Source of the DNA: Temnopleurus reevesii
Taxonomy: Eukaryota > Echinodermata > Echinoidea > Temnopleuroida > Temnopleuridae
DNA: 64,000 nt
Direction: 5' to 3'
Assembly (NCBI GenBank): GCA_036244855.1
Contig: BQKZ01000064.1
Span: 1 to 64,000 of the forward strand
Both the position numbers and the translations under genes were made by a program. Positions 1 through 64,000 of this stretch are shown here, piece by piece; position 1 is the first letter of the stretch, and each line of letters starts with the position of its first letter. The notes under the pieces were generated by a model. It did no database searches and was not told the DNA's origin. It worked only from the letters and a program-made list of their open reading frames with translations.

Positions 1-1735
1 AAATGAATGATAAGAAGAAAATTACACATCAACATGTGAAATGCTAGCTGTAAAGTCACTTTCAGTAAAGTTATTAATAAATGTGTGAAATACAACCTAA
101 AGAGTCATTTTCAAATAATCTCTGGCTTTTCACTCCATTCTACGTCTTATTTTCTACAAAAAAATGTGAACCAAAAATTTGAAAAAAAAACAAACATTTT
201 CCTACAGATCAATGCTATTTTTCAAAAAGATCATTCTTGGGAAACCACCAATATAATATTTTGGCTAAATCAGATACATATTACAAAATTTCTTGGGATA
301 TAAATCCTGACTGCCACATACTGCATTTTTACTCCAAATATAACTCTTCAGATTCAACAATGTTAAGTGTTACAGTATATGATGCTTATCTTTCACAGGT
401 TACATGACCATCACATTATTTTCTTAAATATGTCTATGGGCAATTCTTTGAAATGCCTCTAATTTTGGTCAGAGACATTATATTGTGGATGATTAGCTTG
501 AAATCTATGAAGTTTATATTAAACATAGTTTGAGAAATCCCTCTTCCCAAATATGCTTAAATCATTTGTTGTTTTTTTCAAATTTTATAGACTGTTTAAT
601 AACCATAATGGGTACATCCTCGGATGTACTTCCTAGACCGACATTCTTCATACCTAGGAGCCATCCATGTGGACAATGTATATATTTTTTCCTTCCCACA
701 CGGTAGCACTTACTTTGTACTACAGTTTAAGAGTTTGATTGGTTTTTAATAGTCTGCCACTGAGGGTATAACAGACAAAAATATAATTCTGCTACCCTTA
801 TGTGGAATTGCCCCATTTTGAAAATCTGAATAAGGGGGTGTTGCTCAAAAGTTGCAATTAATTGCAAGTTGCAGTTGATCGCACCGTGCCAATCAAAATC
901 ATTGTTTCATGCGCGTCTTGTTAAATGCGCATACCATGTGCGAATGAAAATGTGTGTGACAATTTGCAAATTTGCAGTTGATTTACAGTTGATTTTGAGC
1001 AACACCCCCTAAGACTGTTAAACCGTATTCAGCACATGTCTACTCTTGGTAATTGTATTTTTTATTAGTTGATCTGCTTGCAAATTTGTGGCTTCATTGC
1101 AGTATCATACTAAATACAAAATTCTAAAACCTGTTATGCATATGAAGAGGGTTGGCCAAACATCTGATTCAAGATACTCGTTATCTTTTAGATGTTTTTT
1201 GGTCAACACTTAAAAAAATTCAATTTGTGTTTCACAAAAGCTTTCATGCATTTTGTTGTATTATTATGATATATCCGTAAATTCATCTATTCCGGGAGTC
1301 AGATTTAAAAACACATTTTCTTGCTTTCACTTAAAAAATATAACTATATATTGGCTTTAAGTTAGTCTCTCTGTCAGAAAAGGAGGAAAAATAGATGGTT
1401 TTAATCTTGAGCATTCACCATCATAAATTATATTTTTATCGTAGTTAACCTTCTTTTAGCGTCCTCAATTCAAAATCTTACCAATCGTTCCATAAAGTTT
1501 TTAAGTTCTATCAACTACCCAAACTACTTCGAATCATGAAATTGAAAAATAGTTTATGATTCTTTCTAACCCCCACCCATAATATGATCAAATAAGTTCA
1601 ATGAAATAGAGAAATATACCAGTGATAATAGCTCTTTAACATGTCTCCATAGAGAACAGAAAATCAAAAAGAAAATTAAATGTATCACCAGAATATAATC
1701 CGGTATGGCAGCAGTGCTCCAGTAGACAATCAACC
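1..1735. other. Intergenic sequence downstream of the astacin gene
   Basis: No coding exon recognised on either strand; the short open frames lack conserved motifs. It holds the MITE at 831-1012. A minus-strand AATAAA (plus-strand TTTATT at 1061-1066) is a possible distal polyadenylation signal for the astacin transcript. Confidence 0.5.
831..1012. mobile_element. MITE with GGGGGTGTTGCTCAAAA inverted repeats
   Basis: The 17-bp termini GGGGGTGTTGCTCAAAA (834) and TTTTGAGCAACACCCCC (to 1009) are perfect inverted repeats flanked by TAA on both sides. That fits the 3-bp target duplications of PIF/Harbinger-type elements. No coding capacity. A divergent relative is at 57295-57483, sharing the internal TCAAAACCATTGTTTCAT-like core. 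Confidence 0.75.
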
Positions 1736-1883
1736 AGAGTTGTGTTTCGACTGTACGAAAGGCTGGTGATCCTTTCTCACACTCGATGATAGCTCCTGGT
1801 GCTGAATCGCACAGAAGAAAAGATCACCAGTCATTCTTACAGTTGTGCATAGATCTTCGCACAGCTCTATGAAACATAACCCT
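1736..1883. mobile_element. MITE in the 3' flank/UTR of the astacin gene
   Basis: Terminal inverted repeats AGAGTTGTGTTTC and GAAACATAACCCT bound a 148-bp element starting 13 bp after the stop codon. A related element sits at 44296-44463, sharing the internal motif around ACTCGAT and the TCACCAGTCATT core. Confidence 0.6.
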
Positions 1884-1895
1884 GAACAGTTATCT

Positions 1896-2019
1896 TTAGA
1901 TTTGCTCAATGAACCCTCTGAAGCCATTCTCGTTGACATATTGATCTGAGACAAATTTCCATTCCATGAGGTTTCCAACGGAATCAAGGACATATGGGTC
2001 GTTAGTGGTTCCACACAAT
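1896..2019 (-). CDS. Astacin gene exon 10: CUB2 end and stop codon
   Basis: In the frame set by exon 9 it reads LCGTTNDPYVLDSVG, LMEWKFVSDQYV and NENGFRGFIEQI followed by TAA at 1896-1898. This is the expected CUB ending (fourth cysteine, then F-x-S-D, then G-F). A longer open frame over the same bases is a shadow. The acceptor AG is at 2020-2021. Confidence 0.92.
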
Positions 2020-5000
2020 CTGAAATTAGTAATAACAGTGATAATAAATTATAATGCATCTTACAATTAGATAATTTATATAGCACAGTCACTATATGTA
2101 TATACTCTACTGCGCTTATTTACGTAGGGTACATGTAGCATCTCTATTTTTACAAACTGTTCTGCCAGTTGGCGCGGCAATATTTAGAGATACAGAGATC
2201 AATGTTACTAGAATTCAACGTGCAATGATGAGAAAATCACTGGGCAAGTTTATTCTGCTTATGCAGTGGATTTTAGATTCTTTTAAATGTAATTGATGCC
2301 TTCCTTCCTATATATGGTACGTATAATCAATTTTGACTAAGAGTGCCATTGAAACTTAATAAAGAAGTATAGTCAATGTCCAGCTCTTTTCTTGAAATAT
2401 ACAATCCAGATTTGTTTTTAATCAGTATAAGAATTTAGTCATTTACTCTATTATAGATGAAGTCCTCCAGATATTTCGCTATTCCAATAAAAGGAAATTG
2501 AACAGCCTTTTAAAAAGGTAATTGCCGGTTTCATTTTCTTTGTAAATCACTCTCCACTGTGCTAGTTGTTAATACTTGATGGCATCATATTCAATCAGCT
2601 CTCTATTCATATTGTAGAAATATTTCACATTTTCTTTAATTTTTTAAAAACTTACACATTGTCTATACTTCATGTATTGTTATAATTTTATTAGACAAGT
2701 TTGAAAACATGCAACATATGCAATGAAATATAAATACTAATAAAAAACAAGCTCTATGAATGCCAAATTGAGAGTCTACTGTGTATGCTGTGTATGCGAT
2801 CATATCTTGGACAAAAAAAATATTAAGGAAAATGCATTCCTGTATACAGTTGGGGTCAAAAGTTTGCATACATCTGATGTAAACACGTTTCATCTCATCT
2901 TCTGCAAACTTATATACGTTGGTTTAACTCTTTTTTTTTTAATTGAGATAGTTAAACATGATCTCTTCTATATTTTGATGAAATGATTTTCATCATTCTC
3001 TATTATTAAAGTATTTGTGGTGGAGGTATTGCTAAAATGATATAAATTCAGGGGGTAAAAAGTTTACATACACCAATCATAAAATTGTGTTGCAGTGCCT
3101 ACAGGTATTTTAATAATTATTCATAATTCCTAGCTTGGATAGACTAAAATGCATCATGTTTACCTCCCCAAAATTTCCAATTTCATTTTACCAACACATT
3201 GCATGTACTAATTTGAATTTTTGCTTTTGCTTTTATTGTGGAAATAAATGAAATGAAATGAAATGAAACTCTTTAACATTTTATAGTTTAATTGTATAAA
3301 CGCAAGTCAAGGGTTTTCCCATTGGGTTTGTACACATTTGAATACTTGGATCATGTTTAACATGTGATAATCTTCACTTATGATTAAAAGTACTTTCTCT
3401 CATTACAATGTGATAGAATGTCCTTTATAAAAGAGGTAAAACATATATTTCTGACATCTTAATGCTCATTTCAACCACTTGGAAAAATGGGCTATTATTT
3501 TGTATGGTAGTTGTACACTAGTAGCAAATGTTAGATGAGTGCAAAGAAAAATCAAATGAACAAACTAAAAATTTGAGCAAAGTCAGACAATCGATTCAAA
3601 AGTTATGAATTGTCTGACATGATGTCACAGATTTCTTCAATGTTGCCAATTGCACGGATCCCCATCTGTGGTATCTCTGTGAATTTGAAAATATGTAACC
3701 TTTGTACGGGTCGTCAGATTTTGCACAAATGTTCACAGTTTGCTCATCTGGTTTTTCTTCCTTAAATGAGAGCACAATGATTCCAGGGATTGGTTCCCCT
3801 TTAAAAATGAAATTACATCATAATTTGCTTACTTGACTGTCTTAAATTCGCCAAGTTTGACACGAAGATAATCAAATGAGCAGTCTGGGCTTTGTTCGAT
3901 GTTCACCTCCAGCAACGTCAAACGAAGCCTCTTTCCAATTACAGCGTGGAAAGTATGCCAAACGCTATCCTCGTATCCATCTGGGTATTTTTCAGGGTAA
4001 TTAGGGGATTCAATCCATTCTGTAGTGAATAACAAAGGTGGTGAATTATTATTCTTTAGAGTTGTGAAGTCTTTCAGGGTGATAGAAAACATTTTATGTG
4101 TTGGTTCAGCAAATTTGAATGCAGGGTTAAAAAAAAGATACCAGATTTATGAGAAGAAAGAGAAGAAAGTTCTATACCAAATATGACCATTACTGTTTTC
4201 CTACCATTTCCTGTTTTATTGTACATATAGAGATTTTTTTTAATGACAATAATCACTAAAATTGTCACAAATCCTTGAATGGGCAACACATTAAATATTT
4301 AAAATCATTAGTTTTCATGCAAATTGGCAACTAAATAGATTTGTTACCTGCTTCTTCGTGATGAAGGTTAGATTTGGTAACTTTAATTGTAAATGTTTTA
4401 AATATGAGAATTAAAAATGTTAGTGTTGCCAATTTAGGAAAGGAGTTAGTGATTGAATTTGTTGCAAAATAATTCCTGTCCTGGATAGGTTAAAGGGAAA
4501 GTTAGGGATCAATCCATTTTTAAGTACATGTAAAAGGTAAAGCTTATGAATTATTATTCTTTCATACACAAATGAAAGACTCTAAATTTGGGGTCGGTCA
4601 GAAGTTCATGACTTCAGTCTTTTTTTAACCAATTGCATTGAAAATTGAAATAATTCTTGCCTTATCCCAGCATTGATTGACACTGACAGAGCTTTACCGA
4701 GATGCTGTGATAATAATTAACAGGCATACTCGGGTAGAAATCGAACCCACAACCTCCTGATGACTAGACAGGTGTCTTGCTACTTTACCACCAAGAGCTG
4801 ATGGCTGAAGCAGGCTTGATTTGTATTATAGCAGCAGGTACTGCTTGAATAATGCAAAGGGCTTTGAACACTCCACAGAGTGGATGTGTGTGCTATATAA
4901 ATTGCATCTATTATTAAATATCAATTGAATGATTTTTGTGTTGATGTTCTGAAGGAAAACGGACCTAATTATGTTAATACCTGGTTTAGAGGGGATAGTT

Positions 5001-8000
5001 GGACGATCGATTGTATAACTGGCTTTGAATCCTCGCGCAGTTACATATTGATCGGAATTGAATTCGATCATAACTGCATCTTTTGCTTCAATCTTCTGTG
5101 GAATATCATTTCCGCAATACCGGTCGCCACCATATCTCAAGTCCTTATCAGCGAAGTTGATTTGGACAAAGTCCCAAGTACATCCTTCATTGCCATTCGG
5201 TCCTTCCAATTCAAATGCCTCAAAAGTTATGGTGATAGTACTGTCAGGTCCACCCTTGGAAATAAACAACATTATATCTAGAATGTTGGCAAATCAATGG
5301 ATTACATGCATTCATGAATTGATGAAACATGCCTTCAAAATGAAATTAACATTTACTATTAAAAAAGGAGGGAAAATACATCAGAATGCATGTGGCGTTG
5401 GGCCAGGAGAGTGATCGCGCTCTATGACCCCGGTTAGACAGCAAGTCCGGGGCTAGCCTAGGCTAGACCAGACTCAGGCCCGCTGTCTAACCGATCCAAA
5501 GGTCCGTTTTTGGTTCACCTATTGGGATCGACCAGGGCCAGCTCTGGGCTAATCCAGTCTCGCTGTGTAACCGGGCTTAGACCCATTGGCCCGCTATTTG
5601 TGGTCTTTAGATTGATGTAAGTGGATATGTTGACAGATTTTTTATTGTGTTCGCGCCGCCGATTGTTTACATCGAAAGCACCACAACTTTTTCACGTTCA
5701 AAACGAGCACAGCCGAGATACGAAAGTGGTCTGGCCCGTTGCTCCTGGGAGCGGTCACACAGCGAGACCGGGCAAACCCAGAGCTGATCCTGGTCTAGCC
5801 GTGTAACCGAGCAAAACGGGCCCATTCTGTCTTACCGCAGTGCTTGGCTACGCTCCCGCAGAGGTTTATTCAAGCTCCATGCTGTGGAGTATTAAATGAC
5901 CGGTGGTGGCTGATGAATTATTAGTGTTAAATCGCTTGCGTCTTGAAATTACATGACCAATGTACTTAGAAAAAAGTTCAGGTTATTCCCGTTTTGGCCA
6001 AAGGTTTAGAATAATAAACATCGCAACAGCTGAAGCATAGTTGGTACTTGTAAAAGAAAAATAAATTTGGCGAAATCTTCAAAACATGAACCCTTCACTA
6101 AATCTGTTAGATTAAAAACTAATCTAGTCCACGAGGGACACATCTGCATTAAATCAGACTACAAATCTTTTTCTTTACACCATTGTAGACAACTGCAGAA
6201 AATATGTGAAGACATGTGACCAAAAGATGTCAATTGCACGGAAACAAATATAACTGTTTGATTTTATTTATTAACATCATTGAAATTCTTATATGTCGTT
6301 GTATTATCTTAGATTTTCATGCTTTCTCTCAAGTTAAGCAATATCTTATAGGATTAATNGATAGGTTAAAGGGAAAGTTAGGGATCAATCCATTTTTAAG
6401 TACATGTAAAAGGTAAAGCTTATGAATTATTATTCTTTCATACACAAATGAAAGACTCTAAATTTGGGGTCGGTCAGAAGTTCATGACTTCAGTCTTTTT
6501 TTAACCAATTGCATTGAAAATTGAAATAATTCTTGCCTTATCCCAGCATTGATTGACACTGACAGAGCTTTACCGAGATGCTGTGATAATAATTAACAGG
6601 CATACTCGGGTAGAAATCGAACCCACAACCTCCTGATGACTAGACAGGTGTCTTGCTACTTTACCACCAAGAGCTGATGGCTGAAGCAGGCTTGATTTGT
6701 ATTATAGCAGCAGGTACTGCTTGAATAATGCAAAGGGCTTTGAACACTCCACAGAGTGGATGTGTGTGCTATATAAATTGCATCTATTATTAAATATCAA
6801 TTGAATGATTTTTGTGTTGATGTTCTGAAGGAAAACGGACCTAATTATGTTAATACCTGGTTTAGAGGGGATAGTTGGACGATCGATTGTATAACTGGCT
6901 TTGAATCCTCGCGCAGTTACATATTGATCGGAATTGAATTCGATCATAACTGCATCTTATGCTTCAATCTTCTGTGGAATATCATTTCCGCAATACCGGT
7001 CGCCACCATATCTCAAGTCCTTATCAGCGAAGTTGATTTGGACAAAGTCCCAAGTACATCCTTCATTGCCATTAGGTCCTTCCAATTCAAATGCCTCAAA
7101 AGTTATGGTGATAGTACTGTCAGGTCCACCCTTGGAAATAAACAACATTATATCTAGAATGTTGGCAAATCAATGGATTACATGCATTCATGAATTGATG
7201 AAACATGCCTTCAAAATGAAATTAACATTTACTATTAAAAAAGGAGGGAAAATACATCAGAATGCATGTGGCGTTGGGCCAGGAGAGTGATCGCGCTCTA
7301 TGACCCCGGTTAGACAGCAAGTCCGGGGCTAGCCTAGGCTAGACCAGACTCAGGCCCGCTGTCTAACCGATCCAAAGGTCCGTTTTTGGTTCACCTATTG
7401 GGATCGACCAGGGCCAGCTCTGGGCTAATCCAGTCTCGCTGTGTAACCGGGCTTAGACCCATTGGCCCGCTATTTGTGGTCTTTAGATTGATGTAAGTGG
7501 ATATGTTGACAGATTTTTTATTGTGTTCGCGCCGCCGATTGTTTACATCGAAAGCACCACAACTTTTTCACGTTCAAAACGAGCACAGCCGAGATACGAA
7601 AGTGGTCTGGCCCGTTGCTCCTGGGAGCGGTCACACAGCGAGACCGGGCAAACCCAGAGCTGATCCTGGTCTAGCCGTGTAACCGAGCAAAACGGGCCCA
7701 TTCTGTCTTACCGCAGTGCTTGGCTACGCTCCCGCAGAGGTTTATTCAAGCTCCATGCTGTGGAGTATTAAATGACCGGTGGTGGCTGATGAATTATTAG
7801 TGTTAAATCGCTTGCGTCTTGAAATTACATGACCAATGTACTTAGAAAAAAGTTCAGGTTATTCCCGTTTTGGCCAAAGGTTTAGAATAATAAACATCGC
7901 AACAGCTGAAGCATAGTTGGTACTTGTAAAAGAAAAATAAATTTGGCGAAATCTTCAAAACATGAACCCTTCACTAAATCTGTTAGATTAAAAACTAATC

Positions 8001-11000
8001 TAGTCCACGAGGGACACATCTGCATTAAATCAGACTACAAATCTTTTTCTTTACACCATTGTAGACAACTGCAGAAAATATGTGAAGACATGTGACCAAA
8101 AGATGTCAATTGCACGGAAACAAATATAACTGTTGGATTTTATTCATTAACATCATTGAAATTCTTATATGTCGTTGTATTATCTTAGATTTTCATGCTT
8201 TCTCTCAAGTTAAGCAATATCTTATAGGATTAAGTTCAGTAGACGGCCCTTATTTTAGCATGTCAAAAAATTGGGATTTTAATATGTGCATGTTCTTTGA
8301 TTAAACATTTTCCAATGTTAAAAACATGTTGGAAAGTTAGAAATTAAAAAAAGAAAAAACACCCTTGAGGGACATTATGCACTATACATATACCACAAGT
8401 AAAGATCTCATTTCTTTATTTTGATCCCCTAGTTGTCCAATAAATTCATGGGTAAAACAAAAAAGCCCTTTCTTTTCATGTTACTATAAATAAATAAGAA
8501 TGGGACTTACATCAATGAGGTACATGCATTGTGAATTGGTAGGATAGTATCCAACTCCATAGTTTGGTGATGAGATTACTCCGGATGATTCAGTTTTGGT
8601 AATATCACATTCTTGAAGAGCGAAAAAAAAGTTGTGTTGACCACAAATAATGATACTGAAAGGATGATCACTTCTTATATTATGCCATTTACAGCTCGCA
8701 ATAAAAATTATTTAACAAACCCTTGTCATTTTTAAAGATATTTTTCACCTATGTTTACTTGAATAATGGATAAATGATGGATAAATTTTATTTGAGCACA
8801 TGGAAAACAGGAGGCTTACAACAAGAGATTATTCTGGAAGGCAAGTAATGAAATAATATTGTTCAAGAGTATTTTATCAATAGGTATATAAATCATCAAT
8901 GTTGGTAAGAAAACAGATTTCTAGAGCAGCCATTTTAGAATTACAAATGACTGCTGAGGTCGTTCAAATGAACGGAACTAGACGAAGGATTTTTTTCAGC
9001 ACCCCAAAATCAACAAAGTTGGTCAGAAAAGTCAACTTTGGTGCACAAAAGCATGAAATACTGCAACAAATGTGCTTCATATGGAAGCCATTTTGAAATG
9101 GCGGTTGAATGCTTTGTTGAAATAAATGGAATCAGGGAATTTTTAATCCCTTATTCATAATCTAGCTTTCTCTACTTGTTTCGATACAAAATTAGAAAAA
9201 ATTATGCAGTGTATCTTAAGTACAGTCAAACCTGTCAATAGTGGCCACTGTCTATAGTGACCACCTGTATATAGTGGCCACTTAAATTGATTCCCACCAG
9301 GTGGAGAGGCCACCTGTCTACAGTAGTCACCTTTTCTGTTTCCCTTGGGGTGGCCTCTGTAGACAGGTTTGACTGTATGCCTTATTTGACAGGGAATAAT
9401 TTTAGTTTTCACATTTGATTAGCAGTTTAAGACATTGAGTAGACATTTCCAACACTTTACTATACAGTACGTTCAACGTAAAAAAAAAAGTTGCTCAACA
9501 AAGCATTATTGTGTAGCAATCATGCTAAAATGCATAGCAAATTGCGATGTGATACCACGTAAATTTGTCCCTGTTTGATAATGTACTCAAGAAGATCAGA
9601 TAAAGGAAAATTAAATTAAAAAAAAAACAAAATTGATGAGGAAAACGCCGTAAAGTTCCATAGCTCATTGGTTTACCTGATAATTCGCAGATCTCCCCAC
9701 TCCAAGTTTGCGGACATTGACACGTGCAGGACTTGTCGATGAAACCTCCGTTTTGGCATTCAGGTGGGGATACGCAGGAGGCATTGCAATTGTAGATTAA
9801 ATTTGCTAGAGAAATGTCGGAGAAGCTGAGTTCTTTGGATTTGCCCATGTACTTCATAGCAAATGGATCTCTTGGTACTATAGTTGGTTGGCCGTTTGTA
9901 GAAAAACCCTAAATATGTGTTCAGTAAAAAAAGTGAAATATGTGTTTAATAGAAAGTCGTAGCAAATCTTAATTCAAATGATTTTGTGTTTCTTCAAATT
10001 CATGACATATTTTTTATTTCATGATTTTTTTTTGCTTGAGCAAAAAGAGAATATATTGGGTTTTTTTTAAAGAATCAAATTCAAAATTTTGTACACAGGA
10101 TAAATGGGAATTTGTCCCACATGATGTCACAGATTCCTTCTATTGCAGATCGCACAAAACCCCATCAGGGTTGTCTTATCTTTGAAAATTTGAATGTTCA
10201 AAACTTTTGAACGGATAGTCCAAAATTTTCAGTTTGTTCATCTGATTTTTCTTAATTCAATGAGAACGCTGCGATGCCAGGAGTTGGTTCCGTTAAACCC
10301 ATAAACTTCTACATATTTTTTTTTATTTAGGCAGAGGCTTAGCCTTTCAATACTTACATAGGCATCATAGTGCATAAGGGATTTCAAATCGTAGGGAACT
10401 CTTGTATCAACTTCGTCAAAGGAATATGAATCAAAGTTATATCTCATATCTGTGCGCATGTTTTGATAGAGGATTTCAATATAGTAATCTCGATCTGGTC
10501 TTGACTGCTCATGCTGGAATCCCATTGCGTGCCCGATCTCGTGAGCTACAATTTCCATCTGCAAATGAAAGTACAAGAAAAGTGAGATTTCATTCGAGCA
10601 ATCAGTAAATTTTTTTTCTAACAGAAGTATATGTAAAATGTAATTGTACAAGAGCATGAATATATAAGGAAAGCAAGTTTTCATTCAAAGATTCATCAAA
10701 ATCTTACAGGAGTATATGAAAATAGTAATTGTGAGTAATAAATATACTTGAATTTATATATACGGAGGATATAAATTGCTTATAAATTGCTGCATATAAA
10801 GGCCTACATGTACATGGAAGCCCAAATAGAGTTTAGGACAAATTAAGAAATATGAATTTTGCGGGATGTTTGTCATATCTTACACACATTTAGAGACTAG
10901 CATAATTTTTCTATGAACCGATTCTCTTTAAAAATTGGAATTTAATTGTTAAATCATAGTGCCGTCTCTTGGTGGTAACTACCGATATATTTTGTTTGTT

Positions 11001-14000
11001 ATCAGGCATATGGTAGGACATTGCGAAGATTTGACAAAAGAATAATGAAACATAAACATTAAATTCTGAAATTTTCATCGAATTCTATGCATGAAAAGGT
11101 GTCCTTTAGCGAGATAGAAAATAATAATTTAGTCTTAGGGTACTCAAGACACTAATGTCTTTCAGTCATACAAACTTATGAGCAATTTTGCAAATAATGA
11201 AACTTGCTTTAATATGGCGACTTACAACTAGGTACCTGATATATGATATTTCAATAACTGGTATCAAGTACCTCGGTGTGAGATGAAAAATAATACAGTG
11301 ACAAATCTTTGAGCAAAATCAGATTATCCACTCAAAAAGGTCAGAATTTTCAATTTTTTATTTACATCTCTCATGGGCTCCTTAGTTGGCTACTTATAGG
11401 CACAAAAATTAGTGCTAACATGGAGAACTCTCCTGTCAGTTTTTACAAAATATTTCACCTAGATAATTAGCCAAAATTTGTCGTGTGTTTGGGGGGGGGA
11501 GGTTGAATATCATGTAGCCATATTAAGCATTTTCAGAAAGAATGGTGAAGTTTCCTCATTTAGAATATAATGTCTATCAAATTCTAATTAAACTGGATAA
11601 AGTATAACAAATCATGGGCCCGTATTCTGATGTCAGGTTTAACTTAAACTAGAGTTTAAATATGTGGTTTAAATATGGTAAGCCAAAAGAGACTTGAATC
11701 TATAACAGTCAGTGTTTAATTTACCAGGAAATTTGGCACTAATAGTATTAAAAACTGTCTTGGAATAAAAACTTAAATAGTTTTCTCCAATATTAAAGCA
11801 TGGGAAAAGAGAGCAGTTTACATAAGAATTATACAGTTTAAAGAAAGTTTTGGCACATTGGGCTACCCATACTTAAACCACAGATTTAAACTCTAGTTTA
11901 AGTTAAACCTGACATCAGAATACGGGCCATAAAGTATAACTTACATATTCACATCCAGCTCCGATTGATATCATCTGCTCGCCACCCTGCTCGCCAACAT
12001 ATGACCAGCAGCCGCTGTAAGTTTACAACAAATCACACATTAGCTTTTTCCCTTTAAAAAAAAGAGTCGACCACAAAAAATACTTTTTTATGACAGGAAC
12101 AGAGAAAACTGGTGCTCCCAACAGAAAAAAAAACGTTTGAAGAAAATTGGCCAAGTATTGATAACAAAAAATGATGAATTTGTAAAGATTTGAAAAAAAA
12201 TTAGCAAATCAGGGAAATTTTTCAGACATTTTGCCAACTTGGTGACATCATGGGTGCGCGTCTATTCTTTATTATATTTATTTTCTTTATTATATTTATG
12301 GTGCAAAATTCAATTCAGATATTCAGATATCATTTATTTAGAATTTTGAAGAGACCATATTTTAGAGAAATAAGTAACATCATAAAACATTGATATGAAT
12401 ATAATAAAATGATCAGTTGACTTGTACACCTATGACGTCAGCAGTTGCCATTTGTTTGAATATTAAATATTCATAACTTTCATATTACTTGTACAATTTT
12501 TCTCAAACTTTTTTGTTCAGATCGTCTGATTTTCTGCTCCTTTTGAACAAATCTGATCTTTGTTTAGACTCTCCTTTTAAAGACTTGGTCTGGGCCAGAA
12601 AAATATTGTATTTATTTATAGCAGAAGATTTAGACAATCAGATAACAAAAAATAGGACAATAAATGATAAATCACTGTTGGCAGTTATAATTAAGATGTT
12701 CATAGATTTTGTAATTGTCCGGTTTGCTTTAATTTTTTAAGGTTTGTCTGATTTTGCTGCTTTTAATCAATATAAGATTATACGGAATGATTTTGGTCAA
12801 CACAGAGATAGAGTACTGCGAGATATAGTCGCTAATTTTGATTTAATATCATTGCTTAGTTTTAATCATCCTCTCATATACAGTATCCCAAGTAAATAGG
12901 CCATGTTCCAGATACTTTCTTACACAAATTTCATACAGAATATTAATTAACCCATTAACTAATGAATTCCGTAAATACCATAGACTGTGTGCAGGGACTA
13001 TCCTGTTCCAGTAGTTAATGGATTAACAAGGCAAATACGATTTATTCATCAAATTGGTCCGACAGTCCAATGAGTTGAAGGTTATGACACTATCTATGAA
13101 GCAATGCCAGAACAAAGATTTGTACTTTTGGGGGGTATTGAAGAAGTGGTTTTGACATATTTGTGCCTCCGCCACCATAATGTGGTACCGGAGGCATTAT
13201 ATTTTTGGGTTGTCCGTGTGTCCGTCCGGACCTTGTTACCACGATAAGTTCAGAACCGCTGGACGGATTTTGACCAACCTTGGCTCAAGTATGTATAAGC
13301 ATGTGAGGATGAACTGATTAGATTTTTGGTTCAATGGGTCAAAGGCCACAATGCCCCAAAACTTGTAAAAAAATCACCCAACATAGCTTGTTACCGCAAT
13401 AAGTTCAGAACTTCTGGACGGATTTTAACCAAACTTGGCTCAAGTATGTATAAGCATGTGCGGATGAAATGATTAGATTTTGGGTTCAATGGGTCAAAGG
13501 TCAAAGGTCACAGTGTGAAAAAATTGTAAAAAAATCACCCAAACTTGGCTCAAGTATATATAAGCATGTGAGGATGAACTGATTAGATTTTGGGTTCAAT
13601 GGGTCAAAGGTCAAAGGTCACAGGGCCAAAAATTTATACAAATCACCGAAAATAGTTTGTTACCACAATAAGTCCAGAACTGCTGTACAGATTTTGTCCA
13701 AACTTGGCTCAAGTATGTTTAAGCATGTGATGATGAACTGATTAGATTTTGGGTTCAGCGGGTAAGGTCAAAGGTCACAGGGCCAAAAAACTTGTAAAAA
13801 TCACCCGATAAAGCTCATTATTGTTATAACTTGTACCAGAAAAATTGAAGAAATTTATTTGCATAAATGTGCCTTACCTGCCTTTGAAGAAATTTATGAA
13901 ATCAATGTCATCAGATCGCCGCTCCGTAAAGGTAATGCATGTCTTTTCCTCCCAGTGTGACATTGCAGCTTCAATCACATTTATAGCGGAAGAGGGGAAA

Positions 14001-16435
14001 TCTGATGGGAGAAATATCATCAATTTGATAAAGAAAATGTTATAAACACAACCCCAAAGAAATGTCCTGAGTGAGAGAGTAGAGTCTGATCATTGATACA
14101 ATAACAAGATGCCAAGAATTTGCCAATTTTATACTTTATTTTTGGAACCTTTCTCGTTTTATATATATATGCTTGCTCATGCACAACTTATTAGATAATA
14201 TTGATTATACATGTAAGTAAGCCAGATAGCTGAGAACATTCCTGCCACATTGCATTGCTGAATATCCACATTTTGAAAAGTTAGCTTGTCTGAAGAGAAG
14301 GGGAGTTACTTTTTAAAATTGTTCTGAGGTGTGTACTGGTTCGGAATGCTCTTATTTATTAGACAAATTTTCTTTTTATTCCCTTTCTCTCTTATACAAA
14401 GTTATAATATTTATACATTCTTAAATAGCGCCTAACACTAACACTATTGGCCCTTAGCCCCTTACTAGTAACCAGAAATTAGACCCTATTGGGGTCAAAC
14501 TGGAATAAAATTATTGGAAATGGTTTTTCAATTGATATCAGTTGGTAGAGGTGTCAACCTTCACAAAAAAGTAGGACAAATAAGGGCTGGAGAAAGTGCT
14601 ATTTTTTGTGGTCAAAGGTCATTGACCTTTTACCGGATGCGTCAAAATCGCATTTTTGCAATAAAACAGCGCACATTGAATATCAATTCAATTTTTTTTA
14701 AAGGTTGACACCCATACCTATTGATATCCGTCAAAAGATAATTCTATTCCAGATCGTTTCTAATTACGGGATAGTATACAATGCAACATGGCTTACAGCA
14801 GCAGTACAGCAGCAATTAACGAGCCGCATTTCGAGAAAAAATTCACCTCACATGGGTCAGTTGATTAATTGCTTGCTGAAGGAAATTAAAATCAGTAGTG
14901 GAATTGGAACGTAAGACCCTCAAGTTGAATAGTATTCAAACATGAAATTTAGATATTGTACCATGAATAAGTACAACAAACATTTATCTCATGAGGTAAA
15001 CAACAGGATCAGGAATGGAGATCAAGTCATACCATAAGAATGTAAAGATATCACAAGTACTGTACAACAATAACTTAATAGTTTAACATTTAAATCAATC
15101 ATGATTCACTGCTTTGCTTGATTTTTTTAGTGCTTGAAGCATCCAAAAATGATTTGGGAGAGCAGGCCTCTGCCAAAATAGTTTCAAGCACACGTCTGAC
15201 TGGGCAAGTGATTTGAAATAAAATACAAGCTTGGTGAATTTTATTGTAAAAAAAATGCTACAGCACAAGTCAAAGAAATGGAAAATATGTGTATTTGTTG
15301 CAATATCATGATAAGATACTTGCCCATTTTGGCAAGTGGCATTTAGAAAGCCAAAATGCCATTGTCACTTGCTCTGGGCAGGGAGGCAAGTGGTTTTGTA
15401 GAGCCCTGTAGGCATTATACATATGTACGTATTTGCACTTGCATGTCCAACTTATCATGAAACACTTATATTCTAAAATAGCAATAAGTACTGTACATAA
15501 GCCAATATATTAGCATACAGATATTTTCACGATTTCGGACTAGTTTGACTCATAGGCATGTTGTAATTTTCATGTTTGTACACATGAATATGCATCATAC
15601 AGAGTGGAAATGTTCGCGAAGCCAATACCACAAAGTTATTGATAATAAAACTACCATGAAAATTTCAGCTTATACAGTAGCTCATCTAATTTTAAGTATC
15701 TCATCAAATCTGACGGAATCGCCTTCAGAGAGAGAGAGAGAGAGAGAGAGAGTGTTTGTGTATGTACATAATATACCTGGTTCAATGTTGTACGGCACAA
15801 CGACTCGGCCATTGGTCCCCGGCCATAATTTCTTCCAGTCCTTCAAAGCCTTCCTCTTGTTGCGTCCACCCTCTCCGTCTTTCTGTTGTCTTAGGTACTC
15901 TTTCTGTTCCTCGTTGAGGATCATGTCATTTGCCATGAGGTCAGACGATCGATGTGGTTTATCAGGATCCTCAGATGGGTGCACAGGCAGCTCAAAAACC
16001 TTGCCATTGATCATATGCTTCTCTGTTTTACCCTATATCAGTTAAAAAGAGAATTAAAGAATCTGTAAAATTGAGCTGTATGCAAAATACAGTCGTCAAG
16101 TTGCATCGTTCTGTCGTTCTTTATCAGGATCCTCCGATGTATGCACAGATTTTTTTCCTCAAAATAGATTGTTAAAGCTCTTATGAATTGCATGATTGCC
16201 TGTTTGAAACAGATTTAATAATCAATGACGAAGAGGAAATGATAGGGGGAGGGGGAAGTGGGGGTACAGGAGAAACTGTTTTATCAAAAGATAAAATATC
16301 TCAATGGAAAAATCTGGCCATGCTTACCTCCAAAGGACGGCCGAAGATCCCGGCGCCGAGGCAGGTAACGACAATGCCAACTGCAAGAAATGCTCTCATC
16401 TTTGTTTTCAGCGGAAACCAGTATGATATGGACAT
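1896..16435 (-). CDS. Astacin-family metalloprotease with EGF and two CUB domains (SpAN/BP10-like), complete gene
   Basis: Secreted zinc endopeptidase gene. Coding exons, 5' to 3' on the minus strand: 16435-16328, 16032-15777, 14001-13878, 12014-11945, 10558-10358, 9908-9677, 8611-8511, then 5254-4981 (or its duplicate 7130-6857), 4019-3833, 2019-1896. All introns are GT-AG and all phases match; the sum is 1677 nt. Residues 1-36 hold a signal peptide, then a propeptide to about 105. The catalytic domain (~110-290) has the zinc motif HEIGHAMGFQHEQSRPDRD from residue 192 and the Met-turn SLMHYDAY near 246-253, plus four astacin cysteines. An EGF-like module (~290-331), CUB1 (~332-445) and CUB2 (~455-558) follow. 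This is the domain order of sea-urchin SpAN and BP10, BMP1/tolloid relatives active in blastulae. CUB2 lacks its first disulfide pair. Orthology to SpAN or BP10 is inferred from architecture only. Confidence 0.93.
2845..3085. mobile_element. Tc1/mariner (Sleeping Beauty-type) IR/DR end remnant
   Basis: TACAGTTGGGGTCAAAAGTT (2845) and, about 200 bp on, GGGGGTAAAAAGTTTACATACACC (in two parts, 3051-3074) resemble the outer and inner direct repeats inside the long terminal repeats of Tc1-like elements. It begins at TA. No transposase and no opposite end were found nearby, so it is a solo end or truncated copy in the last astacin intron. Confidence 0.55.
3610..3810 (+). repeat. Interspersed repeat family A, copy 1
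   Basis: Unit beginning near GATGTCACAGATT, with 'gtaacttttgaacgg'-like, 'tcatctgatttttctt' and 'ggttcccctttaa' blocks. Comparable copies lie at 10110-10290, 19955-20130, 21098-21195 and 33300-33510 (and its assembly duplicate 40877-41090), all in the same orientation. Non-coding; class not recognised. Confidence 0.6.
3833..4019 (-). CDS. Astacin gene exon 9: CUB2 first part
   Basis: Encodes EWIESPNYPEKYPDGYEDSV and the strands RLRLTLLEVNIEQSPDCSFDY. The SPNYP motif and the DCSFDYL cysteine identify a CUB domain. The first CUB disulfide pair is missing: no cysteine precedes SPNYP or follows the YPDGYED turn. Phase 2 donor GTAAGC. Confidence 0.9.
4690..4915. mobile_element. tRNA-derived SINE-like segment
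   Basis: On the minus strand, 4735-4810 shows a tRNA-like pol III promoter: an A-box-like TGGTGGTAAAGTAGCAAG and a B box GGTTCGATTTC. On the plus strand, 4840-4915 carries a tail (GCAAAGGGCTTTGAACACTC ... GCTATATAAATTGCATC) also found at 16955-17015 and 24058-24112. Probably two nested or head-to-head SINEs. Duplicated at 6566-6791. Confidence 0.55.
4981..5254 (-). CDS. Astacin gene exon 8: CUB1 core, intact copy
   Basis: Encodes the CUB1 core GGPDSTITITFEAFELEGPN, then GCTWDFVQI, RYCGNDIP and IEFNSDQYVTARGFKASY, with the third and fourth CUB cysteines. Phase 0 in (GGT), phase 1 out (CCA G|GTATTA), joining exon 9 as GAA. This copy is open throughout and is used for the gene model. Confidence 0.9.
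5415..5830. mobile_element. GC-rich palindromic element (putative MITE)
   Basis: Locally GC-rich segment with paired motifs: CGGTTAGACAGC against GCTGTCTAACCG, and CTCGCTGTGTAACCGGGC against a CACACAGCGAGACCGGGC stretch. It stands out from the AT-rich surroundings and has no plausible coding frame. A second copy at 7291-7706 is part of the assembly duplication. Confidence 0.55.
6360..8234. repeat. Right copy of a 1.88-kb contig-end duplication
   Basis: Second copy of 4484-6358, including astacin exon 8, the SINE-like segment and the GC-rich element. Probably an assembly or haplotype redundancy rather than a genomic duplication. Confidence 0.85.
6857..7130 (-). pseudogene. Duplicate of astacin exon 8 (CUB1) carrying a stop codon
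   Basis: Near-identical to 4981-5254, shifted by 1876 bp. One base difference turns the AAA lysine codon after KIEA into TAA (minus-strand codon at 6957-6959), so the exon is interrupted. It lies close to a contig start (N at 6359), so a sequencing error or assembly duplication is the simplest explanation. A real tandem exon or null allele cannot be excluded. Confidence 0.75.
8511..8611 (-). CDS. Astacin gene exon 7: start of CUB1
   Basis: Encodes CDITKTESSGVISSPNYG and then YYPTNSQCMYLID, the first half of a CUB domain with its first cysteine pair and the SPNYP-type turn. The split codon with exon 6 gives GAA. Donor GTAAGT, phase 0. Confidence 0.9.
9221..9377. mobile_element. MITE with TACAGTCAAACCTGTC inverted repeats
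   Basis: Perfect 16-bp inverted repeats TACAGTCAAACCTGTC (9221-9236) and GACAGGTTTGACTGTA (9362-9377) enclose subrepeats of the TAGTGGCCAC/GGTGGCC type. Inserted in the intron between astacin exons 6 and 7. 157 bp, non-coding. Confidence 0.8.
9677..9908 (-). CDS. Astacin gene exon 6: end of protease domain and EGF-like module
   Basis: Starts GFSTNGQPTIVPRDP, the astacin segment after the Met-turn. It continues to the fourth astacin cysteine (LIYNC) and then a six-cysteine EGF-like module (CVSPPECQNGGF, CTCQCPQTWSGEICE). Phase 0 in, phase 1 out. Confidence 0.92.
10358..10558 (-). CDS. Astacin gene exon 5: zinc-binding active site
   Basis: Encodes MEIVAHEIGHAMGFQHEQSR, with three zinc-ligand histidines and the catalytic glutamate, then PDRD, and further on the Met-turn SLMHYDAY with the tyrosine zinc ligand. 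All catalytic residues are intact, so the enzyme should be active. Phase 0 at both ends. Confidence 0.95.
11616..11928. mobile_element. MITE with long GGCCCGTATTCTGATGTC inverted repeats
   Basis: Starts GGGCCCGTATTCTGATGTCA and ends with the complement TGACATCAGAATACGGGCC. The inverted repeat continues through AGGTTTAACTTAAACTAGAG for about 45 bp. The 12-mer ATAAAGTATAAC occurs at 11598-11609 and again directly after the element (11929-11940). The right edge is only 16 bp from the exon 4 donor. Confidence 0.8.
11945..12014 (-). CDS. Astacin gene exon 4
   Basis: A 70-nt exon encoding GCWSYVGEQGGEQMISIGAG and CEY. It carries two of the four structural cysteines, and the CWSYVG box is diagnostic of astacins. 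Acceptor AG at 12015-12016; donor GTAAGT. It is too short to stand out as an ORF by itself. Confidence 0.93.
12020..13130. other. Astacin intron 3, left part
   Basis: AT-rich intron. 12200-12600 has weak similarity to the family A blocks (GTGACATCATGGG, 'ctcaaac...gttcag...ctgatttt'). Around 12945-13025 there is an inverted pair, TTAACCCATTAACTAATG against a GTTAATGGATTAAC stretch, suggesting a small decayed MITE. No coding exon seen. Confidence 0.35.
13160..13825 (+). repeat. Tandem-unit repeat with AGGTCAAAGGTCA (DR1) motifs
   Basis: Starts with the hairpin CTCCGCCACCATAATGTGGT / ACCGGAGGC. Four imperfect units of 120-160 bp follow, each with 'ttaccacaataagttcagaac', 'ccaaacttggctcaagtatg' and 'gggttcaatgggtcaaaggtca'. 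The same family in opposite orientation occupies 28640-29510 and its duplicate 36200-37085, there ending GGACGGACGG ... ATGCCTCCGG. The short open frames across it are not genes. Confidence 0.75.
13878..14001 (-). CDS. Astacin gene exon 3
   Basis: Encodes the stretch around INVIEAAMSHWEEKTCITF with the first conserved astacin cysteine, ending in the run that leads to GCWSYVG. The junction codons are GAT (exon 2/3) and AGC (exon 3/4), so phases 1 and 2 agree with the neighbours. Confidence 0.92.
14100..15700. other. Astacin intron 2
   Basis: AT-rich intron with an (AT)n tract near 14159-14170 and an (AG)n microsatellite at 15728-15752. Contains short palindromic segments such as the 'ggcaagtg'/'cacttgcc' stretch around 15325-15390. 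Small open frames at 14514-14914 show no recognisable domain. Confidence 0.4.
15728..15752 (+). repeat. (AG)n microsatellite
   Basis: About 12 uninterrupted AG dinucleotides, some 25 bp from the donor of astacin exon 2. A long open frame on the plus strand here is an artefact of exon 2 plus this repeat. Confidence 0.9.
15777..16032 (-). CDS. Astacin gene exon 2: propeptide and N-terminus of the protease
   Basis: Begins GKTEKHMINGKVFELPVHPS and runs through a charged propeptide to VVVPYNIEP, the typical first strand of an astacin domain (R-x-V-x-V-P-Y-x-I). A basic stretch (RNKRKALKDWKK) precedes the mature domain and is a candidate processing site. The usual FxGDI aspartate-switch motif is not obvious; LMANDMIL may be its degenerate equivalent. 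Phase 0 in, phase 1 out. A 24-bp (AG)n tract lies in the intron just past the donor. Confidence 0.9.
16328..16435 (-). CDS. Astacin gene exon 1: signal peptide
   Basis: Two in-frame ATGs, residues 1 and 13. The second is followed by a hydrophobic core (AFLAVGIVVTCLGAGIFG) typical of a secreted protein. The exon ends in a phase-0 GTAAGC donor. If the TATA box at 16455-16461 is used, translation starts at residue 13 and the precursor is 546 residues. Confidence 0.85.
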
Positions 16436-16454
16436 ACTGAGCAATGTATCATCT

Positions 16455-16461
16455 TTTTATA
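16455..16461 (-). promoter_or_regulatory. TATA box of the astacin gene
   Basis: TATAAAA reads on the minus strand. A start site about 30 nt downstream would fall near 16430, between the two in-frame ATGs at 16435-16433 and 16399-16397. That favours the second ATG, whose product begins MRAFLAVGIVVTCLG, a clean signal peptide. The first ATG would add 12 residues containing a basic patch. Confidence 0.5.
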
Positions 16462-16744
16462 ACAAAATTCATAACTAATTTATTTTCAATTTGTTTACTT
16501 TCAGATCTATGAATTTGATTGATACCTCCATCAAATTTGATTTCACCAATATTTATCTGTCAACACCGACGCATCTAATTGCACTTTTTTAATTGCATGG
16601 GGAAATGTCAATAAAAGAAGTACGTGTGGAGGTGACCTTAGTTATTTCAGAAAAATAGAAAAACAAATAATTGAAAAGTAAGGACTCATATATTTTGCAC
16701 GCAAAGTTATTATACAAACCCAATGTTTGAAAAAGAAATGAATC

Positions 16745-17035
16745 ATTAGTCTTGGTGTAGTGGATCTGACTCTCGCCTTTCATCCAGAGGCCCGCGGTTC
16801 GAGTCCCACCCATGGCATTAATTTCCCTTAAAGAAATTCATCCACATTGTGCTGCACTCAACCCAGGTGAGGTGAATGGGTACCTGGTAGGAACATTTAT
16901 TCCTTGAAATGCCATGTGCGCTGGTGTATGCTGGGTTAATGTCAGGGTAATAATGATGCAAAGCATCTTGAGCACTCAGCAGATTGTATACGTGCGCTAT
17001 ATAAATTGCATCAGTCTATTATATAGCCATTTTGT
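16745..17035 (+). mobile_element. tRNA-derived SINE upstream of the astacin promoter
   Basis: Head: GTAGTGGATCTGACTCTCGC ... GGTTCGAGTCCC, with box A and box B spacing like a tRNA. Body: 'actcaacccaggtgaggtgaatgggtacctgg', followed by the tail GCAAAGCATCTTGAGCACTC ... GCGCTATATAAATTGCATC. The tail recurs near 4840, 24058, 18950 and 49890, showing a dispersed SINE family. Confidence 0.75.
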
Positions 17036-17439
17036 TCAATCTACCTTTCCAGGTACATTAATAAAAAGAAATAACAAAAACGTTATTTATATTAATAGGA
17101 ACGAGATAATTTGCTTCTAACTCCTGAACTAGTAATCCATATCATGTCGCATAAAGTTATTTTGGGTTAATTTTATGTACTTAAGTGATATACAATATTT
17201 TTCCCCTCAGATACCCTTTTAGATGATTTGTATGGTTAATGAATGCCTTTTAACTGTACTCCTTGTATGATTTTCCTCAACAAGTATATTGTGAAACCGA
17301 ACTGAGTTACTTTAGATTTAAATATAAATATAGGTGTGATTTGCTGACAGTTCAATCCCTATGTTTAACAATAACTGAAAGATGCCCTAGCTATCAGAGT
17401 GCACAAAGAAATTTAAAGATATAATATGTTTCACAATCA

Positions 17440-18310
17440 ATTGGGGAAGTTACTTATTACTAACAGTTATCTTTGTAAGATATGAAGTCATTATCTAAAG
17501 AAATGTGACTTCCCATCTGTACGCAGCATTTTGGGGATAAAGTGCACATTTTCGTAAATTATAATACACAGCGTAATATTGCTTTATATGGTTCAGGAGA
17601 CACTATATGGTTAGGAAAATATTACATGATAGTAATAAACGCTTTTCATACAGGCGCTTGTCACTTCTTTGTGGAAAGTCCCTACAAGATTTACAAATGT
17701 ATCATTATTACCCCAGCTTTAGGAATAGTAGTAAAAAGTATCCCATGGTACCTATTCACTCCACCTGGGTTGCGTGAAGCAAATTGTGCATACATTTTCC
17801 TTTTTTGCTCTTTTCCTCTCTGTTCCCCCCCCCCCAACCCCGCTCTCTCTCTCTCTCTCTTTCTCTTTTACTTTCTCTTTAAAAACTAAACAAATACAAT
17901 TCCATGAGCTGAATTCATTTTTTCCACAATTATTTATCATTAAAGTCAGGGTATTACAGGATATTTGTTTAAAAATCAGCTCATGGAACGTCAATTCATA
18001 TTTTTTAAAAACTTTTATTGAAACAGATATACGCAAAATAAACGCAGAAATATATGATATTTCAATTTGGCTATTGAAATCAATCTCTGGAACTAAAATA
18101 CAAATGAAATGATAAATTATATATATTTATTACACAATAGATATATCTATATTCCTTTTCAATTAATGGCATATGCTGGAATGTGGTTTTAGAGACTGGG
18201 TTGCTGTACTTTCCGTGTATATGTAGACATTAAAAAATCAATGGTGATTAGACTAATGCACGCAATCACTTTTGTATACTTACTCATACTTTTAATTTTA
18301 ACAAGAGACT
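17440..18310. repeat. Diverged segmental duplication, copy 1
   Basis: Shares with 18660-19880 an ordered series of blocks: 'gcagcattttggggataaagtgcacatt', 'cttgtcacttctttgtggaaagtccctacaa', 'cacctgggttgcgtg', a CT-rich tract, 'ccacaattatttatca' and 'gttttagagactgggttgctgtac'. Imperfect identity and several indels indicate an old tandem duplication. No coding content seen; the CT tract is 17838-17880. Confidence 0.6.
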
Positions 18311-18659
18311 GAAAATGAAGGAAAAATAGATTTAGATAGATATCTGCCCATTCACATACTCATAATGGCTTTACCACATCAAAGGAATATTATTCCCAGT
18401 AATTTTGGAACAAAATATTGAACATGTGTTGCACATTTTGCTAAATAATAGTGAAGATCAATCATTTTTTTTTTTTTGACAGAGCCATGACTGTTAAAGC
18501 TGGAATGGAGTTGTTTACCTTGTCCAGTTTCCAAACTTTGAAAATTCAGATTTAGTGGATTTGAACTTCCTTTAAGAATTGAAAACATTAGGAATGAAAA
18601 AGAGTTGCTTGAAACCAAAAATGTCTCTTGAGAATCGTGCATAAAACAACTTTCAAGGA

Positions 18660-19880
18660 CTCTTTTTCTAATGGTTTTCTTTGAACGATGTGAAGTAATT
18701 ATCTAAACACATTTGTCTTTCTGCCGATATCACTCATGAGAAGGGACAACTGATTCACAATTTAGCTTGATAGACACAAAAGGATTTTCCTTCCCTCTTA
18801 TGTCAAACAGGCATCGCACAATGAACAGGGCGGCTACATTCTTGTGTGTTCGTGAAGCTATTGTGAAGGCTCAATGGAAGTTGTTTACTTTATCCAAATC
18901 TGTAGTCTCACAGTGTATGCAGCATATTGGGGATAAATTGCACATTCTCTATAGTTGCGCCTTGAGCATTTTTTTGAAAAAGTGGATTTAGTGCCATATA
19001 AATTATATTATTATTATTATTATTATAGTAAATTACCAGCATTTTTACCAACATGTTTCGAAAGAGGTGTCATAATTAATACTGCTCAAGAATGATAGGA
19101 GATAATGTGTTAAGAAAAGGTACAACATTTATAATGGACGTCTTTATATAGAGCTTATCACTTCTTTGTGAGAAGTCCCTATGAGCTTTACAAATGCAGT
19201 ACTTATTACACCAGCTTCACTGTGGCTAAGAGGTACATATGCATTTCAAGGAATCTGTCGGGTACCCACTGACTTCACCTGGGTTGAGTGCAACACATTT
19301 TTAATAAATTTGACTCTCAGGCTATTTCTCTCTCTGTCTTTCCCTCCTCTCTCTCCCTCCCTCTTTGTCTCTCTCCCATATTCCTTTTCTTTCTCTCTCT
19401 TTCTATTTTACTATCTCTTTAAATGAAACTAGACAGATGCATTCATATTTTTGCCACAATTATTTATTAATTAAAATCAGATACTTTCATGACATTTGTT
19501 TCTAAATAAAAACAACTCCTGCAATTTCTATCCATCTATAGTAGATACTATTTAAACAGGTGTACACATAAAGAAAGCAGAAATAATTAATTAATTAATT
19601 TGGCTATTGATATATTTTTTGTTTAAAAAGTGAATTTGTGCCAAGGAAATATCTGGAACTATAATACAAATAATAAGATATATAGCATATATTTATTACA
19701 CAATAGAGAAATCAATATTTTTTAATTTAAAAATATATATTATTTTGTACATGTCATGATTTAATTAATGGCATTTGCTGACATGTGTTTTAAGAGAGGG
19801 CTGTGCTTCTCTTTACATATAGATTTTTTAAAATGATTAGATTAATGCATGTTTGGCCGATTTGTGAGTTATCTCTTTTG
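18660..19880. repeat. Diverged segmental duplication, copy 2
   Basis: Partner of 17440-18310, with an added SINE-tail-like block (CGCCTTGAGCATTTTTTTG ... GCCATATAAATTATATT) and a (TTA)n run near 19005-19027. The CT-rich tract is at 19325-19415. No gene recognised. Confidence 0.55.
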
Positions 19881-20169
19881 TATACTTTTAATTCACTTTC
19901 TATTATTGAATAACAAATAATTGAACAAGAAAGGCAAGGTGATTAGATACCAATTTCTTGGCAGATGACACAGCTCCCCACTGGCAGCAGGGATCATCAT
20001 ATCTTTGAAAATATGTAACTTTTGAACAGGTTGTCTGATTTTGCTCAAATGTTCAGTTTGTTTGACTGATATTTCTTCATCCAATGAAAACATAATAATT
20101 CCAAGCTCTTGATTCCCCTTTAACAATGCTTTTTCAAACTTTTCTATTTATAGTGGTATACACATTTGT

Positions 20170-20325
20170 AACACGTAAGAACAATGATTGAGCCAAGACT
20201 CGCATTGGTGTGTTATAAGATCCTTTTAATTTGCTTTCATCTTCCAGCAACACGCAAGAACAATGATTGAGCCAAGACTCGCATTGGTGTGTTATAAGAT
20301 CCTTTTAATTGCTGGCCTGATCAAA
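20170..20325. repeat. Two-copy ~85-bp tandem repeat
   Basis: The block 'agaacaatgattgagccaagactcgcattggtgtgttataagatccttttaatt' occurs twice in a row, nearly identical, just before the sequence gap. Confidence 0.8.
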
Positions 20326-20427
20326 TTAGACCTGAACCAGACCTAATCCATATCCAAACTGAAAACCCTGAAAATATACAAGAGAATACAAAGATAATGA
20401 ATACATTGAAACATAATTGAATACAAT

Positions 20428-21097
20428 NNNNNNNNNNNNNNNNNNNNNNNNNNNNNNNNNNNNNNNNNNNNNNNNNNNNNNNNNNNNNNNNNNNNNNNNN
20501 NNNNNNNNNNNNNNNNNNNNNNNNNNNNNNNNNNNNNNNNNNNNNNNNNNNNNNNNNNNNNNNNNNNNNNNNNNNNNNNNNNNNNNNNNNNNNNNNNNNN
20601 NNNNNNNNNNNNNNNNNNNNNNNNNNNNNNNNNNNNNNNNNNNNNNNNNNNNNNNNNNNNNNNNNNNNNNNNNNNNNNNNNNNNNNNNNNNNNNNNNNNN
20701 NNNNNNNNNNNNNNNNNNNNNNNNNNNNNNNNNNNNNNNNNNNNNNNNNNNNNNNNNNNNNNNNNNNNNNNNNNNNNNNNNNNNNNNNNNNNNNNNNNNN
20801 NNNNNNNNNNNNNNNNNNNNNNNNNNNNNNNNNNNNNNNNNNNNNNNNNNNNNNNNNNNNNNNNNNNNNNNNNNNNNNNNNNNNNNNNNNNNNNNNNNNN
20901 NNNNNNNNNNNNNNNNNNNNNNNNNNNNNNNNNNNNNNNNNNNNNNNNNNNNNNNNNNNNNNNNNNNNNNNNNNNNNNNNNNNNNNNNNNNNNNNNNNNN
21001 NNNNNNNNNNNNNNNNNNNNNNNNNNNNNNNNNNNNNNNNNNNNNNNNNNNNNNNNNNNNNNNNNNNNNNNNNNNNNNNNNNNNNNNNNNNNNNNNN
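20428..21097. other. Assembly gap (670 N)
   Basis: Unknown sequence. The 45-bp block 'aacaatgctttttcaaacttttctatttatagtggtatacacatt' lies on both sides (about 20122-20166 and 21184-21228). The gap therefore sits inside a local direct duplication, which may be why assembly failed. Confidence 0.95.
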
Positions 21098-21229
21098 TTT
21101 CGCTCAAACTTTTTTTCATCTGTTTGTCTGATTTTTGCGCTTTGAATCAGAGCAAGAAATTCTTGGTCCGGAGTCCTCCTTTAACAATGCTTTTTCAAAC
21201 TTTTCTATTTATAGTGGTATACACATTGA

Positions 21230-23474
21230 ATACATTACAGCTTGATTGAGTGTGAAAAGACCAGTTCACTGATTTATTTAAATATATGCATGTTTCTTGC
21301 TAACAAATATAATTACATGGTATTTCTTACCAGTAATATCTGGTTTGGGTAATAACTGGAAAATAAATGGTCACAGAGTTGTTCAAAAAACTTGAAAATG
21401 ATATTCAAAACCTTAAATGAAATATGTGCCAGATTATTTTGCAGAAAATGTATATGATATGATAGAGTAATGGGTACATAAAGGTTTTGAATTTGGCTGT
21501 GTTGTTACTTTTGATATTACATAAGTCCCACATGTTGCTTCATGTGCTGGCTAGAAGAGGATAAACACTCATGACTACAATCATTAAGCTTTTAACTACT
21601 TTTGCATTACTAAATGTAGATCAAATTTTCCTCGTCAAGGCAGTTGTATTGTGCACTTTTGTTACTATCATAGGATCACTTCTACCCATGGATTTATTTT
21701 CCAAATTGAAAGTTCTTTGTGAGTACTCAACATTAGTTTTAAACATGTTCGTAACAGTTGAACTACATTCCTTGTAATCCGATTGGCATGCATTGATTAC
21801 TGCTATTGATTACTAAGATTTCTACAATTAATGCTGAGCATGATTATTCCAGAGATATGTCTCAACAATGCATTTCCAGGAAAAGAATTTCTCAGGTGGA
21901 AAAACATTAACCCATAAACTGCTGCGGGCCACTTTTGTGGCCCGAGAACTTGAAACAGCCATACCAGCAATCTGTGTGCATGACAAAAGAATACAGAACT
22001 ATTGTGCATGAACCACTTTCTCAAACATACAATTAATATTAGTTGCCAATGGTCATTCATTACTCTGGGCTGAAAAGAATTCTTCCAAACTTCAGTAGCA
22101 TTACACAATGGACTCCCGATATGTGTCGAATTCTTTCCTAGCTCATTATTGATATACACAGAGCTTTAGTACAGGGCTTTGATTTTCACTTTGATTAGAC
22201 TCCTAATTACATATTCAAAGCATTGTTTTAAGAAAGATCATTTACTAAAAAACTGTGATACCTTTTGCCATGATATTGTACATTATTTGAGAGTAAGTTG
22301 TGTAAATTCCAGCATCATACCACTGACATGTATAACATAAATAAAGTATCCAATGTTTTGTTTGGAATTTATTGCATCAAGAAAAACGCTGACACAGTAT
22401 AGTAAACCCTTAATTGTAATGCTGATGGGAACATGCATTGTTTTTGCTGACCCAGTCATACCAGCTGTAATTACACAGAATGTTGGTGAAGCGAACATAT
22501 TCAACCCCCCCCCCCCCCCACAAACTAAAAATTGAAATAGTAATTTCATGATCTTTCACTTTGGCACGATAAGCAATAGATAAAATGACAGCTGAAGGTA
22601 AAACTATGAAGCACATAGCATGTGGAAGCATGTGGAAATCAGATGAAATAAGACCCTAACAAGTTTTTATTTCTAACATTTTTAGCTATACCTAATAAAG
22701 TTCTTTTGTAAATGATATTTTAATTTCAAAGCTATTCCCCGATTGCATTTAGAACGACGCACTTCTACAGCATAGGTTGCAAAATACCCCAAAATTTACT
22801 GCACATCATAACTTTCAACAGTTGTTTGATACATCTCTATCGCCTCATTTGCATCAGGCAGCACCGAACCTTGAACATCAAAGGATACACGCAGCTCCTT
22901 CATTCTTTTGCTCATGCTTTTAATTACACCAGTTGATGGCCATTTTTGTATGTAGTTACTATTCCAGACAGTGTGGTATGTCTTATCTCCAACATACAGT
23001 CAACTCTGCCTAAGCCAAACTTCTCAAGCCTGATAATCACCTATTCTTAATTAAAATATTTTTCAGAACAAATCATACAAGCATTGTGTTAGGTTACACG
23101 GCCTCTTGTTAGTTGAATTTATCCTTCAAATTTGTATGGTACCAAGTGATTTGACATAGACAGAGTTACCTGTATCTATTAATTATCCAAATACCTTTCA
23201 AATTGTATTGCTTATTTGATTTGTTTTCTTCTGAAAGTAATTAGAAGAAGTGTGATTTTGCCGCAATCGTTTTTTAAAACCCATCTTTTTCCATATTTCA
23301 TGATCGGCATATGAATTAAGTTTTTTTTGATGCAAAAGAAAAAATATGTGTTGAACAGTCTGAATAACTATGGTACTTACATCCATATATTTTTTTCCCC
23401 TTGTCCAAATGCATTACCATTTTAGGTTCTCATCCTTGGTTATCTTGGTACCCAATATTTTTTCTCTCCTGCAG
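21230..23474. other. Sequence upstream of the SRBD1 terminal exon
   Basis: No upstream SRBD1 exon recognised. It contains a poly-C run at 22505-22519 and one unassigned minus-strand open segment (22796-22999). If SRBD1 is a normal multi-exon gene, its preceding exon is in the gap, further left, or was missed. Confidence 0.4.
22796..22999 (-). other. Unassigned open segment, possible exon or transposon relic
   Basis: A minus-strand open frame of about 66 codons ending in TAA at 22796-22798. It reads ...DKTYHTVWNSNYIQKWP, then MSKRMKELRVSFDVQGSVLP and EAIEMYQTTVESYDVQ. Its composition looks more protein-like than nearby AT-rich frames. I do not recognise a family. It could be a terminal exon or part of a decayed transposon protein. 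Confidence 0.25.
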
Positions 23475-23755
23475 AATTTGAAAAGCCGCTCTTCAAGCAA
23501 AACATCATGTCCATCGACCAGATCAAACTTGGCCTACGACTGACGGGACGCGTGGTGAACGCTGTGCACTTTGGGGTCTTTGTGGACATTGGGGTAGCAG
23601 ACTCCGGCCTTTGTCATCGCAACCAGATGGCCCATCATATACTCAAGGGAAGAGTCCTGGGGCCGGGGGATAAGGTAGAGGTGGAGGTCGCCAGTAAGAA
23701 GCTGACGAACCAGGGAAAGTGGAATATTGGTTTGAGACTTGTAGGTGTAAGCTAA
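23475..23755 (+). CDS. SRBD1: SRBD1-like terminal exon (S1 RNA-binding domain)
   Basis: A strong acceptor (polypyrimidine ... CTCCTGCAG, AG at 23473-23474) is followed by an open frame to TAA at 23753-23755. The product reads FEKPLFKQNIMSIDQIKLGL, then LTGRVVNAVHFGVFVDIGVA and ends WNIGLRLVGVS, an S1 (OB-fold) domain: GRV-x(4)-FGVFVDIG, then LGPGDKVEVEV. In Tex/SRBD1 proteins the S1 domain is C-terminal after the YqgF and HhH regions, and the preceding PLFKQ linker fits. Only this exon is visible, on the strand opposite to the other two genes. A different S1 protein is possible but less likely. An AATAAA at 24662-24667 is a candidate polyadenylation signal. Confidence 0.8.
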
Positions 23756-23804
23756 AGATCTCAAATCGAGTATAATATTTGTCTGCATATTTTTGTATTT
23801 TACA

Positions 23805-24005
23805 ATCCACTCTCTCCCTCTCACCCCTTCTTTCTTGCTTTCCCCAACTTTCTCTGTCTCTCTCCATTCTCTCCCCCCCCCTTCTTTCTGTCTCTCCCTC
23901 TCTCCCTCTCTTTCCATTTCCCTCTCCCTCCTTCCTGTATTCACATTCTCTCCTTCCCTTTCCAATCCTGTCTCTCCCTCGCTTCCCTCTATCTCTCCCC
24001 CAAAT
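23805..24005. repeat. CT-rich low-complexity tract
   Basis: About 200 bp of pyrimidine-rich imperfect CT/CCT repeats (purine-rich on the minus strand) in the SRBD1 3' flank. The long open frames across it on both strands are compositional artefacts. Confidence 0.9.
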
Positions 24006-24039
24006 GTATATTTTTCCTCCCGATCCCTTTCGCTCTTAC

Positions 24040-24120
24040 CAACTGAGTAAGCACTAATGCAAAGCGCCTTGAGCACTCAGCATAGTGGGTATGTGCGCTA
24101 TATAAATTGCATGTTGTCAT
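24040..24120 (+). mobile_element. SINE tail fragment
   Basis: GCAAAGCGCCTTGAGCACTC ... GCGCTATATAAATTGCATG matches the tail of the tRNA-derived SINE at 16745-17035. It lies directly after the CT-rich tract, as do similar tails elsewhere in the window. Confidence 0.6.
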
Positions 24121-25189
24121 TCCAGCAATATTTGTCAGAATGTAATTTTTTATTGCTTTTCTTTTCCTTCTGAAGGTGTGGAAGTTTTTTAAAAAGAATG
24201 TGTACATACATGACGGGCATTGTTAGTTTAAATGAGGCTCTTAGTCTCAAAGGAAACCTCCAAAATTCCCTGCCCCACACAGATGTGTTTCAGTTTTAGG
24301 TTTTTCTATATGCAAATTCAACTTCTGAGCACTGTAAGAAAAGGAGGCCAAACTTGAAGGAGGGGGGGGGGGCTTCCATAGTGGAACAAGAGCACTTTTC
24401 AATAGGTTTAGCTCTAAGCCCATTGCATTGCTATGTCAGTACGGAGATATTCTATAGACAGAAATACCTGAAGACCCCTCCCCGTTATTATTAACGGGGA
24501 ATTAACATGAAAATTAACACCCACCCTGAATTTGTATATGAGATGAAATGTAAGGCTTTGTATGCTCAATATGTCAATATTTTGAGGTTTTTCATATGCT
24601 TTTGTGCATGTACCAAAAGCCAAAATTTTGAATACTTAAAGTCTCGTAAATAAGACCCATGAATAAAGTCAATGTAAGCAGAAATGCCAGCCATTCTGGA
24701 ATATGCACAGGGTAAAAATTGAAATGTGAATAATGTAACAGCTTAACGAAGGTGCAAGATAACAATAAGCAAGAGCCTCTGTCAGCCACTCGCTTGTGAT
24801 GAAAGCGTTTGATTTATATGGAAATACAGTTCAAGCATAGTCCAGCATGGTTGGCAACTCTGTCATTAGTGGAGGAAGAAACTCTGTCAGGGTATATAGG
24901 TGCAATGCCTTATGGTGCTAATTTCTGAAAAACAGATCTGGGGAATATTTCATAGCTGCCAACTGTTACTAAATTTTGGTAATTATTATTAATTTGTGTT
25001 AAATCCGGTAAAGGTTACCAAATTTTCCAACATAAACACCTTGCACTTCAATGTAAAATATGAGAAGTTTACTAATTTGTTTCAGAATTATTACTAATAT
25101 CTATTGACTCATGTTGGCAGCTATGATTATGGTGCTAATTTCTGAAAACAGATCTGGGGAATATATTACCCGTATCATCCCCATGACAT

Positions 25190-27225
25190 CTGAAAAAATG
25201 TTTTGGGTATACATGGTGTTTTGTAAAAGTTATCAATTTGTTGAGTTGCCATGAAGAATGTTCAGAAAGAGTATCAAAGATACAGTGATTGAAAAGTATA
25301 TGTTGATCTTTACTTTTCCCTTCTTTTTTAATTCATAATGCTTTAAATCAGAAAGGATGGATATATGAAAAGTAAAGAAATGGCTATTATGCATTTCTAA
25401 ACAGGTAGGTTTGTTGTACCAAAGAACTTGATTTCCAATCGAGTTTTATATTCTGTACAAAAGTTAGTGTTGAGGATCTTGAATGAAGATTGGTACTACT
25501 AATTTAATTCAATGCGATGAAGAATATTTGGAAAAGGTGTCGGAGATACAGTGATCAAGAAGAATTATGTTGCAATTTTGTTTGCCTTCTTTTTTAACGT
25601 ATGATCATGGTTATAAACCAGAAGGAGATGAAAAGAATAGAAAAGATATGGATATTATGAAGATCTAAATACATAGTTTTGTTGTACCAAGGAACTTGAT
25701 TTCCAATCAAGTTTATGTATGAAAATGAGGATTGAGGGTCTTAAATAAACATTGGTACTGCTACTTTGTTAAGTTGCTATTAAGAATAATAGGTAAAGGT
25801 ACTGTTATGCCCATTACATGACATTTTAGGCATAAAGTTGTCAATTTGTTAAGATGCTATGAAGAATGTTAGAAGAAGGAACAAATGTACCTTGTACCAT
25901 ACAGTGATCAGAAGGTATATGTTGCTACATGTATTTCTTTTGCCTATATTTCTTTTATTCATGATGGTTGTACACAAAAAAGGAATAAAAAGGATAGAAA
26001 AGATATGGAAAGTGAAAAAATAGATATTTTGCATTTCTAAACAGATAGGTTTGTTGTACCAAAGAAATTGATGTCCAATTGAGTTTCATATTCTGTACAA
26101 TAGTTAGTGTTGGGGGTATCCAATGGGCATTGGTATTGTGCTGCTACTTTGTTAAGATGCTTTGTTAAGAATAATAGGAAAAGGTATCAAAGATACAGTT
26201 ATTGAAAATAGGCGGGTTTATTATATATTCAAATTTATGTGCGTTTAACGTAGTTACGCGATATTCTATAGGCTGGTTGATAACAATAAGACTACAATAC
26301 TTGGAATCCAGTTTGTTGCTATGTCGGGCAAGCCTCGGGCAAGCTTTTGGGTTGTCAAGAACTACCGTTGTGTTAGAGGTATGCATAAAATTTGCATCTA
26401 TTAGTAAACCCGCCTATTGTGTATTGCAATTTATTTTGCCTATTTTTTTTTAATTTCATGATGGTTGTACCATACAGTGATCAGAAGGTATATGTTGCTA
26501 CATGTATTTCTCTTGCCTATATTTTTTTTTTTATTCATGATGGTTGTACACCAAAAAAAGAATGAAAAGGATAGAAAAGATATGGAAAGTGAAAAATAGA
26601 TATTTTGCATTTCTAAACAAGTAGGTTTGTTGTACCAAAGAAATTGATTTCCAATCGAGTTTTGTAAAAAAGTTAGTATTGAGGGTATTCAATGAACATT
26701 GGTATTGTGCTGCTACTTTTTTAAGATGCTTTGTTAAGAATAATAGGAAAAGGTATCAAAGATACAGTTATTGGAAATTGTGTGTTGCAATTTATTTTGC
26801 CTATTTTTTTTTAAATCCATGATGGTTGTAAACCAGAAAGGAATGAGAAGAAGCGAAGAGTATCTAAAATGTGAAGATATCTATATTGCACAGATCTTAA
26901 CAGGTATTTTGGTGATACCAAAGATCTTTCAAATAAAGTATTATATTCTAAACAAAAGTTACTATTGAGGGTCTTGAATGAATATTGATATTGCTATGAA
27001 AATGCTATGATGAATGCAAGATAAGGTATCGAAGATACAGAGATCGAAAAGTATATGTTGCAATTTCTTTTGGCTTCTTTTGATTTGTAAACCAGAAAAG
27101 GGAATGAAAAGAATGAAGAAGATGTGAAAAATGAAGAAATGGATATCATGCATATCAAAATAAGTAGTTCCAACAAAAATTGGTGTTTTGGGTGTTGAAT
27201 GAACATTGATACTACTATAGAGTGT
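25190..27225. repeat. Degenerate tandem array, ~250-330-bp units
   Basis: About seven imperfect units, each with the ordered blocks 'aatgttagaa..ggtatcaaagatacagtgattgaaaagtatatgttgcaattt', a T-rich 'cctattttttt..ttcatgatggttgtaaaccagaaaggaatgaaaagaat', 'gaagaaatggatattatgcatttctaaacaggtaggtttgttgtaccaaagaacttgatttccaatcgagttt' and 'acaaaagttagtgttgagggt'. Units differ by many substitutions and indels. A MITE interrupts the array at 26207-26418. No gene. Confidence 0.75.
26207..26418. mobile_element. MITE with AATAGGCGGGTTTA inverted repeats
   Basis: AATAGGCGGGTTTA (from 26207) and TAAACCCGCCTATT (to 26418) are perfect inverted repeats around a non-coding core. It interrupts one unit of the 25.2-27.2 kb array, so it inserted after the array formed. 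Confidence 0.8.
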
Positions 27226-27775
27226 ATACTACATTTATTTTTCAAGTTTAGAATGAATATTCATCCTAGAGTAGGTTTAAAGAGTAAAAGTACACAGAAA
27301 TGAAGGTTTTTACACTGTAGTCTGAGGAAAGACCAGGCATATTTGTTTTCAAATCAGTAAGTGTTTATATAATATATATTTTTTGTGAATAAGAATTGAA
27401 CAAATTTTTAGATTGGAGAAGCAAAAAAGATTTATATTCCACTATTTATTGTGAACATTTCCTGTTGACATAAGGCGCTGTAAATCATTGTAAAAACAAA
27501 AAATACTTTTCTTTTTAGCATCCTAAAATTTCAAATGTGACCTTACTTGAACAAGAACAAGTGATTCATTTTTACGTATTATTTTTCAAAAGACAGACAT
27601 TGAAGCAGATTAAAAAAAACTCTTTTAAAAGAAATTTCATTTTAGATAATTTGTCATAATTTTTTTGTAGAAGAAGCATGTAGGAGTAGCATAAGAAATG
27701 CACTAAAGATCATTAATGTATCTGTGTTTACACCGGTGACATTTTGCCCTAAATTGTCCTTCAAAGGGGTAGATT

Positions 27776-27918
27776 GTAGGGGGAGAGAGGGTAGAATGAA
27801 GTGGGAGAGACGGTAGAATGAAGCGGGAGAGAGGGTAGAATGTAAGGGGAGAGAGGGTAGAATGAAGCGGGAGAGAGGGTAGAATGTAGGGGGAGAGAGG
27901 GTAGAATGAAGGGGGAGA
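27776..27918. repeat. 22-bp minisatellite
   Basis: About six units of GGGAGAGAGGGTAGAATGAAGC with minor variants (TAAG, TAGG and AAGT endings). The minus-strand open frame rich in Ser/Pro/Leu over it is an artefact. Confidence 0.9.
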
Positions 27919-28639
27919 CGTGCATACGCTATCTTTCTTTCGTGACTGTGTTTCTCCCATTCTTTCTCTCTCTCTCTCCAAAATTATCGCTCGAGTCGGA
28001 TGAAAGAAAACTACATATTCATTAAATCATTTGATTAAATTATAATGGAAATAGTATAACCTTGTAAAATCTCCACTAGAATTAAAGAATCTGAAATAGA
28101 TTTTTTAACAGTAATATATGACACAAAGAGAACAATCCTTCAAAATAAATCCTCCAGCACAAGTGGAGCCATGAGAAATTCTACGAAATAAAAGTTTCCA
28201 TGCTGTAAGGGAGGGACGGTTCTTTGAAAAATCAGCAAGTAAATAACTGGTTTTAGCTAATATTTATTTGGCAAAACCAGTTTCTATAATAAGCATAATA
28301 TACATCTCATCTAAAGGTCCTCCATTCATAGAACAAATAAAATCTTCCATTTTATCTCAGGCTCACTAGTTTTGTATCAATTAGTGTATAGCATATAAAA
28401 TATATTTCGTTATTGTATAACAATATTTTACCTTTAAAATGTTATGTAACCATACATAAAGCTAGTGTTTTAACAAAATAGAAAAAATAGCTTCAACTAG
28501 ATGAATCATCGACTGCACGCAGTCGAAACTTATGCCTCTGCCATCACACGATCAGAAAGATATCACTGCTTGTTCCATGCCATCAGAAATCAGAAACATG
28601 TTTGGTGAATTTACAAATTTGGGCACTGTGAACTTTGAC

Positions 28640-29510
28640 CCTGTGAACTTAAATCTCATCAGGTCTTCCCCACATGCTACATGTAATACATAATTGACCT
28701 AAGTTTGAAAGAAATTGGTTTAATTTTTATGATGTTAGAGCAATAACAAACTTTTATCCCCTGTGACCTTTGACCTTTGATCCCCTCTCATTCTAACATG
28801 CCAGTGCGTCTACATTATCAAACTAGGTTTGGCAGAAATCGGCTCACTTTAATGTTTTGGGTGATTTTTACAAGCTTTTTGCCCTTTGACCAACTGCACC
28901 CAAAATCTAATCAGTTTATCCTCCCATGCTTGTACATTAATGAGCTAGGTTTGGTAGAAATTGCTTCACTTTTTCTGAAGTTATGGCGGTAACAAGCTAT
29001 TTTTGGTGATTTTTTTTACAAGTTTCGGGGTCTGCGACCTTTGACTCCCTGAACCAAAAATCTAATCAATTTATCATCCCATGCTTGTACATTAATGAGC
29101 TAGGTTTGGTAGAAATTGGTTCACTTTTTCTGAAGTTACGGCAGTAACAAGCTATTTTGGGTGATTTTTTTTTACAAGTTTCGGGGTCTGTGACCTTTGT
29201 CTCCCTGAACCAAAAATTTAATCAATTTATCATCCCATGCTTTTACCTTATTGAGCTAGGTTTGGTAGAAATTGCTTCACTTTTTCTGAAGTTACGGTAT
29301 AGTGGTAACAAGCTATTTTGGGTGATTTTTTTACAAGTTTTGGGGTTTTGTGGCCTTTGACCTTTGACCCCCTTTCATTCTAACATGCCTATACATACTT
29401 GAGCCAAGTTTGGTTAAAATCCATCCAGCAGTTGCAAACAAGTTTCGGGTGCACAGGCACGGACGGACGGAAGGACAACCCGAAAACATAATGCCTCCGG
29501 CATAGAAATG
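28640..29510 (-). repeat. DR1-bearing tandem-unit repeat, reverse orientation
   Basis: Same family as 13160-13825 on the other strand. Units of about 120 bp contain 'tgacctttgacc', 'catcccatgcttgtacattaatgagctaggtttggtagaaattggttcactttttctgaagttacgg' and 'gtaacaagctattttgggtgattttt'. It ends at GGACGGACGGAAGGACAACC and ATGCCTCCGGCA. Assembly duplicate at 36200-37085. Confidence 0.75.
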
Positions 29511-29519
29511 TCAGACACT

Positions 29520-31000
29520 TATCGAACTTTCCGCAAGCTTTTCGTTATTTGATATAGAATTGAAGTCTGCATTGTGCACGACGTACCCTGTTTATGATTC
29601 ACATGGAGATCAAACATTGAGCGTTTCAACACAAGCTACCTTAACCTCTTCAAGAACACAGGACATTAAAGTGGATTTTAAGCAGCCTGTATAAACAAAT
29701 ACATTTTTTCCTTTTTCATGATAAGACATGATAGTGTTTTAGATGTCTATAGAAGCATATCTATAAAACATGCTAAGATGACAGATAAATGATATCTCTA
29801 GTATAGTTGCTGCAAAAAAAAAATGATCGGAAAACAGCACTGGCCATTCAAAATTACTGTTGCATGCACAATTAAAGGTTGACAAAATTCTATGAAAGTC
29901 CTTATCAACACACACTTCAATTTGAATGAAACATTTTTTTTCAGATGAATTGTTATTAGTAAAAGGGGAAATCCAGATGATTTATCATAGAAATATCTTA
30001 TACACCTTAAAAATCAAAGAAGATTTTCGCTCCTCTTCTGATATTTAAACTCCAATTTTATGATTGTAATTTCCACTAGGAACTATGCAATGTTATTGAT
30101 GCAGTCTCCTTGACATGTGTGGAATTTTCCTACAGAAATTGTTGCAAGATACTGATGTGGCAAGAATTATATGTTCAAATCACAATCGTTCTTTTCTTTT
30201 TCAAACCTGACTCATACGATAACTTGTCATCAACTTTTGCTTAAATGCATTATCTAGTGATTACGCAGCCCTCTAAAAGCAGGGTGAAGAAAGAAAGTCA
30301 GATCTTTTCAGAAAACATGAAGATATCTGCTTTGTATGATATCTATATCAAATTATCATCTGGACTTCCCCTTTAACCAAAAGAAAAGAAAGCAATAAGT
30401 TCAAACATTGCTCATAAACAATATATGAAGAGTACATGCATATGTGCTGTAGTTTTGAGAAGGCATCACGTGAAAATATTGATGACCAAAAAAAGTTTAT
30501 GCTTAGACAACACTCAATATCGGGGTCTCCTGTTTCATTATCTATATAACATAAATATTTCATGATACCAGTAAATAGGTTTCTTCTTCTCATACACATT
30601 GTACAAATACACAACACTATCTTTAGGAGTGTGAAACCCAATTTGTCATCAATCACTCTCACATAATTATCTTATTTTTCCTAATCTACTATAATTAAGA
30701 AAACCTAGCCTTGGTTTTTAGTGTACAGTTTACCTCATTTACATCACATTTATATTTCATGATATTTAGAGAGTTTTGTACAAAAGTATAAAGTAAAAGC
30801 ATGTTCTGAAATGCCATATATTTATAAACATACTCATATTTCCTTTTTTTCTCTAATATTCTACTTAACATTAAGAAAACCTAGCCTGTAATACTGATGC
30901 TTCTAAAGAAATTGAAAGAATTTGATTAATGCAGCTCATTTGCATCAAATTTCAGTGACATTTCAAATTGCTATGAAATTGTCCATTGAGAATTTACAAC
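29520..31000. other. Region downstream of the UBR gene
   Basis: AT-rich intergenic sequence without recognised exons. The motif 'attaagaaaacctagcct' occurs near 30693 and 30871 as part of a diverged ~175-bp direct repeat ('atttacatcacatttat...' against 'atttgcatcaaatttca...'). Duplicated at 37097-38580. Confidence 0.4.
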
Positions 31001-31001
31001 T

Positions 31002-31007
31002 TTTATT
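31002..31007 (-). promoter_or_regulatory. Putative polyadenylation signal of the UBR gene
   Basis: AATAAA on the minus strand (plus strand TTTATT) is the first canonical hexamer I find after the stop codon at 32358. If used, the 3' UTR is about 1.35 kb and contains the whole array of terminal exon copies. Confidence 0.45.
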
Positions 31008-31737
31008 TCACCTCAAATTTTCTTACCCGTAGGATGTATTGGAATACTCAGCTCAAAAGGGCAGAAGGTGAGCTGATATTAGTTTGAGGGCATAATGATT
31101 ACCTTCAAACTGTCGGAAATGTGACGTCATGGGGAACATTATCACGGTATCTACTTATTCTAATGGTCAACCAAGATACTGTGCAAAAGCCAGAGTCTGT
31201 GAATACGGGTTGCTATCGACTCATCCAGAATCTTCACCAAGTATCCAAACAATATATTGTCATGGTAACTACATTTTCGGCAAGGGCCCAAATTCTGAAA
31301 AACTGTGTTATCTTCTATATTAGCAAAAATATGTTAATTGTGATAACAAGTCTAAATTACGATGCGCCATTGGTTAATCTTTGTGCAATGTCTGTAGTTC
31401 TGACTTATGGTTGAAAGAGACCTTTGCGCATCCACCAATATAATAAGTACTTATTGCGCGTAATTAGCTTTTGTTATGACAGTTAATATCGGTTTTCCTT
31501 AACACTGAAGTTAACAGTTTTCAGGATTTGGGCCAAGTTGATTGGGTACAACAGAGTCTGTGAAGCCTGTTTGTTATCGACTCAGTCTGAATATTCATCC
31601 GGTATCCAAATGATACATTCTCAATTCCTGCTGACTGTAAGGCAGATACTATGTGACAGTCATAATTTGTGAAGCCTGTACAGTGCTAGTCAGGTATAAA
31701 AATGTTCATCAAATATCTACTTATATTGTCATGGTAA

Positions 31738-31831
31738 CTACATATTCTGCCAGTTGATGAGTGGAGAGACGCCTTCAAGTTTCCTTTTAATGGTTGCCTG
31801 GATATCATGCGACAGCCTTAATTTGTGAAGC
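31738..31831 (-). pseudogene. Terminal exon copy A, open and splice-competent
   Basis: On the minus strand AG|G CTT CAC AAA ... ATG TAG. Preceded by GTACAG, it begins with the same phase as the true last exon, so the penultimate exon could splice to it. It would add LHKLRLSHDIQATIKRKLEG and VSPLINWQNM. Duplicate at 39315-39408. No transcript evidence is available. Confidence 0.6.
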
Positions 31832-31891
31832 CTGTACGCTGTTGACCAGGTATAAACGTTCATTCAATATCCAAGTATGTTGTCATGGCAA

Positions 31892-31990
31892 CTACATATT
31901 CTGCCAGTTGATGAGAGGAGAAGCGCCTTCAAGTTTCATACTAACGGTCATCTGGATACCGTGCGACTGCAACAGCAACAATTTGTGAAG
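31892..31990 (-). pseudogene. Terminal exon copy B, open but acceptor out of phase
   Basis: Reads LHKLLLLQSHGIQMTVSMKL then EGASPLINWQNM-stop. It carries a short codon-multiple insertion (CTG TTG), so the frame survives. The flank is ACAAG|CTTCAC, lacking the extra G, so splicing there would shift the frame. Confidence 0.6.
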
Positions 31991-32042
31991 CTTGTACGCT
32001 GTTTACCAGGTATATAAATGTTCAAATATATTGCCATGGTAA

Positions 32043-32143
32043 CTACACATTCTGCCAGTTGATGAGTGGAGAGGCACCTTCAAGTTTCCAACTAACAGTT
32101 GCTTTTATACTATGCACCATGCGACAGCTATAAATTGTTAAGC
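32043..32143 (-). pseudogene. Terminal exon copy C, disrupted
   Basis: An in-frame TAG follows LNNL and indels break the remaining frame. The NWQN coding block survives in another frame. It is the only one of the four nearest copies that is clearly dead. Confidence 0.6.
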
Positions 32144-32203
32144 CTATACGCTGTTGACCAGTGATAAATGTTAATCCAATATCCGAGCATATTGCCATGG
32201 TAA

Positions 32204-32297
32204 CTACATATTCTGCCAGTTTATGATTGGAGAGGCGCCTTCCAGTTTCCTACTAACGGTTGCCTGTATAGGGTGCGGCAGCCATAAATTGTTAAGC
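32204..32297 (-). pseudogene. Terminal exon copy D, open and splice-competent
   Basis: Reads LNNLWLPHPIQATVSRKLEG then ASPIINWQNM-stop, with ATACAG|G giving the correct phase. It is the first copy after the true stop codon and the one closest to it in sequence. Duplicate at 39781-39874, where Q of NWQNM is L. Confidence 0.6.
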
Positions 32298-32357
32298 CTG
32301 TATGCTGTTGACCAGGTATAAATGTTCATCCAATGTCCAAGTATGTTGTCATGGCAA

Positions 32358-34907
32358 TTACATATTTTGCCAATTTATGATCGGAGAGGCGCCTTCAAGT
32401 TTCCTACTAACGGTTGCCTGGATACCGTGTGACAGCCAGAGTTTGTGAAGCTCACTGTAACACTCCTTGCTCAGATGTAAAGGGTTGCCACGCCTTGAGG
32501 GATAAAAAGAAATTCAAGGTGCATTAAATTAAGGTGGAAGAGGCATACAAATAATCTTGTGACTAAGGCTTCACAGTACAACGAGTTATTTTTCTTGGAA
32601 ATGTGAGTGGTCCTGAAAAGGACCTACTCACTCTCTACATTTCGATGGGCATGCTCTCATCATAAAATCTTGCCTGAGATGAGATCTTCAGGAGAAGTTT
32701 ACAAGAAAATGCTCATTGAGACGTCGAGAGTGGATAGGGCCTTTTCTCATAGCTGCCGACATGAGCCAGAAGAAATTAGAAATAATTCTGATAGAAATTA
32801 GTAATCTTCACATATTTTACATTGAAGTGAATGGTGCTCATATTGGAAAAATTCTTTGCTAGAAAAAAATCTTAACCAGGTTTGACACCAAACTCGACAA
32901 ATCTGAGGCCAAAATAAGTAATGATTACTAAAAACAGTTGGCAGCTACGTTTTCTAGACCACTCGCATTTCCAAGAATTATAAATGATAAGCCTTCTACT
33001 CATTGTTCATCTGGGAGTGAAAACAAATAATCTTAATGAAAAACCCTAAAATACAAAATCTAATTAGCTGTCTCATGATGGAGCAAAAAATAGAAATTGC
33101 ACAATCCTCAACTTCATATGCAGACAATGTCAAATCTATGTTGTGAATTTGAAACACCAATCAGTATAGAATTGAAAATTGTACCAAGAGCACTGGGGAC
33201 TAAGGAAATGACGTCTTTCAATATCAGGGTCAAACATATTTTGGAAAGAATCTTGTACCCTTATTATAAATTTGCCATTAATCCATTTTCACAATTCTTT
33301 GTCCGCAAGTACGTCACAGGCTCTGCCAAATTTGCAGACCACACAGATCCCCACCAGCAGCAGGGATCGTGATATCATTGAGAATATAACAATGCGTAAC
33401 TTTTGAACGGATGATCCAATTTTGCCCAAATTTTAACATTTCATTCATCTGATTCGTCTTCATTCTAGGAGAGCACGATAATCCAAGGGGTTGGTCCCCT
33501 TTAAAAGTATAAGAAATTTAACTCACCTCAGACCAGGATCAGGCTCTCCATACTCATCTAGATAGGGTGGGGTGTACGAACATCCTTGACTCTTTCCTGA
33601 CATCAGTAAAAGATTACATTCTCTCACTCTGTAAAAATGACATAATATAATCATAAGCCATTGAATTCCATTGTAAAATTTGAATTTTCATTCTGGTTAT
33701 TTCACCACTAGGATGAATCCAAAATTTCATAATCATATTTCATTCTAGTAAAAATTAGGACCACAATCACCTGAGGGAACCATATAATTATGAAAAGTCA
33801 AATTATTTTGGGAAAGTCATGACATACATATTACAGGCAGCTCTTCCTAAATTAATCTCCTGGGACATTACAAAATCTGTTTGATGTAGGAAAAATTTGA
33901 CTGAGAAGACCTAGATAAAAAAGGGATGACAAATGATTTTTTTTTTAATTCCATAGACTTAGGGAATCATTTGACTTGGGGAAGAGAGTAGAACTTGCTA
34001 TGGGTTCTGCCTGCATCCTCCTCCATAGAATAGAGCCATTAACAACTGCATGCCAAGCCTCTATTGTTATCTTATCTACTCGTTCCGCTGCATGCTGCCC
34101 CCTTTACATTTGGCACATAGTTTTATGTTCTTCTCGGTGATATGCAGCTAAATATTTCATTCATACACACTACAGTTCACAGAGAGACATTAAATAAAAA
34201 CAATATCAAGTTCAAAATATGCGTCTTTACCTTAGAAAGACTCCTGATCCAGCACCACACATGATAGCATGCGCTGTGCAAGCTCCAACCGATTCACCAT
34301 TAATCTCTCTCTGACAGCAGTAGCTCTGAGAACACACCACAGTGCCACACACAAGGCACATGGCTGGTGCTCGACTATCACTCTGGGTTGTACTATTTCC
34401 ACGTGGGCACCTAAGCAAACATAAGCAAAAGACATCATATTGAAAATAGGATATCAGCTTAGACGGTGTTGTTCAGTTATTGTGCATATTATTGAGCAAA
34501 TTCAAGAACATTTTTTAATGCACACTTGCAGTTTACATCACAGGCTTCGTACATACTGACTGTAGGTCCAATCACGCTCTCGATGGTCGAAATAAGATTT
34601 GGTCCCGAACGTTGAGCGAGACTTGAAACAAAATTGTCACCAAAAATTACAGCGCGAGCTTCTCGCGTTTCTGACTTCTTGCGAAAAATGCTGAGGGGGG
34701 GGGGCGGGCCTAAACAGCCCCCTCCCCTCAACATCTTTCGGCGGAGATCAGAAGGGGGGGCCAAATAAGCCCCCCTTCCCCCATGGACTGAAGTGATCGA
34801 AAGACAAAAGATACCCAAAGTTTACTTACGCAAATAATGACCTGTCATTCATGAGATCACTGTAGTCTCGAGGCAATTCAATCAGCTGGTTGATCTCAAT
34901 AGGATAC
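32358..34907 (-). CDS. UBR1/UBR2-like C-terminal exons, left contig copy
   Basis: Duplicate or allelic copy of the last four UBR exons: u 34907-34830, v 34410-34231, w 33628-33527, x 32493-32358 (stop TAA 32358-32360). It is fully open and phase-compatible, and differs from the right copy by Asp/Glu in the PYLDDYGE motif (DEYGE here). It is cut off upstream by the contig join at 35486, so it is not a separate gene. Confidence 0.85.
33300..33510 (+). repeat. Interspersed repeat family A, copy in the UBR intron
   Basis: Contains 'gcagcagggatcgtgatatcattgagaatataac', 'taacttttgaacggatgatccaattttgccc', 'ttcatctgattcgtcttcatt' and 'ggttggtcccctttaaa', matching copies at 3610, 10110 and 19955. Assembly duplicate at 40877-41090. 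Confidence 0.6.
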
Positions 34908-37900
34908 CTAGGGAAACAAGAATATAAAGAAACAATTTTTCACCATCATTATGCCCAATATTTTTTTTCAGGACATTGAAAGATGATAAATATCACTGAT
35001 AGGATTTTGGCCTACCAAAGGGTCATGATTTTAATTTCTGTCAGCAATAAATTTATCCAAATTATGCTGCATTTAACCCAGGTCAGGTTCATGGATACAG
35101 GTAGGAAGAAATTCTTTAAATGCAGTGAGCACCAAATGGTAGCCTTGTGACTCTATTCCACCCTTTCACATTTCTTCACTACCCCTTCCTCTTTCCCCTC
35201 CCACCTCACAAGATCAGGATCCTGTTCTGTCATCTTGATTCTGATAGATGGATGTGAGCACTGTCTTCTGATCATGTTGTCCATGATGGGTGATTCTGAG
35301 CAGTCTCGAAGGCTAGGTAGGTTGATAAACCCGTAACACTATACCTATCCCTCCTATCACTCACTCACTCTCTCTCTCTCTTTCTCAATCTCTTATCTCG
35401 GCCCTACCATACCTATCTCACTAGATCAGGTTCTTGTTCTGTCAGCTTGATTCTAAAAGATGGATGCGAGCACCATCTTTTGATCNACGCTATCTTTCTT
35501 TCGTGACTGTGTTTCTCCCATTCTTTCTCTCTCTCTCTCCAAAATTATCGCTCGAGTCGGATGAAAGAAAACTACATATTCATTAAATCATTTGATTAAA
35601 TTATAATGGAAATAGTATAACCTTGTAAAATCTCCACTAGAATTAAAGAATCTGAAATAGATTTTTTAACAGTAATATATGACACAAAGAGAACAATCCT
35701 TCAAAATAAATCCTCCAGCACAAGTGGAGCCATGAGAAATTCTACGAAATAAAAGTTTCCATGCTGTAAGGGAGGGACGGTTCTTTGAAAAATCAGCAAG
35801 TAAATAACTGGTTTTAGCTAATATTTATTTGGCAAAACCAGTTTCTATAATAAGCATAATATACATCTCATCTAAAGGTCCTCCATTCATAGAACAAATA
35901 AAATCTTCCATTTTATCTCAGGCTCACTAGTTTTGTATCAATTAGTGTATAGCACATAAAATATATTTGTTTATTGTATAACAATATTTTACCTTTAAAA
36001 TGTTATGTAACCATACATAAAGCTAGTGTTTTAACAAAAAAGAAAAAATAGCTTCAACTAGATGAATCATCGACTGCACGCAGTCGAAACTTATGCCTCT
36101 GCCATCACACGATCAGAAAGATATCACTGCTTGTTCCATGCCATCAGAAATCAGAAACATGTTTGGTGAATTTACAAATTTGGGCACTGTGAACTTTGAC
36201 CCTGTGAACTTAAATCTCATCAGGTCTTCCCCACATGCTACATGTAATACATAATTGACCTAAGTTTGAAAGAAATTGGTTTAAATTTTATGATGTTAGA
36301 GCAATAACAAACTTTTATCCCCTGTGACCTTTGACCTTTGATCCCCTCTCATTCTAACATGCCAGTGCGTCTACATTATCAAACTAGGTTTGGCAGAAAT
36401 CGGCTCACTTTAATGTTTTGGGTGATTTTTACAAGCTTTTTGCCCTTTGACCAACTGCACCCAAAATCTAATCAGTTTATCCTCCCATGCTTGTACATTA
36501 ATGAGCTACATGTAGGTTTGGTAGAAATTGGTTCACTTTTTCTGAAGTTATGGCGGTAACAAGCTATTTTTGGTGATTTTTTTTACAAGTTTTGGGGTCT
36601 GCGACCTTTGACTCCCTGAACCAAAAATCTAATCAATTTATCATCCCATGCTTGTACATTAATGAGCTAGGTTTGGTAGAAATTGGTTCACTTTTTCTGA
36701 AGTTACGGCAGTAACAAGCTATTTTGGGTGATTTTTTTTTACAAGTTTCGGGGTCTGTGACCTTTGTCTCCCTGAACCAAAAATTTAATCAATTTATCAT
36801 CCCATGCTTTTACCTTATTGAGCTAGGTTTGGTAGAAATTGCTTCACTTTTTCTGAAGTTACGGTATAGTGGTAACAAGCTATTTTGGGTGATTTTTTTA
36901 CAAGTTTTGGGGTTTTGTGGCCTTTGACCTTTGACCCCCTTTCATTCTAACATGCCTATACATACTTGAGCCAAGTTTGGTTAAAATCCATCCAGCAGTT
37001 GCAAAGTTATCGCAGTAACAAGTTTCGGGTGCACAGGCACGGACGGACGGAAGGACAACCCGAAAACATAATGCCTCCGGCATAGAAATGTCAGACACTT
37101 ATCAAACTTTCCGCAAGCTTTTCGTTATTTGATATAGAATTGAAGTCTGCATTGTGCACGACGTACCCTGTTTATGATTCACATGGAGATCAAACATTGA
37201 GCGTTTCAACACAAGCTACCTTAACCTCTTGAAGAAAACAGGACATTAAAGTGGATTTTAAGCAGCCTGTATAAACAAATACATTTTTTCCTTTTTCATG
37301 ATAAGACATGATAGTGTTTTAGATGTCTATAGAAGCATATCTATAAAACATGCTAAGATGACAGATAAATGATATCTCTAGTATAGTTGCTGCAAAAAAA
37401 AAATGATCGGAAAACAGCACTGGCCATTCAAAATTACTGTTGCATGCACAATTAAAGGTTGACAAAATTCTATGAAAGTCCTTATCAACACACACTTCAA
37501 TTTGAATGAAACATTTTTTTTCAGATGAATTGTTATTAGTAAAAGGGGAAATCCAGATGATTTATCATAGAAATATCTTATACACCTTAAAAATCAAAGA
37601 AGATTTTCGCTCCTCTTCTGATATTTAAACTCCAATTTTATGATTGTAATTTCCACTAGGAACTATGCAATGTTATTGATGCAGTCTCCTTGACATGTGT
37701 GGAATTTTCCTACAGAAATTGTTGCAAGATACTGATGTGGCAAGAATTATATGTTCAAATCACAATCGTTCTTTTCTTTTTCAAACCTGACTCATACGAT
37801 AACTTGTCATCAACTTTTGCTTAAATGCATTATCTAGTGATTACGCAGCCCTCTAAAAGCAGGGTGAAGAAAGAAAGTCAGATCTTTTCAGAAAACATGA

Positions 37901-38709
37901 AGATATCTGCTTTGTATGATATCTATATCAAATTATCATCTGGACTTCCCCTTTAACCAAAAGAAAAGAAAGCAATAAGTTCAAACATTGCTCATAAACA
38001 ATATATGAAGAGTACATGCATATGTGCTGTAGTTTTGAGAAGGCATCACGTGAAAATATTGATGACCAAAAAAAGTTTATGCTTAGACAACACTCAATAT
38101 CGGGGTCTCCTGTTTCATTATCTATATAACATAAATATTTCATGATACCAGTAAATAGGTTTCTTCTTCTCATACACATTGTACAAATACACAACACTAT
38201 CTTTAGGAGTGTGAAACCCAATTTGTCATCAATCACTCTCACATAATTATCTTATTTTTCCTAATCTACTATAATTAAGAAAACCTAGCCTTGGTTTTTA
38301 GTGTACAGTTTACCTCATTTACATCACATTTATATTTCATGATATTTAGAGAGTTTTGTACAAAAGTATAAAGTAAAAGCATGTTCTGAAATGCCATATA
38401 TTTATAAACATACTCATATTTCCTTTTTTTCTCTAATATTCTACTTAACATTAAGAAAACCTAGCCTGTAATACTGATGCTTCTAAAGAAATTGAAAGAA
38501 TTTGATTAATGCAGCTCATTTGCATCAAATTTCAGTGACATTTCAAATTGCTATGAAATTGTCCATTGAGAATTACAACTTTTATTTCACCTCAAATTTT
38601 CTTACCCGTAGGATGTATTGGAATACTCAGCTCAAAAGGGCAGAAGGTGAGCTGATATTAGTTTGAGGGCATAATGATTACCTTCAAACTGTCGGAAATG
38701 TGACGTCAT

Positions 38710-39934
38710 GGGGAACATTATCACGGTATCTACTTATTCTAATGGTCAACCAAGATACTGTGCAAAAGCCAGAGTCTGTGAATACGGGTTGCTATCGACT
38801 CATCCAGAATCTTCACCAAGTATCCAAACAATATATTGTCATGGTAACTACATTTTCGGCAAGGGCCCAAATTCTGAAAAACTGTGTTATCTTCTATATT
38901 AGCAAAAATATGTTAATTGTGATAACAAGTCTAAATTACGATGCGCCATTGGTTAATCTTTGTGCAATGTCTGTAGTTCTGACTTATGGTTGAAAGAGAC
39001 CTTTGCGCATCCACCAATAATAAGTACTTATTGCGCGTAATTAGCTTTTGTTATGACAGTTAATATCGGTTTTCCTTAACACTGAAGTTAACAGTTTTCA
39101 GGATTTGGGCCAAGTTGATTGGGTACAACAGAGTCTGTGAAGCCTGTTTGTTATCGACTCAGTCTGAATATTCATCCGGTATCCAAATGATACATTCTCA
39201 ATTCCTGCTGACTGTAAGGCAGATACTATGTGACAGTCATAATTTGTGAAGCCTGTACAGTGCTAGTCAGGTATAAAAATGTTCATCAAATATCTACTTA
39301 TATTGTCATGGTAACTACATATTCTGCCAGTTGATGAGTGGAGAGACGCCTTCAAGTTTCCTTTTAATGGTTGCCTGGATATCATGCGACAGCCTTAATT
39401 TGTGAAGCCTGTACGCTGTTGACCAGGTATAAACGTTCATTCAATATCCAAGTATGTTGTCATGGCAACTACATATTCTGCCAGTTGATGAGAGGAGAAG
39501 CGCCTTCAAGTTTCATACTAACGGTCATCTGGATACCGTGCGACTGCAACAGCAACAATTTGTGAAGCTTGTACGCTGTTTACCAGGTATATAAATGTTC
39601 AAATATATTGCCATGGTAACTACACATTCTGCCAGTTGATGAGTGGAGAGGCACCTTCAAGTTTCCAACTAACAGTTGCTTTTATACTATGCACCATGCG
39701 ACAGCTATAAATTGTTAAGCCTATACGCTGTTGACCAGTGATAAATGTTAATCCAATATCCGAGCATATTGCCATGGTAACTACATATTCAGCCAGTTTA
39801 TGATTGGAGAGGCGCCTTCCAGTTTCCTACTAACGGTTGCCTGTATAGGGTACGGCAGCCATAAATTGTTAAGCCTGTATGCTGTTGACCAGGTATAAAT
39901 GTTCATCCAATGTCCAAGTATGTTGTCATGGCAA
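38710..39934 (-). repeat. Terminal exon array, right-contig copy
   Basis: Same array as 31130-32357, offset about 7577: copies A' 39315-39408, B' 39469-39567, D' 39781-39874. Present in both contigs, so it is not an assembly slip at one place. Confidence 0.8.
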
Positions 39935-40070
39935 TTACATATTTTGCCAATTTATGATCGGAGAGGCGCCTTCAAGTTTCCTACTAACGGTTGCCTGGAT
40001 ACCGTGTGACAGCCAGAGTTTGTGAAGCTCACTGTAACACTCCTTGCTCAGATGTAAAGGGTTGCCACGC
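39935..40070 (-). CDS. UBR exon x: terminal coding exon (right contig)
   Basis: RGNPLHLSKECYSELHKLWL, SHGIQATVSRKLEG, ASPIINWQNM and stop TAA, matching the UBR1/2 ends 'RGNPLHL...WQ' closely. Acceptor CTCAAG|G. Its left-contig copy is 32358-32493. Followed by the array of copies described for 31130-32357. Confidence 0.95.
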
Positions 40071-43000
40071 CTTGAGGGATAAAAAGAAATTCAAGGTGCA
40101 TTAAATTAAGGTGGAAGAGGCATACAAATAATCTTGTGACTAAGGCTTCACAGTACAACGAGTTATTTTTCTTGGAAATGTGAGTGGTCCTGAAAAGGAC
40201 CTACTCACTCTCTACATTTCGATGGGCATGCTCTCATCATAAAATCTTGCCTGAGATGAGATCTTCAGGAGAAGTTTACAAGAAAATGCTCATTGAGACG
40301 TCGAGAGTGGATAGGGCCTTTTCTCATAGCTGCCGACATGAGCCAGAAGAAATTAGAAATAATTCTGATAGAAATTAGTAATCTTCACATATTTTACATT
40401 GAAGTGAATGGTGCTCATATTGGAAAAATTCTTTGCTAGAAAAAAATCTTAACCAGGTTTGACACCAAACTCGACAAATCTGAGGCCAAAATAAGTAATG
40501 ATTACTAAAAACAGTTGGCAGCTACGTTTTCTAGACCACTCGCATTTCCAAGAATTATAAATGATAAGCCTTCTACTCATTGTTCATCTGGGAGTGAAAA
40601 CAAATAATCTTAATGAAAAACCCTAAAATACAAAATCTAATTAGCTGTCTCATGATGGAGCAAAAAATAGAAATTGCACAATACATGTACTTCATATGCA
40701 GACAATGTCAAATCTATGTTGTGAATTTGGAACATCAATCAGTATAGAATGGAACATTGTACCAAGAGCACTGGGGCCTAAGGAAATGACGTCTTTCAAT
40801 ATCAGGGTCAAACATATTTTGGAAAGAATCTTGTACCCTTATTATAAATTTGCCATTAATCCATTTTCACAATTCTTTGTCCGCAAGTACGTCACAGGCT
40901 CTGCCAAATTTGCAGACCACACAGATCCCAACCAGCAGCAGGGATCGTGATATCATTGAAAATATAAAAATGCATAACTTTTGAACGGATGATCCAATTT
41001 TGCCCAAATTTTAACATTTCATTCATCTGATTCGTCTTCATTCTAGGAGAGCACGATAATCCAAGGGGTTGGTCCCCTTTAAAAGTATAAGAAATTTAAC
41101 TCACCTCAGACCAGGATCAGGCTCTCCATAATCATCTAGATAGGGTGGGGTGTACGAACATCCTTGACTCTTTCCAGACATCAGTAAAAGATTACATTCT
41201 CTCACTCTGTAAAAATGACATAATATAATCATAAGCCATTGAATTCCATTGTAAAATTTGAATTTTCATTCCATATTTCACCATTAGGATGAATCAAAAA
41301 TTTCATAATCTTATTTCATTCTAGGAAGAATTAGGGCCACAATCACCTGAGGGAACCATATAATTATGAAAAGTCAAATTATTTTGGGAAAGACATGACA
41401 TACATATTACAGGCAGCTCTTCCTTAATCAATCTCCTGGGACCATACAAAATCTGTTTGATGTAGGAAAAATTTGACTTAGAGGACCTAGATAAAAAAGG
41501 GATGACAAATGATTTTTTTTTTAATTCCATAGACTTAGGGAATCATTTGACTTGGGGAAGAGAGTAGAACTTACTATGGGTTCTGCCTGCATCCTCCTCC
41601 ATAGAATAGAGCCATTAACAACTGCATGCCAAGCCTCTATTGTTATCTTATCTACTCGTTCCGCTGCATGCTGCCCCCTTTACATTTGGCACATAGTTTT
41701 ATGTTCTTCTCGGTGATATGCAGCTAAATATTTCATTCATACACACTACAGTTCACAGAGAGACATTAAATAAAAACAATATCAAGTTCAAAATATGCGT
41801 CTTTACCTTAGAAAGACTCCTGATCCAGCACCACACATGATAGCATGCGCTGTGCAAGCTCCAACCGATTCACCATTAATCTCTCTCTGACAGCAGTAGC
41901 TCTGAGAACACACCACAGTGCCACACACAAGGCACATGGCTGGTGCTCGACTATCACTCTGGGTTGTACTATTTCCACGTGGGCACCTAAGCAAACATAA
42001 GCAAAAGACATCATATTGAAAATAGGATATCAGCTTAGACGGTGTTGTTCAGTTATTGTGCATATTATTGAGCAAATTCAAGAACATTTTTTAATGCACA
42101 CTTGCAGTTTACATCACAGGCTTCGTACATACTGACTGTAGGTCCAATCACGCTCTCGATGGTCGAAATAAGATTTGGTCCCGAACGTTGAGCGAGACTT
42201 GAAACAAAATTGTCACCAAAAATTACAGCGCGAGCTTCTCGCGTTTCTGACTTCTTGCGAAAAATGCTGAGGGGGGGGGGCGGGCCTAAACAGCCCCCTC
42301 CCCTCAACATCTTTCGGCGGAGATCAGAAGGGGGGGCCAAATAAGCCCCCCTTCCCCCATGGACTGAAGTGATCGAAAGACAAAAGATACCCAAAGTTTA
42401 CTTACGCAAATAATGACCTGTCATTCATGAGATCACTGTAGTCTCGAGGCAATTCAATCAGCTGGTTGATCTCAATAGGATACCTAGGGAAACAAGAATA
42501 TAAAGAAACAATTTTTCACCATCATTATGCCCAATATTTTTTTTCAGGACATTGAAAGATGATAAATATCACTGATAGGATTTTGGCCTACCAAAGGGTC
42601 ATGATTTTAATTTCTGTCAGCAATAAATTTATCCAAATTATGCTGCATTTAACCCAGGTCAGGTTCATGGATACAGGTAGGAAGAAATTCTTTAAATGCA
42701 GTGAGCACCAAATGGTAGCCTTGTGACTCTATTCCACCCTTTCACATTTCTTCACTACCCCTTCCTCTTTCCCCTCCCACCTCACAAGATCAGGATCCTG
42801 TTCTGTCATCTTGATTCTGATAGATGGATGCGAGCACCGTCTTCTGATCATGTTGTCTTCTGAGCAGTCTCGAAGGCTAGGTAGGTTGATAAACCCGTAA
42901 CACTATACCTATCCCTCCTATCACTCACTCACTCTCTCTCTCTCTTTCTCTATCTCTTATCTCGGCCCTACCATACCTATCTCACTAGATCAGGTTCTTG

Positions 43001-43119
43001 TTCTGTCAGCTTGATTCTAAAAGATGGATGCGAGCACCATCTTTTGATCTTGTCATCCATGATGGGTGATTCTGAACAGTCTCGAAGGCTAGCTAGGTTG
43101 ATACACCTCCCATCACTCA

Positions 43120-43153
<34 letters not shown>

Positions 43154-46100
43154 TATCTCGACCCTACCATACCTACCTCACTAGATCAGGTTCTTGTTCT
43201 GTCAGCTTGATTCTAATAGATGGATGCGAGCACCATCTTCTAATCATGTCGTCCATGATGGGCGATTCTGAGCAGTCTAGAAGGCTAGCGAGATTCATCG
43301 ACAGTCCAAGGTACTTGCAAAGAGGCTCAAACTCATCTATGCCTGCATCTATAGTCAAGAAAACAGTGTAAAAGCTACAGTAGGTGGCAATGGATTTGAT
43401 TTGATCTCAAATTGACAGTAATTTTGTGAACTGGCATATGAACAAGGAAACAAAGAAACCCGACATAGCAACAAGCGCAGTGACATAAAATTGAAAAATA
43501 TGTTAATTCTCAAGCATTTATATCACGCAATGATCTTCTGTTTGTGTGTGACTCCTATCAACCATTGATGAAATATTGGTCCTTTTTCCTGTACAAAAAT
43601 GAAATGATCAAAAAGGAATCATAGCTAAGAATTTTATCAATGAATACACATTTTGACATTTATGCATCAAAATAGTCCAATGACTAGTATCTTTTCTTTT
43701 CAAAATAACTTACTGACCTCATTTTGTTTCATAACATTCAACGTCATCAAATATCTTAGTAATTTGGCGCATAAATAACATTGTTGGTTTTCATGAAGAA
43801 CAGAGAAGATACAGATAAAATCAGATTTTTACAATATATCCAAGTCAATATTGAGGAATAGAATGGGGTTTCACACATTTGAGGAGAATGATGGACTTTA
43901 GCAAAAGTTGATGGATTTTTTAATAATTCATCTGCTGCATTCACACGCTTCAAGACTGCTGATTACATCAGGCAACATGGTTTCATTTCTTATCTCTCTT
44001 ATCCTAATTATTGCTAAATCATAATATACAATTGCATTGGAAGAGCATTCTTGAAATCTTTGAACATTGCAGTAAAAATAGGAAGCATTCAAAACAAAAT
44101 AATAAATTACAAATTTAGAGACCAGGGTGGTGTTTCACCAAGTCGTTCTTAAAGTTACGCACAACTTTATGTTCGACTGGTATCAATTTTGGCGCTGAAT
44201 GCACGCACTATTATGAATCATTACATGCAAGAAGGGTTACCAGTCAAACGTAAAATCGTGCGTAAAGTCTTTCTCATCTTGGTGAAACACCTCCCAGGGT
44301 TGTGTTTTATAAATTTTCGTTGAGGTACAGACGACTCTACGAATGACTGGTGACCATTTCCTACACTCGATAACTGCTGGCGGTAAATCGCATCTGAGAA
44401 AGGGTCATCGGTCATTCCTTGACTCGTGTGTAGATCCACGAAGAGCTTATAAGAAATAACACTGGGCGGTGTTACACCAATAAGCAATTCAAAGCAAATA
44501 GAAACAGCAAACCATGCTTTCTACAAACTTGATGTCTAAAATAGAGAATTAAGCCCATCCCGAATGTATTTTAAATCTTTACTTGAACTTCAAACTCACT
44601 CTTATTTCCTCTAAATTTCAAACTCCCTTACACAAGCAAGTAAAAGCAAAGGGAAAGACCAAACCATGCTTCCAACAGGCTTGGCATCTATAATAGAGAA
44701 CAAAACTGAAGTTCTCTATATTTCAAACTCACCTCCTTATGCAATCATGTCAAAGCAAGGGGAAATGTCACACCATGCTTTGACTTCTAAAATAGAGAAT
44801 TAGCCTACCCTGAGAGTATTCTGAAACTTGGCTTTGGATTTCTAACTCACTCTGAAGTTCTGCCGGACATGGCACGCCTGTCAGGAAATGGAAGAAGAGG
44901 GCAGCAGAGCGAAGGAACGGCATGCACGAAACCTGGACGTGATTGGCCAACTGCCATCCTGGTGGGAGTGATGAGGTTTCCAAACTGGAAAGAGAGAAAA
45001 AAAATTGTGATTGCTATCAGAGTTTCAGCTGTATCATCATGATATAATTCATATTTAGATGAAACTGTAGAATTCTTAGTGGCATGTAAAAAGGCTCCCA
45101 TAGGCTGGGTATAACATGTACTCAATGCCAGTACAAAATGGTAAAATGGGAATTAAGTACTTCTTCCACTATGGTATTTCGTGTAACAGGATTTACCATC
45201 TCGATGGGGAATTGTTTAAACACTTCAAGATATCATAAAATTCATTTTTAAAAAAGAGAGAAGAATATTGATTTGTTGATGATACAAAGTTACCTGACAT
45301 ACAATTCTAAAATATTTCACTTCATTATCATTCCCACTGAGATGTCAACAATTTTTTTTAATGTCAACAACAGATAAATGAGTAAATACAACAGCAGAAA
45401 AGGAAAGAGGAATACTTTAAGTGCAAAGAGGAAAGAGGAAAAAGATTATTCAATAAGATAGCTCTACATACCCTGCATATTGTCTGAGCATTGCACAAGC
45501 TTGAAGCAGATCATGTCCTTCTCTGCTAACATCAACACTGCTTCCTTCCTCCTCCATCGATTCTTCAACTAAAAAAAAAAAATTAGCAAGAATTTTTTTA
45601 TATTACATAGAATGAGACTAAAAATAAAGTTTAAAACACATTCAGTAAATGGGTAATTCATCAAATTTGTAAACCTTTCTGTACATATTAGACCTCACTT
45701 ATGTCCTATTTTCATTCACTTTGTAAACTATTTCTATACAAATTGTATATGAATAATGGAACGTTATTGGAGATAACTTTCAAATTTTGGTTGATGGAAT
45801 TGGCTATTTTCATATAACATTCTGTTCCATGACAATGCAACTGGTTTAGTAAAAGAATTAAAATTACACATATAGCAAATGGGATTTCTAAAAGTCAGAT
45901 ACTATAAAACAGAAATTTAAACAAAAAGAAATTTGAGCAGATTTCGCTGTTAAGAAGTCATATGACTCACAAGAGTAAGATAGCAGGGACCATTTTCAGA
46001 AACTGACCCGGTGATTCTATTGATTTACTGCAAAATTCTTAATATCACTCACCTGGAATATCTCTTGAAGCACAGAGTAGTACCTGTACAAGATGAGCTG

Positions 46101-49100
46101 TTAGTGCTACTCTCAACAGATGATGATCACTGACTGGGCCACCAAGCAAACTCATCGACACTCTCTCATTGTTGTTATACAGCCTCGGCAATGACATACA
46201 CACACTCACCTAAAAATTAGAAAGGAATATTTAGTTTAATACATGTAAATTATTATGAAAATTCAAAGACATTGTATTAGAATTTTTTCGCTAAATATAT
46301 TCTCGACTGCTACCTATATAATTAATGATGTACATAAACTAAGCTATGAAAATATTAGGCTTCAAAATCAATGTCTAGTGCTAAAAAAAGGTAACATTTA
46401 GAGTATGACCTACATAGGCACATTGTGCAGTGTGCATAGATATCCATAGGATGCCTCATAATTTACTTCTTTTTTGCTTTCTTTTGTTTTTTCATCAATC
46501 TGAATGTAACAACATAGTTCAGACAGCTTAAAGCCTAAGTACAGTTTTGGTATTAAGCGAATATTTTCATCGCCAGATTTTGTCTTCAAATCTATATAAA
46601 ATGAAATATAGTATCATAAACATATTGCACAAAAGACTGTGCAAAAAATGAACGAGTTTGGGAAAAGCTATAACCTAAAATGTGCAAATTCTTTTAGTGT
46701 GGTGCTTCACCACATTAATTCAATATTTTCTTTCTTGATAAAGGACATTTCCCATGCTCAGAATTGGATGAAAATTTCAGAATTTAATTGTTGTGTATAT
46801 CTCTATATCATTCTATTGTCAAATCTCGGAAATAACTTTGTATATGCCCGATAACAAGCAAAATAATGCTATAACCAAGAGAGGGCGTTAAATATGATTT
46901 AACGGTCAAATTCACATTTTCAAAAGAATCAGCTCGTAAAAAAATATGCTATGTTCTCAAAATGTGTATAAGAATTACATGTCATGTTAAACATCCCAAA
47001 AATTCACATTTCTTCATCTTTACCAAAACTATACTTGGGCTTTAATGTGTGACAATATTTTTAATGTATTTTCAGACAGAAGATCATCATCTCATCAATG
47101 AGAACAAAATATGAATTTGTTGAATCAACACAAATTTGTTACTTCATAAGATTTTTCTCTCTAATGAAAAATCTGCATCATCTCGTTGCATCAAGATGGG
47201 TACCTTGAATTAAAAAGGGTATCATGATCTAGCTTCATAATCTTAGGATATAAAGTTACATTAAACATCAAGTCAGTTCTAATTCAAGGTTTAGTCAACT
47301 TCAGATAATTAAACTCTACGATGCTCAGTGGTTTAATGTTCAGTACTTTCTACTCTTGTTTATAGATTTGCACCAATCAGAGACAGCATACTACCACATC
47401 TGCACTCCATCAATCACCCGCAACTCAGAAACTTCAAATGGGTTGCAGTGTATTTCTAATGGCTGACTTAGGCAATGTAGATTACACATTCCTCCTTGTT
47501 TACATATTTCAACCAATGAGATAAAGCCTAATACATCACCAGCCCTTCACCAATCAAAAGAAAGAATTCCAGTAGTTTATAACAGTAGCTTGTAACAAAA
47601 GCTTACAATAGCCTATACTTCCAACAGGTCACTGACACATTGTAGATTACCCATTCCTCCTAATTTACAGATTTCAACCAATCAGAGCCTAACACAACAC
47701 CTACTTTTCAATTTCACCAATCAAAAGGAAGAATTACAGTAGCTTATAACAGTAGCTTGTAACAGAAGCTTGCAATATCCTATATTTCCAACAGGTCACT
47801 GACACATTGTAGATTACACATTCCTCCTTGTTGACAAATTTCAACCAATCAGAGAAAGCCTAATACAACACCTGCCCTTTACCAATCAAAAGAAAGAATT
47901 TCAGTAGCTTAAAACAGTAGCTTGTAACAGAAACTTACAATATCCTCTACTTCCAACAGGTCACTGACACATTGTAGATTACACATTCCTCTTTGTTTAC
48001 AGATTCAGACAAAGAAATTACTCCTTGTTGATTTCTAGTTCATTTCTTCATTCCTCAAGTGTACATATCACCAAGATTGGTACTACTGTAACCTACATGT
48101 GTAGATATCATATTGGTATTTCCTGTGTGCAATACACAAGCCGTCAATCAAACGGAGTTGAGCTATGAAATGACCTACATCTTTTTTAAGGTAGTATATT
48201 AAAATTCAATGGGTGACTTTAAGTACGGTGTTGAACGCTGGTGTTGGTGTTGCAGCAAAATCAACACCAGCCTCAACACCAAACTTGAAGTCTGTCGGTG
48301 TTTGGGGTAGACCTCGCAAGATTCTGACGTATTTCCGTATTTCCGGTCGTTTCTGTATCACTTCTGTAAACTGACAACAGTGTTGGAGCTCGGTTTACGG
48401 ACCGTTTTGCTCTCTCAACACCAACACCAACACCGAACACCGTACTTGAAGTCACCCATTGACACTGTGAGAAAAAAACTTTGGGTTGAAACATATTGTC
48501 AATAGGGAGAAGTGATTAATTGTGAACTGCAATTTTGCAAATTGAGACAGGCATTCTGAATCCTGATGTCTCATGCAAAAGGTTGGTAGCCTTCTACATC
48601 ACATAATATTCTATTCCGAGAATAGTGATTGATTTTTTTTTGTCCTCTATCCTTCGCCAAAATTATGTCACACAATTCTTTATTGGAGAATGCATCTCTT
48701 TTCCCATAAGATCTTTGTCTATTAAAAGCCCAACAAAAGTAATAAGAACATGAAAAAGAGAAATTTTACCAGTATTGTGAAGATATCAATATCAAGAATG
48801 CAAGGATCAGAGAGCCTTCCACATGGTTCCTGAGGATAGAGAGCTGGGAAATAGAAAAAGAAACACCATTCACAAGACATAAAAGCATTTATTATAGAAA
48901 ACAAAATGCAGAGGGGCAGAGCTATTGGAAGATTAATATGATTAAATTAATACTAGTACTCAAATTGGCAGCGTTTCTTCATTTTCCCTTTTCTTAAATG
49001 GTTTGAAACATTTCATCAAAATATAAAATTTTTAAAAAAATGTCTATTGAAATGCAAAAATCAAACTTGTATTATTTTCATTGGGGTACCAATATAACAA

Positions 49101-52100
49101 CTGTAATGGTTTGCTTCATTCACTCTTACTTAAAAATGAGATATGAAACTGTTCCTCAATATATACAGTGTAATTAAAATTTCCAATATCATTACAACAC
49201 TGCTACAAACAAACAATGATAAAAATTGCACTATAATATGATTCTACATGAAAATGTATATCACTATGGACTTTCATGAAAGCAACCTAATTGCATACCT
49301 CTATGCATGAGCAAAATTGCACTAAGCTCTATTCCCTTCTACACAAAAATATAATATTTACAATTGAAAATGTTGATTTACCCAACAACTAAATATCTAC
49401 AATTCTCCTCTTCAAAAATCATGGGGATTTTCAAACAAGATTTTTTACATGACACCACAATTGGTTTAGAAATAGGATTAAGAGTACACATACTGTAAAT
49501 GGATTTTTTTTTAATCTAGATACTGTAAAACAATATAATACATAAAATTATAGTGTATTTTGGTGCTCATAAATGTCCTACGAATCTATCATGTAGCTCT
49601 ACAAATTATAATAGTTTCCCTATAAGAGGATTTTACAATGTAAATGAAGGATGTAAATGGAGACATACCTGAAAGAAGTCTAATTGCATGTCTCTGTACA
49701 TGAGCATAGTTACACAGAGCGCTATTTACTACCGAGTATCTGATCAGACAACGAAGACAGTCCATCTGAAAAATATATATACATATATTTATTATATTTT
49801 ACTGTGCTGGTCTTAAAAAATGTTCAGGAGATTCTAAAATCATGTTTATTATCTTCTTCATGTTTTCACTATCAGTTTGTTTGGCTTTGTTTCTAAAATG
49901 CTTTGAGCACCATAAATTGAACCTGTGCGCTATATAAATAGCCATCATTATTATCATATCTTTTCAAAATGTTGCTTGAATTGTGAGTGATTTCACAAAT
50001 TGGCACTATTGTAACAAAACACACAAAATAAATACTATGAAAGGATGTTTCACAAACTAGAATATATGCACACAGGACTGTTGTACCAAAACACAAAATA
50101 CTATGAAAGGAAGTTTGATACTACACATATAGCATCTGTTTTTCAATTACAGTGTACAAATGTATCCTTATATTACATTATCATCATTATCGGATGATGC
50201 ATTGTAAAAACATATAATACACTGTCTTCATTTTCAACAAATTTGCTCTTACTAGCAACGAACACTACAAGAAGGTTAATTGGCTAGGTCTATGTAAAAT
50301 GAATGACATAACAAAATTAGATTACATTAAATTAGATTAGGTAATATCCTTAGCAAGGAAAGATGAATTTGATACCCTATCAAAATGATGGTAAAACACT
50401 GCTACATAGCTTATGCAAGATTGACTCTATAATTTCGAAGTCAATAAGGCTCTAGTTATTCTAGAATAAAAGCTGATAAATATTTCACATAAAAGTCTTG
50501 TGTTTTACCTGTCTTTGTGATAATGCTCCAAACAGTGCTTTTCCTTCATTCCTCAACTGGGTTTCTAGAGAGAAATGATTAAAAAAATGGGGAAAATGAT
50601 TGGAACATATGCTTGTATTCATTACTCTGAGGTGATCAATAAAGTACATTTATATATTAAAAAAAAAAAATCCTATTCTAATCCTAACGTTTGCAACATA
50701 GTGACAAAAATGCGCTTTCACATTCATTACATCTTCTCCATCAAACTCCTTGCCTGTACCTCCTCCCTCGGTCACATTTATATAAAAAAAAAAAAAATCC
50801 TATTCTAATCCTAACGTTTGCAACATAGTGACAAAAATGCGCTTTCACATTCATTACATCCTCTCCATCAAACTCCTTGCCTGTACCTCCTCCCTCGGTC
50901 ACATGTTCCAGAAGATTATATAGAATGAGTTGTTGCAGGAGAGATTTCATCACTTGCAAGATGCATGCAAATCAAGTGCAAATTGGAATTTATACACATT
51001 CTGATTCGCTCTTTGTCTGCTGCATTATGAAGATATGATTGTAAGCCAGATTTCCCATAGATTATATCAACATACCGACACCAATTTTAGACATATTTTG
51101 GTGAACCCAAAGCTTCAATATTTAATTGAATCATCATCATCATAATATCCTAAAAAATATTAACTAACAAATGTGTCCCTGACTGGGATTACATTCTTTA
51201 CATTATGTGAATGTAAAATCCATTTTGATCTGCAAATTTCAATAAATGGCCTTCACAATCAATTCTAGCATTAATCATGGTCTTACTAATAATATCAATA
51301 AATCTGAAATTAACATTGAAAAAAAGGGATTGGTAATGAGATCTGTCACAGCGACAAGGAGTCATTTTCCGACAGTTCCCATAGCAACTGTCAGCGATCG
51401 TGCTTTTCATCCAATCACAATCAAGGAATTTGTCAGTGCTGACTAATTGTCTCTGCGACAAATCTTGATGAAACACCCCCCGTACTAACCTGTAACTTGT
51501 ACTGTATAGGCACATGTATTCCAGGCTAAGATAGCCATTCTACTATCATCATCATGAGGCATCACACCCAATCCCACCTACAGTTTGGACAGAAATAACA
51601 TTGAAATGTATCGATGAATAGAATAAAAGGAACCAAGTCCCTGCATACTCATGTAGTTGAAGAGGTAGCTTTCATAATTGTATTGTTATCAATAATGTAT
51701 TTACTTTGGAATTTGTTAAACTTGTACTGTATAGGCACATGTATTCCAGGCTAAGATAGCCATTCTACTATCATCATCATGAGGCATCACACCCAATCCC
51801 ACCTAAAAATTGGACAGAAATAAAATAAAAAAGTACAAAAATAAATGAAATAATATTCATATACATAAAGAGGTAACTTTCATCTCAACTGATTATATTA
51901 CTATCTATATTAATGCATTGAATTTTGACTTAGTTTAAATGTAATGGTATATTCTTTAGATCTTGACCATCTGCTAAATGTCTCATATCATCACAATATT
52001 TAAGAAATATCAGTGCAATAACTGTCAGAAACAAGTAAAAAAATATAAACATTTTCTCAGACTGTAAAAAAATGCAATGAAATAAAATGTCGATAGAGAG

Positions 52101-54678
52101 AAAGAGAGGGAGAAAGAAAATTTCACTTAAAGTACAAGAAAATCTTATAAGATCTCAAATCAGAAAAAAGTTCTTGCACGAGTAACACGGTGGGAAATGT
52201 ACAATACTGATTTACTTACCGTGTAGGCAGACCTTGAAAAGTGTCTGATCATCTCTTTCACATTCTCCGAGATTGGTAAGCTACGGAATGGAGATATGAA
52301 ATAAAAGAACCATGGATCAACATGAACATAATGCATGAAGTTTAAATTAAAATACTATCCAATACAAATTAAGATCTTTCTCAAAATGTTTATATATATA
52401 TATACAGAAAACTAAAGAAAAGTTTGATGTTGTTGACAAGAATCCTTACTACAATTGAATATCTAAACAAGAAATACATCAAAATGAAGCCTACCATGAA
52501 ACTTGGATAAATTGGAAGAGTTGTTGAAATTTGAGGGAGACAGTCTCAGCTAGAAGCCTCTTCAAGGATGGGATAGGAGACATCTGGATGAAACCTGGAA
52601 TATAAAGTAGAAAAATATTTTCCTGACAATTAATTGAAAATATGATGAAATAAATTTCTTTCCAAAAAATGACATAAATTCATGAGTCTCTCTAAATGCA
52701 TGTCCCTATTCATTTAAGCCTAAACTTTAATCATGAATTTTGTGTTAAAATCAAAATCATTTTACAGATTCAATTGACACGATATATGGGCCTTGTATCT
52801 TTTATATTCACACTTGAAGCTACAGAATTTAAGTATGGTCCTGCAAATGATACATGAAACTCATAAATATCTAATGCCCTGGGAGGTGTTTAACAAAAAA
52901 AAAAAAAAATTAAAAAAAAAATTTAAGTTCGACTGGTACCCCTTCTTGTGCGTAATGGTTCAAATTATTTCGCGCATTCAGCACAAGAACTGATACCGGT
53001 CGAACGTAAAGTAGTGCGTAACTATAAGAACGAATTGGTGAAACACCGACCTGGTCACATAGAGGCCCAGAAGCAACACGATTCAACATGACTATTCGTT
53101 AATTCACGGTTAACTGCCGTTAAGAGTCATGTTGAATCGTGTCGTTTTCCGAGGCTTAACATAGAATATAGCTAGCAAATTTTATTTCAGAGCTGTTTCA
53201 TAAACGGATAGAGTTTCATGTACATTCATCCGGATTTTGTCACAATTTCAACAGAGAAAAAATATTCACAAGAACATTTCTTGGATTGAGAATTTTAAGA
53301 AGAAACGCTATGTGGGGTCAGACAACACATTTACATAACCAACCAGGCATCATCTCAATACTTACTTCCCACTCCAATTTCCCCTCCTTCAACATCTCCT
53401 CCCATTGCAGTGGCTCCCTCCACCTTGCTGGCCTCCTCCTCGCCTAGATCCTTAGCCTCCATCCCATCACCTCCTACAGGGAGAGCTCCACCCTGAGCTC
53501 CTTCCATCTCTCCTCCTCCAGCTGCTCCCATCTCCATCTCCCCAGCCATCTCCTCATCCTGTGACTCCTGTCTCTGCTCCCTCTCTTCATCCCCTTCATC
53601 GTCGGTGGCAGCGGCGCTGTCCATCCCTGCCTCCATGGGGACAACGGTTGCCTCCTCCTGTTCCTTCTCAAACTCTCTCTGCTGGGCGGAGACCTGGAGA
53701 GTCTTCTGGATGCCTTCCAGCCACTCCTGGAGATTGATTGCTGTCTCTCCCGATTTCCTGCAATTGAGATGGTTCTATAATTATGAGTTGGTCCAACGGA
53801 GAAAGCATTCATTTCATAATTGGGCGGTCATATTTAATAATAGTAAAGAATTGAGCAACATTAATTTGGATCTGCTCATTTGTTGCCGGGCTAGAGATCA
53901 AATGAACAACAATCTTCCAACAACATACTGTTATGAAGTACTGTTTGTAAAGTTTAAATACGATTCAGTGATTATGACTTTTCTTCAAAGGATACCTCTA
54001 TTATTCTAAATCCATGCAATTCTGCTTTGGGCAAATTTTTCTCCATCTACATTTTCGTTGTCATCCCAATGCCTTTATTTAGTGCAGAAATAGAGAAGAA
54101 TGCACAAATGAAAATAAGTTACATTCTTTTTTTTTACTTTATCAAAATTTGTCAACAAATTTTGGAATGAAATAAAAGACGAAGAAACTTCCTGGATACA
54201 ATGTGTCACAAAGTGATGATTTTAAAAGAAGTGAAAATTCTTACCCGTCAATGTTTGCACCTTCTTGAGTGGCATTCTGCAAGCCAACAACCGAGGGCAG
54301 TAGAGGTATGACTGTATTACTCAACGTCTCACACAGTGGACATAGGAACTGATGCTGACTGATGTCGTAGTTCAGGATCCCTCTCATCCTGAGATTCCGT
54401 CTCTGTTCCTTTGCTAGAAGGGATTCAAAGAACCTGTAGAAATGGAAAAGTATTAAAGGTTTATGATTTTCTAATGGCTAGTGTCCAAACAGTGGATGAA
54501 GAGACCAATATGGAAATTACTTTTATTTACAGAGTAATCATCTTCAACAATCATCACCACCATCATCATCGTCATCATCACCATTATCATCATCGTCATC
54601 ACCCTCATAAACATCATCTGCCTCATCATCTGAATCATTAACATCAACATCATCACCATCATAATTAACATCACCATT

Positions 54679-54716
<38 letters not shown>

Positions 54717-56271
54717 TTTCTTCATCTTCATCTTCACCATTATCATCATCATCAACAACATCATTATCACCATCATCACCAATATCATCATAACCACCAA
54801 CACCAATACCAACACTATCGCCATCATCATCATCATTCTCATTATGTCCCAGCTAGTTCAATTCACTGATCTTGTGATATGTGACTAGTTATCACTAGAG
54901 CCCCAAAGATCATTCATCATATACATATATTTGCTCCTAGTCTGGTAAAAGTTAAAAAGTAACAAGCGAGTTGATACTTTTATTGACTTCACATCTAAAT
55001 GTATCACATATTTTTAGAATTTCATTCAGCGGTTGTCAAGAACTACAAAGCTGGAAACAAAATAGACACGACACTTTGCATGCAATTGCCCATAGTTGGA
55101 ATGAAAATCTGATTTCAACTCACCCTTGCCAGCAAGTAGAATGCATGATGTGGCCACATGTGCTTACATGGGTCCCCCAGTAAAGGTCTGTGCTGGCGAA
55201 CAGGGGGTCAAATTTCTCTGTATGGTGGAAAAAACAATGCAACATAATGATACATGCTAACATTAAACTTGAATGATGGAGAAGATAATGCCAAATCCTG
55301 ATAGCATTCAAATTGGAATATGAAAGAAGAAAAAGAAAGAAAGAAAACTTGAGGGCAAAGAGAATACTAAATGATAAATTGACATAGCATTCAGTTTGGT
55401 TTATCTCTTCAAACAACACAATTGTTAAGCTTTCAGACATCATAAATCTAAATGTCAATTTACACACAACGCAAAGAGTGTTCAGAAAACCATTCTGCGG
55501 AGAAATAGTCTCAGAGGAATAAATACATAAGAAATTAAATTGTAAGCAAATGGCAGCGTTCTCTTACATATATTCGTACTTCAACTCATTAAACAAATTT
55601 GACCTAGAAACAATAGAATATAAGATGAATGCCAGTGATTGTTGAAGTTTAATTTGTAGATGTTTGATCATGGATTTAAAATCTCACATGTCTTACCTCC
55701 ATCCTCTATTGTCTTCTCTCTCGCCTTTGAAAGAACTGTGGATCTGGAAGAAAAAATTAAAAAGAGAACATAATGATAAATTTATGTTATATCACACTCA
55801 TTTTCATTATCATAATGTGTTCTGCAATATAGGACCAAACATCAATTATAATCAAGTGATTTGTCTCATAAAATTCTTTGATTAAGCCATTTGGTTATAA
55901 GCATTCTAATCTTTTTTCAAATGACTACTTTACAGTGACTATTCCACACCAGTCTCCATTTCTGGCCTGTATATCCTGGGCCAGTTCATACTATCTATGA
56001 TGATAGATGTGTTCTTACCTTTGAATGAAAGCTGCAAGGACCATTGCTTTACCATCAAAGTGAATATCTTCCTCCTCCTGACAGAGTATACAGGTAGCTG
56101 TGGAAGACTCGGCCATCACAGAAGGGCTCTGGCGTGGACCAAGGCAACATGGGTACTCGGGCACTGCTACATCACTGTGAGAATACAAAAGAAATAGGTT
56201 TGAATCATCACCAGTATCATCATCATCATCATCATCACCATCATCATCATTATCATCATCAACATCAACAA

Positions 56272-56309
<38 letters not shown>

Positions 56310-58852
56310 CTACAAGTTGATACCCTGTGAAAAAGAGATGAACCCAACCTGTCGGTGGCACCAAATAACTATTTCTCCCTCAAGTAGTTGAGAAGGTCTC
56401 TGATGATTATAAACAAGTAGTCGTAAAGCAAACTTACTTAAAATGAGATCCCCTAACAATCCTTCAAACAACGATTAAACAGGGCATCCACAAGGAGGGA
56501 TCTTATAGTGGCTAATGGTGTGTCTTTCATATGTGTATGTGTAAGATATTGAGAATTGCTAACTTGAGGACACCAGAATAGGAAGAAGATCTTCCTTCTT
56601 ACCCAGTCTCCATGCTACAAGTGGAAGCGGTGCGATGGCGCGGGGATCCTCCCTCATTGGTGGCGTCAAAGAACTCTGGGTTCTCCCTGATGAAGTTCTT
56701 CTGCATGGCTGACATCTGCTGCATGAGATGCTCTCTTCGTTTCCGAGCCATCTCCTGATTCTTCTTCCTCTCCTCCGCCTCCTTGTTCATCTCCTCCGTC
56801 GAGCGGGCATCCTTAGGGGCTGGGGGAGGCCTCATCTGGGTGATGCTGGTGGAGTGGCCAGCGAGCTTCAGGATTCTTCCATATTTCTACAGAGGAGAAA
56901 AGAGTGTTCAAATATGAAGACTCTATGTTAGTATAATCACTTTGAATAAAAATTGAATTTTTTAGTGTGTTCTTCAATCCCTTGGCTTCCTTGTCCATCT
57001 CCTCCATGGAGGGGGTGTCCTTTGGGGCTGGAGGGGGCGTCCTTTGGGGCTGGGGGAGGTCTCATCTGGGTGATGCTGGTGGAGTGGCCAGCGAGCTTCA
57101 GGATTCTAACGTATTTCTACAAGGGGGAGAGACAGTTGAGAGATGAGAATTATATGTTGGTGTAATTGCTTACGATAAAAAATGTCAAAATCAACAAAAG
57201 TAATAAATACTGCGTTTTTCCATGGGGGCTGCATTGAGAAATGGTCAGTGATGATACAACAACATAACAATCAAATAGAATAAATTTGAACTATTAGGAA
57301 ATGTTGCTACAAAGATGCAATCAATTGCAAGATGCAATTGATTGGCGAGCATTAATCAAAACCATTGTTTCATACACATCTTGTCAATTGCACAGACACA
57401 GCACAAGTGTAATGTGCAGATCAATTTGTGACTGATTTGCAGTTGATTTGCGTTCAAATGAAAATTTGTAGCAACATCCCCTAAGATTGTCTAGCACAGT
57501 ATATATGTCTCAGCATGTTGATTTGAGTAATGAATAGAATGAGAACAATCAACTAACCTTGATGAGCCAATCCAGGAACTCTTTGTTAGATTCCATCCTT
57601 TGATGCCCCACCAGGTTCTGCAGTGTCTCAAACATGTTCGGTGACTCTGAAGAAGAAAATGAAATCAAATTTAACCCCTCTTCTGTCATCAATTATATAA
57701 CAAAAACTAAAAGTCCTAAAACATCAGAAAAGGGTGAAACTTTAAAGACAGTGATTCAAGCGCCTCCAGGCAGGTCAAAAATATAATAAAAGGTTACAGT
57801 TTAAAAGGAATAAAAACAAACAAAATGTTATGGTTGGAAAAGTGAAAATTTGTTACCAGATGATTGGATGAGCATCCCCTTTAAATGAAACCAATTAATC
57901 TTCGTTCCCAGTAGCTATAATTTAATAATAAATGGTAATAAGAGGCAGATACGATTTTACTTCACACTTTTCAAATTCTTTTATTTTTGATAAAACACAA
58001 CGAAACAAGAATTTTTTCTGGCTCTCTGTGACAGAAGGTTGTTTCATTCATTCTAATACAATGATTATGTATGATGATATTTCAATCTTTAAAATGAATT
58101 TAATATTTTTCGATGAGGTTTTGCCTTTTATTATTTACTGACAATGTAGCAACAGAATTTCTATGTCCAGGGAAAGGTATCGTGAAGGTTTGTGAGTAAC
58201 AGCTAATTTGAAAGAGAAATTCTGATTGGCTACATGTTTGTCCATAGAGCAAAATGTGCAATCAACTATGATCTTGATTGGAAATTTATCAATCACAGAT
58301 GTGTATGTTACAAAGCCCTAGACTGCAAATGATATTCAGCATCATGACATCATGGCTGCATTGATACTAGGCTTGAATTGCCATCAAGTGACCAAGTAAT
58401 AATGTCGGATGCGCTTTGATTTGATTTGATTTGATTTGATTTTCTTCAGTATACAACAATAAAAATATATCAAAATAACAAGATTCGTAGAAATGATTTG
58501 ACATTGAGTCATAAAACACAACAAACAGAAGAGTACAGCAAACTAAGATGACACACTGTCAAAATCAACAGCATACATTATATAACACATAAAAAAAATA
58601 GAAAAAAAGATTGCCTTTATAAGCAAATTGCTTGAAAAAAAAAGAGATAACACTTGAACAGTCATAAACATGATAAGGCGCTATATGAATCCAAAATATT
58701 ATTATCATGAACTGAAATTGGTACTTACCTTGTGCCCCTTTGATGATGAATGTCATGGGAGTGCCTTCTCTATGGCTAGCTTCAGCCTCCAAGAGTGCTA
58801 CACCTACCAAGTACAGTGTCTGGAAAGAAACAAAATATAATAGCTTTTATCA

Positions 58853-58895
<43 letters not shown>

Positions 58896-59914
58896 TACAT
58901 GCTGTGGTCAAAGGCAATGGCTAACATTGTCTAGAATCGATAAAATTTAGCTGATTCGGCATGTACAATTTTCTTTATTCTTAAAATTTGTCCAAAACAG
59001 GAATTACCTGAAGTTAATACAGTTATTGGTCCTGTATATTTCAATATACAAACATTTTAACATAGATGATTTATCAGCAACTAGCTGGTTGCTGACAAAA
59101 TCCTACGACGCACAAAACAGGGAAAAATCTCTGTATGGAGTTCCCAGAACTAATACAATTACAAGATATTTCAGATATTCTGAAATCTAAAGATGTCAAA
59201 ATGGTCACACACATTAAAACCGTTCTGTATATTAATGATATGCTTTGCGAAGACAAAATAATTAATACAAATATATAATACGGTGGCAGCAGTGGGATAT
59301 ATAAGATGAGATATTAAGCAGTGGGATATATAAGATGAGATATTAACAAGCTTACCCTGTGAATGATGTTATCAGTGAGATGTATTCCCTTTGGTTTCCT
59401 GATCCTGATGAGTAGCGTCTTGATGATGAACATGAAGGTGTCAGAGTAAAGGATCCTTAGGAGTGGCTTGAAACTAGGAGTCAAGCTAGGCATCGCATAC
59501 GGAACAATCACTGAAAGATACCACAGAAATGTGTAGTTAGACTACATTAAATTCTTAAATAAAAATAAAATACTAGACAAATAGACAAATAGACAAAAAG
59601 ACATCATACATGCATGAAAATGAAAAATATGTGCTGTTTGCAATAATGCAAACCATGAGCGGCACACAATGCATATTCCAAATTTTAAATCGATTTGTAA
59701 TTGATCACAATTTATTGCAACATACCTTCAGACTTATTCATAATGTTCTAATTTGAATCAGGAATTAGAAAATTTATCGCCTAGTTTAATAAAATAGTGG
59801 TCGAAAGTTATCAACGATATTCAAAGTTTATAATTGCAGATGAAAAATAAATAATAAATACTTACATTGCGGCTTGTCCTCTTGTTTTCTTCTCTGCCGG
59901 ACTTGCTCTTCAGA
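39935..59914 (-). CDS. UBR1/UBR2: UBR1/UBR2-family E3 ubiquitin ligase (N-recognin), C-terminal 24 exons
   Basis: N-recognins bind destabilising N-terminal residues and ubiquitinate the substrate with a UBE2A/B-type E2. Twenty-four GT-AG exons join in phase to 3078 nt, encoding 1025 residues plus stop; the true N-terminus with the UBR box lies beyond the contig end at 60258. Landmarks in order: the MQQMSAMQKNFIRENPEFF helix, the RING-like pieces TCILCQEEEDIHF, CGHIMHSTCW and FLCPLCETLSNTVIPLLP, then DPCILDIDIFTIL, PPGWQL, ALFFHFLTGVP, the Cys cluster MCLVCGTVVCSQSYCCQ, PPYLDDYGEPDPGLR and GNPLHL. Residue-level agreement with both UBR1 and UBR2 suggests an ancestral UBR1/2 gene. A Glu/Gly-rich insert in exon j is unusual. 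Exons e, m, t and x have tandem copies nearby. Confidence 0.93.
41105..41206 (-). CDS. UBR exon w (right contig)
   Basis: VRECNLLLMSGKSQGCSYTP and PYLDDYGEPDPGLR, matching 'RVRECQVLFLAGKTKGCFYSPPYLDDYGETDQGLR'. Donor AG|GTGAGT in phase 2, the phase shared by the true terminal exon and by copies A and D. Confidence 0.95.
41807..41986 (-). CDS. UBR exon v: C-terminal Cys-rich cluster (right contig)
   Basis: CPRGNSTTQSDSRAPAMCLV then CGTVVCSQSYCCQREINGES and GACTAHAIMCGAGSGVFLR. The CxxC...CxxxxCC...H...C pattern is the zinc-binding C-terminal cap of UBR1/2. Left-contig copy: 34231-34410. Confidence 0.95.
42406..42483 (-). CDS. UBR exon u (right contig)
   Basis: YPIEINQLIELPRDYSDLMN, DRSLF, the counterpart of 'YPRESNKLINLPEDYSSLINQASNF'. 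Identical in the left contig at 34830-34907. Phase 2 in and out. Confidence 0.95.
42780..42895 (-). pseudogene. Partial tandem copy 2 of UBR exon t
   Basis: More diverged: NLPSLRDCSED then NMIRRRCSHPSIRIKMTEQD, PDLV, with a GTGAG|GTGGGA donor kept. A 12-bp stretch is missing relative to the left-contig copy at 35215-35335, an allelic indel. Acceptor side lost. Confidence 0.75.
42995..43110 (-). pseudogene. Partial tandem copy 1 of UBR exon t
   Basis: Repeats the 3' two-thirds of exon t in an open frame: NLASLRDCSESPIMDDKIKR, WCSHPSFRIKLTEQEPDLV. The donor is altered to GTGAGATAGG and no acceptor is retained. Followed by a CT-rich microsatellite that is also repeated. Its left-contig counterpart (35420-35485) is cut at the N. 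Confidence 0.75.
43177..43348 (-). CDS. UBR exon t
   Basis: NAGIDEFEPLCKYLGLSMNL, then ASLLDCSESPIMDDMIRRWC and SHPSIRIKLTEQEPDLV, equivalent to 'FEHLCSYLSLPNNLICLFQENSEIMNSLIESWC'. Phase 1 in, 2 out (AG|GTAGG). Confidence 0.93.
43400..44110. other. Intron between UBR exons s and t
   Basis: AT-rich, no exon or clear element seen apart from the MITEs that begin at 44125. Confidence 0.4.
44125..44295. mobile_element. MITE with GGGTGGTGTTTCACCAAG inverted repeats
   Basis: Left end GGGTGGTGTTTCACCAAG, right end CTTGGTGAAACACCTCCC. The core holds inverted GTTCGACTGGTA / TACCAGTCAAACGTAAA motifs. A sister element is at 52881-53050. Confidence 0.8.
44296..44463. mobile_element. MITE abutting the previous element
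   Basis: AGGGTTGTGTTTTATAAA against TTATAAGAAATAACACT inverted ends. Core 'acgactctacgaatgactggtgaccatttcctacactcgataactgctgg' is related to the element at 1736-1883. Confidence 0.6.
44520..44850. repeat. Imperfect ~90-bp tandem repeat in the intron before exon t
   Basis: The blocks 'accatgcttt.tacaaacttgatgtctaaaatagagaattaagcc' and 'cttgaacttcaaactcactcttatttcctctaaatttcaaactc' recur near 44510, 44670 and 44770, with the last copy running into exon s. Confidence 0.5.
44851..44984 (-). CDS. UBR exon s
   Basis: LETSSLPPGWQLANHVQVSC and MPFLRSAALFFHFLTGVPCP, matching '[33 protein letters not shown]'. Acceptor TTCCAG, donor GTGAGT, phase 2 to 1. Confidence 0.95.
45472..45568 (-). CDS. UBR exon r
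   Basis: VEESMEEEGSSVDVSREGHD then LLQACAMLRQYAG, matching the acidic linker plus 'LYKTLHQYTG' of UBR2. Phase 1 in, 2 out. Confidence 0.87.
46053..46209 (-). CDS. UBR exon q
   Basis: VSVCMSLPRLYNNNERVSMS ... LLRVALTAHLVQVLLCASRD, equivalent to 'LHIFHLVTMAHIIQILLTS' of UBR2. Acceptor TTTTAG, donor GTGAGT, phase 0 to 1. Confidence 0.9.
46215..47355. other. Intron between UBR exons p and q, right part
   Basis: AT-rich intron without recognised exon or element. A small plus-strand open frame at 46639-46854 lacks similarity to anything I know and is likely chance. Confidence 0.4.
47360..48010. repeat. ~165-bp intronic tandem repeat
   Basis: The block 'gtagattacacattcctccttgtttacagatttcaaccaatcagag...caatcaaaagaaagaatt.cagtagcttataacagtagcttgtaacagaagcttacaat...ccaacaggtcactgacacatt' recurs with starts near 47477, 47641, 47810 and 47975. 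Each unit carries one or two CCAAT/ATTGG-like motifs. Confidence 0.85.
48206..48462. mobile_element. MITE with TCAATGGGTGAC inverted repeats
   Basis: TCAATGGGTGACTTTAAGTA and TACTTGAAGTCACCCATTGA bound the element. Inside the ends lie GGTGTTGGTGTTG and CAACACCAACACCAACACC. The core is relatively GC-rich. Located in the intron between UBR exons p and q. A 73-codon frame over it is incidental. Confidence 0.8.
48770..48843 (-). CDS. UBR exon p
   Basis: ALYPQEPCGRLSDPCILDID and IFTIL, corresponding to 'LPCILDIDMFHLLV'. Acceptor CCCAG, donor GTAAAA, ends phase 0. Confidence 0.92.
49669..49765 (-). CDS. UBR exon o
   Basis: MDCLRCLIRYSVVNSALCNY and AHVQRHAIRLLS, matching 'LDDCLRSLTRFAAAHW' of UBR2. 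The starting Met is internal (codon-phase 0). Donor GTATGT, phase 1. Confidence 0.9.
49880..49965 (+). mobile_element. SINE tail fragment
   Basis: AAAATGCTTTGAGCACC ... GCGCTATATAAATAGCC resembles the SINE tails at 16955-17015 and 24058-24112. It is followed by a short ATT/ATC repeat. Confidence 0.45.
50509..50564 (-). CDS. UBR exon n
   Basis: 56-nt exon ETQLRNEGKALFGALSQRQ, aligned with 'GDEGKPLFGALQNRQ' of UBR1. Acceptor CTCTAG, donor GTAAAA. Its duplicate in the third contig is at 60639-60694. Confidence 0.9.
50640..50905. repeat. 127-bp intronic minisatellite, two copies
   Basis: Two units (CCTATTC start at 50672 and 50799) in the intron between exons m and n. Because exons m and n join in phase (T-E codon GAA) and match UBR1/2 directly, the open frame on the minus strand here is intronic, not an exon. 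The allelic contig at 60260 onward has about 25 units. Confidence 0.9.
51330..51480. mobile_element. Putative MITE next to exon m
   Basis: GAGATCTGTCACAGCGACAA and the reverse-complement-like TTGTCTCTGCGACAAATCTTG bound a core with AGTTCCCATAGCAACTGTCAG. The tail ATGAAACACCCCCC resembles the ends of the elements at 44125 and 52881. Confidence 0.4.
51490..51577 (-). CDS. UBR exon m
   Basis: VGLGVMPHDDDSRMAILAWN, TCAYTVQVT, equivalent to '[26 protein letters not shown]'. Acceptor CTGTAG, donor GTTAGT, phase 0 in and 1 out. Confidence 0.92.
51719..51805 (-). pseudogene. Tandem copy of UBR exon m, without donor
   Basis: Repeats VGLGVMPHDDDSRMAILAWN and TCAYTVQV with an AG acceptor (TTTTTAG|GTGGGA). 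The donor is replaced by GTTTAAC, which gives an in-frame TAA. It lies about 140 bp upstream of the functional exon; including it would truncate the protein. Confidence 0.8.
52220..52280 (-). CDS. UBR exon l
   Basis: LPISENVKEMIRHFSRSAYT matches 'IPYSESIKEMLTTFGTATY' of UBR2. Phase 2 in, phase 0 out, joining directly to the VGLGVMPHDDD exon. Confidence 0.9.
52495..52594 (-). CDS. UBR exon k
   Basis: Encodes FIQMSPIPSLKRLLAETVSL and KFQQLFQFIQVS. Less conserved, but flanked by TTCCAG and GTAGGC sites with matching phases (AGT and TGC split codons). Confidence 0.8.
52881..53050. mobile_element. MITE, sister of 44125-44295
   Basis: GGGAGGTGTTTAAC at the left and GGTGAAACACCGACC at the right, with inverted GTTCGACTGGTACC / GGTCGAACGTAAAG inside. 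An A-rich run of about 35 bp has grown near the left end. Confidence 0.65.
53061..53156. mobile_element. Small hairpin element
   Basis: ACACGATTCAACATGACT and AGTCATGTTGAATCGTGT are perfect 18-bp inverted repeats. The pairing extends, with mismatches, to AGGCCCAGAAGCA and TCGTTTTCCGAGGC. Folds into one hairpin with a small loop. Confidence 0.7.
53366..53757 (-). CDS. UBR exon j with acidic Glu/Gly-rich insert
   Basis: Starts KSGETAINLQEWLEGIQKTL, like the 'NLTQWIRTISQQIKAL' part of UBR2. It then becomes a Glu/Gly/Met/Ala-rich low-complexity stretch of about 80 residues, longer than the equivalent in vertebrate proteins as I recall them. Two other open frames over this exon are shadows. Phase 2 in, 1 out. 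Confidence 0.88.
54245..54433 (-). CDS. UBR exon i: RING-like domain, last cysteines
   Basis: FFESLLAKEQRRNLRMRGIL ... QFLCPLCETLSNTVIPLLP, the closing CPLC pair and the invariant LSNTVIPLL segment. The donor side carries a GG that pairs with exon j. Confidence 0.95.
54540..54842. repeat. (ATC)n/(ATG)n microsatellite
   Basis: About 300 bp of imperfect CAT/ATC triplets in the intron between exons h and i. The poly-His and poly-Met frames over it are artefacts. Confidence 0.95.
55124..55217 (-). CDS. UBR exon h: RING-like domain, CGH segment
   Basis: EKFDPLFASTDLYWGTHVST followed by CGHIMHSTCWQ, supplying the central Cys and His ligands of the RING-like domain. Phase 1 in, 2 out. Confidence 0.95.
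55697..55743 (-). CDS. UBR exon g
   Basis: 47-nt exon: STVLSKAREKTIEDG, matching 'RSTVLSKNRSKF' of UBR2. Too short for a standalone call, but both splice sites (TTCCAG, GTAAGA) and both phases fit. Confidence 0.88.
56019..56174 (-). CDS. UBR exon f: RING-like domain, first cysteines
   Basis: Contains TCILCQEEEDIHFDGKAMVL and AAFIQR, which closely follow the UBR2 RING-H2 start (TCILCQEE...AMVLAAFVQR). An (ATC)n microsatellite lies just upstream of the acceptor. The long Asp-rich frame over it is not coding. Confidence 0.95.
56213..56310. repeat. (ATC)n microsatellite
   Basis: About 95 bp of ATC/ACC triplets beginning about 40 bp upstream of the exon f acceptor. Confidence 0.95.
56603..56886 (-). 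CDS. UBR exon e: charged helical region
   Basis: Encodes KYGRILKLAGHSTSITQMRP, a Lys/Glu/Arg-rich helix (EEMNKEAEERKKNQEMARKR) and MQQMSAMQKNFIRENPEFF. The last part is a UBR1/UBR2 hallmark just before the RING-like domain. Phase 0 in, phase 2 out. Confidence 0.93.
56985..57118 (-). pseudogene. Tandem copy of UBR exon e (5' part), frameshifted
   Basis: Preceded by CTTGTAG, it reads KYVRILKLAGHSTSITQMRP like the true exon e about 230 bp away. A 22-bp internal duplication (GCCCCAAAGGACGCCCCCTCCA twice) then shifts the frame; a piece of the original frame reads MEEMDKEAKGLKN. No donor recognised. It lies upstream of the functional exon in the transcript. Confidence 0.7.
57295..57483. mobile_element. 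MITE related to 831-1012
   Basis: TTAGGAAATGTTGCTACAAA at the left and TTTGTAGCAACATCCCCTAA at the right are inverted repeats. The core shares 'atcaaaaccattgtttcat' and 'gatttgcagttgattt' with the element at 831-1012. Located in the intron between exons d and e. Confidence 0.7.
57558..57646 (-). CDS. UBR exon d
   Basis: Encodes ESPNMFETLQNLVGHQRMES and NKEFLDWLIK, equivalent to 'SILAMLETLQNAPYLEVHKDMIRWILK' in UBR2. The split GAG codon with exon c confirms the phase. Confidence 0.9.
57700..58700. other. Intron between UBR exons c and d
   Basis: AT-rich intron. Contains a (GATTT)n-like run at 58416-58442 and a SINE-tail-like 'aaggcgctatatgaatcc' at 58675. No exon seen. Confidence 0.4.
58729..58819 (-). 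CDS. UBR exon c
   Basis: Encodes TLYLVGVALLEAEASHREGT and PMTFIIKGAQ, matching the 'LHLIGMALQEEKQHLE' segment of vertebrate UBR2. Phase 0 in, phase 1 out. Confidence 0.88.
58854..58897. repeat. (TTA)n microsatellite
   Basis: Roughly 12 TTA units with ATC interruptions in the intron between UBR exons b and c. Confidence 0.9.
59356..59510 (-). CDS. UBR exon b
   Basis: Encodes LIVPYAMPSLTPSFKPLLRI and LYSDTFMFIIKTLLIRIR, helical repeats equivalent to the 'FCPLFASLVNILQSDVML' region of UBR2. The split codon with exon a is TTG. Donor CAGG|GTAAGC, phase 0. Confidence 0.85.
59866..59914 (-). CDS. UBR exon a
   Basis: 49 nt encoding SEEQVRQRRKQEDKPQ, the most upstream exon found in this contig. Acceptor CACAG, donor GTAAG, phase 0 in and 1 out. 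Assigned because its phase fits exon b; the sequence itself is not diagnostic. Confidence 0.65.
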
Positions 59915-60259
59915 CTGTGGGTTTGAACAACAATTGATTGAAAATGACATAAACAAGTACATAATAACCTATTAAAATCCCTACCTGACAGGTCCATGCA
60001 TGCATCAAGATATATCATTGGGGTAACATTGGACAGTTGGAAAATGTCTTGATCTTATCCAAATTGTGGCACAAATTCATTTGAAAATATTCATTATCAG
60101 CATTACAACATTGTACATGTAAAAGGCCCCCCCCCCCCTTTTCTTTATTATTTACCTTTATGAATTATATCTTATACCACAATCTCCATAGCAGTATTTT
60201 CCAATGTCTGTAAATCTTGTGATTGTATTTTTATTGAATAAAACACATTACAAAATTCN

Positions 60260-60790
60260 TAGCATCTGTTTTTCAATTACAGTGTACAAATGTATCCTTA
60301 TATTACATTATCATCATTATCGGATGATGCATTGTAAAAACATATAATACACTGTCTTCATTTTCAACAAATTTGCTCTTACTAGCAACGAACACTACAA
60401 GAAGGTTAATTGGCTAGGTCTATGTAAAATGAATGACATAACAAAATTAGATTACATTAAATTAGATTAGGTAATATCCTTAGCAAGGGAAGATGAATTT
60501 GATACCCTATCAAAATGATGGTAAAACACTGCTACATAGCTTATGCAAGATTGACTCTATCATTTCGAAGTCAATAAGGCTCTAGTTATTCTAGGATAAA
60601 AGCTGATAAATATTTCACATAAAAGTCTTGTGTTTTACCTGTCTTTGTGATAATGCTCCAAACAGTGCTTTTCCTTCATTCCTCAACTGGGTTTCTAGAG
60701 AGAAATGATTAAAAAAATGGGGAAAATGATTGGAACATATGCTTGTATTCATTACTCTGAGGTGATCAATAAAGTACATTTATATATTAA
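60260..60790. repeat. Start of the third redundant contig (matches 50130-50660)
   Basis: After the N at 60259 the sequence repeats 50130 onward, with SNPs such as 'aaggaaag' against 'aagggaag'. It includes a second copy of UBR exon n (60639-60694, minus strand). Probably the other haplotype. Confidence 0.85.
60639..60694 (-). CDS. UBR exon n, duplicate in third contig
   Basis: Same ETQLRNEGKALFGALSQRQ exon with the same splice sites as 50509-50564. Present because of contig redundancy, not as an extra exon. Confidence 0.8.
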
Positions 60791-63700
60791 AAAAAAAAAA
60801 TCCTATTCTAATCCTAACGTTTGCAACATAGTGACAAAAATGCGCTTTCACATTCATTACATCTTCTCCATCAAACTCCTTGCCTGTACCTCCTCCCTCG
60901 GTCACATTTATATATAAAAAAAAAAAATCCTATTCTAATCCTAACGTTTGCAACATAGTGACAAAAATGCGCTTTCACATTCATTACATCCTCTCCATCA
61001 AACTCCTTGCCTGTACCTCCTCCCTCGGTCACATTTATATATAAAAAAAAAAAATCCTATTCTAATCCTAACGTTTGCAACATAGTGACAAAAATGCGCT
61101 TTCACATTCATTACATCCTCTCCATCAAACTCCTTGCCTGTACCTCCTCCCTCGGTCACATTTATATATAAAAAAAAAAAATCCTATTCTAATCCTAACG
61201 TTTGCAACATAGTGACAAAAATGCGCTTTCACATTCATTACATCCTCTCCATCAAACTCCTTGCCTGTACCTCCTCCCTCGGTCACATTTATATATAAAA
61301 AAAAAAAATCCTATTCTAATCCTAACGTTTGCAACATAGTGACAAAAATGCGCTTTCACATTCATTACATCCTCTCCATCAAACTCCTTGCCTGTACCTC
61401 CTCCCTCGGTCACATTTATATATAAAAAAAAAAAATCCTATTCTAATCCTAACGTTTGCAACATAGTGACAAAAATGCGCTTTCACATTCATTACATCCT
61501 CTCCATCAAACTCCTTGCCTGTACCTCCTCCCTCGGTCACATTTATATATAAAAAAAAAAAATCCTATTCTAATCCTAACGTTTGCAACATAGTGACAAA
61601 AATGCGCTTTCACATTCATTACATCCTCTCCATCAAACTCCTTGCCTGTACCTCCTCCCTCGGTCACATTTATATATAAAAAAAAAAAATCCTATTCTAA
61701 TCCTAACGTTTGCAACATAGTGACAAAAATGCGCTTTCACATTCATTACATCCTCTCCATCAAACTCCTTGCCTGTACCTCCTCCCTCGGTCACATTTAT
61801 ATATAAAAAAAAAAAATCCTATTCTAATCCTAACGTTTGCAACATAGTGACAAAAATGCGCTTTCACATTCATTACATCCTCTCCATCAAACTCCTTGCC
61901 TGTACCTCCTCCCTCGGTCACATTTATATATAAAAAAAAAAAATCCTATTCTAATCCTAACGTTTGCAACATAGTGACAAAAATGCGCTTTCACATTCAT
62001 TACATCCTCTCCATCAAACTCCTTGCCTGTACCTCCTCCCTCGGTCACATTTATATATAAAAAAAAAAAATCCTATTCTAATCCTAACGTTTGCAACATA
62101 GTGACAAAAATGCGCTTTCACATTCATTACATCCTCTCCATCAAACTCCTTGCCTGTACCTCCTCCCTCGGTCACATTTATATATAAAAAAAAAAAATCC
62201 TATTCTAATCCTAACGTTTGCAACATAGTGACAAAAATGCGCTTTCACATTCATTACATCCTCTCCATCAAACTCCTTGCCTGTACCTCCTCCCTCGGTC
62301 ACATTTATATATAAAAAAAAAAAATCCTATTCTAATCCTAACGTTTGCAACATAGTGACAAAAATGCGCTTTCACATTCATTACATCCTCTCCATCAAAC
62401 TCCTTGCCTGTACCTCCTCCCTCGGTCACATTTATATATAAAAAAAAAAAATCCTATTCTAATCCTAACGTTTGCAACATAGTGACAAAAATGCGCTTTC
62501 ACATTCATTACATCCTCTCCATCAAACTCCTTGCCTGTACCTCCTCCCTCGGTCACATTTATATATAAAAAAAAAAAATCCTATTCTAATCCTAACGTTT
62601 GCAACATAGTGACAAAAATGCGCTTTCACATTCATTACATCCTCTCCATCAAACTCCTTGCCTGTACCTCCTCCCTCGGTCACATTTATATATAAAAAAA
62701 AAAAATCCTATTCTAATCCTAACGTTTGCAACATAGTGACAAAAATGCGCTTTCACATTCATTACATCCTCTCCATCAAACTCCTTGCCTGTACCTCCTC
62801 CCTCGGTCACATTTATATATAAAAAAAAAAAATCCTATTCTAATCCTAACGTTTGCAACATAGTGACAAAAATGCGCTTTCACATTCATTACATCCTCTC
62901 CATCAAACTCCTTGCCTGTACCTCCTCCCTCGGTCACATTTATATATAAAAAAAAAAAATCCTATTCTAATCCTAACGTTTGCAACATAGTGACAAAAAT
63001 GCGCTTTCACATTCATTACATCCTCTCCATCAAACTCCTTGCCTGTACCTCCTCCCTCGGTCACATTTATATATAAAAAAAAAAAATCCTATTCTAATCC
63101 TAACGTTTGCAACATAGTGACAAAAATGCGCTTTCACATTCATTACATCCTCTCCATCAAACTCCTTGCCTGTACCTCCTCCCTCGGTCACATTTATATA
63201 TAAAAAAAAAAAATCCTATTCTAATCCTAACGTTTGCAACATAGTGACAAAAATGCGCTTTCACATTCATTACATCCTCTCCATCAAACTCCTTGCCTGT
63301 ACCTCCTCCCTCGGTCACATTTATATATAAAAAAAAAAAATCCTATTCTAATCCTAACGTTTGCAACATAGTGACAAAAATGCGCTTTCACATTCATTAC
63401 ATCCTCTCCATCAAACTCCTTGCCTGTACCTCCTCCCTCGGTCACATTTATATATAAAAAAAAAAAATCCTATTCTAATCCTAACGTTTGCAACATAGTG
63501 ACAAAAATGCGCTTTCACATTCATTACATCCTCTCCATCAAACTCCTTGCCTGTACCTCCTCCCTCGGTCACATTTATATATAAAAAAAAAAAATCCTAT
63601 TCTAATCCTAACGTTTGCAACATAGTGACAAAAATGCGCTTTCACATTCATTACATCCTCTCCATCAAACTCCTTGCCTGTACCTCCTCCCTCGGTCACA

Positions 63701-64000
63701 TTTATATATAAAAAAAAAAAATCCTATTCTAATCCTAACGTTTGCAACATAGTGACAAAAATGCGCTTTCACATTCATTACATCCTCTCCATCAAACTCC
63801 TTGCCTGTACCTCCTCCCTCGGTCACATTTATATATAAAAAAAAAAAATCCTATTCTAATCCTAACGTTTGCAACATAGTGACAAAAATGCGCTTTCACA
63901 TTCATTACATCCTCTCCATCAAACTCCTTGCCTGTACCTCCTCCCTCGGTCACATTTATATATAAAAAAAAAAAATCCTATTCTAATCCTAACGTTTGCA
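60791..64000. repeat. 127-bp minisatellite array, about 25 copies, running off the window
   Basis: Near-perfect 127-bp units (CCTATTC at 60802, 60929, 61056, 61183 ...), each consisting of an A-run, 'tcctattctaatcctaacgtttgcaacatagtgacaaaaatgcgctttcacattcattacatcctctccatcaaactccttgcctgtacctcctccctcggtcacatttatatat'. The first unit differs by one base (CATCTTCTCC). It is intronic in the UBR gene by comparison with 50640-50905. 127 is not a multiple of 3, and TATATAA stops recur on the minus strand. Confidence 0.95.

Follow-up and report, generated by a model that had tools for sequence, protein, structure and literature searches.

Tandem copies of a terminal UBR exon fragment behind the stop codon in Temnopleurus reevesii, probably decaying as 3′ UTR

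Behind the stop codon of a UBR1/UBR2-type gene, whose 3′ end occupies the minus strand of the window (the whole 64,000-nucleotide stretch analysed), lies an array of incomplete repeats of that gene's last coding exon. Very probably this is an ordinary tandem duplication of an exon fragment past the stop codon, with the decaying copies presumably carried as 3′ UTR. The original prediction had weighed two readings, a 3′ UTR made of decaying exon copies and a gene that chooses among C-termini. The first is supported: codon constraint was not detected on the copies, their protein-like part has diverged at least as much as their UTR-like part, and four of them (B, E, F and G) no longer have an intact frame. 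The second is not supported, given that the acceptors are at background strength and that copies A–D each have a competing AG.

The gene end and the array behind it

The assignment to a UBR gene was made in the original prediction and is now backed by protein matches. The 69-aa tail matches PDB chains of human UBR1 (9wbw_A, E = 9.2e-19) and human UBR2 (9wbv_A, E = 3.5e-18), with the alignment to both reaching the C-terminal NWQ/DWQ, and a 205-aa tail matches Pfam PRT6_C (E = 3.7e-63). Homology to UBR1/UBR2-type C-terminal tails is therefore present. A RING-like ORF at 56018–56368 had no Pfam match (this is one ORF, and the identity of the gene is read from its tail), a protein search using the last exon found no homologue, and Rfam at gathering thresholds gave no match in the whole window. 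When the 205-aa tail was searched against the animal's own 558-Mb genome, 25 candidates came up, all of them scored, and the 19 matches were every one inside the window; no other copy of the UBR gene end was therefore found. The penultimate coding exon (exon w, 33527–33628, minus strand) has the donor CTGAG/GTGAGT after 33527, in phase 2 (a slash within a splice site marks the junction). The last coding exon, RGNPLHL...NWQNM (32358–32493, minus strand), begins at the acceptor TTTTTATCCCTCAAG/G and ends in the stop TAA at 32358–32360.

The original prediction also gave a second set of coordinates for the gene end (41105 and others). The stretch 27926–35485 is 98.9% identical to 35487–43049, the two being joined at a single N (35486), and the 'second' gene end at 39–41 kb is most likely the same locus in an unmerged contig overlap. 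A real second gene end there was rejected, as near-identical duplicates abut at one N. Between the two versions there are 45 mismatches, of which 29 fall within 32926–33925, and 7 gap events; the versions may be alleles, or the differences may be errors. The last exon is identical in both. Within the array, copy A has the only two substitutions, each of which alters an amino acid (H/Y and NWQ/NWL), and there are two gaps, one of 2 nt at 31438–31439 in a MITE-like element and one at the edge of the compared stretch. Exon w also differs by one residue (LDEYG/LDDYG), and since a real exon likewise has an amino-acid difference, the copy A substitutions are minor evidence. Two other single Ns were seen in the window. 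The one at 6359 is flanked alike (4484–6357 and 6360–8233, 99.8%), probably another unmerged overlap, and the stretch after the one at 60259 repeats 50130–50904 and then runs into a 127-bp satellite (60776–64000, 25.4 copies, 99% match), of which a two-copy version lies at 50646–50904.

TRF reports a 154-bp period at 31651–32451 (5.2 copies, 77% matches, 6% indels, score 858), and weaker copies reach down to about 31130. The array comprises five tandem copies of about 154 bp, each made of the exon's 3′ two-thirds plus flank, and then two remnants, in agreement with the at least four tandem copies of a 154-bp class that had been proposed. We letter them A to G counting from the exon (A = 32297, B = 32143, C = 31990, D = 31831); the original prediction apparently counted from low coordinates (A = 31831, B = 31990, C = 32143, D = 32297). 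All lie on the minus strand. Copy A (protein-like part 32204–32297) and copy D (31738–31831) are open to NWQNM-TAG and have a weak CAG/G acceptor in phase. Copy B (32043–32143) carries two in-frame stops and a 7-nt insertion, while copy C (31892–31990) has a 6-nt insertion, is open to NWQNM-TAG and has its AG out of phase. Copy E (31600–31675, low end approximate) is diverged or truncated with an in-frame stop, the copy F remnant (31251–31566) is split by a MITE-like element at about 31283–31534, and the copy G remnant (31130–31205, limits approximate) lacks an AG at the homologous place. It had been claimed that the repeats precede any AATAAA, and this holds: from the stop codon to 31007 the minus strand has none, variant signals being present (e.g. 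ATTAAA at 31791), and the first lies at 31002–31007. Because they are placed behind the real stop and before the first AATAAA, the extra units would be 3′ UTR.

Identity to the exon, unit by unit, is 0.837 (A), 0.799 (B), 0.876 (C), 0.846 (D) and 0.800 (E), and the closest pair among all units is A–B (0.891). The human UBR1 and UBR2 tails align over the whole exon, and we therefore read the exon as the ancestral piece and the repeats as its copies, a direction that we infer. With the MITE-like element removed, a search of the 558-Mb genome with the array DNA, in which common words were skipped, yielded 2 candidates, both scored, and 4 matches, all in the window. An origin from a dispersed repeat was rejected, the genome matches being confined to this window; the copies are adjacent, on the same strand and without a dispersed-repeat pattern, as in tandem exon duplication. 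An earlier and wider genome search with array DNA returned mostly matches to the MITE-like element of copy F (31283–31534, ends GGGCCCAAATTCTG and CAGAATTTGGGCC), which has at least 38 further places at 76–83% or better (40 of 258 candidates in the same genome scored).

A local tandem duplication, by unequal crossing-over or slippage, would have captured the 3′ two-thirds of the terminal UBR exon with about 60 bp of downstream flank. The native acceptor was not copied, because the array units begin inside the exon; the duplicated piece, without a native 3′ splice site, would then have been amplified further. A 276-nt match within the array at a distance of 466 bases hints that growth went partly in three-unit steps. 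Presumably as part of the mature 3′ UTR, the units would have drifted, gaining stops, indels, deletions and the MITE-like insertion, while the true exon stayed constrained.

A similar arrangement was observed at an internal exon of the same gene (43177–43348), which is followed in the intron by two tandem partial copies with a 196-bp period (42776–43348, minus strand). In the first copy the donor is gone (AGGTAGGT changed to AGATAGGT), and the second keeps AG/GTGGGA and shows a 12-nt in-frame difference between the contig versions; acceptors here were judged by eye. This second array suggests a local tendency to tandem duplication, rather than a special device of the terminal exon.

Divergence and a recurring motif in the UTR-like part

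Among copies A–D divergence is 0.181 in the protein-like part and 0.135 in the UTR-like part, and the protein-like part is the more diverged in 8 of 10 pairs. The lower divergence of the UTR-like part would suit a quite improbable alternative, that the array has been retained as a regulatory element, in the 3′ UTR or in the DNA, around a near-palindrome close to GTTGCCATGGCAAC in each unit. This motif, which we take to be RFX/X-box-like, recurs 3′ of the NWQNM stop in the array units (31256–32358). Nine matches with at most 2 mismatches were found in the window against 0.18 expected, and 8 of the 9 are array units, with both contig versions counted. However, the motif was picked out after the fact, and because the units are copies of one another the eight matches amount to one event.

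Acceptors, frames and coding constraint

A second alternative, which we consider very improbable, is alternative 3′ splicing, in which exon w would be joined to copy A or D, possibly also to further copies, so that the UBR tails lack RGNPLHLSKECYSE. In translations read across the junction only A and D of 6 copies yield an open tail to NWQNM, and joining at either gives an open tail of 31 residues in both contig versions, with CAG/G in phase. The original prediction of acceptors in phase with the exon w donor at 33527 thus stands at 32297 and 31831. The match does not count separately for each copy: of the six copies A–F, five (A, B, D, E and F) have AG/G, and because it descends from the exon's own TACAG the phase match is one shared fact.

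Acceptor strength, taken as a simple score of pyrimidines over the 16 positions −20 to −5, argues against such splicing. The counts for copies A to G are 8, 8, 7, 8, 9, 6 and 5, and none of the seven reaches the 11–14 of 16 seen at five real acceptors. Of 252 background AG sites (28000–32360, array included), 56% have at least 8 pyrimidines and 11% at least 11. By this score a competent in-phase acceptor was found at none of the copies, and a pyrimidine tract is absent at A and D. Moreover, A, B and D have a further AG 7 nt upstream and C has one 8 nt upstream, whereas 4 of the 5 real acceptors are free of any other AG over 40 nt, and in the fifth one occurs at 26. Copy C has AAG/C at this site, and a join there leads into a different, early-stopped frame although the copy's own frame is intact. 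The spliced product would also lose a segment that is identical in the human UBR1 and UBR2 alignments.

Three intact frames are the other point in favour of usage. Copies A, C and D are open in one frame to NWQNM-stop and B, E, F and G are broken, which confirms that three of the four nearest copies hold the frame; the claim of a codon-multiple insertion that preserves it also proved correct, the copy being C in our lettering and the insertion 6 nt long. The frame is intact in A, C and D, and in A and D the phase too, at 14–17% divergence from the exon. In a neutral decay simulation with 12 chosen settings, the probability of at least 3 of 4 intact frames was 0.03–0.29 and that of at least 3 of 7 was 0.16–0.75. 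Three open frames are therefore within expectation for neutral descent, save at the harshest settings (P = 0.03 for 3 of 4). Variable columns fall 11/7/12 over the three codon positions.

The comparison of dN/dS among copies that had been proposed was carried out, and it detected no coding constraint on them, at the low power of 30 codons. Among the copies, five of the six pairwise omegas are below 1 (0.26–0.71; B–D 1.07), and between exon and copies the values are 0.15–0.24. We then used a branch codon model over the 30 codons, with the terminal branches of the copies under one omega and the exon plus the internal branches under another. For the exon with A, C and D, two omegas beat one in all 3 topologies (2ΔlnL 8.9–11.0), with 0.002 on the exon side and 0.68–0.79 on the copies, and fixing the copies at 1 costs a 2ΔlnL of 0.2–0.6. 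With copy B added (stops masked, insertion omitted; 7 tree strings, several of them the same unrooted), 2ΔlnL was 5.5–9.9, the exon side had an omega of 0.032–0.095 and the copies 0.67–0.78, and the cost of fixing the copies at 1 was 0.3–0.8. The true exon is under strong purifying selection (omega 0.002–0.095). The omega of the copies (0.67–0.79) is not distinguishable from neutral, although at the low power of 30 codons weak constraint may act on them. The low pairwise dN/dS between exon and copies was rejected as a sign of constraint on the copies, the branch model placing it on the exon's own branch.

An extension of the splicing idea is just as hard to credit: A and D would be spliced at a low level, dropping RGNPLHL, and the array would be a shifting set of tail variants, different from allele to allele (NWQNM/NWLNM in copy A). 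Were the copies in use, the tail of a conserved N-degron ligase would vary. Least probable of all, bordering on negligible, is gene conversion in which the copies serve as a sequence store that recombines with the last exon and renews the C-terminus: similarity is patchy, the exon being nearest to A in the protein-like part (0.144) and to C in the UTR-like part (0.067), but the exon is strongly constrained and identical between contig versions, and patchiness on so short a scale may reflect noise or unequal crossing-over.

Taken as a tandem exon-fragment duplication decaying behind the stop codon, the locus would be a compact example of a terminal exon seeding a 3′ UTR repeat, with the intact-looking frames a by-product of descent. 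It also carries a caution for gene predictors, as such copies would be called exons.

Comparison with known systems

A literature search did not return this locus, but its scope was too limited to establish that nothing has been published on it. Minisatellite-like arrays in transcribed tails are short-period tandem arrays, as is the one described here; unlike in those, the founding unit is recognisable as the gene's own coding exon. Mutually exclusive tandem exons comprise a whole exon with its splice sites, whereas these units lack the exon's 5′ third and its native acceptor. Known tandem coding-exon duplications share with the array the tandem copies of a coding exon, but here the copies are without the exon's own splice site and without detectable constraint. 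According to one study, exon duplications are abundant in UTRs (PMC9013439). Requiring at least 80% identity, that study reports parent-gene homologs for almost 15% of the nucleotides in human UTR exons, compared with about 2% for exons overall, and the same trend is given for fly and worm (PMC9013439). Like the tandem exon duplications treated there, the present case has homologous exon copies beside the exon in the same gene; unlike them, it consists of an exon fragment without the native acceptor, in at least five copies past the stop codon, and is known from its sequence alone.
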